A stretch of 41,917 bases of DNA from Nitratireductor sp. (GTDB taxonomy: Bacteria > Pseudomonadota > Alphaproteobacteria > Rhizobiales > Rhizobiaceae): positions 1-41,917 of the forward strand of contig JAGRLT010000049.1 of NCBI GenBank assembly GCA_020441665.1. Reading direction: 5' to 3'. The notes below the pieces were generated by a model. That model did no database searches. It saw nothing but the letters and a program-made list of their open reading frames with translations, and was not told the DNA's origin. Positions 1 to 41,917 of this stretch are shown here, one piece after another. The translations under genes and the position numbers were made by a program. Each line of letters starts with the position of its first letter. Position 1 is the first letter of the stretch.

Positions 1-611
1 ACGCCCTCGACGACCTGACCCTCTTCGAGGTTCTGGACGATCTCGGAGCGCTGCTCGGCACGGCTCTCTTCCAGAATGGTGCGGCGCGAGACAACGATGT
101 TGCCGCGGCGGCGGTCCATTTTCAGGATCTGGAAGGGCTGCGGATTGTTCATCAGCGGGGTGACGTCGCGGATCGGACGGATGTCGACCTGCGAACGCGG
201 CAGGAAGGCAACGGCACCGTCAAGATCGACCGTGAAGCCGCCCTTGACCTGGTTGAAGATGATGCCCTCGACCTTTTCGTTGGCTTCGAATTTCTCTTCA
301 AGGCGCTGCCAGCTTTCTTCGCGGCGGGCCTTTTCGCGGCTCAGCATGGCTTCGCCCATGGCATTCTCGACGCGGTCGACATAGACCTCGACTTCATCGC
401 CGACTTTCATCGAGCCGTCTTTCGCCTTGGCGCCGAATTCCTTCAGCGGCACGCGGCCCTCGACCTTGAGGCCGACATCGATGATGGCCATGTCCTTTTC
501 AATGGCCGTGATCAGTCCCTTGACCACCGCGCCTTCGACGACGTCGTGGGTTTCAAAGGATTCGTTGAGAAGAGCTTCGAACTCTTCCCGGCTGGGATTT
601 AGTGCTGTCAT
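1..611 (-). CDS. rpsA: 30S ribosomal protein S1, N-terminal part (runs off left edge)
   Basis: S1 binds mRNA on the 30S subunit and helps load leaders that have weak Shine-Dalgarno sites. The visible part starts MTALNPSREEFEALL and covers the first S1/OB-fold repeats: the segment VVEGAVVKGLITAIEKDMA is the first S1 motif, followed by a second with FNQVKGGFTVDLDGAVAFLP and an SRR-containing linker. The ATG at 609-611 is preceded by AGGAGTATCC, a good ribosome site. The C-terminal half lies outside the window. It follows cmk in the same direction after a 243-bp gap, the usual cmk-rpsA order in Proteobacteria. That gap holds no gene and no strong promoter that I can name. The identification is secure. 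Confidence 0.97.
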   Translation of the reverse strand, partial: MTALNPSREEFEALLNESFETHDVVEGAVVKGLITAIEKDMAIIDVGLKVEGRVPLKEFGAKAKDGSMKVGDEVEVYVDRVENAMGEAMLSREKARREESWQRLEEKFEANEKVEGIIFNQVKGGFTVDLDGAVAFLPRSQVDIRPIRDVTPLMNNPQPFQILKMDRRRGNIVVSRRTILEESRAEQRSEIVQNLEEGQVVEG

Positions 612-854
612 GGATACTCCTGGCAGGGCGGCGTTGGATTTTCCCGTCAAGTGTTCCGGGAAGCGCGGTCCTGCAATGCGCCGGGCTGGTGTTGCGTTGA
701 AGAAGATCGCGGCCCGCCGAGGTTTCGGCGTTTGGCGCTTGGGCCCGACCTTCCGTATTGACTTCCGTTCCGCCTCAAGGCTGCCCGCCGCAAACCGCGA
801 AGCGCAGGACGATCCTGCCATTTCGCTTCCCGTCTGCTTTGGAAAAGCCGCCTT

Positions 855-1502
855 TCAGGCCTGTTTCGCGCCCCTGGCGCTGTCGATGACCTCGAGCGCG
901 GCGCGGAACGCGGCTTCTATATCCATTTCGCTCGTATCGATCAAGTGGGCGTCCTCGGCCGGCCTGAGCGGCGAATCGGCGCGGGCCATGTCGCGTTCGT
1001 CGCGCCGCTGGATGTCGGCGAGAATGTCGTCGTAATCGACCTTGCCGCCCGCGGCGATGCTCTCCTCGTAGCGGCGCCTGGCGCGCACCTGGGCAGACGC
1101 GGTGACGTAGAGCTTCACGTCCGCGCCGGGCAGCACGACCGTGCCGATATCGCGGCCGTCGAGCACCGCGCCCCTGGCGGATGACGCAAACTCGCGCTGC
1201 TTTTCAACCAGTATGCGGCGCACCGCGCCCATCACGGCGATCTTCGAGGCCGCCTCACCCACCTCATGGGCGGACAGCACCTGCCTGTCGAGGGCGGCAA
1301 GATCGATGCCGGAGGCGACTTCCACCGCCAGCGCCTCATTGTCGAGGGGAAGGCCCACCTGCAACAGGGCTTGCGCAACGGCGCGATAGGTCAGGCCGGT
1401 ATCGAGATGCGGCAGGCCGAAATGCGCCGCCAGCCGGCGCGCCAGCGTACCCTTGCCGGAGGCCGCCGGACCGTCAATGGCGATGGTGAGAGGGGCGGTC
1501 AC
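855..1502 (-). CDS. cmk: (d)CMP kinase
   Basis: Cytidylate kinase transfers phosphate from ATP to CMP and dCMP in the cytoplasm. The 215-aa product has the P-loop [11 protein letters not shown] near residues 9-19, the [11 protein letters not shown] substrate loop, the [11 protein letters not shown] motif, and an RRRYEES lid region, all typical of Cmk at normal length. The start is GTG at 1500-1502 and overlaps the TGA stop of the upstream toxin gene by four bases (GTGA). Only a poor ribosome site (AGCAG) precedes it, so translation is probably coupled to the toxin cistron. In most relatives cmk directly follows aroA; here two toxin-antitoxin genes lie between them. Confidence 0.96.
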
Positions 1503-1918
1503 AGGAACAACTGCTTGAGCTTGGTGTTTTTACCAATCGGTATCTCGTGCATGGAGGGGGCTGAGAGCAGATTGGTGACCTGTAAAACTTCCGGCCATTT
1601 CCAAATTATCGTAGCAGCAATTTGATGCATTGGAGATTTCTGGTAGGCGGGCGCCAACACAAATCCATGCAATCCTGCCTTCTTGAAAGCTGCCTTTTCG
1701 GCGGGATTTTTCCTTATGCGATGATCCCCGGAGATGAATATCCATTCCTCCGGAGCTTGCCTTAGATGCTCGATCCATTCGATATCAGAACTATGCCGGC
1801 CCTTCGGCAAGTCAGATATGTCCTTTATGTGAAAAGCTCTATGTTGATAGTGACTTATGAAGCCATCCAAGGTTGATGCCATTAGGGGCGCCGTGCAGTT
1901 GTCGAACAAAACATTCAC
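1499..1918 (-). CDS. PIN-like ribonuclease toxin, VapC45-type
   Basis: Predicted toxin of a type II toxin-antitoxin pair, probably an Mg-dependent RNase. The 139-aa protein begins [17 protein letters not shown], a PIN-like first strand with Asp6. Further acidic residues sit at Asp45/Glu47 (SSDIEWIE) and Asp65 ([11 protein letters not shown]), spaced as in PIN nucleases. Length and partner size match the VapC45/VapB45 family (about 138 and 239 aa in Mycobacterium tuberculosis). The start is GTG, overlapping the antitoxin TGA as GTGA; its own TGA overlaps the cmk GTG in the same way. Base composition is visibly more AT-rich than aroA and cmk, which suggests acquisition. Family placement is by pattern and RNase activity is inferred. 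Confidence 0.75.
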
Positions 1919-2613
1919 GCCGCAAGTCGCTGCTCCAATTGACTCTCGTAACGAAGGGCTCTGTTAACAGCGGCAACATCAACCTCATATGCCCTTGCGG
2001 CCTCCGCAACCCCCAAGTGGTTTGCCGCGACCGCAAGCACTGCTGTTGGCACTGAACTATTGGCTTCAATGGGCTGGCCAAATGATCTTTTAGGGTCGAC
2101 AACAACCTGAAGGCCTCTCCCCATTGGCCACCACAACTGAGGTTCGCCATTGTCGTCAAAATCGACGGTCTTCAAAATTGGGTCTATGATGCCTTTGAAT
2201 TCATATTGTCTACGAAACAGATTTAATAATCTCTCTTGTGCAATTCCTCTTTCGTCCTCCTCAACGACGTGAAGAAATATTTCACGTCCATCCGTCCGAA
2301 ACCTGTTTGTAGCCAAAGGATGGTCTTTACCAATCAGGTCCTTAGCAAGCAGAATCGCTTTTCGCACCTGGATAGCCGAAATTCCTTCTTTAATGAACGC
2401 TGCCGCTACTCTGACTTCCATAAGATCACGAAATCCAAGTGCCCAGCGCCTGTCATCAAGAAGGGCTTCTGGCTCCCAAAGCGCATCGTACCATTTTCCG
2501 TTGGCATAGTGCCCCTTCAGCCACCTTGAAATCTTGCCAGCCGAAATTCCCAGAAGGCGTGAAGCCTCTGCTGGCGTATACAATCCTATGCCGACGAGAT
2601 CGTTCATAACCAT
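1915..2613 (-). CDS. Antitoxin with MerR-like HTH and DUF433-like C-terminus, VapB45-type
   Basis: Predicted DNA-binding antitoxin for the adjacent PIN toxin. From ATG at 2611-2613 the product is 232 aa; a second ATG two codons later (2605-2607) is equally possible. An upstream TTG extension has no ribosome site. Residues about 10-35 (YTPAEASRLLGISAGKISRWL) form a winged-HTH of MerR/excisionase type. The middle (RDLMEVRVAAAFIKEGISAIQVRKAI) is the helical part seen in VapB45 proteins, and the end (VAANHLGVAEAARAYEVDVAAVNRALRYE) resembles the DUF433 helix-turn-helix that normally contacts the toxin. It starts about 30 bp after the aroA stop and could be read from the aroA transcript. It may autoregulate; no operator is obvious. 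Confidence 0.72.
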   Translation of the reverse strand: MVMNDLVGIGLYTPAEASRLLGISAGKISRWLKGHYANGKWYDALWEPEALLDDRRWALGFRDLMEVRVAAAFIKEGISAIQVRKAILLAKDLIGKDHPLATNRFRTDGREIFLHVVEEDERGIAQERLLNLFRRQYEFKGIIDPILKTVDFDDNGEPQLWWPMGRGLQVVVDPKRSFGQPIEANSSVPTAVLAVAANHLGVAEAARAYEVDVAAVNRALRYESQLEQRLAA

Positions 2614-2643
2614 AATAGATTCAGTTCCGGTGAGGAATGTCAA

Positions 2644-4092
<1,449 letters not shown>

Positions 4093-4194
4093 TCACCCTC
4101 TGTCGGCAGGCGACATTCGCCGTCCTTGAACGGGCATTTGCGCAGGCTGCAAAAAATGCGGTCCCACCCCTTGCCAATCGGGCCAAATTTGGTT

Positions 4195-4223
4195 TTGACA
4201 GGGGCATCGCCGGACTGTAAGGG
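4195..4223 (+). promoter_or_regulatory. Putative sigma-70 promoter for the FYDLN gene
   Basis: TTGACA (4195-4200) is followed after 17 bp by TAAGGG (4218-4223), about 70 bp before the start codon at 4293. The -35 box is a perfect match and the -10 box is weak. It lies in the 290-bp divergent gap between aroA and the FYDLN gene. Confidence 0.4.
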
Positions 4224-4292
4224 AGGCGCGATTTCCACCCCCTTGCTCTCACCTGTTATCCGGAAACGCATTCGGATCGAGAAAGGTTTGCC

Positions 4293-4766
4293 ATGGCCAA
4301 ACAAGAACTTGGCACCAAACGGATTTGCCCGGAAACGGGCCGCAAATTCTACGACCTGAACAAGGATCCGGTCGTCTCCCCCTATACCGGGAAAAGCTAC
4401 CCGCTTTCCTTCTTCCTCGAAGCCGCCCAGATCGTGAAGGTCAAGAAGGAGCAGTCGAGGCCCGCTCCCGACGATGACGAGGCCGATGCGGGGGATGACG
4501 AGGATGACGACGAGGAACTCGAGGACGACAGTTCGGTCGAAATCGTCAGCCTCGAGGATTCCGAAGACGACGAGGATGACGATGACGACGAGATCACCAC
4601 GTCCGACGACGTCACCGATGACGACCTTCCCGATATTCCCGATGTCGATCTCGACGAGGACGAGGACGAGGATGCCGACGACGACGACATCTTCCTCGAC
4701 GACGAGGACGAGGACGACGCACCCATTGCGGGCGTCGTCACCTCGAAGGACGACGAGGAACTGTGA
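4293..4766 (+). CDS. FYDLN-acid domain protein (TIGR02300 family)
   Basis: Protein of unknown role conserved in Alphaproteobacteria. The 157-aa product opens with the family core MAKQELGTKRICPETGRKFYDLN, a small treble-clef-like segment with one visible Cys, then PVVSPYTGKSYP. From about residue 55 nearly every residue is Asp or Glu, giving an extremely acidic, probably disordered tail. The DNA there is a GAC/GAG/GAT low-complexity run. The start is ATG 4293. It is divergent from aroA and next to tRNA-Ala, the usual place in rhizobia. No reaction is known; a nucleic-acid-mimic or chaperone role would be a guess. Confidence 0.93.
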   Translation: MAKQELGTKRICPETGRKFYDLNKDPVVSPYTGKSYPLSFFLEAAQIVKVKKEQSRPAPDDDEADAGDDEDDDEELEDDSSVEIVSLEDSEDDEDDDDDEITTSDDVTDDDLPDIPDVDLDEDEDEDADDDDIFLDDEDEDDAPIAGVVTSKDDEEL

Positions 4767-4971
4767 TCCTCGACAGATCCTCGATGCCGGTGCCGGGCAG
4801 CCCCGCGCTGCCCGCCCAAAAATCGGCGAAAAGCGGGATTACCGCTTGATTTGAGAATGAACGGGCTGTATTGCACAGCCCCGGAAACGGCGCCCTGGAC
4901 CTCCGCATCTACCGGATCGGACTTCAAGGCGCCGCCACAGCGGACCCGCCAGGCTTCGGAGGGTTGCTTGT

Positions 4972-5026
<55 letters not shown>

Positions 5027-5047
<21 letters not shown>

Positions 5048-5392
5048 ATTTCCCCTTCCTCCAAGATCGATCTCCAGCGCTGAACCGCTGGTTTTGACGT
5101 ATGCCTGTCCTCGGCTGCGCCTGCGGGCAGGCGGGGGGGGCGATCCCGCTTAGCTCCACCACTTTTCCGCTCACGGCAGTTTCGCTTTGCTCAACGCCTG
5201 CGCGGGCGCAGGCTATTCGCCCGGCTCGCTCTTCGCTCGCTGGCGGGTTCGAACCTTCTTCGCCTGGCGCCGCCACTTTCCCGTATCGCTCGCAAATTGC
5301 TGCGCAATGCTCGCTCCGCTTCGCGGGCGTGCTCTTCGCGCGCCGGGCCGGCGGTAACCTTCCGGTTCGAGCTTCCCGGTCGAGCGCCGCCA
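5027..5392 (+). repeat. Tandem decayed tRNA 3'-end copies downstream of tRNA-Ala
   Basis: The last 21 bases of tRNA-Ala (5027-5047, CGATCCCGCTTAGCTCCACC+A) recur exactly at 5141-5161. Two looser T-arm plus acceptor-like pieces follow: GGTTCGAACC...GCGCCGCCA ending at 5275 and GGTTCGAGCT...GCGCCGCCA ending at 5392, each followed by (A/C)TTTCC as after the real tRNA. The DNA between them is rich in short GCTCGCT/CGCGGGC motifs. No coding region is credible in 5048-5489. The pattern resembles repeated integration and excision scars at a tRNA site, or a local recombination-prone repeat family. Confidence 0.7.
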
Positions 5393-5489
5393 ATTTCCTC
5401 TCCCGGGCCAAGGCCCCGGCGCTGATCGCCTTGCGCAATTGTTCTGCGCAGATTATAGGCAATCGGCTCCGGAACATTTGGACGATCCC

Positions 5490-6194
5490 ATGAAAATCGG
5501 CATCCTGCAGACCGGCCATGTGCCGGCAGAACTCACCGAACGGCACGGCGAATATCCTGCCATGTTCGAGGCCATGCTGGCCGGCAACGGCTTCACCTTC
5601 GAAAGCTGGGCGGTGGTCGACAACGATTTTCCGGCGAGCATCCATTCCGCCGATGGCTGGCTGATCACCGGCTCGCGCCATGGCGCCTATGAGGACCATC
5701 CCTGGATCGCGCCGCTCGAGGCGTTCATCCGGGCCGCCTATGCGGCGGAGGTGCCGATGGCCGGAATCTGTTTCGGCCACCAGATCATGGCCCAGGCGCT
5801 GGGCGGCAAGGTGGTCAAGTATGATGGCGGCTGGGGCGTCGGCAACGCGCCCTACAGAATGCCGGGCGGCACGCTCGATCTGATGGCCCTGCACCAGGAC
5901 CAGGTGATCGAAAAGCCTGCGGACGCCGAGATCATCGCCACCAGCGATTTCTGCCGGAATGCCGGCTTCGCCTATCCGGGCAGAAACGGCAGCCGGGCGA
6001 TCAGCTTTCAGCCGCATCCCGAATTTTCCAGGGAATACATGCGCGACCTCATCAAGGCGCGGATCGGCACGGCGCTGCCGCGCGAACAGGCCGAGGCCGC
6101 GCTCGAAAGCCTGGAAGCCGACAACGATTCGGGCCAGATCGCCCGCCAGATCGCCGATTTCTTCCGCCAGGCGGCGCAGAGCCGCGCCGCCTGA
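5490..6194 (+). CDS. Class I glutamine amidotransferase (GATase1-like)
   Basis: A stand-alone class I amidotransferase domain of 234 aa, likely cytoplasmic. Catalytic Cys94 sits in the nucleophile elbow AGICFGHQ, with His176 and Glu178 in FQPHPEF completing the triad. The N-terminus MKIGILQTGHVP and the segment WLITGSRHGAYEDHPWI match the YfiQ/GuaA-like group that includes glutamine amidotransferase-related proteins of polyamine and GMP metabolism. The ATG at 5490 opens the domain; an upstream in-frame extension to 5439 adds 17 unlikely residues from the repeat region. It converges with dctM with an 18-bp gap. The acceptor substrate cannot be told. Confidence 0.88.
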   Translation: MKIGILQTGHVPAELTERHGEYPAMFEAMLAGNGFTFESWAVVDNDFPASIHSADGWLITGSRHGAYEDHPWIAPLEAFIRAAYAAEVPMAGICFGHQIMAQALGGKVVKYDGGWGVGNAPYRMPGGTLDLMALHQDQVIEKPADAEIIATSDFCRNAGFAYPGRNGSRAISFQPHPEFSREYMRDLIKARIGTALPREQAEAALESLEADNDSGQIARQIADFFRQAAQSRAA

Positions 6195-6213
6195 GCCTGA
6201 AGGTCGATACAGC

Positions 6214-7596
6214 CTAGCCCAGCAGCAGATTGGGCAGCCAGAGCACGATCTGCGGAAAGGCGATCAGTACGCCCACCGTCACTACATCGGCGATGAAGAA
6301 GGGCGAGGCGCCGCGAAAGACATCCTGCGCCGAGATGTCCGGCCTGACGCCCGCCACCACGAAGCAGTTGAGCCCGATCGGCGGGGTGATGAGGCAGAGT
6401 TCGGCCATCTTGACGACGATGATGCCGAACCAGACGGCGCAGTTCTCGCCCGACATGCCGAGAGCCGAGTCGGCATAGGAAACATCCGGTCCGCCGTTGA
6501 GCGCAATGACCGCCGGAAAGGTGATCGGCAGCGTCAGGATCAGCATGCCGATCGCATCCATGAACATGCCGAGCACCACATAGGCGAAGAGAATGAACAA
6601 CAGGGTGATGATCGCCGGCTGGTCGATGCCGGTGATCAGATCGGCAAAGGCGCCGGGCAGGTCGGCAAAGCCGAGATAGCGCACATAGATCAGCACGCCC
6701 CAGATCATGGTGAAGATCATCGCCGTCAGTTTGGCGCTTTCGATCAGCGCGCCCTTGAGCTGGGCCCAATTGGTGCCCTTGGCGACCGACATGACCAGCA
6801 CGACGAAGGCGCCGAGGGCGCCGGCTTCGGTCGGCGTGCCCCAGCCGGCATAGATGCAATAGATGATGATGAAGACAACGAAGGCGATGGGCAGTGTGCC
6901 CGGCACCGATTCAAAGCGTTCCTTCCAGCTGAAGCCGGTGACCGGCGGACCGAGGCTCTTGCGCCGCATCGCCATGCCGACGATCAGGATGGCGTAGATC
7001 ACCGCCGAAACCAGGCCGGGCAGGAAACCCGCCATCAGCAGGCGGCCGACCGAGCTTTCGGTGATGATCGCATAGATCACCAGGATCGCGGAAGGCGGTA
7101 TCAGCGAGGCGAGCGTGCCGCCGGCGGCAACCACACCGGCGGCGAAGCGGCGGTCGTAGCCGATCTTGAGCATTTCGGGAATGGCGATGCGGGCAAAGAC
7201 CGCCGAGGTCGCGACCGAAGCGCCCGATACCGCCGCAAAGCCCGCGGTGGCGAACACGGTCGCCACGCCCAGCCCGCCGGGCAGCCAGCCGACCCATCGT
7301 TTCGCCGCTTCGAACAGCGCCTGGGTGAAGCCGGCAAAGTAGGCGAGATAGCCGATCAGGATAAAGGTCGGGATCAGCGCCAGCACATGGCTTTCGGTCT
7401 TCGAATGGGGAATCTGCCCGGCAAGCTTGAGCGTGATCTCGAAGGCGCGGCCAACCGGATAGCCCTTCTCGAAGGCATAATAGGTGAACAGGCCGACCAT
7501 GCCGACCAGCGCCGTCGCGAAGGCGACGCGGACACCGATCACCACCAGAACGATCAGAACGCCGGCGAGCAGGATGCAGACCTCCATGGCGCTCAT
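6214..7596 (-). CDS. dctM: TRAP transporter large permease (DctM family)
   Basis: Large membrane subunit of a tripartite ATP-independent periplasmic transporter, which uses the sodium gradient to import an organic acid bound by DctP. The 460-aa protein has about a dozen hydrophobic segments and family signatures: SGASVATSAVFARIAIPEMLKIGYDRRFAAGVVAAGGTL (split over helices 3-4), IPPSAILVIYAI, and near the end CLITPPIGLNCFVVAG. The first residues MSAMEVCILLAGVLIVLVVIG form helix 1. ATG 7596 overlaps the dctQ stop by four bases. It is the last gene of the five-gene operon. Confidence 0.95.
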   Translation of the reverse strand: MSAMEVCILLAGVLIVLVVIGVRVAFATALVGMVGLFTYYAFEKGYPVGRAFEITLKLAGQIPHSKTESHVLALIPTFILIGYLAYFAGFTQALFEAAKRWVGWLPGGLGVATVFATAGFAAVSGASVATSAVFARIAIPEMLKIGYDRRFAAGVVAAGGTLASLIPPSAILVIYAIITESSVGRLLMAGFLPGLVSAVIYAILIVGMAMRRKSLGPPVTGFSWKERFESVPGTLPIAFVVFIIIYCIYAGWGTPTEAGALGAFVVLVMSVAKGTNWAQLKGALIESAKLTAMIFTMIWGVLIYVRYLGFADLPGAFADLITGIDQPAIITLLFILFAYVVLGMFMDAIGMLILTLPITFPAVIALNGGPDVSYADSALGMSGENCAVWFGIIVVKMAELCLITPPIGLNCFVVAGVRPDISAQDVFRGASPFFIADVVTVGVLIAFPQIVLWLPNLLLG

Positions 7597-8228
7597 GACG
7601 CTACCCCCTTATCCGCATCGTCGCCGAGCCCCGATACCGTCTCGGCCTCGTTCATCGCCTGGGTCGCCGCATCCTCGATCATCGGCACGGCGACTGGATC
7701 GTCGCCGCCCTCGCGCAGGGCAAGGCCATAGGCCCATGTGTGCAGGGCGAAGCGCGCCAGCAGGAAGCAGAACATCACCGGCACCAGCATCTTGACCGGC
7801 CAGGTGGGGATACCGAGATCATCGGTGGTGTCGCCCAGCGTCAGCGCGCGCAGGGCGTGGTCGAAGGAACCATAGAGCAGTGCGGCGGTCAGCACCGCCA
7901 TCAGCAGGATGCCGGCCAGTTCGGCCGCCCACAGGGCCCGGCCCCTGAGCTTTCCGACCAGGATATCCATGCGGATATGGCTGCCGAGCCGCTGGCAGTA
8001 GGCGATGCCCATAAAGGCCATGACCGGCATGATCTGCGACATGATCGCCACATAGCCGGGCACCGGCCAGTTGAAGAACTTGCGGCCGAGAATGTTGGCG
8101 ACCGACAGCAGCATGGCGCCCAGAATGGCAAGACCGCCGGCAAGCGCCATGGCACTTTCGACGCGAAACAGAAACCGATCGGCACGGCTGACGGCGCTGT
8201 CGTCGGTTCTGACGGAATGCGCGGACAT
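7593..8228 (-). CDS. dctQ: TRAP transporter small permease (DctQ family)
   Basis: Small membrane subunit that pairs with DctM. The 211-aa protein has four hydrophobic segments (about residues 28-48, 68-82, 106-125 and 148-168) and the family pattern NILGRKFFNWPVPGYVAIMSQ followed by GSHIRMDIL. Both ends are charged and cytoplasmic; the roughly 40-residue C-terminal tail is longer than needed and acidic. The start is ATG 8228. It follows dctP after an 81-bp gap containing a strong inverted repeat, and overlaps dctM by ATGA. Confidence 0.92.
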   Translation of the reverse strand: MSAHSVRTDDSAVSRADRFLFRVESAMALAGGLAILGAMLLSVANILGRKFFNWPVPGYVAIMSQIMPVMAFMGIAYCQRLGSHIRMDILVGKLRGRALWAAELAGILLMAVLTAALLYGSFDHALRALTLGDTTDDLGIPTWPVKMLVPVMFCFLLARFALHTWAYGLALREGGDDPVAVPMIEDAATQAMNEAETVSGLGDDADKGVAS

Positions 8229-8271
8229 GGCTCCCCCTTTGCACCAGGCTGTGCGGCCGCCGCCGCTGGGC

Positions 8272-8298
8272 GGGCCGTGCCGGTTGCCGGCGCGGCCC
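8272..8298 (-). terminator. GC-rich stem-loop between dctP and dctQ
   Basis: On the plus strand GGGCCGTGCCGG - TTG - CCGGCGCGGCCC gives a 12-bp stem with one mismatch or wobble and a 3-base loop, starting 11 bases after the dctP stop. It has no T-tract. It more likely stabilises the dctP mRNA end or partly terminates than fully stops transcription, which would give more binding protein than permease. Confidence 0.55.
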
Positions 8299-8309
8299 GG
8301 GTCGCGGGG

Positions 8310-9314
8310 TCAGTTCATTTCGCCAAGCTTGCCCTTGACGAAGTCGTAGAGTTCCCTGGCGGGGATCTTGCCTTCATTGGCGGCGAGCCATTCGTCGCGC
8401 ACCGGGCCGGCCGCCGCCTGCTGCAGGGCCGCCACCACCTCGTCGGAAAGGGTCACCTTCTCGATGTCGTTTTCCTTCAGCACCGGCTCCCATTTGTCGT
8501 AGACCGCCTGATAGGCCTCGTAGTAGCGGTCCATGGCGGCCGGGATCGACGCCATCAGGGCTTCGCGCTGTGCGTCCGACAGGGCGGCAAGCGCATCACT
8601 GTTGACGACGACCGGACAGTTGACCGAACCCGGATTGAGGTTTTCCGTCCACCATTTGGCGACCTCGATGGTGCGGAAGGAAAGATGGGCGTGGGGGGCG
8701 AAGGCCACCGCGTCGACGACACCCGATTCGAGCGCCGTGTAGGCCTCCGACGAAGTCACCGAGGTCGGCACGGCGCCGACCTTCTTGAACGCTTCGCCGA
8801 TACCGCCGGTGGCGCGGATGCGCATGCCGTTGAAATCCTCGAGCGATGCCGGCGCGGCGCCGACGCCGGCGAGATTGTATTGCGGCAGGGGCGAGGCCAT
8901 GAGAATGGTCGCGTTCCAGCGCTTGAGATCGTCGACGACCGCCGGATGCTGGTAGAGCGCCATGTCGAGGTCGCCCTCCTGTTTCAGCGTGCTGACGCCG
9001 AGGAAAGGCAGGTCGAGCACCATCAGCGTCGGGTTCTTGTCGGGGTGATAGGCGGCGCAGAACTGCGCCATCTCGAACGCGCCGACGGAAATGCCGTCGA
9101 GGTTCTCGCGTTCCTTCGACAGGCCGCCATAGGAGATGTTGAGGGTGAATTCGCCGCCGGTCTTCTCGCTGACCAGTTCGGCGAGCTTTTCCACATGCTC
9201 GGTGAAGGCGCGCCGCTTGCCCCAGAGAGAGACGTTCCATTCGACCGCCAGGACCTGGGTTGCCGAAAAGGCGAGAACGGTTGAGGCCGCAAGGGCCTTG
9301 ACGATGGTCTTCAT
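8310..9314 (-). CDS. dctP: TRAP transporter periplasmic substrate-binding protein (DctP family)
   Basis: Periplasmic solute receptor of 334 aa that hands its ligand to DctQM. A signal peptide MKTIVKALAASTVLAFSATQVLA ends with an AXA site at about residue 23. The conserved ligand region NGMRIRATGGIGEAFKKVGAVPTSVTSSEAYTALESGVVDAV contains the Arg that pairs with a carboxylate in nearly all DctP proteins. Ribosome site GGGAGGAAAGC precedes ATG 9314. It has its own upstream gap with a palindrome and promoter-like boxes, after the regulator genes. The ligand is some carboxylate; the sequence does not say which. Confidence 0.94.
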   Translation of the reverse strand: MKTIVKALAASTVLAFSATQVLAVEWNVSLWGKRRAFTEHVEKLAELVSEKTGGEFTLNISYGGLSKERENLDGISVGAFEMAQFCAAYHPDKNPTLMVLDLPFLGVSTLKQEGDLDMALYQHPAVVDDLKRWNATILMASPLPQYNLAGVGAAPASLEDFNGMRIRATGGIGEAFKKVGAVPTSVTSSEAYTALESGVVDAVAFAPHAHLSFRTIEVAKWWTENLNPGSVNCPVVVNSDALAALSDAQREALMASIPAAMDRYYEAYQAVYDKWEPVLKENDIEKVTLSDEVVAALQQAAAGPVRDEWLAANEGKIPARELYDFVKGKLGEMN

Positions 9315-9341
9315 GCTTTCCTCCCAAAGTTGATGGCGGCA

Positions 9342-9389
9342 ACTCTAGGGACCCCGGAAAAAAGCGCAAATCTGGCAGGTTTCTGCCAG
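9342..9389 (-). promoter_or_regulatory. dctP promoter with upstream palindrome
   Basis: Reading the minus strand, the perfect palindrome CTGGCAG-AAAC-CTGCCAG (9372-9389) lies 2 bases before TTGCGC (9364-9369, -35). A 16-bp spacer then leads to TAGAGT (9342-9347, -10), 27 bases before the dctP ATG. The palindrome centre is about 46 bases before the likely start of transcription, the usual place for an activator touching RNA polymerase. Probable target of the adjacent response regulator. Confidence 0.55.
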
Positions 9390-9411
9390 TTCCGGGTTCG
9401 CCGACCGGTGC

Positions 9412-10038
9412 CTATTTGGCGAAGTCCTTGCGCGCCAGGCCGAACTTGCGCATCTTCTCGTTGAGCGTGCGGCGGGGGATGGAAAGCTCGGCGACCACCT
9501 CGGCCATCCTGCCGCCATGGCGGTTGAGCGCATCCATGATCATGGTCTTCTCATACTGCTCGATGCGGCCGGGCAGGCTGGCATCGCCGCCGGAGCCGGT
9601 GTCCAACCCAGCCGGAGCGCCCTTCGGCAGCCAGCGCGTCTCCCCTGCCCGACTGAAATCCGCCCGGGCAACGGCGCCGGCCTTTGTCACGGCGGCGAGC
9701 AGGTCTTCCGGCGAGAACGGCTTGGTGAAGAAGTCGAAGGCGCCTGCCTTCATGGCCCTGACCGCCAGCGGCACGTCGCCATGGCCGGTAATGAAAATCA
9801 CCGGCAGGCGCGGCTCGCGGGCATGGACCTCGCGCAGCAATTGCAGCCCGTCCATCACCGGCATGCGGATATCGGAAACGACGACCCCGGGCAGGCCCGG
9901 CCTCACCGCGCGCAGCATCAGGCCGGGATCGGTGAAACTGCGTACCGAAAGACCGCAGAGCGACAGCCACTGGCCGGTCGACTGCACCATGGCGCGGTCG
10001 TCATCGACCAGATAGACCAGCATCCTGGCTTCAGGCAT
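9412..10038 (-). CDS. DctR-like response regulator: receiver plus Fis-type HTH, no AAA+ domain
   Basis: Partner of the adjacent sensor kinase. From ATG 10038 the product has 208 aa. The receiver domain (about 5-120) carries the acidic pocket VDDD, phospho-acceptor Asp56 in VVVSDIRMP, the ITGHGD switch Thr and the Lys of FFTKPF. After a linker (about 120-155) a Fis-type helix-turn-helix (MIMDALNRHGGRMAEVVAELSIPRRTLNEKMRKFG) closes the protein. DctD-type regulators of about 440 aa have a sigma-54-activating AAA+ domain between these parts; it is absent here with no sign of frame disruption. It overlaps the kinase stop by 8 bases (ATGCCTGA), so the two are co-translated. Confidence 0.88.
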   Translation of the reverse strand: MPEARMLVYLVDDDRAMVQSTGQWLSLCGLSVRSFTDPGLMLRAVRPGLPGVVVSDIRMPVMDGLQLLREVHAREPRLPVIFITGHGDVPLAVRAMKAGAFDFFTKPFSPEDLLAAVTKAGAVARADFSRAGETRWLPKGAPAGLDTGSGGDASLPGRIEQYEKTMIMDALNRHGGRMAEVVAELSIPRRTLNEKMRKFGLARKDFAK

Positions 10039-11824
10039 GTTCGGCCTCCCGTGTCTTCCTGTCCGCCCGGTCCGATCTGCCGGCAGCGCCGGCAGGCGGC
10101 AGGGAGATGGTGAACCTCGCCCCGCCCTCACCGCGGTTTTCCGCCGAGATCCGGCCGCCGGCCTCGTCGACGATCGCAAAACACAGGGCAAGGCCGAGGC
10201 CGACCCCTTCGCCGATATTCTTGGTGGTGAAGAAGGGTTCGAACAACTGGCCGATCGTCTCGGCGCTCATGCCCTTGCCGCTGTCCTCGACGATCAGGAA
10301 GATATTGGCGTCGTCGCAGCGCGTCGTGACGCGCACAACCCGGCCGCCGGCCTGCTCCGAGGCCGCATGGATCGCATTGCGCAGCAGGTTCGATACCAGT
10401 TGTTCGAGCCGCACCGGATTGCCGCTCACCACCAGCGGCCGGCGCGCCAGGCGGGTTTCGAGGCGAACCGCATGGGCCTGCGCCTCGGCGCCGAGCTCCC
10501 TCGCGATGGCGCGCACCGGCCGGTTGAGATCGACGGGACGAAAGCCCTGCCCCGTGCGGCGTGAAAACAGCAGCAGGTCGGAGGTGATGCGGCCCAACCG
10601 CTCGGTCATGCGCCGGATCTGGGCGAAAATATCCGCCGCCTCGCTCTTGCGACCCTTCTTCAACAGCAATTCGCCGCTCGACGTATAGGTGCGGATCGCC
10701 GCCACCGGCTGGTTGACCTCATGGACGATGGCCGCCGACATCTTGCCCAGGGCGGCGAGCCGGTTGGTCTGGACAAGGCTGGCCTGGGCCTGCAACAGGG
10801 CCTGCTCGGCCTGTCTGCGGGTGGCGATTTCCGCTTCGAGCTTGCGGTTCACCGCGCGGATGCGCTCAGCCTCGCGAGCCTGCCGGGCGAGCAGAAGCTG
10901 CTGCGCGCGCACCCGGAACAGGTGGGCGATCGCCGCCGCCAGCAGTGCCAGCAGGCCGGCCAGCAGGCCCGACAATACCGCCGTATCGAGGATCGGCGAC
11001 AGGGGCGTGAGATAATGCAGGGACCAGCTCTCGCCGGCCAGCTTGGCGCTCGATGCCAGATAGCGGTTTCCATCGATGGTGACTTCGCCCTCGAACGCGC
11101 CGCCGCTCGCCTGGTATTCGAGCGGCGCGAGAACGGTGCCGGCAAACTTGCGGTTCGCCTCGATCTCGGCGGTCTCCGCCGCGCTGAGGGTGCGCATCCT
11201 CTTGAACTGCCAGGGCGCGACGCTCGACAGGATGATCACGCCATGATTGTCGGTGACGAAGACCGGCTCGCCGGCGCGGCGCCAGTTTGCCAGCAGATCG
11301 TCGAACTCGATCTTGACCACGGCCACGCCGACCGGTTTTCCGGCCAGCCGGATCGGGTGGGAGATGAAATAGCCCGGCACGCCCGTCGTCGCTCCGATCG
11401 CGAAATGGGTGCCGACCCCGCCCTCGATCGCCATGCGGAAATAGGGCCGGAAGGAATAGTTGCGGCCAACGAAACTGAGCGGGGTCGCATGGTTGCTGGC
11501 GGCGATCGTCTCGCCGCTGCGATCCATCACGTAGAGAATGGCGCCGCCGGCGGTCTGCGCAATCGTTTCGAGATAGCGGTTGAAGCCGTCGGCGCTATGG
11601 CGGCGCTCCAGCACGGCCCCGATATCGGGATGAAGCGCGATCGTTCCCGGCAGATGCGACAGGCGTTTCAGGGTCGCCTCGATGCTGTCGGTGTAGAGCA
11701 GCAGGCGGTCGGCGGCCACGCGCTGCGCCTGTTCGCGGGAACGGGCCGCCATGAAGCCGTAGACCGACAGGCCGAGGGTCAGGACGGCCAACAGAACCAG
11801 CAGGGCGGCCGGCAAACGCTTCAT
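10031..11824 (-). CDS. DctB-like sensor histidine kinase with periplasmic PDC/dCache domain
   Basis: Membrane sensor of 597 aa. Segment 5-27 is TM1. A large periplasmic region (about 30-285) has dCache features such as AIEGGVGTHFAIGATTGVPGYFISHPI. TM2 is VLSGLLAGLLALLAAAIAHLF, followed by a coiled coil rich in Arg and Gln (QLLLARQAREAERIRAVN). The HisKA motif AAIVHEVNQPVAAIRTY puts the phosphorylated His at about 368. The ATPase domain has NLLRNAIHAASEQ (N box), VEDSGKGM (G1) and GEGVGLGLALCFAIV (G2). DctB kinases sense C4-dicarboxylates; here the ligand is unknown. The start 11824 (MKRLPAALL) fits the signal-anchor. It leads the kinase / regulator / dctPQM run and is divergent from the hydratase gene. 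Confidence 0.92.
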   Translation of the reverse strand: MKRLPAALLVLLAVLTLGLSVYGFMAARSREQAQRVAADRLLLYTDSIEATLKRLSHLPGTIALHPDIGAVLERRHSADGFNRYLETIAQTAGGAILYVMDRSGETIAASNHATPLSFVGRNYSFRPYFRMAIEGGVGTHFAIGATTGVPGYFISHPIRLAGKPVGVAVVKIEFDDLLANWRRAGEPVFVTDNHGVIILSSVAPWQFKRMRTLSAAETAEIEANRKFAGTVLAPLEYQASGGAFEGEVTIDGNRYLASSAKLAGESWSLHYLTPLSPILDTAVLSGLLAGLLALLAAAIAHLFRVRAQQLLLARQAREAERIRAVNRKLEAEIATRRQAEQALLQAQASLVQTNRLAALGKMSAAIVHEVNQPVAAIRTYTSSGELLLKKGRKSEAADIFAQIRRMTERLGRITSDLLLFSRRTGQGFRPVDLNRPVRAIARELGAEAQAHAVRLETRLARRPLVVSGNPVRLEQLVSNLLRNAIHAASEQAGGRVVRVTTRCDDANIFLIVEDSGKGMSAETIGQLFEPFFTTKNIGEGVGLGLALCFAIVDEAGGRISAENRGEGGARFTISLPPAGAAGRSDRADRKTREAEHA

Positions 11825-11937
11825 CGCGGCAGAACTCCTCCTTGTCCGCGGCGCCGATTGATGCAAAATCCCGGCCGATACCCCTGATTGCCGGCCAGTG
11901 CCCGGCGACCCGCGAACGCGCCATAGGGAGCAGCGAG

Positions 11938-12762
11938 TTGGAGCCACTTGTCAAGATTGACGACCGGAACGGCCTGCGCCGGATCACCCTCAACGATCCG
12001 GCGCGGCGCAATGCCCTGTCGCGCGCCATGATCGAAACGCTTTCCCGGGCGCTTGCCGAGGCCGAGCAGGATGAAGCGGTGCGCGTCGTCGCGATCGCCG
12101 CCAACGGCCCGGTCTATTGCGCCGGCCACGACCTGAAGGAAATGACGGCTGCCCGCAACGACCCGGATGGCGGCAGGGCCTTCTATAGCGCGGTGATGGC
12201 AAACTGCTCCGCGCTGATGATGCAGATCGTGGTGCACCCCAAGCCGGTGATCGCCGAAGTCCAGGGCATGGCGACGGCGGCGGGCTGCCAGCTGGTCGCC
12301 AGTTGCGACCTGGCGGTGGCGTCGGAGAAGGCGCATTTCTGCACCCCCGGCGTCCATATCGGCCTGTTCTGTTCGACGCCCATGGTGGCGCTCACGCGCA
12401 ATGTCGCGGACAAGCATGCGATGGAATTGCTGCTGACCGGCGACCCGGTGCCGGCGGCGCGCGCCGAGGCCATGGGGCTCGTCAACCGGGTCGTGCCGCA
12501 TGACGCGCTTGCCGGCGCGGTCGAGGCGCTTGCCGGGCGGATCGCCTCGAAGTCACCGATGACGCTCAGGACCGGCAAGCTTGCCTTCTACCGGCAGAAG
12601 GAAATGACGCTGTCGCAGGCCTATGAGTATGCCGCCGCCGTCATGGTCGACAACATGATGCGCGACGACGCGAAGGAAGGGATCGCCGCCTTTGTCGAGC
12701 GGCGCGATCCGAAATGGCCGGATGCCGGTTCGCAGGCCGGGCCGGATGGGAAGACCGGATAG
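11938..12762 (+). CDS. Enoyl-CoA hydratase/isomerase family protein (ECHDC3-like)
   Basis: Crotonase-fold protein of 274 aa acting on acyl-CoA thioesters. Visible motifs: NDPARRNALSRAMIETL, the first oxyanion-hole segment GPVYCAGHDLKEM, and GMATAAGCQLVASCDLAVAS for the second. The stretch PGVHIGLFCSTPMVAL resembles ECHDC3-type proteins, in which the two catalytic Glu of true hydratases are not both kept, so the reaction is uncertain. The best start is TTG 11938, seven bases after GGGAG; no nearby in-frame ATG covers the first strand. It is followed after 16 bp by the acyl-CoA ligase gene. It is divergent from the sensor kinase across 113 bp. Confidence 0.85.
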   Translation: MEPLVKIDDRNGLRRITLNDPARRNALSRAMIETLSRALAEAEQDEAVRVVAIAANGPVYCAGHDLKEMTAARNDPDGGRAFYSAVMANCSALMMQIVVHPKPVIAEVQGMATAAGCQLVASCDLAVASEKAHFCTPGVHIGLFCSTPMVALTRNVADKHAMELLLTGDPVPAARAEAMGLVNRVVPHDALAGAVEALAGRIASKSPMTLRTGKLAFYRQKEMTLSQAYEYAAAVMVDNMMRDDAKEGIAAFVERRDPKWPDAGSQAGPDGKTG

Positions 12763-12778
12763 AGCGGGAAGCACAATC

Positions 12779-14416
12779 ATGAACAACCATTTCGAACACG
12801 GCCTCGGCCGCAATCCGGCAAATTTCCAGCCCCTGACGCCGCTGCAGTTCCTCGAACGCGCGGCAAGCGTCTTTCCCGACCATACCGCAATCGTTCACGG
12901 CGGCGCTAAGGTCGGCTATGCGGATTTTTATCGCCGCGCGCGACAACTGGCTTCGGCTCTGACGAAGCGCGGTATCGGCCGGGGCGACACGGTTTCGGTG
13001 ATGCTGCCCAACACGCCGCCCATGCTCGAAGCCCATTACGGCGTGCCGATGGCAGGCGCCGTGCTGCATGCGATCAACACCAGGCTCGATGCGGCGATCA
13101 TCGCCTTCCAGCTCGACCATGGCGAGAGCAGGGTCCTGATCACCGACCGGGAATTTTCACCCACCGTGCGCGAGGCGCTCGCCCTGACCCGGCGCGACAT
13201 TCTCGTCGTCGATTATGACGATGCCGAATTCCCGCAGCAAGGCGAGAGGCTCGGCGCGCTCGACTACGAGGCACTGCTTGCCGAGGGCGATCCGGATTTC
13301 GACTGGCTGTGGCCCGAGGACGAGTGGGACGCCATCGCGCTCAACTACACGTCCGGCACCACCGGCAATCCCAAGGGCGTCGTCTATCATCATCGCGGCG
13401 CGGCGCTGCTCGCCCAGGGCAATGCGCTGACCGCCTCGATGGCGAAACACGTCGTCTATCTGTGGACCCTGCCGATGTTCCACTGCAATGGCTGGTGCTT
13501 TCCCTGGACGATTTCCGCCCTTGCCGGCACCCATGTCTGCCTGCGCCAGGTGCGCCCGAAGCCGATCTGGGACGCGCTCGCCGATCACGGCGTCACCCAT
13601 ATGTGCGGCGCGCCGATCGTCATGTCGACGCTCCTGTCGACGCCGCCCGAGGACCAGCGCGGGCTCGAGCGGACGATCGAGTTCATGACCGCCGCAGCGC
13701 CGCCGCCCGAGCGCGTACTTGCCGAAATGCGCGAAGCAGGGTTCAACGTCACCCATCTATACGGCCTGACCGAGGTCTACGGCCCGGCGGTGGTCAATGA
13801 CTGGAATCGCGACTGGGACGGGCTCGAGCCGGCCGAACAGGCGGCGCTGAAGGCGCGCCAGGGCGTGCGCTACCTGGCGCTCGAAGGGCTTTCCGTCCGC
13901 GATCCCGACACGATGGCGGAGGTGCCGCGCGACGGCGAAACCCTGGGCGAAGTCATGATGCGCGGCAATGTCGTCATGAAGGGCTATCTGAAAAACCCCG
14001 ACGCCACGGCGGAGGCCTTTGCCGGCGGCTGGTTTCATTCCGGCGACCTCGCCGTCATCCACCCCGACGGCTATATCCAGCTCAAGGACCGCTCGAAGGA
14101 CATCATCATCTCGGGCGGCGAGAACATTTCCTCGATCGAGGTCGAGGACGTGCTCTACAAGCATCCCGCTGTCAGCGCGGTTGCCGTCGTCGCCATGCCG
14201 GACGCAAAATGGGGCGAGCGGCCCTGCGCCTTCGTCGAGGCCGCGCCGGGCAGGACGGCCGACGAAGCGGAGTTGCGGCGCTGGTGCGAACAGCACCTTG
14301 CCCGGTTCAAACTGCCGGCGCGCATCGTCTTCGAGGACCTGCCCAAGACCTCGACCGGCAAGATCCAGAAGTTCGAATTGCGGGAACGGGCAAAGGCCGT
14401 CGCCGAAGAAACATGA
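12779..14416 (+). CDS. Acyl-CoA synthetase (AMP-forming; DmdB/medium-chain ligase-like)
   Basis: Activates a carboxylic acid to its CoA thioester through an acyl-AMP. The 545-aa protein has the ANL motifs in order: LNYTSGTTGNPKGVVYHHRG (P-loop), THLYGLTEVYGP (A5), WFHSGDLAVIHPDGYI (A7), LKDRSKDIIISGGENISS (A8 hinge) and KTSTGKIQKFELR (A10 Lys). Overall layout fits the cd12118-type group that includes 3-methylmercaptopropionyl-CoA ligase DmdB and medium-chain fatty acid ligases; the exact acid cannot be told. The start is ATG 12779 behind GAGCGGGAAG. It overlaps the next gene by ATGA and lies downstream of the hydratase-like gene, so the three form one operon. Confidence 0.92.
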   Translation: MNNHFEHGLGRNPANFQPLTPLQFLERAASVFPDHTAIVHGGAKVGYADFYRRARQLASALTKRGIGRGDTVSVMLPNTPPMLEAHYGVPMAGAVLHAINTRLDAAIIAFQLDHGESRVLITDREFSPTVREALALTRRDILVVDYDDAEFPQQGERLGALDYEALLAEGDPDFDWLWPEDEWDAIALNYTSGTTGNPKGVVYHHRGAALLAQGNALTASMAKHVVYLWTLPMFHCNGWCFPWTISALAGTHVCLRQVRPKPIWDALADHGVTHMCGAPIVMSTLLSTPPEDQRGLERTIEFMTAAAPPPERVLAEMREAGFNVTHLYGLTEVYGPAVVNDWNRDWDGLEPAEQAALKARQGVRYLALEGLSVRDPDTMAEVPRDGETLGEVMMRGNVVMKGYLKNPDATAEAFAGGWFHSGDLAVIHPDGYIQLKDRSKDIIISGGENISSIEVEDVLYKHPAVSAVAVVAMPDAKWGERPCAFVEAAPGRTADEAELRRWCEQHLARFKLPARIVFEDLPKTSTGKIQKFELRERAKAVAEET

Positions 14417-14955
14417 GTGCCGCGAGAGAGACCCCAGTGAAGCACGACCAGTATGACGATGCCACGATCAAGGCTATCCTCGACACGGTGAAGACGATCG
14501 CCGTTGTCGGCGCCAGCGCCAATACGGTCCGGCCGTCCTTCTTCGTCGTCAAATATCTGATCTCCAAGGGCTATGAGGTCTTTCCGGTCAATCCCGGCCA
14601 GGCCGGCCGCGAAATCGCCGGCGCGCTCGCCTATGCCACGCTCGCCGATGTGCCGAAGCCGATCGACATGGTCGATGTCTTCCGCGGTTCCGAGGCCGCC
14701 TACGGCGTGGTCGAAGAGGCGTTGCAGCTCGATCCGCTGCCCAAGGTGATCTGGATGCAATTGTCGGTCCGCAACGATGCGGCGGCAGCGCTTGCCGAGT
14801 CTCACGGCGTCGAGGTCATCATGAACCGCTGCCCGAAGATCGAATATGCGCGGCTGTGCGGCGAGATCGGCTGGGCCGGCGTTTCCTCGCAGGTGCTCAG
14901 CGCGCGCAAGCCACAATTGCGGCCGGGATTTCAGCGCTTCGGCATCCGGCGGTAG
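14413..14955 (+). CDS. CoA-binding domain protein (YccU-like)
   Basis: Small Rossmann-fold protein of 180 aa of the CoA_binding_2 family. The nucleotide-binding strand-loop KTIAVVGASANTVRPSFFVVKYLISKGYEVFPVNPG is at about residues 30-65, followed by VIWMQLSVRNDAAAALAESHGVEVIMNRCPKIEY, which matches family ends with a conserved Asn-Arg-Cys. No enzyme activity is known for the group. ATG 14413 overlaps the ligase TGA (ATGA), so it is co-translated and may have a CoA- or acylation-related role. Ordinary length. Confidence 0.88.
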   Translation: MSAARETPVKHDQYDDATIKAILDTVKTIAVVGASANTVRPSFFVVKYLISKGYEVFPVNPGQAGREIAGALAYATLADVPKPIDMVDVFRGSEAAYGVVEEALQLDPLPKVIWMQLSVRNDAAAALAESHGVEVIMNRCPKIEYARLCGEIGWAGVSSQVLSARKPQLRPGFQRFGIRR

Positions 14956-15017
14956 CCTGTTTGCCCTGCCTGCCAGTTTGCTTGCCCGGCACCCGCCGGG
15001 AAGGCTACCCTGCCGCG

Positions 15018-16283
15018 ATGACGAGGTGCTATGTGATTTTCTGCTTCTTGCGATTGCCCGGCAAGCTTGCCTGCCTGCTGCTTTGCCTTGCCATGCTCGG
15101 CGGACCGGCGCGATCCGCCTCGATCGATGGCCAGTTCCGGCAATGGCTGGAGAACGATCTTTGGCCCGAGGCCGCCTCGAAGGGCATTTCGCAGGCGACC
15201 TTCGAGGCCGCCTTTGACGGCGTGACGCCCAATCTGAAACTGCCCGACCTGATCCTGCCGGGGGAGAAGGTCGCGGTCGAGCGCGACCAGCGGCAGGCCG
15301 AGTTCCGCGCGCCGGCGGCCTATTTCGCCGAGAACATCGTCGGCGCGGTGGTTTCGGGCGGCAAGCGGCGGCTCGCCGAAAACGCCGCGACGCTTGCCCG
15401 CATCGAACGGGAAACCGGCGTGCCGGGCCGCATCATCGTGGCGATCTGGGGCCGGGAATCGGCCTTCGGCACCGCCAAGCTCCCCCATGACGCATTTCAG
15501 GTGCTCGCCACCAAGGCCTGGCTCGCCACCCGCAAGGACTATTTCCGCGACGAGGTGCTTGCGGCGCTCGAAATGGTCGAACGCCATGGCGCCCGCCCGC
15601 GCGGGCTCAAGGGTTCGTGGGCCGGCGCACTCGGCCAGCCGCAATTCATGCCGTCCTCGTTCCTGGCCCATGCCCGTGACGGCGATGGCGACGGCAAGGC
15701 CGATATCTGGCAATCCGAGGCCGACACGCTCGCCTCGATCGGCGGCTATCTGGCCGACAGGAAGTGGCAGCGCGGCCGCGACTGGGGCTTCGAGGTCAGT
15801 GTGCCGGAAAGCCTTTCCTGCAAGCTCGAAGGCCCCGATCAGGGGCGGAAAATCTCGCAATGGGCGGCGGCCGGCGTGAAGCGGACCAATGGCAAGCCCT
15901 TCCCCGCCGGCGAGGCCGGCAAGATCGGCTATCTCCTGTTTCCCGCCGGGCGTCATGGGCCGGCCTTTGTGGTGACGCCCAATTTCTACGTGCTGAAGGA
16001 ATACAATGAATCCGATCTCTACGCGCTGTTCGTCGGCCATGCCGGCGACCGGATGCAGTATGGCAGCCGGCCCTTCACCGCGCCCTGGGGCAGGGTCGAC
16101 AGCCTGCTGCGGTCGGACATCGCGCGGATGCAGCGCGGGCTGGAGGCGCTCGGCTATGATGTCGGCGGCGCGGACGGGCTTCCCGGCTTCAGGACGCGGC
16201 GCTCGATCGGCGACTGGCAGGAGAAACACGGCATGAAGCCGACCTGCTTTCCCTCGCGCGAACTGGTCGACCGGTTCCAGTGA
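15018..16283 (+). CDS. MltB-type lytic murein transglycosylase with peptidoglycan-binding domain
   Basis: Cleaves peptidoglycan glycan strands to 1,6-anhydro ends in the periplasm (GH103). The 421-aa protein has an N-terminal signal segment (FCFLRLPGKLACLLLCLAMLGGPARSA). Catalytic Glu147 is in VAIWGRESAFGT, with the family block GSWAGALGQPQFMPSSFLAHARDGDGDGKADIW. A PG_binding_1 domain closes the protein (SDIARMQRGLEALGYDVGGADGLPGFRTRRSI). The start ATG 15018 gives the signal peptide; the frame is open upstream inside the CoA-binding gene, but those residues are not signal-like. It has no lipobox, so it is probably soluble. It converges on the copper chaperone gene. Confidence 0.93.
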   Translation: MTRCYVIFCFLRLPGKLACLLLCLAMLGGPARSASIDGQFRQWLENDLWPEAASKGISQATFEAAFDGVTPNLKLPDLILPGEKVAVERDQRQAEFRAPAAYFAENIVGAVVSGGKRRLAENAATLARIERETGVPGRIIVAIWGRESAFGTAKLPHDAFQVLATKAWLATRKDYFRDEVLAALEMVERHGARPRGLKGSWAGALGQPQFMPSSFLAHARDGDGDGKADIWQSEADTLASIGGYLADRKWQRGRDWGFEVSVPESLSCKLEGPDQGRKISQWAAAGVKRTNGKPFPAGEAGKIGYLLFPAGRHGPAFVVTPNFYVLKEYNESDLYALFVGHAGDRMQYGSRPFTAPWGRVDSLLRSDIARMQRGLEALGYDVGGADGLPGFRTRRSIGDWQEKHGMKPTCFPSRELVDRFQ

Positions 16284-16307
16284 TCCTGCAACGCACGGTC
16301 GGCGGTG

Positions 16308-16766
16308 CTATTCGACGTCGAACGGCACCTCGACTTCGCCGGCCTTCTCGAAGGTCAGCGTCACCGGCGCGGTGGCGCCTTTTTCAGGCGCGTCGTGCAG
16401 GTGCATGAACATCAGGTGATAGCCGCCCTTGTCGAGCACGACCTCGCCGCCCGGCGGCAGTTCGAGCCCGCCCTCGACCGGCCGCATCTTCATCACCTCA
16501 CCGTCCATCTTCATCTCATGGACCTCGGCCATGCCGGCAAAGGGTGCAGAGACCGAAACCAGCCGGTCGGGCGTTTCGCCATGGTTGCGGATCGTCAGAT
16601 AACCGCCGGCGACGGGGGCGCCGGGCATGGTTGCGCCGATATGGGCGCCGGCAATCTCGAGATCGCCAAGGGTGACATCGGCGGCATGGGCAAGCCCCGC
16701 CAGGCTGAAACAGGCGAAAGCGGCGACCAACAGTCTCGATCCACTATGAAATCCCTTGCGCAACAT
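16308..16766 (-). CDS. PCu(A)C-type periplasmic copper chaperone
   Basis: Periplasmic Cu(I) chaperone that helps deliver copper to cytochrome oxidase. The 152-aa protein has a signal peptide (to about residue 28, GLAHAA). The H(M)X10MX21HXM-type ligands show as AEVHEMKMDGEVMKMRP and GGYHLMFMHL. Length and motif are standard. No SCO or oxidase gene adjoins it, so its client is not visible here. It ends 24 bp from the transglycosylase stop. The region 16767-17032 upstream holds no other gene. Confidence 0.94.
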   Translation of the reverse strand: MLRKGFHSGSRLLVAAFACFSLAGLAHAADVTLGDLEIAGAHIGATMPGAPVAGGYLTIRNHGETPDRLVSVSAPFAGMAEVHEMKMDGEVMKMRPVEGGLELPPGGEVVLDKGGYHLMFMHLHDAPEKGATAPVTLTFEKAGEVEVPFDVE

Positions 16767-16957
16767 CGGTGAAACTCCCTGCTCGATTCGCGACTGGCGG
16801 CACCGGGCGGCGGCTGGCGGACAGCCCGCCCCTGCCTTTCCGGTCCGTGTCTTTCGCCGCCATTTGGGACGATTTTCGGCTGACAGGCCATGCGGCCAAT
16901 TGCCCTGTCCGGCAAACTCCGGCGCGGGCGGATGGCGAACCCGATCGCGCGGAATAA

Positions 16958-16987
16958 TTGCAAGGCAACCAATGTAAAGCTGGTAAT
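16958..16987 (+). promoter_or_regulatory. Possible promoter for the amidohydrolase gene
   Basis: TTGCAA (16958-16963), an 18-bp spacer and GGTAAT (16982-16987) lie about 45 bp before the start codon, in a locally AT-rich stretch. Both boxes are imperfect. Confidence 0.3.
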
Positions 16988-17032
16988 TGTGATGAATTGG
17001 GTCTTGAATGCCTGAATAAAAGGGAGGCAGTC

Positions 17033-18700
17033 ATGACATTTACTTCTTATCCGGTGACCTTCTTCGGCAATGTAGTGCTCGACGATGCGGGAACGATCGG
17101 ACAGAACTATTATCTCACCCTCGAGACCGGCAATGGCAAGAACGGCAAAATCCTCTATCTGGGGGTCGCGCCACCCAGCCAATATGCTTCCGGCGATCAC
17201 TACACGCTTGCCGCAAATCAGCTCATCTATCCCGGGCTCCTGAACCTGCACACCCATGTGACGTGGAATTTCATCCCGCTGTGGCATGGCGGGCCGTCGG
17301 CGCCGACCTTCACCTACGACAACCGGTTCGAATGGCAGGCGCCCGATTGCGACGGCTATCATGAAAACGTATCGGCGCCCGAATATTTCATCGAGGCCTG
17401 GCTCAAGGCTCATCCGCCGGCCGGTTCACCGCTATCCGTCGACATCCTGTTGTCGGCATTTTCCGAGCTGCAGGCGGTCTGCGGCGGCACGACGGTGATC
17501 CAGGAATCGAAGAACTTCGCCTATTCGCCGGTTCATGACGGCCATATCCTGATCCGCAGCACGGCCGATCAGCAGGATATGGATATCCCGCCGCAGATGT
17601 GGATCGATTCGGCGGTCAAGTTCTATCAGGCCTGTTCGTCGATGCAGGGCGGCACCTGCCAGCCGGTGAGCGATGCCCATCCGGCCGATACCTCCTCCTG
17701 GGCGGTGGATCCCACCCCGAGCCTTTCCGACTGGCAGCAGAGCTACAATGCCGGGACGCTCTATTCGGCGCTGGTGCACCTGTCCGAGGGCCGGTTCGGC
17801 TTTCTCAACGGCGGCACCAAGGATGCCTATAGCCGGCATGAATTCCTGGCCTTCAAGACCCTGGTCGAAAGCCTTGATCCGACACGGTTCACGGCGAGCC
17901 GCTTCAACATGATCCATGCCTGCGGCATCGATCCTTCCGATGCCGACGATATCGCCTTCCTCAGGAATTACGGCATCTCGGTGCTATGGTCGCCGGTTTC
18001 CAACATGATGCTGTATTCGGACACGCTCAACCTCAATGCGCTCCTGTCGCAGGGGATCAATTGCGTGCTGACGTCGGACTGGTCGCCCTCGGGCTCGAAA
18101 CATGTCTGGGACGAGGCCAAGCATGCCGAGGTCTTCCTGACCTCCCAGCAGGGCATGTCGCAGGGCGATGCCCGTCGGCTGCTCTACAGGATGATGACGG
18201 TCAATGCCGCAGCCGCGATCGGCAAGCAGGACCAGATGGCGCTGCTGCAGGAGGGCCGGCTGGCGGATATGTTCGTGCTGAGCCTTGCCGGCCCGGTCGC
18301 CGCGACCGACAATGCGGTCGATCTCCTGTTCGAGGCAAACGATTCCCAGACCTCGGGGGTCTATACCGGCGGCATGCTGGTGCTTGCCGATACGGACAAT
18401 TTCACGCCGCCCGGTTTCAGCGGCGATTTCCAGCCCCTGCCGGCGGGCGACGGGCCGTCATCGGCGAGCAAATACGTCAATTTCGCCGCCGATGGCAGTT
18501 TCCCCGGCATCGATGTCACGGCGCTGGCCGGCGCGATCGACCAGGCCTTCGCGACCGGTGGCACGGTTCAGGTCGGCGGCAAGCCCTATGTTATCCAGCC
18601 GGGCCAGTTTCAGCGCAGCAAGCTGTTCGTCACCGACGATACGCCCTACGAAACCTATATGGCGTCGCTGGAAAACTGGATTCGCGCGCAATCGCACTGA
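17033..18700 (+). CDS. Amidohydrolase-superfamily metal-dependent hydrolase (ATZ/TRZ-like)
   Basis: Predicted cytoplasmic metal-dependent hydrolase of 555 aa. The first metal motif is in PGLLNLHTHVTWN (HxH), a later His is in RFNMIHACGIDPSD, and the metal Asp is in CVLTSDWSPSGSKHVWDEAKH. VLWSPVSNMMLYSDTLNLNALLSQGINCVLTSDW (two strands and a helix) is the usual C-terminal half of deaminase-type members. There is an amidohydrolase small beta domain at both ends and an extra C-terminal segment of about 80 residues. Ribosome site GGGAGG lies 7 bases before ATG 17033. It stands alone on its strand. The substrate is unknown; it could be a cyclic or aromatic amine or an amide. Confidence 0.85.
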   Translation: MTFTSYPVTFFGNVVLDDAGTIGQNYYLTLETGNGKNGKILYLGVAPPSQYASGDHYTLAANQLIYPGLLNLHTHVTWNFIPLWHGGPSAPTFTYDNRFEWQAPDCDGYHENVSAPEYFIEAWLKAHPPAGSPLSVDILLSAFSELQAVCGGTTVIQESKNFAYSPVHDGHILIRSTADQQDMDIPPQMWIDSAVKFYQACSSMQGGTCQPVSDAHPADTSSWAVDPTPSLSDWQQSYNAGTLYSALVHLSEGRFGFLNGGTKDAYSRHEFLAFKTLVESLDPTRFTASRFNMIHACGIDPSDADDIAFLRNYGISVLWSPVSNMMLYSDTLNLNALLSQGINCVLTSDWSPSGSKHVWDEAKHAEVFLTSQQGMSQGDARRLLYRMMTVNAAAAIGKQDQMALLQEGRLADMFVLSLAGPVAATDNAVDLLFEANDSQTSGVYTGGMLVLADTDNFTPPGFSGDFQPLPAGDGPSSASKYVNFAADGSFPGIDVTALAGAIDQAFATGGTVQVGGKPYVIQPGQFQRSKLFVTDDTPYETYMASLENWIRAQSH

Positions 18701-18747
18701 AGCGTTTAGGACTGCGCGTTGACAGCGCGGAGCCCTGCCGGCCAGGC

Positions 18748-19710
18748 CTATGGCTGGCACATTCTCGCCCGCGCCTCGGCATATTCGGCCTTCAGCCGGT
18801 CGACCAGCGCTGCCGCCGGCCCTACCTGGCGGACCGCGCCGATGCCCTGGCCGCAGCCCCAGATGTCCTTCCAGGCCTTGGCCTTGGTATTGCCGCCAGA
18901 CCCGAAATTCATCTTCGAGGGATCGCTCTCGGGCAGGTTGTCGGGATCCATGCCGGCCCTTTCGATGGACGGCTTGAGATAATTGCCATGCACGCCGGTG
19001 AAAAGGTTGGTGTAGACGATGTCCTCGCCGCCATATTGGGCGATCGCCTGCTTGTAATCGGCTTCGGCGCGCGCCTCGTCGGTGCCGATGAAGGGCGAGC
19101 CGATATAGGCCATGTCGGCGCCCATCGCCTGCGCCGCCAGCACCGCGCCGCCATTGGCGATCGCGCCCGACAGCAGGATCGGCCCGTCGAACCAGGCCCG
19201 GGTCTCCTGGATGAGCGCGAAGGGCGACAGCCGCCCGGCATGCCCGCCGGCGCCGGCGGCAACGCAGATCAGGCCGGTCGCCCCCTTGTCGATCGCCGAA
19301 TGGGCATGGCGCTGGACGGTGACGTCGTGCAGGGTGATGCCGCCATAGGACTGGACGGCCCGGTTGATCTCCGGCACGGCGCCGAGCGAGGTGATGACGA
19401 TCGGCACCTTGTGCTTCACCACCAGCCTGATGTCTTCCTCCAGCCGGTTGTTGGATTTGTGCACGATCAGGTTGACGGCGAAGGGAGCGGTCTTGCTCTC
19501 GGGGGTCTTCGCCTTGTGATCGCCAAGTTCTTCGGTGATTTCGGAAAGCCAGTCATCGAGCTGCCCGATCGGCCGTGCGTTGAGCGAGGGGAAGGAACCG
19601 ACGATCCCCGCCTTGCACTGGGCGATCACCAGGGGAGGATGGGAGATGATGAACAGGGGCGCCCCCACCACGGGCAGGGCCAGATCGTCCTTGAGAATGG
19701 GCGGTAGCAT
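18748..19710 (-). CDS. Nitronate monooxygenase family protein (NPD-like, FMN)
   Basis: FMN-dependent TIM-barrel protein of 320 aa. Signatures include LALPVVGAPLFIISHP at the start, ICVAAGAGGHAGRLSPFAL (the Gly-rich flavin loop with the family His), PILLSGAIANGGAVLAAQAMGADMAYIGSPFIGT (phosphate-binding strand) and WKDIWGCGQGIGAVRQV near the end. Members oxidise nitronates, but many in Proteobacteria have no proven substrate. ATG 19710 follows an inverted repeat 13 bases upstream. It converges on the amidohydrolase gene. Confidence 0.92.
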   Translation of the reverse strand: MLPPILKDDLALPVVGAPLFIISHPPLVIAQCKAGIVGSFPSLNARPIGQLDDWLSEITEELGDHKAKTPESKTAPFAVNLIVHKSNNRLEEDIRLVVKHKVPIVITSLGAVPEINRAVQSYGGITLHDVTVQRHAHSAIDKGATGLICVAAGAGGHAGRLSPFALIQETRAWFDGPILLSGAIANGGAVLAAQAMGADMAYIGSPFIGTDEARAEADYKQAIAQYGGEDIVYTNLFTGVHGNYLKPSIERAGMDPDNLPESDPSKMNFGSGGNTKAKAWKDIWGCGQGIGAVRQVGPAAALVDRLKAEYAEARARMCQP

Positions 19711-19722
19711 GGTCTCTCCGTT

Positions 19723-19738
19723 CTTACGTTTTCGTAAG
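19723..19738. promoter_or_regulatory. Palindromic operator upstream of the NPD-like gene
   Basis: CTTACG-TTTT-CGTAAG is a perfect 6-bp inverted repeat with a 4-base loop, 13-28 bases before the start codon at 19710. It resembles operators of alphaproteobacterial branched-chain and fatty-acid catabolic repressors (TTACG...CGTAA class). Probably a transcription-factor site that would block initiation; no regulator gene adjoins it. Confidence 0.5.
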
Positions 19739-19893
19739 CGTCAATATCTGTCGGATGGGCGCAAATCAAGATGGCCTCTGGTCCTGTCCCGCCGTTCTAC
19801 TTTATGACCGGGCCGCCGAAAGCAATGTGGCAGGATAGGACACAAACTGCTAAACGATAACAACGGATATGCAAATCGAGGGGAAAGCGTTTC

Positions 19894-21432
19894 TTGGCGA
19901 ATTTTGAGGCGCTCATAAAACAGGCATTGCAGAATCAGAACGACGCCGATCCGGCGGTGCGCCGGCGGGTCTATCAGTCTTCCCGCAATGCACTGTCAAA
20001 GATGCTCGCAAAGTCCCCGGGGGCTGCAGAAGAAGCCAAGCAGCAACAGGTGCGTCGGCTGGAAGCCTCGATCGCGCGCATTGAGGATGCCTATGCACCG
20101 GCCGCAGCCGCATCGAAACCGGAGCCGGTCGTTGAACCGGTTCCGCAAGCGATTGCCGAGCCGGCACCGGCGTCCGAGCCGCAAAGCGACGAACCCGCCG
20201 ACCGGCTGCCGATACCGCCCGCGCCACCTGTCCCGCCCTCGGCCCCTCTCTCGGCACCATCGCAGCCGGAAACTCCCGCCTCCCAGGCGGAGCGGGCCAA
20301 TTCCGTCCTCGCCATGCTGGAGCAGGCGAGCCTCGGCACCGCGCGGCCACGGACGCCGGCACCGATGCAGCCGCCGGCGGCGCCTCCGGCCAGTCCCATG
20401 GTCCTGGAAGACGGACAACGCCCGCCAAGCAATGGCAATGGCAGCGGCAATGGTGATGGGCTCGGCCTCGATGACTACGATCCGGCGCCGCTGTTCCCGG
20501 CGCCGCCGCCCTTTTCCAGCGATGCGGCGGAAGAAGACCGGCCGGGCGAAAGCGATCCTTTCGCCCAGGGAATGCCGCCTTCATCGGACGGGGCGCAATC
20601 CATGCCGCCGTTTGCGCCCCGGCCCGGACGGCGTGACGCGCCGCCGGATCTCGACCCCGCCGGCAACGCGGACTTCTTCGCCAGCCGCGACATGGCGGAC
20701 GCACCCGGCTCGACGGACGCCGCCGCAGACGGCAGCGGTTCCGATGCCGGCATGGGCGAGGTTCGCGAGGCCTATTCGGTCTATCGCCGCAAGAACCCGA
20801 TCCTGCGCAGGCTGTGGCCGATCGCGCTGGTGCTCGGCATTCTGTTGGTGGTGCTGTGGATCCTCTATGCGATCTTCACCAACCTGTCGGGCGACAATCC
20901 CGCCGCATCGACGCGGGAATCGCCCGGCCCCGTCGGCCAGACCCAGGTCGGCGACGACGGCAATGCGACGATCACCCTGCTCGAGCCGACCGATCTTTCG
21001 GCGCTGGTGACGGCCGGGCGCGGCACGGCCGAGCTCAAGACCGGGCAGAACGAACAGATCCTGCGCCTGCAATCGGTGCGCAGCGGCGCCGGCAATGCCG
21101 AGCCGATCCTGCTGGAACTCGAACGGGGCGTTCTGCAGCAGGTGATGGGCAAGACGGTGACGGTCGAGTTTCTCGCCAAGTCCGGCATGAGCGGCCCGGC
21201 GCAATTTGCCGTCGAATGCGAGATCGGCGGCGAGGGGGTTTGCGGACGCAAGCGGTTCCGCGTCGGTCAGCAGCCCGAACTGATCCTGTTCTCGATGGAC
21301 CTGTCGAAAGTGTCCGATGCGGGGCTGCGCGCCTTTCTGGCGCTCAACACCGACATCACGGCACTGGCCGATTCCTCCGGCAAGGGCGACGTCATCGACG
21401 TGCTCTATGCAAGGCTGCGTTTCACGCCATAG
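19894..21432 (+). CDS. Proline-rich single-pass membrane protein, unknown function
   Basis: I do not recognise a named family. The 512-aa product, from TTG 19894 behind GAGGGG, has four parts. Residues 1-70 are helical (MANFEALIKQALQNQNDA; QQQVRRLEASIARIEDAY). About 70-290 is Pro/Ala/Ser-rich and probably disordered. A membrane helix at about 307-330 (LWPIALVLGILLVVLWILYAIF) follows. The periplasmic end (about 360-512) is beta-rich, with two Cys in CEIGGEGVCGRKRF that could form a disulfide. The layout is that of an inner-membrane protein with a carbohydrate-binding-like or adaptor domain outside. It stands alone on its strand. Conserved in rhizobia by impression only. Confidence 0.75.
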   Translation: MANFEALIKQALQNQNDADPAVRRRVYQSSRNALSKMLAKSPGAAEEAKQQQVRRLEASIARIEDAYAPAAAASKPEPVVEPVPQAIAEPAPASEPQSDEPADRLPIPPAPPVPPSAPLSAPSQPETPASQAERANSVLAMLEQASLGTARPRTPAPMQPPAAPPASPMVLEDGQRPPSNGNGSGNGDGLGLDDYDPAPLFPAPPPFSSDAAEEDRPGESDPFAQGMPPSSDGAQSMPPFAPRPGRRDAPPDLDPAGNADFFASRDMADAPGSTDAAADGSGSDAGMGEVREAYSVYRRKNPILRRLWPIALVLGILLVVLWILYAIFTNLSGDNPAASTRESPGPVGQTQVGDDGNATITLLEPTDLSALVTAGRGTAELKTGQNEQILRLQSVRSGAGNAEPILLELERGVLQQVMGKTVTVEFLAKSGMSGPAQFAVECEIGGEGVCGRKRFRVGQQPELILFSMDLSKVSDAGLRAFLALNTDITALADSSGKGDVIDVLYARLRFTP

Positions 21433-21509
21433 CGATACGGACGGTTCGGCGGAAAATCAGCCCTGCCCCCTGCGCTCCTCCTTGCGGACGGCCCGCTCAG
21501 GCAATTCAC

Positions 21510-21974
21510 TCAGGCGGCGTGCGAGGTCTCGGCTTCGGACAGCAGCGCATACAGTGCCGCATTGCCGTCGGCGCCGCGCAGTTTCGCCAGCATGTTGGGC
21601 TGTTTGAGGACGCGGGCGACGCGGGCCAGCGCCTTGAGATGGTCGGCGCCGGAATCATCTGGCGCCAGCAGCAGGAACACGATGTCGACGGGCTGATCGT
21701 CGAGCGCCTCGAAAGCCACCGGCTCGTTGAGCGTGACGGCAAGGCCGATGATCTTCGGCAGTCCGGCGATCTTGCCATGGGGGATGGCGATGCCGTTGCC
21801 GATCCCGGTCGAGCCGAGCTTCTCGCGCTCGAGCAGGGTGGCGAAGATCGTCTCGGCGGCAATGCCGGTCTTTTTCGACGCCTTTGCCGCCAGTTCCTGC
21901 AGCAGCGACTTCTTGCAGCTTGCCTTGACGCCGGTATGGACGTCCTGCGGACCGATCAGATCGGTAAGGTCCAT
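21510..21974 (-). CDS. ptsN: PTS IIA-like nitrogen-regulatory protein
   Basis: EIIA-Ntr of the regulatory phosphotransferase chain (PtsP-Npr-PtsN), a cytoplasmic signalling protein affecting potassium and nitrogen control. The 154-aa protein has the phosphorylated His66 in GNGIAIPHGKI, and KKSLLQELAAKASKKTGIAAETIFATLLEREKLGSTGIG (first helices) is typical. The start is ATG 21974. It follows hpf after a 114-bp gap in the same direction, the order seen in rhizobia, where rpoN usually precedes hpf. Confidence 0.95.
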   Translation of the reverse strand: MDLTDLIGPQDVHTGVKASCKKSLLQELAAKASKKTGIAAETIFATLLEREKLGSTGIGNGIAIPHGKIAGLPKIIGLAVTLNEPVAFEALDDQPVDIVFLLLAPDDSGADHLKALARVARVLKQPNMLAKLRGADGNAALYALLSEAETSHAA

Positions 21975-22088
21975 GGTAAACCGTTTCCCGTTTTTCGGCC
22001 GTGTGGAGCCGGATGATTGTCACGCCTTGTAACGCGGCGGGCGGGAAAATCCACACCCGCACCGTTCACTTTTTCCGTTCGGCTCCGC

Positions 22089-22655
22089 TCAACTTCCCCG
22101 CGAGGGATCGATCCACCCGATATTGCCGTCACTGCGCCGGTATACAACATTCGTCTCGCCATTGGCAGCATTTTTGAACACGACGAACGGATAGTCCGTC
22201 AAGTCAAGCTGAACGACCGCCTGGGCAACCGTCTGGCGGTTCACGGAAGTCGTCGATTCGGCGATGATGGCCGGGTTGAAATCCTCGCTGATCTCCTCGT
22301 CGCCGGCCGGCGACTCGACCACCGAATAGAAGGCCTGATCGCTCTTCACCTTGCCGCCGGCATGATGGTCCTTGAGCCGGCGCTTGTATCGGCGCAGGCG
22401 TTTTTCGATCTTGTCGGCGGCATCCTCGAAGCTCGATGTGGGGTCGCCCGAACGGGCCGTCGCCTGCAGTTCGGCACCGCTGGCGAGATGGATCATCAGG
22501 TCGCAATCATACCAATTGCCATCCTTTTCGAGCGTCGCGCGTCCGGAATAGCCGTGGCCGAAATATTTCTCGACCGCTTCGTCGATCCGCTCGGAGATTC
22601 GGCTGGTCAGCGCATCGCCGACATTCATCTGTTTTCCGGAAATGGTCAGGCTCAT
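22089..22655 (-). CDS. hpf: Ribosome hibernation-promoting factor, long form
   Basis: Long HPF (RaiA family) dimerises ribosomes to 100S in stationary phase. The 188-aa protein has the N-terminal S30AE domain (MSLTISGKQMNVGDALTSRI ... FEDAADKIEKRLRRYKRRLKDHH), a linker of about 40 residues and the C-terminal dimerising tail (VAQAVVQLDLTDYPFVVFKNAANGETNVVYRRSDGNIGWIDP). The two-domain length is normal for Alphaproteobacteria. The start is ATG 22655. No rpoN is present upstream. Confidence 0.96.
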   Translation of the reverse strand: MSLTISGKQMNVGDALTSRISERIDEAVEKYFGHGYSGRATLEKDGNWYDCDLMIHLASGAELQATARSGDPTSSFEDAADKIEKRLRRYKRRLKDHHAGGKVKSDQAFYSVVESPAGDEEISEDFNPAIIAESTTSVNRQTVAQAVVQLDLTDYPFVVFKNAANGETNVVYRRSDGNIGWIDPSRGS

Positions 22656-22728
22656 TTATTACCTCTGCTTTTTTGTGTTTGGCGCAAGCAGCATCCGGGC
22701 TGTTGGCCGCGGGCGGATCCACCTTGAT

Positions 22729-22776
22729 GAAGCCGGGGACGAAGCCTTGGACGGAGCCGGGGACGAAGCCGGGAAA
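22729..22776. repeat. Four 12-bp tandem repeats
   Basis: GAAGCCGGGGAC, GAAGCCTTGGAC, GGAGCCGGGGAC and GAAGCCGGGAAA follow one another head to tail. They lie in the 477-bp gap between hpf and tRNA-Arg, which I otherwise read as non-coding. The repeat sits about 75-120 bases upstream of the hpf start. Confidence 0.7.
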
Positions 22777-22983
22777 CGGGTTTCCGAAGACGTCCGCGAC
22801 CGCCGCCAGCCGGGTGCCGGGTTGCGCCGGAAGACGAGTGTAGCGCCGCGAACTGGCCGCGAGAAGCATAAAAAATCATCAATTGCTACGGCGCGCCGAA
22901 GGCCCGGTCCGCCCGGAGGGCCCGACGCCTTGCACGCCGAGGCTGCCTTCGGGCGCGGAACCGGGTTCTGGCTCTGGCGCGGG

Positions 22984-23019
22984 TTTTGGCGTTGAAGGGC
23001 GTTTTGACGTTGAAGGGCG
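22984..23019. repeat. 18-bp tandem duplication
   Basis: TTTTGGCGTTGAAGGGCG (22984-23001) is followed directly by TTTTGACGTTGAAGGGCG (23002-23019), one mismatch. It lies in the gene-free gap before tRNA-Arg. Confidence 0.7.
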
Positions 23020-23132
23020 GGCGGGTTTCGTCTACACGGATGCGATCAGCGCCCGGCAGGGCGTTGTGCAGGCCTGGCGCCGGGCCCTGCGGCATCGGCC
23101 GCGCCGGCCGCCCTTGAAAGCGCCAACCCTGC

Positions 23133-23209
23133 GCACCCGTAGCTCAGCTGGATAGAGTGCTGCCCTCCGAAGGCAGAGGTCACAGGTTCGAATCCTGTCG
23201 GGTGCGCCA
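23133..23209 (+). tRNA. tRNA-Arg(CCG)
   Basis: A 77-base cloverleaf with encoded CCA. The acceptor GCACCCG pairs with CGGGTGC. The anticodon stem CTGCC/GGCAG encloses CTCCGAA, so the anticodon is CCG. The T arm is CACAGGTTCGAATCCTGT. Its last 49 bases are repeated at 29027-29075, so it is the attachment site of the following island and remains intact. Confidence 0.97.
23161..23209 (+). repeat. attL: 49-bp direct repeat, 3' part of tRNA-Arg
   Basis: Identical over 49 bases to 29027-29075, from the anticodon stem (TGCCCTCCGAAGG) to the CCA. Flanks differ on both sides, so these are the precise limits of identity and mark a site-specific integration. Confidence 0.93.
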
Positions 23210-23245
23210 AAACTCTCAATAAAATCAGTTATTTATTTTGGTGTT

Positions 23246-23264
23246 CCGCCCTAGCGCAGGGCGG
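23246..23264 (+). terminator. Stem-loop after tRNA-Arg
   Basis: CCGCCCT-AGCGC-AGGGCGG is a perfect 7-bp stem with a 5-base loop, followed by TCTGTATTTATT. It lies 37 bases after the tRNA and is supplied by the island; it probably ends the tRNA transcript. Confidence 0.5.
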
Positions 23265-23275
23265 TCTGTATTTAT

Positions 23276-23295
23276 TGGCACAATTCTGGCACACT
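23276..23295 (+). promoter_or_regulatory. Left arm-type integrase site
   Basis: TGGCACAATTCTGGCACACT contains TGGCACA twice, 11 bases apart. The same 20 bases with one change recur at 28917-28936 near attR, in the same orientation. Position and pairing suggest sites for the integrase N-terminal arm-binding domain. Confidence 0.6.
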
Positions 23296-23320
23296 AGACA
23301 TAATCCCGTGAGACTCCGTC

Positions 23321-23857
23321 ATGGCAAGCATTAGACAGAAAGGCCCCTATCAGTGGCACGTCCAGGTCAGGCGTAAGGGCTGGCCGCATCAGACCGCGAC
23401 CATGCGCACGCGCAAGGACGCAGAGGCATGGGCGCGCAAGATCGAATCCGAAATGGATCGCGGTCAATTCGTTGACCAGAGCGCGGGGCGTCAGACCACA
23501 CTTGGCGATCTGGTTCGCCTCTATCTGAAAGAAGTGACAGCGGGCAGGCCGGGAGAGGCTTCGCGGGTGGCGGAGACGGCGCGGCTGGAGCGGTTCCTGC
23601 GCCATGAAACTGCGCTCTGCGCTCATGCCGCCGTCAATCTCAGGCCGGAGCATTTTGAGGATTATCGCGACCGGCGGCTTGAAGAAGTCGCGCCGGGGAC
23701 GGTCAAGCGCGAACTGACTTTGTTGAAGCGGGTAATCGATCACCGCAAGCGGCGTCTCGGATTGAACATCAATCCGGTCAATACCGAAGATGTGGTGCGG
23801 CCCAGTACAACATCGTTTCCGGCGAGCAGCAGGACCAGGCTTCATATGAAGCAGTGA
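23321..23857 (+). pseudogene. Tyrosine integrase, N-terminal half only
   Basis: The frame from ATG 23321 gives an arm-binding domain (KGPYQWHVQVRRKGWPHQTA, TMRTRKDAEAWARKIESEM) and a SAM-like core-binding domain (TLGDLVRLYLKEV ... VAPGTVKRELTLLKRVIDHRKRRLG). Family similarity stops at about NPVNTEDVVRP, near base 23800, where the sequence passes into a restriction-gene fragment; a stop follows at 23857. The whole catalytic domain with the R-H-R-Y residues is missing. A full enzyme would be about 330-350 aa; this is 178. It cannot recombine DNA alone, though the truncated protein might still bind arm sites. Confidence 0.85.
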
Positions 23858-24054
23858 AGAAAGGTGATTCATTCAAAGTTTCAGAGTCATCGACCGTGAC
23901 GCACAAAGCGTCCATCCATTCTGCGGTGAAATACGATCTGATCGGCAAGATTGCCGAAGCGACCACGCTCACGAGGAAGACGGTAGCGAGCATCCTGAGC
24001 GGCATGAACATCGCTGTCTTCAGTCAGTACAAGACAAATCCGGAGGACTTCATC
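23800..24054 (+). pseudogene. Fragment of a type III restriction enzyme Res subunit, C-terminal region
   Basis: In the frame starting GCC at 23800 the DNA reads AQYNIVSGEQQDQASYEAV, KKGDSFKVSESSTVTHKAS and then VKYDLIGKIAEATTLTRKTV, ASILSGMNIAVFSQYKTNPEDFI. The part VKYDLIGKIAE.T.LTRKTV..IL.G is a known stretch near the end of type III Res proteins (about 1000 aa). Nothing before or after this 85-residue piece remains, and no Mod gene is present. It overlaps the integrase remnant at the deletion point. Similarity is from memory of the family. Confidence 0.72.
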
Positions 24055-24149
24055 CATACACTAGGTGCCTATGCGCGTGCTTCGCGCTCTGCCGGGTGCA
24101 TCACCGAATGTCCGCGTGCGCTTGCCGCCGATACGGCGGGAGGTGCGGC

Positions 24150-24813
24150 ATGAGTCTGGATAGTTCACAGCTTGGCTTTGACGGCCTGCTTGCCGATGCG
24201 GAGGGCGCTAATCGCGCTCACCGCTTCGAGCGTGAAACCGGACATTTGCCGGACACGATGGATGAGGCCGTTCCGTTCATGCGGCTTCTGATCCGGCAGC
24301 ATCATGCAGCCATGCTGGATGCCAATGTCGATTCCACGATGGAGTTAAGGCGTGAAGCGCGGCGGCTTGCCTTGCGGCTTAATCGCGGTGAGCCGGGAAT
24401 CATTGCCAATGACGATGCGCCGGGTTGCATCTTGGAGCGGTTATGTTCGGCACCTTCAGGTGCGGTTATGTTCGGCACCTTCAGGTGCGGTTCTGCTTTA
24501 CGGGCAGAATGGCGTGTTCGTCATCGATGTTGACGGCATGGCAGTGCGCGTGTCGCTTGAAGGCTTCTTCGGCATCGGTGCCAGCGTTTATTTCTGGCCG
24601 GGCTTTTCGGTGACGGCTGTCGATATCGATAGGCCGTTTCTGAGCGAGACCGGCTATCGCAGCTTTCTCGGTATCGGTGCCGATCCCGTTGCAGGGCTGA
24701 CGCCTGACGAGTTCGCACGGAAAGTCGTGGCCGCATACATCGAGCAGGAGCTTCGGGGCAAACCTGTCATGATCGCGGAACGGTGGCGCAAGGACAGGTC
24801 CGGTGACGGCTAG
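24150..24813 (+). pseudogene. Hypothetical island protein, frameshifted by a 25-bp duplication
   Basis: ATG 24150, behind GGAGG, opens a frame beginning MSLDSSQLGFDGLLADAEGA that runs to about 24440. The rest (LLYGQNGVFVIDVDGMAV ... VAAYIEQELRGKPVMIAERW) is in another frame ending at 24813. Between them, 25 bases occur twice in tandem (24439-24488). Removing one copy restores a single frame of about 212 codons reading CILERLCSAPSGAVLLYGQN across the join. I do not recognise the family; such proteins sit next to ArdC-like genes in rhizobial elements by impression. It ends in a 4-base tail-to-tail overlap with the DUF3841 gene (CTAG). Confidence 0.75.
24439..24488 (+). repeat. Exact 25-bp tandem duplication with internal hairpin
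   Basis: Copies at 24439-24463 and 24464-24488 are identical; a further GGTT begins a third. Each contains the palindrome GCACCT-TC-AGGTGC. Because 25 is not a multiple of three, the duplication breaks the host gene. Confidence 0.92.
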
Positions 24814-25409
24814 GCCTGTCTTGCTTTGGCGCTGAATTGCTTTGCGGACTTCACATCCGTCAGCTTCAGTTCCCAGAAGCAGGCCTGGACCGATTTCTTT
24901 TGCATCGGATGCCAGTCCGGTTCGGTCAGTTCATGCATGTCGATGATGCGTTCCCAGCTGCGGTAATAGCGCTGGCGCAGATCATCGAGGCGTTCCTGTG
25001 TGGGCTGCCGATCGTAACGCTGGCGGTCGGCGAGGTAGGATTCCAGCTCTTCTGCCGTGAGTTCGAGATAGCTGTGGTTCAGGGCGATGTGCCACGCATC
25101 GTAGTCGGAGAGCATCACATCGCTGTCCGGCAGATCGCATTCGATCATGACATGAACGCCTGGACTCCAGTAGTGACGGAGCCGCCGAATGTCGGGACGC
25201 TTTTTGTCTTCACCCGCATATTGCGCCCAGCCCCATAGGGGTGCCGCATCCTTGTGCGGCGGAGGGCCGATCCGTTTCGTCAGCTGGCCTGTGATCCACT
25301 CATAGGCGTCCGGCCAGTCTTCAGACTGATGCTGGCGGGTAGCCCGCAAGGTTCCCTGCTTGTTCAGATCGTCCCACGCGGCCTTTGTCTGGATCGTCCA
25401 TAGTCGCAT
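24810..25409 (-). CDS. DUF3841 domain protein
   Basis: A 199-aa cytoplasmic protein of unknown function that starts MRLWTIQTKAAWDDL, the usual DUF3841 opening. Further family-like pieces are AYEWITGQLTKRIG, PLWGWAQYAG, HVMIECDLPDSDVMLSDYDAWHIALNH and the end HPMQKKSVQACFWELKLTDVKSAKQF. The many Trp, Tyr and Asp residues are typical of the family. It is apparently intact. It lies tail-to-tail with the frameshifted gene and head-to-head with ardC, sharing a roughly 165-bp gap with no other gene. Occurrence in mobile elements hints at a defence or addiction role, but that is inference. Confidence 0.8.
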   Translation of the reverse strand: MRLWTIQTKAAWDDLNKQGTLRATRQHQSEDWPDAYEWITGQLTKRIGPPPHKDAAPLWGWAQYAGEDKKRPDIRRLRHYWSPGVHVMIECDLPDSDVMLSDYDAWHIALNHSYLELTAEELESYLADRQRYDRQPTQERLDDLRQRYYRSWERIIDMHELTEPDWHPMQKKSVQACFWELKLTDVKSAKQFSAKARQA

Positions 25410-25574
25410 TTGGTGCGGTGATGGTTCTTCGCTTCGTTTTTCGGTTTTGACGCATCATTGGGCCGGGCGCGCAGCGCCGTCAACGCGCCTTGGCGTTTCC
25501 CTTCGGTGACCGCGCCGCTTGTCCGCCCGTCCTCTTCTTTCGCGTCCGCAAAACAAAGCGAAAGGAGAACCATC

Positions 25575-26390
25575 ATGGCTTACAAGGACAATAAGCGACC
25601 TGACATCTACAGCCGCATTACCGATCAGATCATTACAGCGCTGGAAAAGGGCGTGAAGCCCTGGACGCAGCCATGGCAGGCAGGCCATGCCGCCGGACCG
25701 GTCTCGCGGCCCCTGCGCTGGGGCGGTCAGGCCTATTCGGGGATCAACGTGCTGACCCTCTGGGCATCGGCGATGGATCGCGGCTATGCCGCGCCGATCT
25801 GGATGACCTTCAAACAGGCGCTGGAGCTGGGCGGCTGTGTCCGCAAGGGCGAGAAAGCTTCGCCGGTCGTCTACGCCAACACGATCGTCAAGACCGAGCT
25901 TGATGAGCAAAGCGGCGACGATGTCGAGCGCGCCATTCCGTTCATGAAGGGATACAGCGTTTTTAATGTCGAGCAGATCGACGGTCTGCCCGCGCATTTT
26001 TATGCGCAGGTCGAAAGCGGTCTTAATCCCGATCAGCGGATTGAAGCCGCCGAGCGTTTCTTTGAAGCGCTCGGTGCCGATATCAGCCATGGCGGGACGA
26101 GTGCGTACTATCAGCCGCATATGGACCGTATCCAGATGCCGCTCTTCGGGTCGTTCTTCAGTGCCGAAGGGTACTATGCGACCTTGGCGCATGAGTGCTG
26201 TCACTGGACGCGGCATGGTTCGCGTCTTGATCGTGACTTCGGACGGCAGAAGTTCGGCGATGCCGGTTATCTGTGTCGCGCAGAAATCGCTGTAGTGCGA
26301 TGCGTGTTGGGGCATTTCTCAGACGGCAGCAATCGGCAGCTTTTCGAGGTGGCGGTCGATAGCCTCTGTGACGCGCTTGTCTTGCGGTAG
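25575..26390 (+). pseudogene. ArdC-like antirestriction protein, C-terminally truncated
   Basis: ArdC proteins pair an N-terminal ssDNA-binding domain (DUF1738) with a zincin metallopeptidase domain and protect incoming DNA. ATG 25575, behind AAAGGAG, opens MAYKDNKRPDIYSRITDQII; the N-terminal domain is complete (KPWTQPWQ, RWGGQAYSGINVLTLW, GCVRKGEKASPVVY). The peptidase motif HECCH is at 206-210. Similarity ends at RQKFGDAGY (base about 26271). The downstream EELVAELG-type segment with the third metal ligand and about 60 further residues are missing. The frame then runs 72 bases antisense into the end of hipA. Probably without peptidase activity; the DNA-binding domain may survive. Confidence 0.8.
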
Positions 26391-27548
26391 ATGGCTCTTT
26401 TCTCTTTCCCAGACGTCGCGGAAGCGTTCGACGGTCTGTTTGGCCGTGTTGATCACCGGGGTTTCCGGCAAGCCTGCCTTGCTCGCAAGATAGGACAGTT
26501 CGTCGAGCGTGTACCCGTCGAAGCGTTTTGTGCGGGCGAAGGTCAGGGCCGCTTCCTCGTCTGCGATGTAGGGAATCGTGGAAACGAGATCATAGGCCGG
26601 AGAGAGCGCAGGCGTGCGTTTGTCCGGATAGATCAGCGACCAGTTCTTCAGATGCATATCGGCATTGCCGGTCAGGGTGCAGAAGGTCAGCCGTCTGATA
26701 AATTCTTCGACGCCGGTCTCGCCGGTCTCCGCAGCGAGGACGGTGGCGATATTGCGGTAGCTGGCCTTGCCGTATTTTTCCTCGGGATAGACCCTGAAGA
26801 CTTGTGCAAAATCCTCGGTATGGACGGGACCTTCTTCGGTACGATCAAAACGCTTGATCGCAAAGGCCTGCCCTTTCAGATCGCCAATGCCTTCCGGCAG
26901 GCCTTCGATGGCTTCAACATCGATCAGCGAAATCTCCGGCACATCGATTCCGACCTGCCGGGCGAGCGTCAGGATCGAATACTCGTTTTCGGGGACGCCC
27001 TCATAGCGGAGCGACGGCAACTTGACGATCCACGAGCCACCAACGCCGGATACCGGAATCGTCAGGCCTTTATTGGCGCGGTCGTTATGCACTGCCGAGA
27101 ATTTTAGCTGGACGCCCGCAAGTGAAAAGCGCAGCGCGTTTTCGCGTTTCTTATCGGTGGCCTCGGGACTGTCTTCATCCAAACCGGGCGGCCAGGTCTC
27201 ACCATCGGCAGGTTCGACGGTGATCGCGCCGGACAGGTCGCGGCCCAACGCCCAGAGCAGATAAAACTCGCGTTCGGGATTTACTCCTGCAAGCCGCGCC
27301 AGATATTCGCGCAGGTGGCCTTCGGGCAGCAGGTTGGAAAAGAACGGCACGAGCCGCTTTTGTGTGACCGGCCATTTGGAGATCAGCTGGCCGAGATCGT
27401 CCTTGAAGGCAAGGCCGAGTGCCGGGCGGCTTTCGTTATTGATGTAGTCGTCGGTGAAGGAAAAGAGCGTGCGGTCACCGCCGACATTGGTCAGCGTGCC
27501 GATAGGCTCGCCATAAAGCTTCACGTTGAGAACGGAGACATCAGCCAT
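26319..27548 (-). CDS. hipA: HipA-type toxin Ser/Thr kinase
   Basis: HipA kinases phosphorylate glutamyl-tRNA synthetase or other targets, slowing growth. The 409-aa protein from ATG 27548 (MADVSVLNVKLYGEPIG) has the N-subdomain couple_hipA, the loop FSLAGVQLKFSA, the nucleotide-binding Lys in SWIVKLPS, the FAIKRFDR and HTEDFAQVFRVYPEEKYGK blocks, the catalytic Asp in TGNADMHLKN and the metal Asp in LSPAYDLVST. All key residues are present, so it looks active. It overlaps the hipB stop by 8 bases (ATGGCTGA). Its end overlaps the run-on of truncated ardC. Confidence 0.93.
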   Translation of the reverse strand: MADVSVLNVKLYGEPIGTLTNVGGDRTLFSFTDDYINNESRPALGLAFKDDLGQLISKWPVTQKRLVPFFSNLLPEGHLREYLARLAGVNPEREFYLLWALGRDLSGAITVEPADGETWPPGLDEDSPEATDKKRENALRFSLAGVQLKFSAVHNDRANKGLTIPVSGVGGSWIVKLPSLRYEGVPENEYSILTLARQVGIDVPEISLIDVEAIEGLPEGIGDLKGQAFAIKRFDRTEEGPVHTEDFAQVFRVYPEEKYGKASYRNIATVLAAETGETGVEEFIRRLTFCTLTGNADMHLKNWSLIYPDKRTPALSPAYDLVSTIPYIADEEAALTFARTKRFDGYTLDELSYLASKAGLPETPVINTAKQTVERFRDVWEREKSHLPQDKRVTEAIDRHLEKLPIAAV

Positions 27549-28212
27549 CGACTTCCTCCCCGTTTTCATCGTCGTCCAGGCTGTAAGCCGGACGCGGGAG
27601 TGACGTTTGCGGAATGTCGTGGACGAGTCTGTTACGAAGGTTTTGCGCAGCGTTGACCGCTTCGCGAAGGGATTGAAGCTGCTCCGCCGGAATCTTTGCG
27701 GCGTCCTGGACGGCCCTTAGCTGTTCGGCGGTGCGCTGGCCAGCTTCGGAAATGCTTTTATAGGCTTGTTGCAGCTCGCGAATCGGCTTTCCGATGTTGC
27801 GGAGCGACTCCAGCTCCTTGCCAATATTGCCGATATTTCTGAGGGTCTGGAAGCTCTCTTGCAGCTTCTTAAGCTCATTTAGTTCCGGATAGGCGATCCG
27901 CAGGGCTTTGACGGTATCGAGATTGCGGTTGAGTTCCTTGATCGCTGGCGTTGCCGGGACGGTGGGTGCCGTGCTGCGCACGACGCTTTCGACAGCGGGG
28001 ACGGCCTTGCGCGGGACAAGTTTGACGTCCAGATCAAGAGCGCGGGCCAGTTCAATCAGGCTGGACAGGCGGATATCGGCGTTGCCGTTTTCGATCTTCG
28101 AAATATGGCTTTGCGGCACGCCCGTGCGCTTGCTTAAGGCCCTCTGGCTGAGGCCCTTGGCATCTCTGGCGCGCTTGAGCGCTTCGACTATGTCCTGCGT
28201 TGCGTAGTTCAT
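27541..28212 (-). CDS. hipB: HipB-like antitoxin with long coiled-coil tail
   Basis: A Xre-type repressor and antitoxin for HipA. Residues about 8-62 are a helix-turn-helix (LKRARDAKGLSQRALSKRTGVPQSHISKIENGNADIRLSSLIELARALDL). The product has 223 aa, whereas classical HipB has about 90. The extra 150 residues hold a predicted coiled coil with a near-repeat (FQTLRNIGNIGKELESLRNIGKPIRELQQ, bases near 27770-27855) and an acidic tail DDDENGEEVDG. The extra part may mediate higher-order assembly or bind HipA differently. ATG 28212 has no clear ribosome site, and an AT-rich TAGAAT box ends 8 bases before it, so a leaderless transcript is possible. Confidence 0.88.
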   Translation of the reverse strand: MNYATQDIVEALKRARDAKGLSQRALSKRTGVPQSHISKIENGNADIRLSSLIELARALDLDVKLVPRKAVPAVESVVRSTAPTVPATPAIKELNRNLDTVKALRIAYPELNELKKLQESFQTLRNIGNIGKELESLRNIGKPIRELQQAYKSISEAGQRTAEQLRAVQDAAKIPAEQLQSLREAVNAAQNLRNRLVHDIPQTSLPRPAYSLDDDENGEEVDG

Positions 28213-28349
28213 GATCTGCTATTCTATATCATTCAAGCCTTTCGATATAATTTAGCATATCACAGATTCAAGGCTTGAGTCTAGCAATGATCTATAATAG
28301 CATATCACACTATGGGTATGATATATAAAAACAGATCACGCGTGATTCC
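28213..28349. promoter_or_regulatory. Divergent AT-rich control region with several palindromes
   Basis: This 137-bp gap separates hipB from the GGCT-like gene. It holds TATATC-N13-GATATA (28225-28249), the 9-bp inverted pair TCAAGCCTT / AAGGCTTGA (28233-28241, 28270-28278), the direct repeat TAGCATATCACA at 28253-28264 and 28298-28309, and the palindrome ATCACGCGTGAT (28335-28346) three bases before the ATG at 28350. HipB proteins bind TATC...GATA palindromes, so autoregulation of hipBA and joint control of the divergent gene are likely. Confidence 0.65.
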
Positions 28350-28913
28350 ATGATTGTTTGTCTGGGATGGGGATCGCTGTGTTGGGACCCGCGCACATTG
28401 CCGGTTGAGGCCGGAGAATGGGCGCAGGACGGCCCTGCATTGCCGATCGAGTTTACGCGCGTCTCAAAGGACAATCGCGTGACGCTCGTGGTCACGCCGG
28501 AAGCGCCGGAAACGACCGTACTCTGGAAAGCGCTTGCGCTGGATGACCTGGATGAGGCGATAGCGGCGCTTGCCGAACGCGAAGATATAAGAGAGGCGAA
28601 TATTCCGTACTCCGTCGGCTATTGGAGCGCGGGCCGGACGTCCGATCATCGCGAAGTATCAGTGATTGAGGCATGGGCAACAGGGCGCGGCCTTGATGCC
28701 GTTATCTGGACGGCCTTAAAGCCGCGATTCATGGGCGAAAGTGGCCGTATTCCGGATATCGGTCAGGTAATCGATAGCCTTGATGGGTTGGAAGGTGAGA
28801 CGCGAGCGATTGCCGAGCGATATGTCAGGCGTGCTCCCGTTCAGATTACAACGCCCTATCGTGCTGTTATCGAAGAGAGACTCGGCTGGACGCCTCATGC
28901 AGGGGACCAATAA
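28350..28913 (+). CDS. GGCT-like (gamma-glutamylcyclotransferase fold) protein, unknown role
   Basis: A 187-aa protein starting MIVCLGWGSLCWDPRTLPVE. The WGSL motif after a first strand recalls the YGSL substrate loop of gamma-glutamylcyclotransferase-fold enzymes, followed by PIEFTRVSKDNRVTLVVTP, the usual second strand with a hydrophobic pocket. A possible catalytic acid is Glu in EDIREANIPYSVGYW. The fold assignment is tentative. ATG 28350 lacks a ribosome site and directly follows the ATCACGCGTGAT palindrome. It is divergent from hipBA with a shared control region and is the last gene before attR. Confidence 0.6.
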   Translation: MIVCLGWGSLCWDPRTLPVEAGEWAQDGPALPIEFTRVSKDNRVTLVVTPEAPETTVLWKALALDDLDEAIAALAEREDIREANIPYSVGYWSAGRTSDHREVSVIEAWATGRGLDAVIWTALKPRFMGESGRIPDIGQVIDSLDGLEGETRAIAERYVRRAPVQITTPYRAVIEERLGWTPHAGDQ

Positions 28914-28916
28914 GTC

Positions 28917-28976
28917 TGGCACAATTTTGGCACACTCAGGAGCGATTTCGAGCGATCTGTGGCGATGGTGAGCGAT
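28917..28976 (+). promoter_or_regulatory. Right arm-type site and 10-bp phased repeat array
   Basis: TGGCACAATTTTGGCACACT (28917-28936) is the partner of the left arm site. It is followed by GAGCGAT at 28940, 28950 and 28970, with TGGCGAT at 28960: four motif copies exactly one helical turn apart. Position inside attR fits integrase arm sites plus excisionase or accessory-protein sites. Confidence 0.6.
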
Positions 28977-28986
28977 GCTAAATATC

Positions 28987-29015
28987 TGAAAAGATTGAAT
29001 TTCATAATCTTTTCA
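28987..29015. repeat. 10-bp inverted repeat next to attR
   Basis: TGAAAAGATT (28987-28996) and AATCTTTTCA (29006-29015) are perfect inverse copies around a 9-base loop, 11 bases before the 49-bp att copy. May be a core-flanking protein site or a terminator remnant. Confidence 0.6.
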
Positions 29016-29026
29016 ATGATCTGGAT

Positions 29027-29075
29027 TGCCCTCCGAAGGCAGAGGTCACAGGTTCGAATCCTGTCGGGTGCGCCA
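29027..29075 (+). repeat. attR: 49-bp copy of tRNA-Arg 3' part
   Basis: Exact copy of 23161-23209. It lacks the 5' half of a tRNA and so is not a functional gene. It marks the right end of the island. Confidence 0.93.
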
Positions 29076-29097
29076 CGCTTCACATGTACGGCCCGGA

Positions 29098-29530
29098 TGT
29101 ACAACCCGGAGACATGGGTAACAGATCGTACCTAAGACATGGGTGACAACCTCGTGCCGAACGGGTTGTCGATTGTCCATCGTGTTCCCTGTTCCCGAGT
29201 CGCGCATGCCAGATCGCAGGCCAGGAAGCTCGCGGGACCGACACCTGTCCTCGGTCCCGGCAAGGCCGGGAATCTGGCCCGCAGCGACCTGTGACAGGCC
29301 GGTTTTCATTTGCCGATGCAGATTAGGCCCATAATGGGCGACGCGCACAGTGTGATCATGGTAGGGGCGATCGTGAAAGGGTGTTCCGGTGGCGGCTGAC
29401 GGGTGCGGGGTGAAGGTGTATAGAGTGCCCCCGCTGGCGCCACCGATGCCCCGGCGCTTTTCATGGTGGCCGTAAACCGCGATGAAGGCAGCAAGCTTCT
29501 CCGGCTGCTGGCGGAGATGGAAGGCCGGGG
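29098..29530 (-). pseudogene. IS481-like transposase end and terminal repeat, decayed
   Basis: The minus strand carries pieces of an IS481-family transposase C-terminus in different frames: EKLAAFIAVYGHHEKRRGIGG, then YTPSPR followed by MITLCASPIMGLICIGK (compare the family's CGRICIG segment), then TIDNPFGTRLSPMS with TAG at 29132-29134. Frameshifts separate them. The end TGTACAACCCGGAGACATGGG (from 29098) is similar to terminal inverted repeats of such elements. The 5' part and the left end are missing. The gap 29531-29671 holds nothing recognisable. The identification is from memory of the family ends. Confidence 0.65.
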
Positions 29531-29671
29531 GTGACGGCTTTGAGCCGGGCCATGAATTCCATCCGTTTCGGCGCGGCGTCCGCCGGTCGGTTTCCGGCCT
29601 CATGTGTGCCGCGCTATCGGGGTTCCGGAATTCAACGGGCCGGAAAATCGCTCGCCCGCACCGCAGAGTGT

Positions 29672-29699
29672 TTGACAAATTCTGTATCCTGGATACAGT
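29672..29699 (+). promoter_or_regulatory. Promoter with GntR-type operator (copy 1)
   Basis: TTGACA (29672-29677), a 16-bp spacer and TACAGT (29694-29699). The inverted repeat CTGTATCC-T-GGATACAG (29682-29698) fills the spacer and covers the -10 box, so a bound repressor would block RNA polymerase. It lies 26 bp upstream of the GntR gene. A matching copy occurs at 39110-39137. Confidence 0.75.
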
Positions 29700-29724
29700 T
29701 GTGCGGCGATCTCAGGAAGGATCA

Positions 29725-30420
29725 ATGAGCCAAGCAATCGAATGGCGCAGCCAGTCGCGCCTCCTGGACGAGGTAGCCCAGGCGCTGCGCGAACGAATCT
29801 ATGCCGGGGCATATCCTCCCGGCGCGACGCTTCGCCAGGAGCGGGTTGCCGCGGAATTCGGCATCAGCCGCACGCCGCTCCGCGAGGCCTTCCGGGTTCT
29901 GGAGCGCGATGGCCTTGTCGTCAACAAGCCGGGCAGCGGCGTGAGGGTGGCGACCGCCGACCTGCCGAAGCTTCTGGATGCCTATGCCGTGCGCGAGGCG
30001 ATGGATGGCGTCGCGGCGCGCAGTGCCGCCGAGCGCGCGACCCAGGCCGAGATCAGGAAGCTGGCCAAGCTGGTCGAGTGGCAGGAAAAAGTCGTCAAGA
30101 ACTGGGACGCCAGCGCCTATACCCAGTCCAATGTCGAATTCCATCTGACGATCATCGAGGCGGCGCGCAACGTGTCCCTGGCGCCGCTGGTGCCGCTGCT
30201 GCACATGACGTCCCAGGTGTTCGCGCCGGCGCTCGCCCTGTCCAGCGAAAGGGCGAGTTCCGCGGTCGCCGATCATGGTGAAATCCTCGATGCGATCCGC
30301 AGGCGCGATCCCGATGCGGCCGAACGCGTCGCCCGGGCGCATATCGACGCGACCACCATGCGATTGAAAACACTGCTTGCCAAGCGGCAGGCGACCATCG
30401 GGACATCCATCGGGACATAA
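29725..30420 (+). CDS. GntR-family regulator, FCD (FadR C-terminal) type
   Basis: Ligand-responsive DNA-binding protein of 231 aa. The winged HTH (about 12-75) has LRERIYAGAYPPGATLRQERVAAEFGISRTPLREAFRVLERDGLV. The FCD domain follows with the family's metal-binding pattern visible as Asp/His positions in SNVEFHLTIIEAARN and DHGEILDAIRRRDPDAAERVARAHI. The ribosome site AGGAAGG is 6 bases before ATG 29725. It is the first gene of the operon and is preceded by a perfect palindrome in its own promoter, so autorepression is likely. FCD regulators usually bind small carboxylates. Confidence 0.93.
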   Translation: MSQAIEWRSQSRLLDEVAQALRERIYAGAYPPGATLRQERVAAEFGISRTPLREAFRVLERDGLVVNKPGSGVRVATADLPKLLDAYAVREAMDGVAARSAAERATQAEIRKLAKLVEWQEKVVKNWDASAYTQSNVEFHLTIIEAARNVSLAPLVPLLHMTSQVFAPALALSSERASSAVADHGEILDAIRRRDPDAAERVARAHIDATTMRLKTLLAKRQATIGTSIGT

Positions 30421-30421
30421 T

Positions 30422-31861
30422 GTGAAGACCTACGGCAATTTCATAGCGAACAAGTGGGTCGATGCGGTCAGCGGCGAGCAATTCGGCGTCTTCGACCCGT
30501 CGACCGGCATCGAATTCGCAAAACTGGCCCGAGGGGCCGAAGAGGATGTCGATCTGGCCGTGGGCGCGGCGCGCGAAGCGCTGGCAGGGGAATGGGGGCG
30601 TCTCACCGCCACCGAGCGCGGCCGCATCCTGAGCCGGATTTCAGCCGCGGTGCTGCGCCATGTGGAATTGCTGAGCGAACTGGAGGCCAGAGACGTCGGC
30701 AAGCCGTTGACGCAGGCGCGCGCCGATGTGGTGGCGCTGGCGCGCTACTTCGAGTTCTATGGCGGCGCCGCCGACAAGGTGCATGGCGACACGATTCCCT
30801 ACCAGAACGGTTTCACGGTGCTGACGGTCTATGAGCCGCATGGCGTAACCGGGCACATCATTCCCTGGAACTATCCGATGCAGATCCTTGGCCGCAGCCT
30901 AGGCGCGGCCCTGGCCATGGGCAACGCCGCCGTCGTCAAGCCGGCCGAGGAAGCGTGCCTGACCATCCTGGAATTCGCCCGGATCGCCGAGGAAGAAGGA
31001 TTGCCGGCGGGTGCGGTGAACATCGTTACCGGCTATGGTGCGGAGGCGGGCGCGGCACTGGCCGGCCATCCCGATATCAACCACATCTCCTTTACAGGTT
31101 CCGTGCGCACGGGGGAAATGGTGCAGGCCGCCGCCGCCCGGCATGCCGTTCCGGTGACGCTCGAACTCGGCGGCAAGTCGGCCCAGGTGGTTTTCGCCGA
31201 TGCCGATATCGACCGTGCCGTTCCCTTTCTCGTCAATGCCGGCATTCAGAATGCCGGCCAGACCTGCTCCGCCTCGTCGCGCATCCTTGTCGAGCGCCCG
31301 GTCTATGAAGAGGTGGTCGCGCGGATGAGTGAACGATACCGCGCGCTGAACGTGGGTCCCGCCGACCGCGACCTGGCCGTCGGTCCGGTCGTCTCGCAGC
31401 GTCAGAAGGCGATCGTGGAAGGTTTTCTCGACGACGCCGTTCGCGACGGGCTGAAGGTCGCCGCGCAGGGCGCCGTCGTCGACGATGCCCCGGCCGGCGG
31501 CGCCTATGTCGCGCCGACGCTGCTGCGCGACGTTCCGCACGAGCATCGCGTCGTGCAGGAGGAAATCTTCGGCCCGGTGCAGGTCATCATGCCCTTCGAT
31601 GACGAGGAGGAGGCCGTTCGGCTGGCCAACGGCACGCCTTATGGGCTTGTCTGCGGCATCTGGACAGGCGATGGTGGCCGGCAGTTCCGTCTGGCCCGCG
31701 CGGTCCAGGCGGGCCAGGTATTCATCAACAATTACGGCGCCGGCGGCGGCGTCGAGCTGCCATTCGGCGGCGTCAAGAAATCAGGCCATGGCCGGGAAAA
31801 GGGCTTCGAGGCGCTTTATGGGTTTGCGACCATGAAGACCATATCGGTCCATCACGGTTAG
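30422..31861 (+). CDS. NAD(P)-dependent aldehyde dehydrogenase
   Basis: Oxidises an aldehyde to its acid. The 479-aa protein (GTG start 30422, one base after the GntR stop) carries GHIIPWNYPM with the oxyanion Asn150, VTLELGGKSAQVV with Glu248, NAGQTCSASSR with catalytic Cys282, and EEIFGPVQVIMPFDDEEEAVRLAN. It ends with the usual ELPFGGVKKSGHGREKG. Length and motifs are standard for the broad ALDH group (betaine/aminobutyraldehyde-like); the substrate is unknown. Coupling to the regulator gene and the downstream transporter suggests it processes the imported compound or its breakdown product. A 165-bp gap follows with a weak 6-bp stem at 31909-31931 only. Confidence 0.93.
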   Translation: MKTYGNFIANKWVDAVSGEQFGVFDPSTGIEFAKLARGAEEDVDLAVGAAREALAGEWGRLTATERGRILSRISAAVLRHVELLSELEARDVGKPLTQARADVVALARYFEFYGGAADKVHGDTIPYQNGFTVLTVYEPHGVTGHIIPWNYPMQILGRSLGAALAMGNAAVVKPAEEACLTILEFARIAEEEGLPAGAVNIVTGYGAEAGAALAGHPDINHISFTGSVRTGEMVQAAAARHAVPVTLELGGKSAQVVFADADIDRAVPFLVNAGIQNAGQTCSASSRILVERPVYEEVVARMSERYRALNVGPADRDLAVGPVVSQRQKAIVEGFLDDAVRDGLKVAAQGAVVDDAPAGGAYVAPTLLRDVPHEHRVVQEEIFGPVQVIMPFDDEEEAVRLANGTPYGLVCGIWTGDGGRQFRLARAVQAGQVFINNYGAGGGVELPFGGVKKSGHGREKGFEALYGFATMKTISVHHG

Positions 31862-32026
31862 GCTATAGGAGGTTCGGCAGAAGTTCCGCGAACCCATACC
31901 ACTCGGCCGAGGCGGCCGCTTTCGTCGCCTCGCCACAAGCCTCGACGATCACAGGGATTGCCCTGGGCGTCGACGGTGGAAGACCGATCTGAGTTCTGAC
32001 AACAATCAACCCGGGAGGGAGTGTAT

Positions 32027-33505
32027 ATGCGTAGCGCACTGAAATGGGGGTTAGCCGCCGGCCTTATCGCGATGTCGATGGGTACGGCGTCGGCAAAGGA
32101 CACGCTTACCATCGGCCAGACACTGGAGCCGCCAGGCCTCGATCCCACGGCCGGCGCTGCAGCCCCGATCCGTTACATCACCTATACCAATCTTTATGAA
32201 GGACTGGTGCGGGTGATGCAGGACGGATCGGTCCAGCCGCTGCTGGCCGAGAGCTGGACCGTGTCCGACGACCAGAAAACCTACACGTTCACGCTCCGCC
32301 AGGGCGTCAAGTTCCATGACGGCTCGTCCTTCGATTGCTCGAATGTGAAGTTCTCGTATGAGCGCGCGGTTGCGCCGGATTCCACCAACGCCCAGAAGGG
32401 CCTGTTCGAGCCGATCGAGAAGACCGAGTGCCCGGATGCCGCGACGGCGGTGGTGACGCTGAAGCGGCCGACCTCGAACTTCCTGTTCAACATGGCCTGG
32501 GGCGATGCCGTCATGATGTCGCCGGACTCCGTGGCCGACAACAAGACCAACCCTGTTGGCACCGGCCCGTTCAAGTTCAAGGAATGGGTGAAGGGCGACA
32601 AGGTCGTGCTGGAAAAGAACCCCGACTACTGGGGCACGGCGGCAAAGCTCAGCCAGGTGACGTTCAAGTTCATTTCCGACCCGTCGGCGGCGGCGGCGGC
32701 CATTCAGGCCGGCGATGTCGATGCCTTCACCTCGTTCCAGGCGCCCGAACTGGTCAACCGGTTCCAGAACGACGCCAATCTGCAGGTCGAGATCGGCAGC
32801 ACGTCGGGCAAGGTCGTGCTCGCCCTGAACAATGCCCGCAAACCCTTCGACGACGTTCGCGTGCGCCAGGCTCTGGCCCATGCGATCGACCGCAAGTCCG
32901 TTGCCGAAGGCACCTATTCCGGGTTCGGGGCGCCGATCGGTTCCCACTACACGCCGATCGAGCCGGGCTATGTCGATCTCAACGACGCCTATGCCTACGA
33001 TCCGGCCAAGGCCAAGGAACTGTTGCAGGCCGCCGGCGTGCCGGACGGGTTCGAGATGACCATCCAGTTGCCGCCTCCGACCTATGCGCGCCGCGGTGGC
33101 GAGATCATCGCGGCGATGCTGGCGGAAGTCGGCATCAGGGCGAACCTCGTGCCGCTCGAATTCCCGCAATGGCTTGAACAGGTCTTCAGGGGGTCGGATT
33201 TCGACGCCACGATCATCAACCATGCCGAGGCGCGCGACCTGGATATCTATGCTCGCGACAAATACTACTTCAACTACCAGAATCCGGAATACAAGGCGCT
33301 CTACAAGGCGTTCACGGAAGCCTCCAGCGAGGAACAGCAGATGGACCTCCTCGGCCAGCTTCAGCGCAAGCTGTCGGCCGACGAACCGAACGTGTTCCTC
33401 TACGCCTTCCCCAAAATCGGTGTCTGGAACAAGAAGGTGAAGGGCCTGTGGGTCAACATGCCCGTACCCGCCGACGACGTTACGCAGGCATACTGGGAAG
33501 AATAG
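32027..33505 (+). CDS. ABC transporter substrate-binding protein, family 5 (peptide/nickel type)
   Basis: Periplasmic receptor of 492 aa (SBP_bac_5). Signal peptide MRSALKWGLAAGLIAMSMGTASA with cleavage before KDTLTIG. Typical blocks are YEGLVRVMQDGSVQPLLAESW, YTFTLRQGVKFHDGSSFDCSNVKFSYERA, GTGPFKFKEWVKGDKVVLEKNPDYW and VRQALAHAIDRKSVAEGTY. ATG 32027 is 8 bases after GGAGG; a GTG six bases upstream is too near the ribosome site. Such proteins bind peptides but also opines, glutathione and other amide compounds. Its stop is followed by a strong stem-loop, then the two permease genes. Confidence 0.94.
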   Translation: MRSALKWGLAAGLIAMSMGTASAKDTLTIGQTLEPPGLDPTAGAAAPIRYITYTNLYEGLVRVMQDGSVQPLLAESWTVSDDQKTYTFTLRQGVKFHDGSSFDCSNVKFSYERAVAPDSTNAQKGLFEPIEKTECPDAATAVVTLKRPTSNFLFNMAWGDAVMMSPDSVADNKTNPVGTGPFKFKEWVKGDKVVLEKNPDYWGTAAKLSQVTFKFISDPSAAAAAIQAGDVDAFTSFQAPELVNRFQNDANLQVEIGSTSGKVVLALNNARKPFDDVRVRQALAHAIDRKSVAEGTYSGFGAPIGSHYTPIEPGYVDLNDAYAYDPAKAKELLQAAGVPDGFEMTIQLPPPTYARRGGEIIAAMLAEVGIRANLVPLEFPQWLEQVFRGSDFDATIINHAEARDLDIYARDKYYFNYQNPEYKALYKAFTEASSEEQQMDLLGQLQRKLSADEPNVFLYAFPKIGVWNKKVKGLWVNMPVPADDVTQAYWEE

Positions 33506-33513
33506 GGCGGGTT

Positions 33514-33543
33514 CGGCGCTCACCGATTGGAGGGTGAGCGCCG
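33514..33543 (+). terminator. Perfect 11-bp stem-loop between binding-protein and permease genes
   Basis: CGGCGCTCACC (33514-33524) and GGTGAGCGCCG (33533-33543) pair perfectly around the 8-base loop GATTGGAG, 8 bases after the stop. There is no T-tract. It likely protects the upstream mRNA end and lowers permease output. Confidence 0.7.
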
Positions 33544-33601
33544 GGCTGGCGCCGGTACGCGGCCTCAACGGCCGCGACCGATGCTCATTTGGGAGGCTGT
33601 G

Positions 33602-34552
33602 ATGATTTCCTTTATAAGCGGCCGTCTGCTGTCGTTGATGGTGACGACACTGGTGGCTTCGATCGTCGTGTTCATGCTGATGCAGGTCCTGCCCGGTGAT
33701 CCGGCCCTCATCATCCTGGGTATGAACGCGGAACCCGAAACGGTGGCGGCGCTGCACAGGCAACTCGGCTTTGATCAGCCGATGTGGCTGCGCTATCTCC
33801 AGTGGATCGGCGGCTTCTTCGTGGGCGATTTCGGAACCAGCATCACCTATTCCGTACCGATTTCCGAATTGCTCGGCCCGCGCATCATGGTCACCGTGCC
33901 TCTGGCCCTCATGTCCATGCTCATTTCGATCTTCGGCGCCATCGTCATCGGCGTCTACGCCGCCGCCAACCGGGGCAAGATCGGCGACACGATTGCGATG
34001 GGCATCGCCCAGATCGGCGTCGCCATCCCGAACTTCTGGCTCGCCCTGCTGCTGATCCTGCTGTTCGCGCTCAAGCTGCTCTGGTTTCCGGCATCCGGCT
34101 TCTCCGGCTGGGATGACGGCATCTGGAACGGCCTGCGCTCGCTCGTGCTCCCTGCTCTGGCGCTCGGCCTGCCGCTGGCTGCGATCCTCGGACGCGTCAC
34201 CCGGTCGGCGGTGATCGAGACGCTCGGCGAGGATTTCATCCGCACCGCGCGCGCCAAGGGCCTCAGCCGCTCGGCGGCCCTGTGGAAACATGCCGTGCCC
34301 AATGCGCTTATCCCGGTGGTGACCATTGTCGGCCTGCAATTCTCCTTCCTGCTGGCCGGAACGATCATCATCGAGAACGTCTTCAACCTGCCGGGCATCG
34401 GACGCCTGGTGTTTCAGGCCATCGCGCAGCGTGATCTGGTGACCGTGCAGTCCCTGGTAACGCTCCTGGCCGCATCCGTCATCATCGTGAATTTCGTGGT
34501 CGATCTGGTCTACGGCTATCTCGATCCGCGACTTTCCAATGGGGGGCACTGA
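33602..34552 (+). CDS. ABC transporter permease (DppB/OppB type)
   Basis: Inner-membrane permease of 316 aa with six helices. The first is RLLSLMVTTLVASIVVFMLMQVLPGDPA, the usual DppB start. The EAA-loop motif that docks the ATPase is ETLGEDFIRTARAKGLSRSAALWKHAVPNALIPV. ATG 33602 follows GGGAGG. Its TGA overlaps the next ATG by one base (TGATG), so the pair is translated together. Confidence 0.94.
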   Translation: MISFISGRLLSLMVTTLVASIVVFMLMQVLPGDPALIILGMNAEPETVAALHRQLGFDQPMWLRYLQWIGGFFVGDFGTSITYSVPISELLGPRIMVTVPLALMSMLISIFGAIVIGVYAAANRGKIGDTIAMGIAQIGVAIPNFWLALLLILLFALKLLWFPASGFSGWDDGIWNGLRSLVLPALALGLPLAAILGRVTRSAVIETLGEDFIRTARAKGLSRSAALWKHAVPNALIPVVTIVGLQFSFLLAGTIIIENVFNLPGIGRLVFQAIAQRDLVTVQSLVTLLAASVIIVNFVVDLVYGYLDPRLSNGGH

Positions 34553-35421
34553 TGAGCAACGCATCCAACACCGCCATTGCGGCGGAACCAGGCATCGTCG
34601 TCAGGGTGCTGGCCAGCCGGAACCTCGTGATCGGACTGATCGTCACCTTCATCCTGATCGCCATGGCGCTGGTGTCCTTCGTCTGGACGCCCTTCTCGCC
34701 CACCGCCCTGAATTTTGCCGAAAAGCTTCAGGCGCCGAGCCTCCGGCACTGGTTCGGCACCGACAATTTCGGGCGTGACGTCCTGTCGATGATCATGGTC
34801 GGCGCCCGCAACTCGATCGCGGTATCGATCGTGGCCGTCGTTGTCGGCGCCGGCATCGGCGTTCCGCTCGGTGCGGTGGCCGCCGCGCGTGGCGGCTGGA
34901 TCGACGGCGTGGTGATGCGCATGAGCGATCTCGCCTTCGCCTTTCCCGCCCTGCTGACGGCGGTCATCATCACCGCCATCTTCGGTCCTGGCGCGGTGAA
35001 CGCCATGATCGCCATCGGCATCTTCAACATCCCGGTTTTCGCCCGCGTGACACGCGGCGCGTCGATGGGTCTGTGGAAGCGAGAATACGTGCAGGCCGCC
35101 CGCTGCGCCGGCCGCAGCGATACGGCGATCACCGCGCTCCACATCCTGCCGAACATCAACCACGTGCTGCTGGTACAGGTCACCATCCAGTTCGCGCTGG
35201 CGATCGTCGCCGAGGCGGGGCTTTCCTATGTCGGCCTCGGCGCCCAGCCTCCCATGCCGAGCTGGGGCAAGATGCTGAACGACGCCCAGACCTTCATCTA
35301 CGACGCCCCATGGCTGGCCATTTTCCCCGGCCTGGCGATCACCTTCGCCGTGCTTGGCCTCAATCTGCTGGGTGACGGCCTGCGCGATATTCTCGATCCG
35401 AAAGTAAGGCGCCAAAGATGA
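34552..35421 (+). CDS. ABC transporter permease (DppC/OppC type)
   Basis: Second permease, 289 aa. N-terminal helix NLVIGLIVTFILIAMALVSFVW, then HWFGTDNFGRDVLSMIMVGARNSI, the hallmark of DppC. The EAA loop is KREYVQAARCAGRSDTAITALHILPNINHVLL. The end LLGDGLRDILDPK is typical. It overlaps the following ATPase gene by ATGA. Confidence 0.94.
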   Translation: MSNASNTAIAAEPGIVVRVLASRNLVIGLIVTFILIAMALVSFVWTPFSPTALNFAEKLQAPSLRHWFGTDNFGRDVLSMIMVGARNSIAVSIVAVVVGAGIGVPLGAVAAARGGWIDGVVMRMSDLAFAFPALLTAVIITAIFGPGAVNAMIAIGIFNIPVFARVTRGASMGLWKREYVQAARCAGRSDTAITALHILPNINHVLLVQVTIQFALAIVAEAGLSYVGLGAQPPMPSWGKMLNDAQTFIYDAPWLAIFPGLAITFAVLGLNLLGDGLRDILDPKVRRQR

Positions 35422-36434
35422 CACAACCCCTGCTTCGTATGGCCGACCTGTCGGTCGAACTGCCCATCGGCGACACCAAGATCGACATCATCGCCAACAC
35501 CAATCTGGAGCTTGGCCGCGGTGAGCGGCTCGGCATTGTCGGCGAATCGGGGAGCGGCAAATCGATCACGGCGCTCGCCGTGATGGGCCTGTTGCCGCAG
35601 AAGATGCGCGTGCGCGGCGAGTTGATCTTCGACGGGCACGATCTGGCGAAGATGTCGGAGGAAACCTTCTGCAAGTTTCGCGGAAGACGGATGGCGATGA
35701 TCTTCCAGGAGCCGATGACCGCGCTCAACCCGGTCAAGCCGATCGGCGCGCAGATCGCCGAGGGGCGTATCCTGCATCTGGGCGAAACGCGGGCCGATGC
35801 GGAAAAGCGCGCCCGGCTGCTGCTCGACAAGGTCGGCCTGCCCGCGCCGCGCTTCAACCTCGATCTCTATCCGCACCAGTTGTCCGGCGGCCAGCGGCAG
35901 CGCGTGATGATCGCGACGGCGATCGCCTGCGAACCGGACCTGCTGATCGCCGACGAGCCGACGACAGCGCTGGACGTCACGGTCCAGGCACAGATTCTCG
36001 ACCTGTTGAACGATCTCATCGACGATACCGGCATGACGCTCATGCTGATCACCCACGATCTCGGCGTGGTATCGGAAATGACCAACCGGATCGCGGTCAT
36101 GTATGCCGGCCGTGTCGTGGAGACCGGCCGTACCGACGATGTGTTCGCGCGGATGGCGCATCCATACGCCCGCGGCCTGTTCGCCGCCTCGCCGCATGGC
36201 GCCGGGCTGATGCCCCGGCCGGCGGGGGCCGGCCGGCCGCGGCTGACGGCGATCCCCGGCGTCGTGCCGGACCCGTTCGAGCGACCGCCCTATTGCACCT
36301 TTGCCGACCGTTGCGGTTTCGTGCGGGACGATTGCCGGCAGTCCATGCCGGCGCTTGACCTTCTATCAACCAATGAAGGCATCGAGCATCGCGCCGCCTG
36401 CCTGCATCCCTGTGAAAGCCTGGTACGCCCATGA
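35418..36434 (+). CDS. ABC transporter ATPase (DppD/OppD type)
   Basis: ATP-hydrolysing subunit of 338 aa. Walker A GESGSGKS is at about residue 39, the signature [14 protein letters not shown], Walker [14 protein letters not shown] and the switch His in LITHDLGVV. The oligopeptide-type C-terminal extension is present with four Cys ([17 protein letters not shown] and RAACLH), a pattern that in some Dpp-type ATPases has been linked to an iron-sulfur site. It overlaps both neighbours by ATGA. Confidence 0.95.
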
Positions 36435-37258
36435 CCCAGCCCCTCCTCAAGGTCACCGATGTCGTGCGGGAGTATCGGCTGCCGCGTCCCTCGATCTTCT
36501 CCAAGCAGGAATGGCTGCGCATCCTGCACGGCGTCAGCATCGAGATAGCGCCGGGCGAAAGCCTGGGAATCGTCGGCGAAAGCGGCTCCGGCAAATCCAC
36601 GCTGGCGCGCGCCGTCATGGGGCTGGAGCGCCCGCAATCCGGGCAGATCATGATCGGCGGCAAGGATATCTATGCTCTCGACCGGACCAGCCTGCGGGAC
36701 GCGCGCAAGGGATTTCAGGCGATCTTCCAGGATCCCTATGGCTCGCTCGACCCCCGGCATACGGTGCGGACCATCATCTCCGAACCCGTCGTTTCCCTGG
36801 AGCGCGGCGTGAGCGCGGCGGAGCGCAACCGGCGGGTCGCCGAGGTGCTTGACGCCGTCGGGCTGCCTGCCGCCTCGGCCGACAAATATCCGCACGAATT
36901 CTCCGGCGGCCAGCGCCAGCGCGTCGCCATTGCGAGGGCGCTCATTACCAGGCCGTCGCTGATCGTGGCGGACGAACCGGTTTCCGCGCTTGACGTTTCA
37001 ATTCAGGCGCAGGTGCTGAACCTGATGATGGACCTGCAGGAGAAATTTGGCCTGTCCTATCTGTTCATCAGCCATGATCTGGGCGTCGTGCGCGCCATCA
37101 CGGACCGTGTGGCGGTCATTCATCTCGGTCGGTTCGTCGAACAGGGTCCGACGGGCGAAGTATTCGACAATCCGCAGGACCCGTACACGCAAGCCCTCGT
37201 CGCCGCGGTGCCAAAGCCGTTTTCGGGGCGCCGCAAGAGCAAGCGGCAGCAAAACTGA
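36431..37258 (+). CDS. ABC transporter ATPase (DppF/OppF type)
   Basis: Second ATPase, 275 aa. Walker [16 protein letters not shown] loop IFQDPYGSLDPRHTV, signature [14 protein letters not shown], Walker B LIVADEPVSALDVS and ISHDLGVV. The C-terminal extension is shorter than in typical DppF (about 325 aa), ending after QALVAAVPKPFSGRRKSKRQQN without the Cys-rich tail. It precedes the amidase by 18 bp. Confidence 0.94.
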   Translation: MTQPLLKVTDVVREYRLPRPSIFSKQEWLRILHGVSIEIAPGESLGIVGESGSGKSTLARAVMGLERPQSGQIMIGGKDIYALDRTSLRDARKGFQAIFQDPYGSLDPRHTVRTIISEPVVSLERGVSAAERNRRVAEVLDAVGLPAASADKYPHEFSGGQRQRVAIARALITRPSLIVADEPVSALDVSIQAQVLNLMMDLQEKFGLSYLFISHDLGVVRAITDRVAVIHLGRFVEQGPTGEVFDNPQDPYTQALVAAVPKPFSGRRKSKRQQN

Positions 37259-37276
37259 CATAACGAGAATACCATC

Positions 37277-38668
37277 ATGACCGAACTTGCTGACTTGTCA
37301 GCCGTGGACCTCGTTGAGGGGTATCGCGGCAGGAGGATTTCGCCCGTCGAGGTGATCGAAGCCGTCATCCGACGCGCCGATGCCTGGGAGCCCCGGCTGA
37401 ATGCATTGTGGGCTTACGACCCCGAAGGCGCGCGCGCGGCGGCGCGGGAATCCGAGGCGCGCTGGGTCAAGGGCGAACCCCTCGGCGCGATCGACGGCGT
37501 GCCGGTGACGATCAAGGAGAACATAGCGACCAAAGGCACGCCGATACCGCTTGGTTGCGCAGCGGTGGAACTGGTGCCTGCCACCGCCGATGCGCCGCCG
37601 TCGGCGCGCACGCGCGAGGCCGGCGGCGTGATCATTGCCAAGACGACCATGCCGGACTACGGCATGCTTTCATCCGGCCTGTCCAGCTTTCACAAGCTGG
37701 CGCGCAATCCATGGGATCTGTCGGCTAATCCCGGCGGCTCCAGCGCCGGGGCGGCGGCGGCGGCCGCTGCCGGCTACGGCCCCCTGCACATAGGCACGGA
37801 TATCGGCGGCTCCATCCGGCTTCCCGCCGGCTGGTGCGGTCTTGTCGGCCTGAAGCCATCGGCCGGGCGCCTGCCGATCGACCCGCCTTTCATCGGTCGC
37901 GCGGCCGGGCCGATGACGCGCTGCGTTGCCGATACCGCCCTGTATATGTCCGTCCTGTCGAAGCCGGATCGCCGCGACACCATGGCCCTGCCCTATGAGG
38001 AACTTGACTGGCTCGACCTCGAACGCCCCGTTGCGGGTCTGAAGATCGGCCTGTGGATGGAAGCGGGCTTCGGCCAGCCGGTCGGAGACGAGACCGCCGC
38101 CGCGGTCCGGCAGGCGGCCGCCGTGCTGGCCGATGCGGGCGCGACGATCGTGCCGATCAGGCCCTTCCTCACCCCCACCATGATCGAGGGGCTCGATCGG
38201 TTCTGGCGCGCCCGGGGATATGAGGACGTGTCCCGCCTGACGCCGGAACAGCAGGCCAGGATACTGCCCTACATCTTCGACTGGATCGTGACGGCCAAGG
38301 AGTTCTCGGGGCGTGACGTCTACACCGGCTTTGCCCAGATCGAGGCGATGCGCAATGCTATCCACGGCGCCCTCGAGGGTGTCGACTTCCTCATCTCGCC
38401 AACGGCGCCGGAACCGTCCTATCCCGCCGAATGGGCTTCCCCGTTCAACGATCCGCAAAGGCCGTTCGAGCACATCGCCTTCACGGTTTCGGCCAATATG
38501 GGCGGACAGCCGGCGGTGTCGATCAATTGCGGCTATGCCGGCAACGGTTTGCCGATCGGGCTGCAGATCATCGGCCAACGCTTCGACGACATGGGCGTGT
38601 TGCGGCTCGCCCATGCCTTCGAGGCGATCCGGCCACAACAGCGGCCATGGCCCAGGCTTTCGGAGTGA
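37277..38668 (+). CDS. Amidase-signature hydrolase
   Basis: Hydrolyses an amide bond with a Ser-cisSer-Lys triad. The 463-aa protein shows Lys80 in GVPVTIKEN, Ser155 in NPGGSSAGAA and nucleophile Ser179 in GTDIGGSIRLPAGW, all intact. Length is normal. It has no signal peptide, so it acts in the cytoplasm after import. Placed straight after the transporter, it is the likely first step on the imported compound, cleaving an amide to an acid plus an amine or ammonia. The Gln/Asn-tRNA GatA role is unlikely, since no gatB or gatC is nearby. Its stop is 4 bases before the next start. Confidence 0.93.
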   Translation: MTELADLSAVDLVEGYRGRRISPVEVIEAVIRRADAWEPRLNALWAYDPEGARAAARESEARWVKGEPLGAIDGVPVTIKENIATKGTPIPLGCAAVELVPATADAPPSARTREAGGVIIAKTTMPDYGMLSSGLSSFHKLARNPWDLSANPGGSSAGAAAAAAAGYGPLHIGTDIGGSIRLPAGWCGLVGLKPSAGRLPIDPPFIGRAAGPMTRCVADTALYMSVLSKPDRRDTMALPYEELDWLDLERPVAGLKIGLWMEAGFGQPVGDETAAAVRQAAAVLADAGATIVPIRPFLTPTMIEGLDRFWRARGYEDVSRLTPEQQARILPYIFDWIVTAKEFSGRDVYTGFAQIEAMRNAIHGALEGVDFLISPTAPEPSYPAEWASPFNDPQRPFEHIAFTVSANMGGQPAVSINCGYAGNGLPIGLQIIGQRFDDMGVLRLAHAFEAIRPQQRPWPRLSE

Positions 38669-38672
38669 GACG

Positions 38673-38894
38673 ATGCGCTACCACATCCGCAGTGACGATC
38701 TCGAAAACATCCTCGCCCGTTTCCTCGACAACGTACGTCGCCTGGGGTTGAATGTTTCCCGACTGACCATCGACGTGGAGGGCGAGGAAGCCACGTTGGA
38801 CTTTCATCTGTCCGATGCGCCCGATGCGCTTGCCCATACCCTGGGCGAGCGCATCGCCCTCATCAAGGGCGTGCGGTCCATTCCGGCCGGATGA
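38673..38894 (+). CDS. Small stand-alone ACT-like protein
   Basis: A 73-aa product (MRYHIRSDDLENILARFLDN ... ERIALIKGVRSIPAG) beginning 4 bases after the amidase stop. Predicted beta-alpha-beta-beta-alpha-beta order (LENILARFLDNVRRLGLNVSRLTI, EATLDFHLSD, LAHTLGERIALIKGV) matches an ACT domain and recalls the small subunit IlvM of acetohydroxyacid synthase, but no ilv gene is present. ACT domains bind amino acids or small effectors. It could be a regulatory partner of the amidase. Codon use is like its neighbours, so I take it as real. Confidence 0.7.
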   Translation: MRYHIRSDDLENILARFLDNVRRLGLNVSRLTIDVEGEEATLDFHLSDAPDALAHTLGERIALIKGVRSIPAG

Positions 38895-39109
38895 GCGGGA
38901 TTTTGATCTCGCTCCCGAACCGTTTCGCCCGCCGGCACCGCCGTGGCGATCGGCGGGCTTACTGTGAAGGCGTGTCTGACGGTGCGGTCCTGCCCGTCGC
39001 GCCGGTTCCGCTTGCCGCTCGGCATCGGCGCTGCCGCCGATGCAGCATGCGCCAGCCCAGCGGGCTCCGCCATGCGCCCGCCGGGTTCCGATTATCGATC
39101 AATGATCCA

Positions 39110-39137
39110 TTGACTCGCGCTGTATCCTGGATACAAT
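39110..39137 (+). promoter_or_regulatory. Promoter with GntR-type operator (copy 2)
   Basis: TTGACT (39110-39115), a 16-bp spacer and TACAAT (39132-39137). TGTATCC-T-GGATACA (39121-39135) covers the end of the spacer and the -10 box, with the same spacing as copy 1 at 29672. It lies about 77 bp before the GTG start of the ligase. The rest of the gap 38895-39213 has no credible gene. Confidence 0.75.
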
Positions 39138-39213
39138 TTTGAGCCAGCAAGGTTAGCCGACTCGCCTTTGGAGGCTGGTTGAAGCAGGATTGCGCCAGGG
39201 GAGGGCATATCGG

Positions 39214-40815
39214 GTGCACTGGAACTATGCCGACATTTACGAAGCGATAGCACGAACCGCCCCCGACCTGCCCTGCCAGGTCCAGGGGGATCGAAGCGTG
39301 AGCTGGGGCGAATTCGACACACGCAGCAATGCCGTCGCCAACGCCCTGCTCGGCAAGGGGCTCCCAACCCAGGCCAAGGTCGCGGTCTATCTGCGCAACT
39401 GTCCGGAATTCATCGAGGCCTATGTCGCCTGCTTCAAGGCGAGACTGGTTCCCGTCAACATCAATTACCGCTACGAGCACGACGAACTGGTGCATGTGCT
39501 CGGCAATGCCGATGCCGAGGTCCTGATCTTCCACGCCAGCTATGCGCCGATGGTGGAGCGCTGCCGCGAAAGCCTGCCGCAATTGAAGCATGTCATCGCG
39601 GTAGACGACGGCAATCCTGTGCCGGACTGGGCCGAAGCCTATGACGCGCTGGCCGCCGGCGAGGGCTCGAAGCCCGACGTCGAGCGTTCGGGAGACGATG
39701 CGCTGCTGCTCTATACGGGCGGCACGACGGGCCTGCCGAAGGGTGTGCTCTGGCAGCAGAACGCGGTGATCCAGGCACTGGGTTCGGCGGCGAATTTCTA
39801 TCTGGGGGAAGCACCCTCGACCGGTCTCGACGATGTGGTCAACAGGCTCGATCCCTCGGGCAAGCGGCTCTATGTTGCCTGCCCGCTCATGCATGCCACC
39901 GGCCTGTTCACGAGCTTGTCGCTGATGAACGCCGGATGGACGATTGAAACCACGGCCTCCCAGCGTTTCGACGCCGCCGCCCTGTGGCGCGTGGCGAGCG
40001 ATCATCATGTCAACGCGCTCGTCATTGTCGGCGATGCCTTTGCCCAGCCGCTGCTGGCCGAACTCGATGCCAATGCCGCGAGCTACGATCTCAGCCGCCT
40101 GCAACTGATCATATCGTCGGGATCGAAGTTCTCGCGCGCGGTGCGGGCCGGCATCCTGCGACATCTGCCCGAAATCGTCCTTTCGGACAATTACGGCTCG
40201 TCGGAGGCGCTGCGCGGGGTGCAGACCTACAGCCGGGGCGACAGCATTCCCGAAGATGCAGTGATCTCCCACAGCGATGTCATGCAGATGATGGACGATG
40301 CCGGGCGCCTGCTCGATACCACGGTTCCCGGGCATCGCGGCATGCTGCTCATCAAGGGGCATCTCGCCATCGGCTATTACAAGGATCCTGAAAAGACCCA
40401 GGCGACCTACGTCACTGTCGGCGATACGCGCTATTGCGTTACCGGCGATTTTGGCGTGGTCGAACCCGACGGCAACATTCGCCTGGTCGGGCGGGGCTCG
40501 TCGGTGATCAATACCGGTGGCGAGAAGGTTTTCCCCTATGAGGTGGAGATGGTGATCCGCCGGCATGAAGCGATCGCCGATGTCGCGGTGATCGGGCTGC
40601 CGCATGAGCGCTTTGGCCAGGCCGTGGCGGCCCTCGTGGTGCCGCGCCCGGGGGCCGATCTCGATCGCGGCCTGCTGGCCGATCATGTCAAGCAGCATCT
40701 GGCGGCCTACAAGGCGCCACGTGAAATGTTCGTGGTCGATGTCATCCCGCGCACGGCGGCGGGCAAGATCGACCACCGAGCCTGTCTGGCCCTCGTGCAG
40801 GCGATGGGCAACTGA
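39214..40815 (+). CDS. Acyl-CoA synthetase (AMP-forming, FadD-like)
   Basis: Activates a fatty or other carboxylic acid with ATP and CoA. The 533-aa protein starts at GTG 39214, seven bases after GGGGAGGG (an upstream TTG at 39190 has no such site). ANL motifs in order: LLYTGGTTGLPKGVLW (P-loop, with Gly-Gly where most have Ser-Gly), LSDNYGSSEALRG, YCVTGDFGVVEPDGNIRLVGR, GSSVINTGGEKVFPYEVE and the A10 Lys in RTAAGKIDHRA. It resembles steroid/fatty acyl ligases of actinobacteria and proteobacteria. Its promoter carries the second GntR operator. It is followed after 28 bp by the acyltransferase. Confidence 0.92.
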   Translation: MHWNYADIYEAIARTAPDLPCQVQGDRSVSWGEFDTRSNAVANALLGKGLPTQAKVAVYLRNCPEFIEAYVACFKARLVPVNINYRYEHDELVHVLGNADAEVLIFHASYAPMVERCRESLPQLKHVIAVDDGNPVPDWAEAYDALAAGEGSKPDVERSGDDALLLYTGGTTGLPKGVLWQQNAVIQALGSAANFYLGEAPSTGLDDVVNRLDPSGKRLYVACPLMHATGLFTSLSLMNAGWTIETTASQRFDAAALWRVASDHHVNALVIVGDAFAQPLLAELDANAASYDLSRLQLIISSGSKFSRAVRAGILRHLPEIVLSDNYGSSEALRGVQTYSRGDSIPEDAVISHSDVMQMMDDAGRLLDTTVPGHRGMLLIKGHLAIGYYKDPEKTQATYVTVGDTRYCVTGDFGVVEPDGNIRLVGRGSSVINTGGEKVFPYEVEMVIRRHEAIADVAVIGLPHERFGQAVAALVVPRPGADLDRGLLADHVKQHLAAYKAPREMFVVDVIPRTAAGKIDHRACLALVQAMGN

Positions 40816-40843
40816 CCGTTATCCGTTCGAAAGGGGTACGCGC

Positions 40844-41917
40844 ATGGAGCGCATGAGCATGATCGATGCCTCGTTTCTCTATATGGAGAACGAGTTCGAC
40901 CTGCACCACAACGCCTGGCTCGGCATCTTCGCCGGCCCGGCCCCCACGGGGGCCGCGTTCCGCGGGCACATAGCGTCCAAGCTGCCGCGAATCCCGCGCT
41001 ACCGGCAGCGGGTCCGGTTCGTGCCCCATGACCTCGCCGCGCCCGTCTGGGTCGACGACCAGCACTTCAACCTGAACTATCACGTCCGCGCCATCGCCCT
41101 GCCCGCCCCCGGCAGCGAAGAACAGCTGAAGGAACTGTTCACCACGCTGATGGCGGAACCGCTCGACCGTAACAAGCCGCTGTGGGATATGTGGCTGGTC
41201 GATGGGCTGGAAGGCGGCCGCTGGGCGCTGATCTCGCGGCTGCACCATTGCATGGCCGATGGGGTGAGCACGACCGACATCACCACCACCGTTCTCGACC
41301 GGGAGCCGCAGGCGGCGACCGTCGACGTGGTCGACGACTGGAAGCCGGAGCCGCCGCCCACCGATGCCGAACTCGTGCAGGCGGCGCTGATCGAATCGCA
41401 GCAATCGGACGTCGAGCAGGTGAGCCGCTACGACACCTGGGTCAATTCGCTGAAGGCGCAGATGGTGGAAGTCGACAAGGCCTTCGCCTCGCTCAAGAGC
41501 AGTTTCGCCAACCCGCTGTCCATTACCAGCCTCAACGGCCCGATCGGCCCCTATCGCCGCTGGGCATGGGCCAAGGCCAGCCTTGCCGACATTGCCTCCG
41601 TGCGCGCCTGCCTTGGCGGAACGGTCAACGACATCGTGCTCGCCACCGTAACCGGCGCATTCCGCGAACTGCTGCTGTCGCGCGGCGAGGCGGTCGCCGA
41701 CCGGACCATTCGTTGCCTGGTGCCGGTTTCGGTGCGCAGCATCGGCGAGATGGGAGGAAACCGGATCGCCAGCATGTATGCGGAACTTCCGGTCGGCATC
41801 GCCGATCCCCGGGAGCGGCTGGCCAGCATCCGCACGCAGATGGATGGCCTCAAGGCATCCAAGCAGGCGCTTGCGGCCGATGTGCTCGCCTCGCTGGCCG
41901 GCTTCCAGCCGCCCGCC
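40844..41917 (+). CDS. Wax ester synthase / diacylglycerol acyltransferase (WS/DGAT), 5' part
   Basis: Transfers an acyl group from acyl-CoA to an alcohol or diacylglycerol. The frame from ATG 40844 (MERMSMIDASFLYMEN) stays open to the window edge, giving 358 residues of a family of about 460-500. The catalytic HHxxxDG is HHCMADG (His134-His135, Asp139). PLDRNKPLWDMWLVDGLEGGRWALI precedes it as usual, and the second family motif GGTVNDIVLATVTGAFRELL is present. It is in one operon with the ligase, which would supply its acyl-CoA. The right end lies outside the window. Confidence 0.92.
   Translation, partial: MERMSMIDASFLYMENEFDLHHNAWLGIFAGPAPTGAAFRGHIASKLPRIPRYRQRVRFVPHDLAAPVWVDDQHFNLNYHVRAIALPAPGSEEQLKELFTTLMAEPLDRNKPLWDMWLVDGLEGGRWALISRLHHCMADGVSTTDITTTVLDREPQAATVDVVDDWKPEPPPTDAELVQAALIESQQSDVEQVSRYDTWVNSLKAQMVEVDKAFASLKSSFANPLSITSLNGPIGPYRRWAWAKASLADIASVRACLGGTVNDIVLATVTGAFRELLLSRGEAVADRTIRCLVPVSVRSIGEMGGNRIASMYAELPVGIADPRERLASIRTQMDGLKASKQALAADVLASLAGFQPPA

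What the first reader, a model, noticed from the sequence alone, without database searches (positions are those of the whole stretch)
29672..39137. Twin palindromic operators with identical promoter geometry bracket the amide-uptake genes
CTGTATCCTGGATACAG before the GntR gene and TGTATCCTGGATACA before the ligase both sit between a TTGAC(A/T) -35 box and a TACA(G/A)T -10 box with a 16-bp spacer. The agreement strongly suggests one regulator and one regulon of about 12 kb, giving a precise motif for an uncharacterised FCD regulator.
Basis: seen in the sequence. Interest (0 to 1): 0.7.

Follow-up and report, generated by a model that had tools for sequence, protein, structure and literature searches.

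The report
Twin operators of a GntR regulator
Two identical DNA switches sit inside the promoters that flank a bacterium's amide-uptake gene cluster, and comparison with related bacteria shows that the switch travels with one neighbouring regulator gene, so the regulator's target sequence can be named with confidence although binding has not been measured.

Summary
TGTATCCTGGATACA occurs exactly at 29683-29697 and 39121-39135, each between TTGAC(A/T) and TACA(G/A)T with a 16-bp spacer. No other copy within 2 mismatches exists in the 3.34-Mb draft genome.

All 40 fetched orthologues of the adjacent FCD-type GntR gene (44-80% identical; Ensifer, Ochrobactrum/Brucella, Paeno- and Pseudochrobactrum) carry TGTATCCnGGAT upstream, at a fixed distance from a TTGA. 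None of 28 fetched paralogue loci does. In one Ensifer genus 15 of 16 genomes have site and regulator; the sixteenth has neither.

Most likely the GntR protein represses its own nine-gene operon and, only in this strain among those searched, an added acyl-CoA ligase promoter (site B). Site B rests on sequence and geometry alone.

What departs from the textbook is the operator: published FadR/FCD operators have GT-N2/3-AC (PMC4494728); here it is GT-N9-AC, with the right-hand AC kept in only 11 of 41 sequences. The cluster appears to have lost its SDR gene (a 3' remnant remains) and gained the ligase. Substrate and binding are untested.

The parts
29672..29699 (+). promoter A: TTGACA, 16 bp, TACAGT, upstream of the GntR gene
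   Evidence: TTGA at the same distance in 41 of 41 sequences and TTGAC in 35 of 41
29682..29698 (.). operator A, CTGTATCCTGGATACAG (core TGTATCCTGGATACA 29683-29697), between -35 and -10 and overlapping -10
   Evidence: footprint in 40 of 40 orthologous loci
29725..30420 (+). GntR/FCD regulator, 231 aa, predicted to bind both operators
   Evidence: Pfam GntR 3.4e-18 and FCD 2.5e-25 (given from 29719); orthologues 44-80% identical
30422..31861 (+). aldehyde dehydrogenase; start GTG inferred from the reading
   Evidence: Pfam Aldedh 2.1e-153; GQTC and ELGGK motifs present
31875..31992 (+). 3' remnant of the SDR oxidoreductase gene that lies here in relatives
   Evidence: two frames read like the SDR C-terminus; an SDR match lies between aldehyde dehydrogenase and binding protein in 39 of 40 genome-contig loci, the fortieth (L078) being too short to show it; best SDR elsewhere in the genome, by E-value, 35% identical
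32027..33505 (+). ABC solute-binding protein, family 5
   Evidence: Pfam SBP_bac_5 4.5e-93
33602..34552 (+). ABC permease 1
   Evidence: Pfam BPD_transp_1
34552..35421 (+). ABC permease 2
   Evidence: Pfam BPD_transp_1
35418..36434 (+). ABC ATPase 1
   Evidence: Pfam ABC_tran, oligo_HPY
36431..37258 (+). ABC ATPase 2
   Evidence: Pfam ABC_tran, oligo_HPY
37277..38668 (+). amidase (amidase-signature family)
   Evidence: Pfam Amidase 1.3e-88; NCBIfam NF005450 765.6 bits over a cut-off of 458; KEN, GGSSAG and DIGGSIR motifs present
38673..38894 (+). 73-aa ORF of unknown family, kept next to the amidase in most Ensifer-type loci
   Evidence: no NCBIfam hit, no significant Pfam hit; 47-58% identical copies after the amidase in 7 of 10 Ensifer-type genome-contig loci
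39110..39137 (+). promoter B: TTGACT, 16 bp, TACAAT, upstream of the ligase
39121..39135 (.). operator B, TGTATCCTGGATACA, same geometry as operator A
39214..40815 (+). acyl-CoA ligase; start GTG inferred
   Evidence: Pfam AMP-binding 2e-53 (given from 39208); NF005863 563.8 bits over a cut-off of 543
40844..41917 (+). wax ester synthase/DGAT-like acyltransferase, cut by the contig end; 28 bp after the ligase, so probably co-transcribed
   Evidence: Pfam WS_DGAT_cat 1.1e-61; gap

Best explanation
The GntR/FCD protein encoded at 29725-30420 is a local repressor. As a dimer it binds TGTATCCnGGATACA, which fills the spacer and overlaps the -10 box of its own promoter, blocking RNA polymerase on an autoregulated operon (GntR, aldehyde dehydrogenase, binding-protein ABC importer, amidase, small ORF). 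In this strain the same operator-promoter also stands before an acyl-CoA ligase and a WS/DGAT gene. An inducer, probably a carboxylate held by the FCD domain's Asn-His-His-His site, releases the repressor so that amide import, hydrolysis, aldehyde oxidation and CoA activation of the acid are switched on together. Shown: sites, geometry, conservation, co-occurrence of site and regulator, gene families. Inferred: binding, repression, inducer class, order of the pathway, and that site B answers to the same protein.
For: Two exact sites with the same promoter geometry and no third within 2 mismatches in the genome. Footprint: the 11 positions of TGTATCC and GGAT are invariant in 41 of 41 distinct sequences (40 loci plus site A), while 43 of the 47 columns from -60 to -14 carry under 0.6 bit, mean 0.30. 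0 of 28 fetched paralogue loci carry it at up to 2 mismatches. In 394 family genomes 8 of 9 exact sites lie upstream of this gene, the ninth is site B. Ensifer genus: 15 of 16 genomes have the site beside a 76-80% identical GntR; G819 has neither. The gene order is conserved in relatives. DNA-contact residues E39, S48, R49, T50, R53 and G70 are invariant in 40 of 40 orthologues; H184 and H206 in 40 of 40, N136 and H140 in 39 of 40. Precedent: the FCD repressor Atu1419 binds identical palindromes placed between -35 and -10 of its own promoter and over -10 of others, and carries Zn on three His and an Asn or Asp (PMC7797058, passages).
Against: No binding or expression data. The operator does not fit the published FadR-subfamily consensus (GT-N2/3-AC; PMC4494728), so half-site recognition by this protein is not explained. 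In 6 of 41 sequences (Pseudochrobactrum group) the hexamer at the 16-bp spacing is TAATCA, so the -10 geometry is not universal. Site B was found in no other genome searched, and none of the 11 fetched loci of its 39-44% identical relatives carries the motif. The genome is a 93.65% complete draft, so further sites could be missing.
Confidence: 0.82

Rival explanations
1. The GntR protein binds site A only. Site B is a functional promoter whose palindrome is a relic or a copy of an Ensifer-type GntR promoter that no longer matters for the ligase.
For: Site B is unique to this genome among those searched. Over 35 columns B is 27-28 identical to each of ten Ensifer-type GntR promoters, against 25 to site A.
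Against: B is an exact palindrome with the same -35/operator/-10 spacing; a non-functional copy would be expected to drift. The promoter scan scores A and B alike, 10 of 12.
Confidence: 0.12
2. The palindrome is the site of a different regulator encoded elsewhere, and the GntR protein binds another, undetected site.
For: The site departs from the FCD operator consensus.
Against: The site co-occurs with the GntR gene and is otherwise nearly absent. A trans-encoded regulator with one site per genome, always at this gene, is unlikely. By eye I saw no other palindromic run of conserved columns in the 105 aligned; no palindrome search was run on them.
Confidence: 0.05
3. The protein activates rather than represses from these sites.
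For: Not excluded by sequence.
Against: The site fills the -35/-10 spacer and overlaps -10, a position used by the FCD repressor Atu1419 (PMC7797058).
Confidence: 0.05

Closest known systems
Atu1419 of Agrobacterium fabrum (FCD/VanR-group repressor; PMC7797058, passages seen; that PDB 6z74 is Atu1419 is recalled)
   Same: FCD-GntR of a related alphaproteobacterium; identical palindromes placed between -35 and -10 or over -10; binds its own promoter region; three His plus Asn or Asp metal site
   Different: 10-bp operator ATGTATACAT with GT-N2-AC against a 15-bp TGTATCCnGGATACA; regulates hydroxycinnamate genes; tetramer with looping, whereas here the two sites are 9.4 kb apart and the oligomeric state is unknown
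FadR-subfamily operators in general (PMC4494728, sections 5 and 10 read, passages)
   Same: Palindromic operator; conserved Arg in the recognition helix
   Different: Consensus TKGT/ACMA with GT and AC 3 or 2 nt apart; here 9 nt apart, the right-hand AC is kept in 11 of 41, and HTH position 28 is R, K, H or Q in orthologues
Ensifer and Ochrobactrum-group copies of the same cluster (e.g. Ensifer canadensis pT173d)
   Same: Regulator, operator, -35 spacing and gene order
   Different: They keep the SDR gene (39 of 40 loci). The ligase is not found in 16 Ensifer-genus genomes at E 1e-60 nor in G022 at E 1e-100, and those genomes have no second promoter-placed operator
PDB 7xp0, 'Probable transcriptional regulator' (best PDB sequence match, 1.7e-34; that it is Pseudomonas PmiR is recalled)
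   Same: Similar over residues 15-218 of the 227-position profile
   Different: Family-level similarity only; its operator was not looked up (one search gave a listing that I did not open)

Membership tests
GntR superfamily, FCD (FadR) subfamily | N-terminal GntR winged helix and C-terminal FCD domain | tested here: met
   Pfam GntR 65.5 bits (cut-off 27) and FCD 89.8 bits (cut-off 24.3)
GntR superfamily, FCD (FadR) subfamily | Recognition-helix residues that contact DNA in FadR (Arg-45, Thr-46, Arg-49 equivalents) | tested here: met
   R49, T50, R53 in 40 of 40 orthologues; the equivalence was aligned by eye to Table 1 of PMC4494728
GntR superfamily, FCD (FadR) subfamily | Operator with TKGT/ACMA boxes, GT and AC 2-3 nt apart | tested here: not met
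   GT-N9-AC in the window; the position of the right-hand C is C in 11, T in 24 and A in 6 of 41. Exceptions such as NanR and BioR exist in the subfamily, so this does not exclude the protein
Metal-binding FCD regulators | Asn or Asp plus three His in the FCD domain | tested here: inconclusive
   N136 and H140 in 39, H184 and H206 in 40 of 40 orthologues, assigned by eye; no structure could be predicted
Local autoregulated repressor | Conserved palindrome overlapping the core promoter of the regulator's own operon | tested here: met
   promoter boxes are consensus matches, not mapped starts
Local autoregulated repressor | Direct binding and derepression by a ligand | not testable with these tools
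   needs gel shift and expression assays

The most novel reading that the evidence does not exclude
This orthologous group is an FCD-GntR branch with a non-canonical operator: a 15-bp dyad TGTATCCnGGATACA whose conserved heart is ATCC-n-GGAT, not GT-N2/3-AC. Since the recognition-helix Arg, Thr and Arg are kept, the two DNA-binding domains would have to sit about half a helical turn further apart, or read the half-site in the opposite polarity, which means a dimer geometry not described for FCD regulators in the papers seen here. In the window strain the operator-promoter has in addition been reused to recruit an acyl-CoA ligase while the operon's SDR was being lost.
Probability: 0.35. Interest if true: 0.55.

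Novelty: new variant of a known kind. Interest (0 to 1): 0.42.

Why it matters
It gives a readily testable regulator-operator pair for a conserved nine-gene catabolic cluster shared by Ensifer and the Ochrobactrum group, with six natural operator variants among 41 sequences to guide a mutational scan. The operator breaks the published FCD spacing rule, so a structure would show how this large regulator family can change half-site spacing. Site B would be an example of a gene joining a local regulon by acquiring an exact operator-promoter.

Tried and rejected
Duplication of a longer stretch to make site B from site A: A and B share 25 of 35 columns, much of it operator and promoter hexamers; B shares 27-28 and A 24-27 with ten Ensifer-type promoters. 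No extended copy is visible, so a local duplication is not supported.

Extra regulon members: the third TGTATCCNGGAT in the genome (C30) lies inside a long ORF. The additional 1-mismatch site of G824 lies inside a 2.3-kb ORF, not in a promoter. Two 2-mismatch hits in L057 and L058 overlap the end of the aldehyde dehydrogenase match. The 3-mismatch hits listed were not examined.

An alternative home for the missing SDR: the 21 listed SDR matches in the genome are 27-37% identical.

Origin of the ligase: at E 1e-100 no match in 60 relatives besides the window's genome; at E 1e-60 none in 16 Ensifer-genus genomes; at E 1e-120 ten of 384 other class genomes at 39-44% (which scored at most 3 candidates per genome); five plasmids at up to 44%. 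Unresolved.

Published operator: no paper with GTATCCTGGATAC or ATCCNGGAT; GGATACA with GntR gave 9 papers and TGTATCC with 'GntR family' 6, none seeming to concern such an operator from title and abstract start, none opened. Ensifer adhaerens with amidase, aldehyde dehydrogenase, GntR and ABC transporter gave 0. Only the open-licence library was searched.

Substrate: the PDB relatives listed for the amidase are GatA and aryl acylamidase, and those of the binding protein are peptide, nickel, haem and opine-type binders among others, so no substrate is assigned.
Full report
Observation. The window is the whole of contig C5 (41,917 bases) of a draft genome of 3,343,299 bases in 173 contigs, 93.65% complete. 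TGTATCCTGGATACA is present exactly at 29683-29697 and 39121-39135. Both lie in promoters of the same layout: TTGACA 29672-29677, 16 bp, TACAGT 29694-29699, and TTGACT 39110-39115, 16 bp, TACAAT 39132-39137 (read). A separate consensus scan of 28900-41917 returns exactly these two on the + strand. The window has no other site at up to 3 mismatches (0.30 expected, 0 of 100 shuffles reach the observed count) and the genome none at up to 2.

Gene content. From 29725: GntR/FCD regulator, aldehyde dehydrogenase, family-5 binding protein, two permeases, two ATPases, amidase, and a 73-aa ORF without a family; then promoter B, an acyl-CoA ligase and a WS/DGAT acyltransferase cut off by the contig end. 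Gaps run from -4 to 28 bp except 165 bp after the aldehyde dehydrogenase, 96 bp after the binding protein and 319 bp before the ligase, which holds promoter B. No terminator-like site was found on the + strand in 28900-41917, so read-through from operon A into the ligase is possible.

Is the motif tied to the regulator? A first protein search of 101 relatives found, besides the window, one clear orthologue (G022, 66%), with TGTATCCAGGATATT starting 47 bp before the matched stretch; 28 of 28 fetched paralogue loci (L003-L030, 31-39% identical; many more listed matches were not fetched) have no site at up to 2 mismatches. A scan of 394 family genomes for exact TGTATCCNGGATACA gave 9 sites in 8 genomes: two in the window, and seven in genus g111, all seven upstream of a 76-78% identical GntR gene. 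G259 of that genus has the contig length of Ensifer adhaerens Casida A plasmid pCasidaAA, so g111 is taken to be Ensifer. In that genus 15 of 16 genomes carry the exact site, all 15 beside a 76-80% identical GntR gene. One of them, G824, has an additional 1-mismatch site, which lies inside a 2.3-kb ORF. G819, the genome without a site, has no orthologue either (best 34%). The six other genomes of the window's own genus have no exact site and no orthologue (listed matches at most 32%), so the cluster is patchy there.

Footprint. All 40 have the site, ending 25-57 bp before the start of the matched stretch: 10 with 0, 7 with 1 and 23 with 2 mismatches outside the central base. With site A added (41 distinct 105-base stretches), the positions of TGTATCC and GGAT are invariant in 41 of 41, TTGA begins 11 bases before the site in 41 of 41, and TTGAC in 35 of 41. 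43 of 47 columns from -60 to -14 carry under 0.6 bit, mean 0.30; downstream, columns of the presumed ribosome-binding site are also conserved. The hexamer at the 16-bp spacing is TACAAT in 10, TACAGT in 1, TATTGT in 14, TATAGT in 7, TATTCT in 2, TGTAGT in 1 and TAATCA in 6. In the last six a -10 box at this spacing is not recognisable, which is a result against a fully fixed promoter geometry.

What the site looks like against known FCD operators. A comparative study of FadR-subfamily sites gives TKGT/ACMA with GT and AC 3 nt, in some groups 2 nt, apart, with NanR and BioR as exceptions (PMC4494728, sections 5 and 10 read). Here GT and AC are 9 nt apart and the right AC is kept in only 11 of 41, so the conserved heart is ATCC-n-GGAT. 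Yet the helix residues equivalent to FadR Arg-45, Thr-46 and Arg-49 are invariant in 40 of 40 orthologues, while the residue at HTH position 28 is H in 28, R in 8, K in 2 and Q in 2 (equivalences by eye). The protein is therefore an ordinary FCD regulator by domain, but its operator is non-canonical. The closest functional precedent seen is Atu1419, which binds identical palindromes between -35 and -10 and over -10 (PMC7797058, passages). The three His and one Asn or Asp of metal-binding FCD domains (same paper) have likely equivalents N136, H140, H184 and H206 (conserved in 39, 39, 40 and 40 of 40), which points to a carboxylate-type inducer; this is inference.

Evolution of the cluster. In relatives the order is GntR, aldehyde dehydrogenase, SDR, binding protein, permeases, ATPases, amidase, followed in 7 of 10 Ensifer-type loci by the 73-aa ORF (annotated example). 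In the window the SDR is reduced to a 3' remnant at about 31875-31992 that reads in two frames, and the SDRs found elsewhere in the genome are at most 37% identical. The ligase matched 1 of 61 relatives, the window itself, at E 1e-100, 0 of 16 Ensifer-genus genomes at E 1e-60, and 11 of 385 class genomes at E 1e-120, the window and ten others at 39-44% identity. The loci gave no ligase match at 40% or more, but most of them end about 1 kb or less after the amidase. None of the 11 fetched loci of ligase relatives has the motif (at least 4 mismatches). Site B is therefore supported only by exact identity and geometry. It is more similar to Ensifer-type GntR promoters (27-28 of 35 columns) than to site A (25 of 35), so its source is open.

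Mechanism. Best reading: an autoregulated local repressor with two promoters in this strain. Pathway order (amide import, hydrolysis, aldehyde oxidation, CoA activation) is inferred from families only; motifs expected of active amidase, aldehyde dehydrogenase, ligase and acyltransferase are present (the motif assignments are recalled). No substrate can be named.

Verdict. It is a new, well-defined regulator-operator pair of a known family, made more interesting by an operator that breaks the family's spacing rule and by a recruited second promoter.

Noticed in passing
window 23133-29075: The last 40 bases of tRNA-Arg(ccg) (23170-23209) are repeated exactly at 29036-29075, bounding a 5.9-kb stretch that looks like an integrated island and ends about 600 bp before the GntR operon. 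It holds ArdC-type antirestriction (25572-26390) and HipA/HTH (26319-28212) genes and, at 23321-23857, an ORF that looks like a truncated tyrosine integrase (recalled, no HMM run).
   Followed up: partly
window 31875-31992: Remnant of the SDR gene that is present in the relatives' clusters.
   Followed up: yes
window 39099-39113: A second imperfect palindrome, TCAATG-ATC-CATTGA, overlaps the -35 box of promoter B (read); a 6-3-6 dyad could be chance.
   Followed up: no
window 29046-29678, - strand: This ORF ends in RTRQDSNL, apparently because it reads antisense through the duplicated tRNA end; probably not a gene.
   Followed up: no
L076: The record titled Bacillus subtilis SK6B4 carries a Pseudochrobactrum-like cluster; probably mislabelled or contaminated.
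   Followed up: no
L083: The Brucella cytisi copy of the regulator is only 44% identical in its best segment, with an in-frame stop in the match although its operator is normal; broken gene or draft error.
   Followed up: no
window 38673-38894: A 73-aa ORF with no significant Pfam or NCBIfam match is kept directly after the amidase in 7 of 10 Ensifer-type loci (47-58% identity) but was not found in the Ochrobactrum-group loci held.
   Followed up: partly
G824:C3:106824-106838 (L116): A second, 1-mismatch copy of the operator in one Ensifer-genus genome lies inside a 2.3-kb ORF, so it is probably chance.
   Followed up: yes
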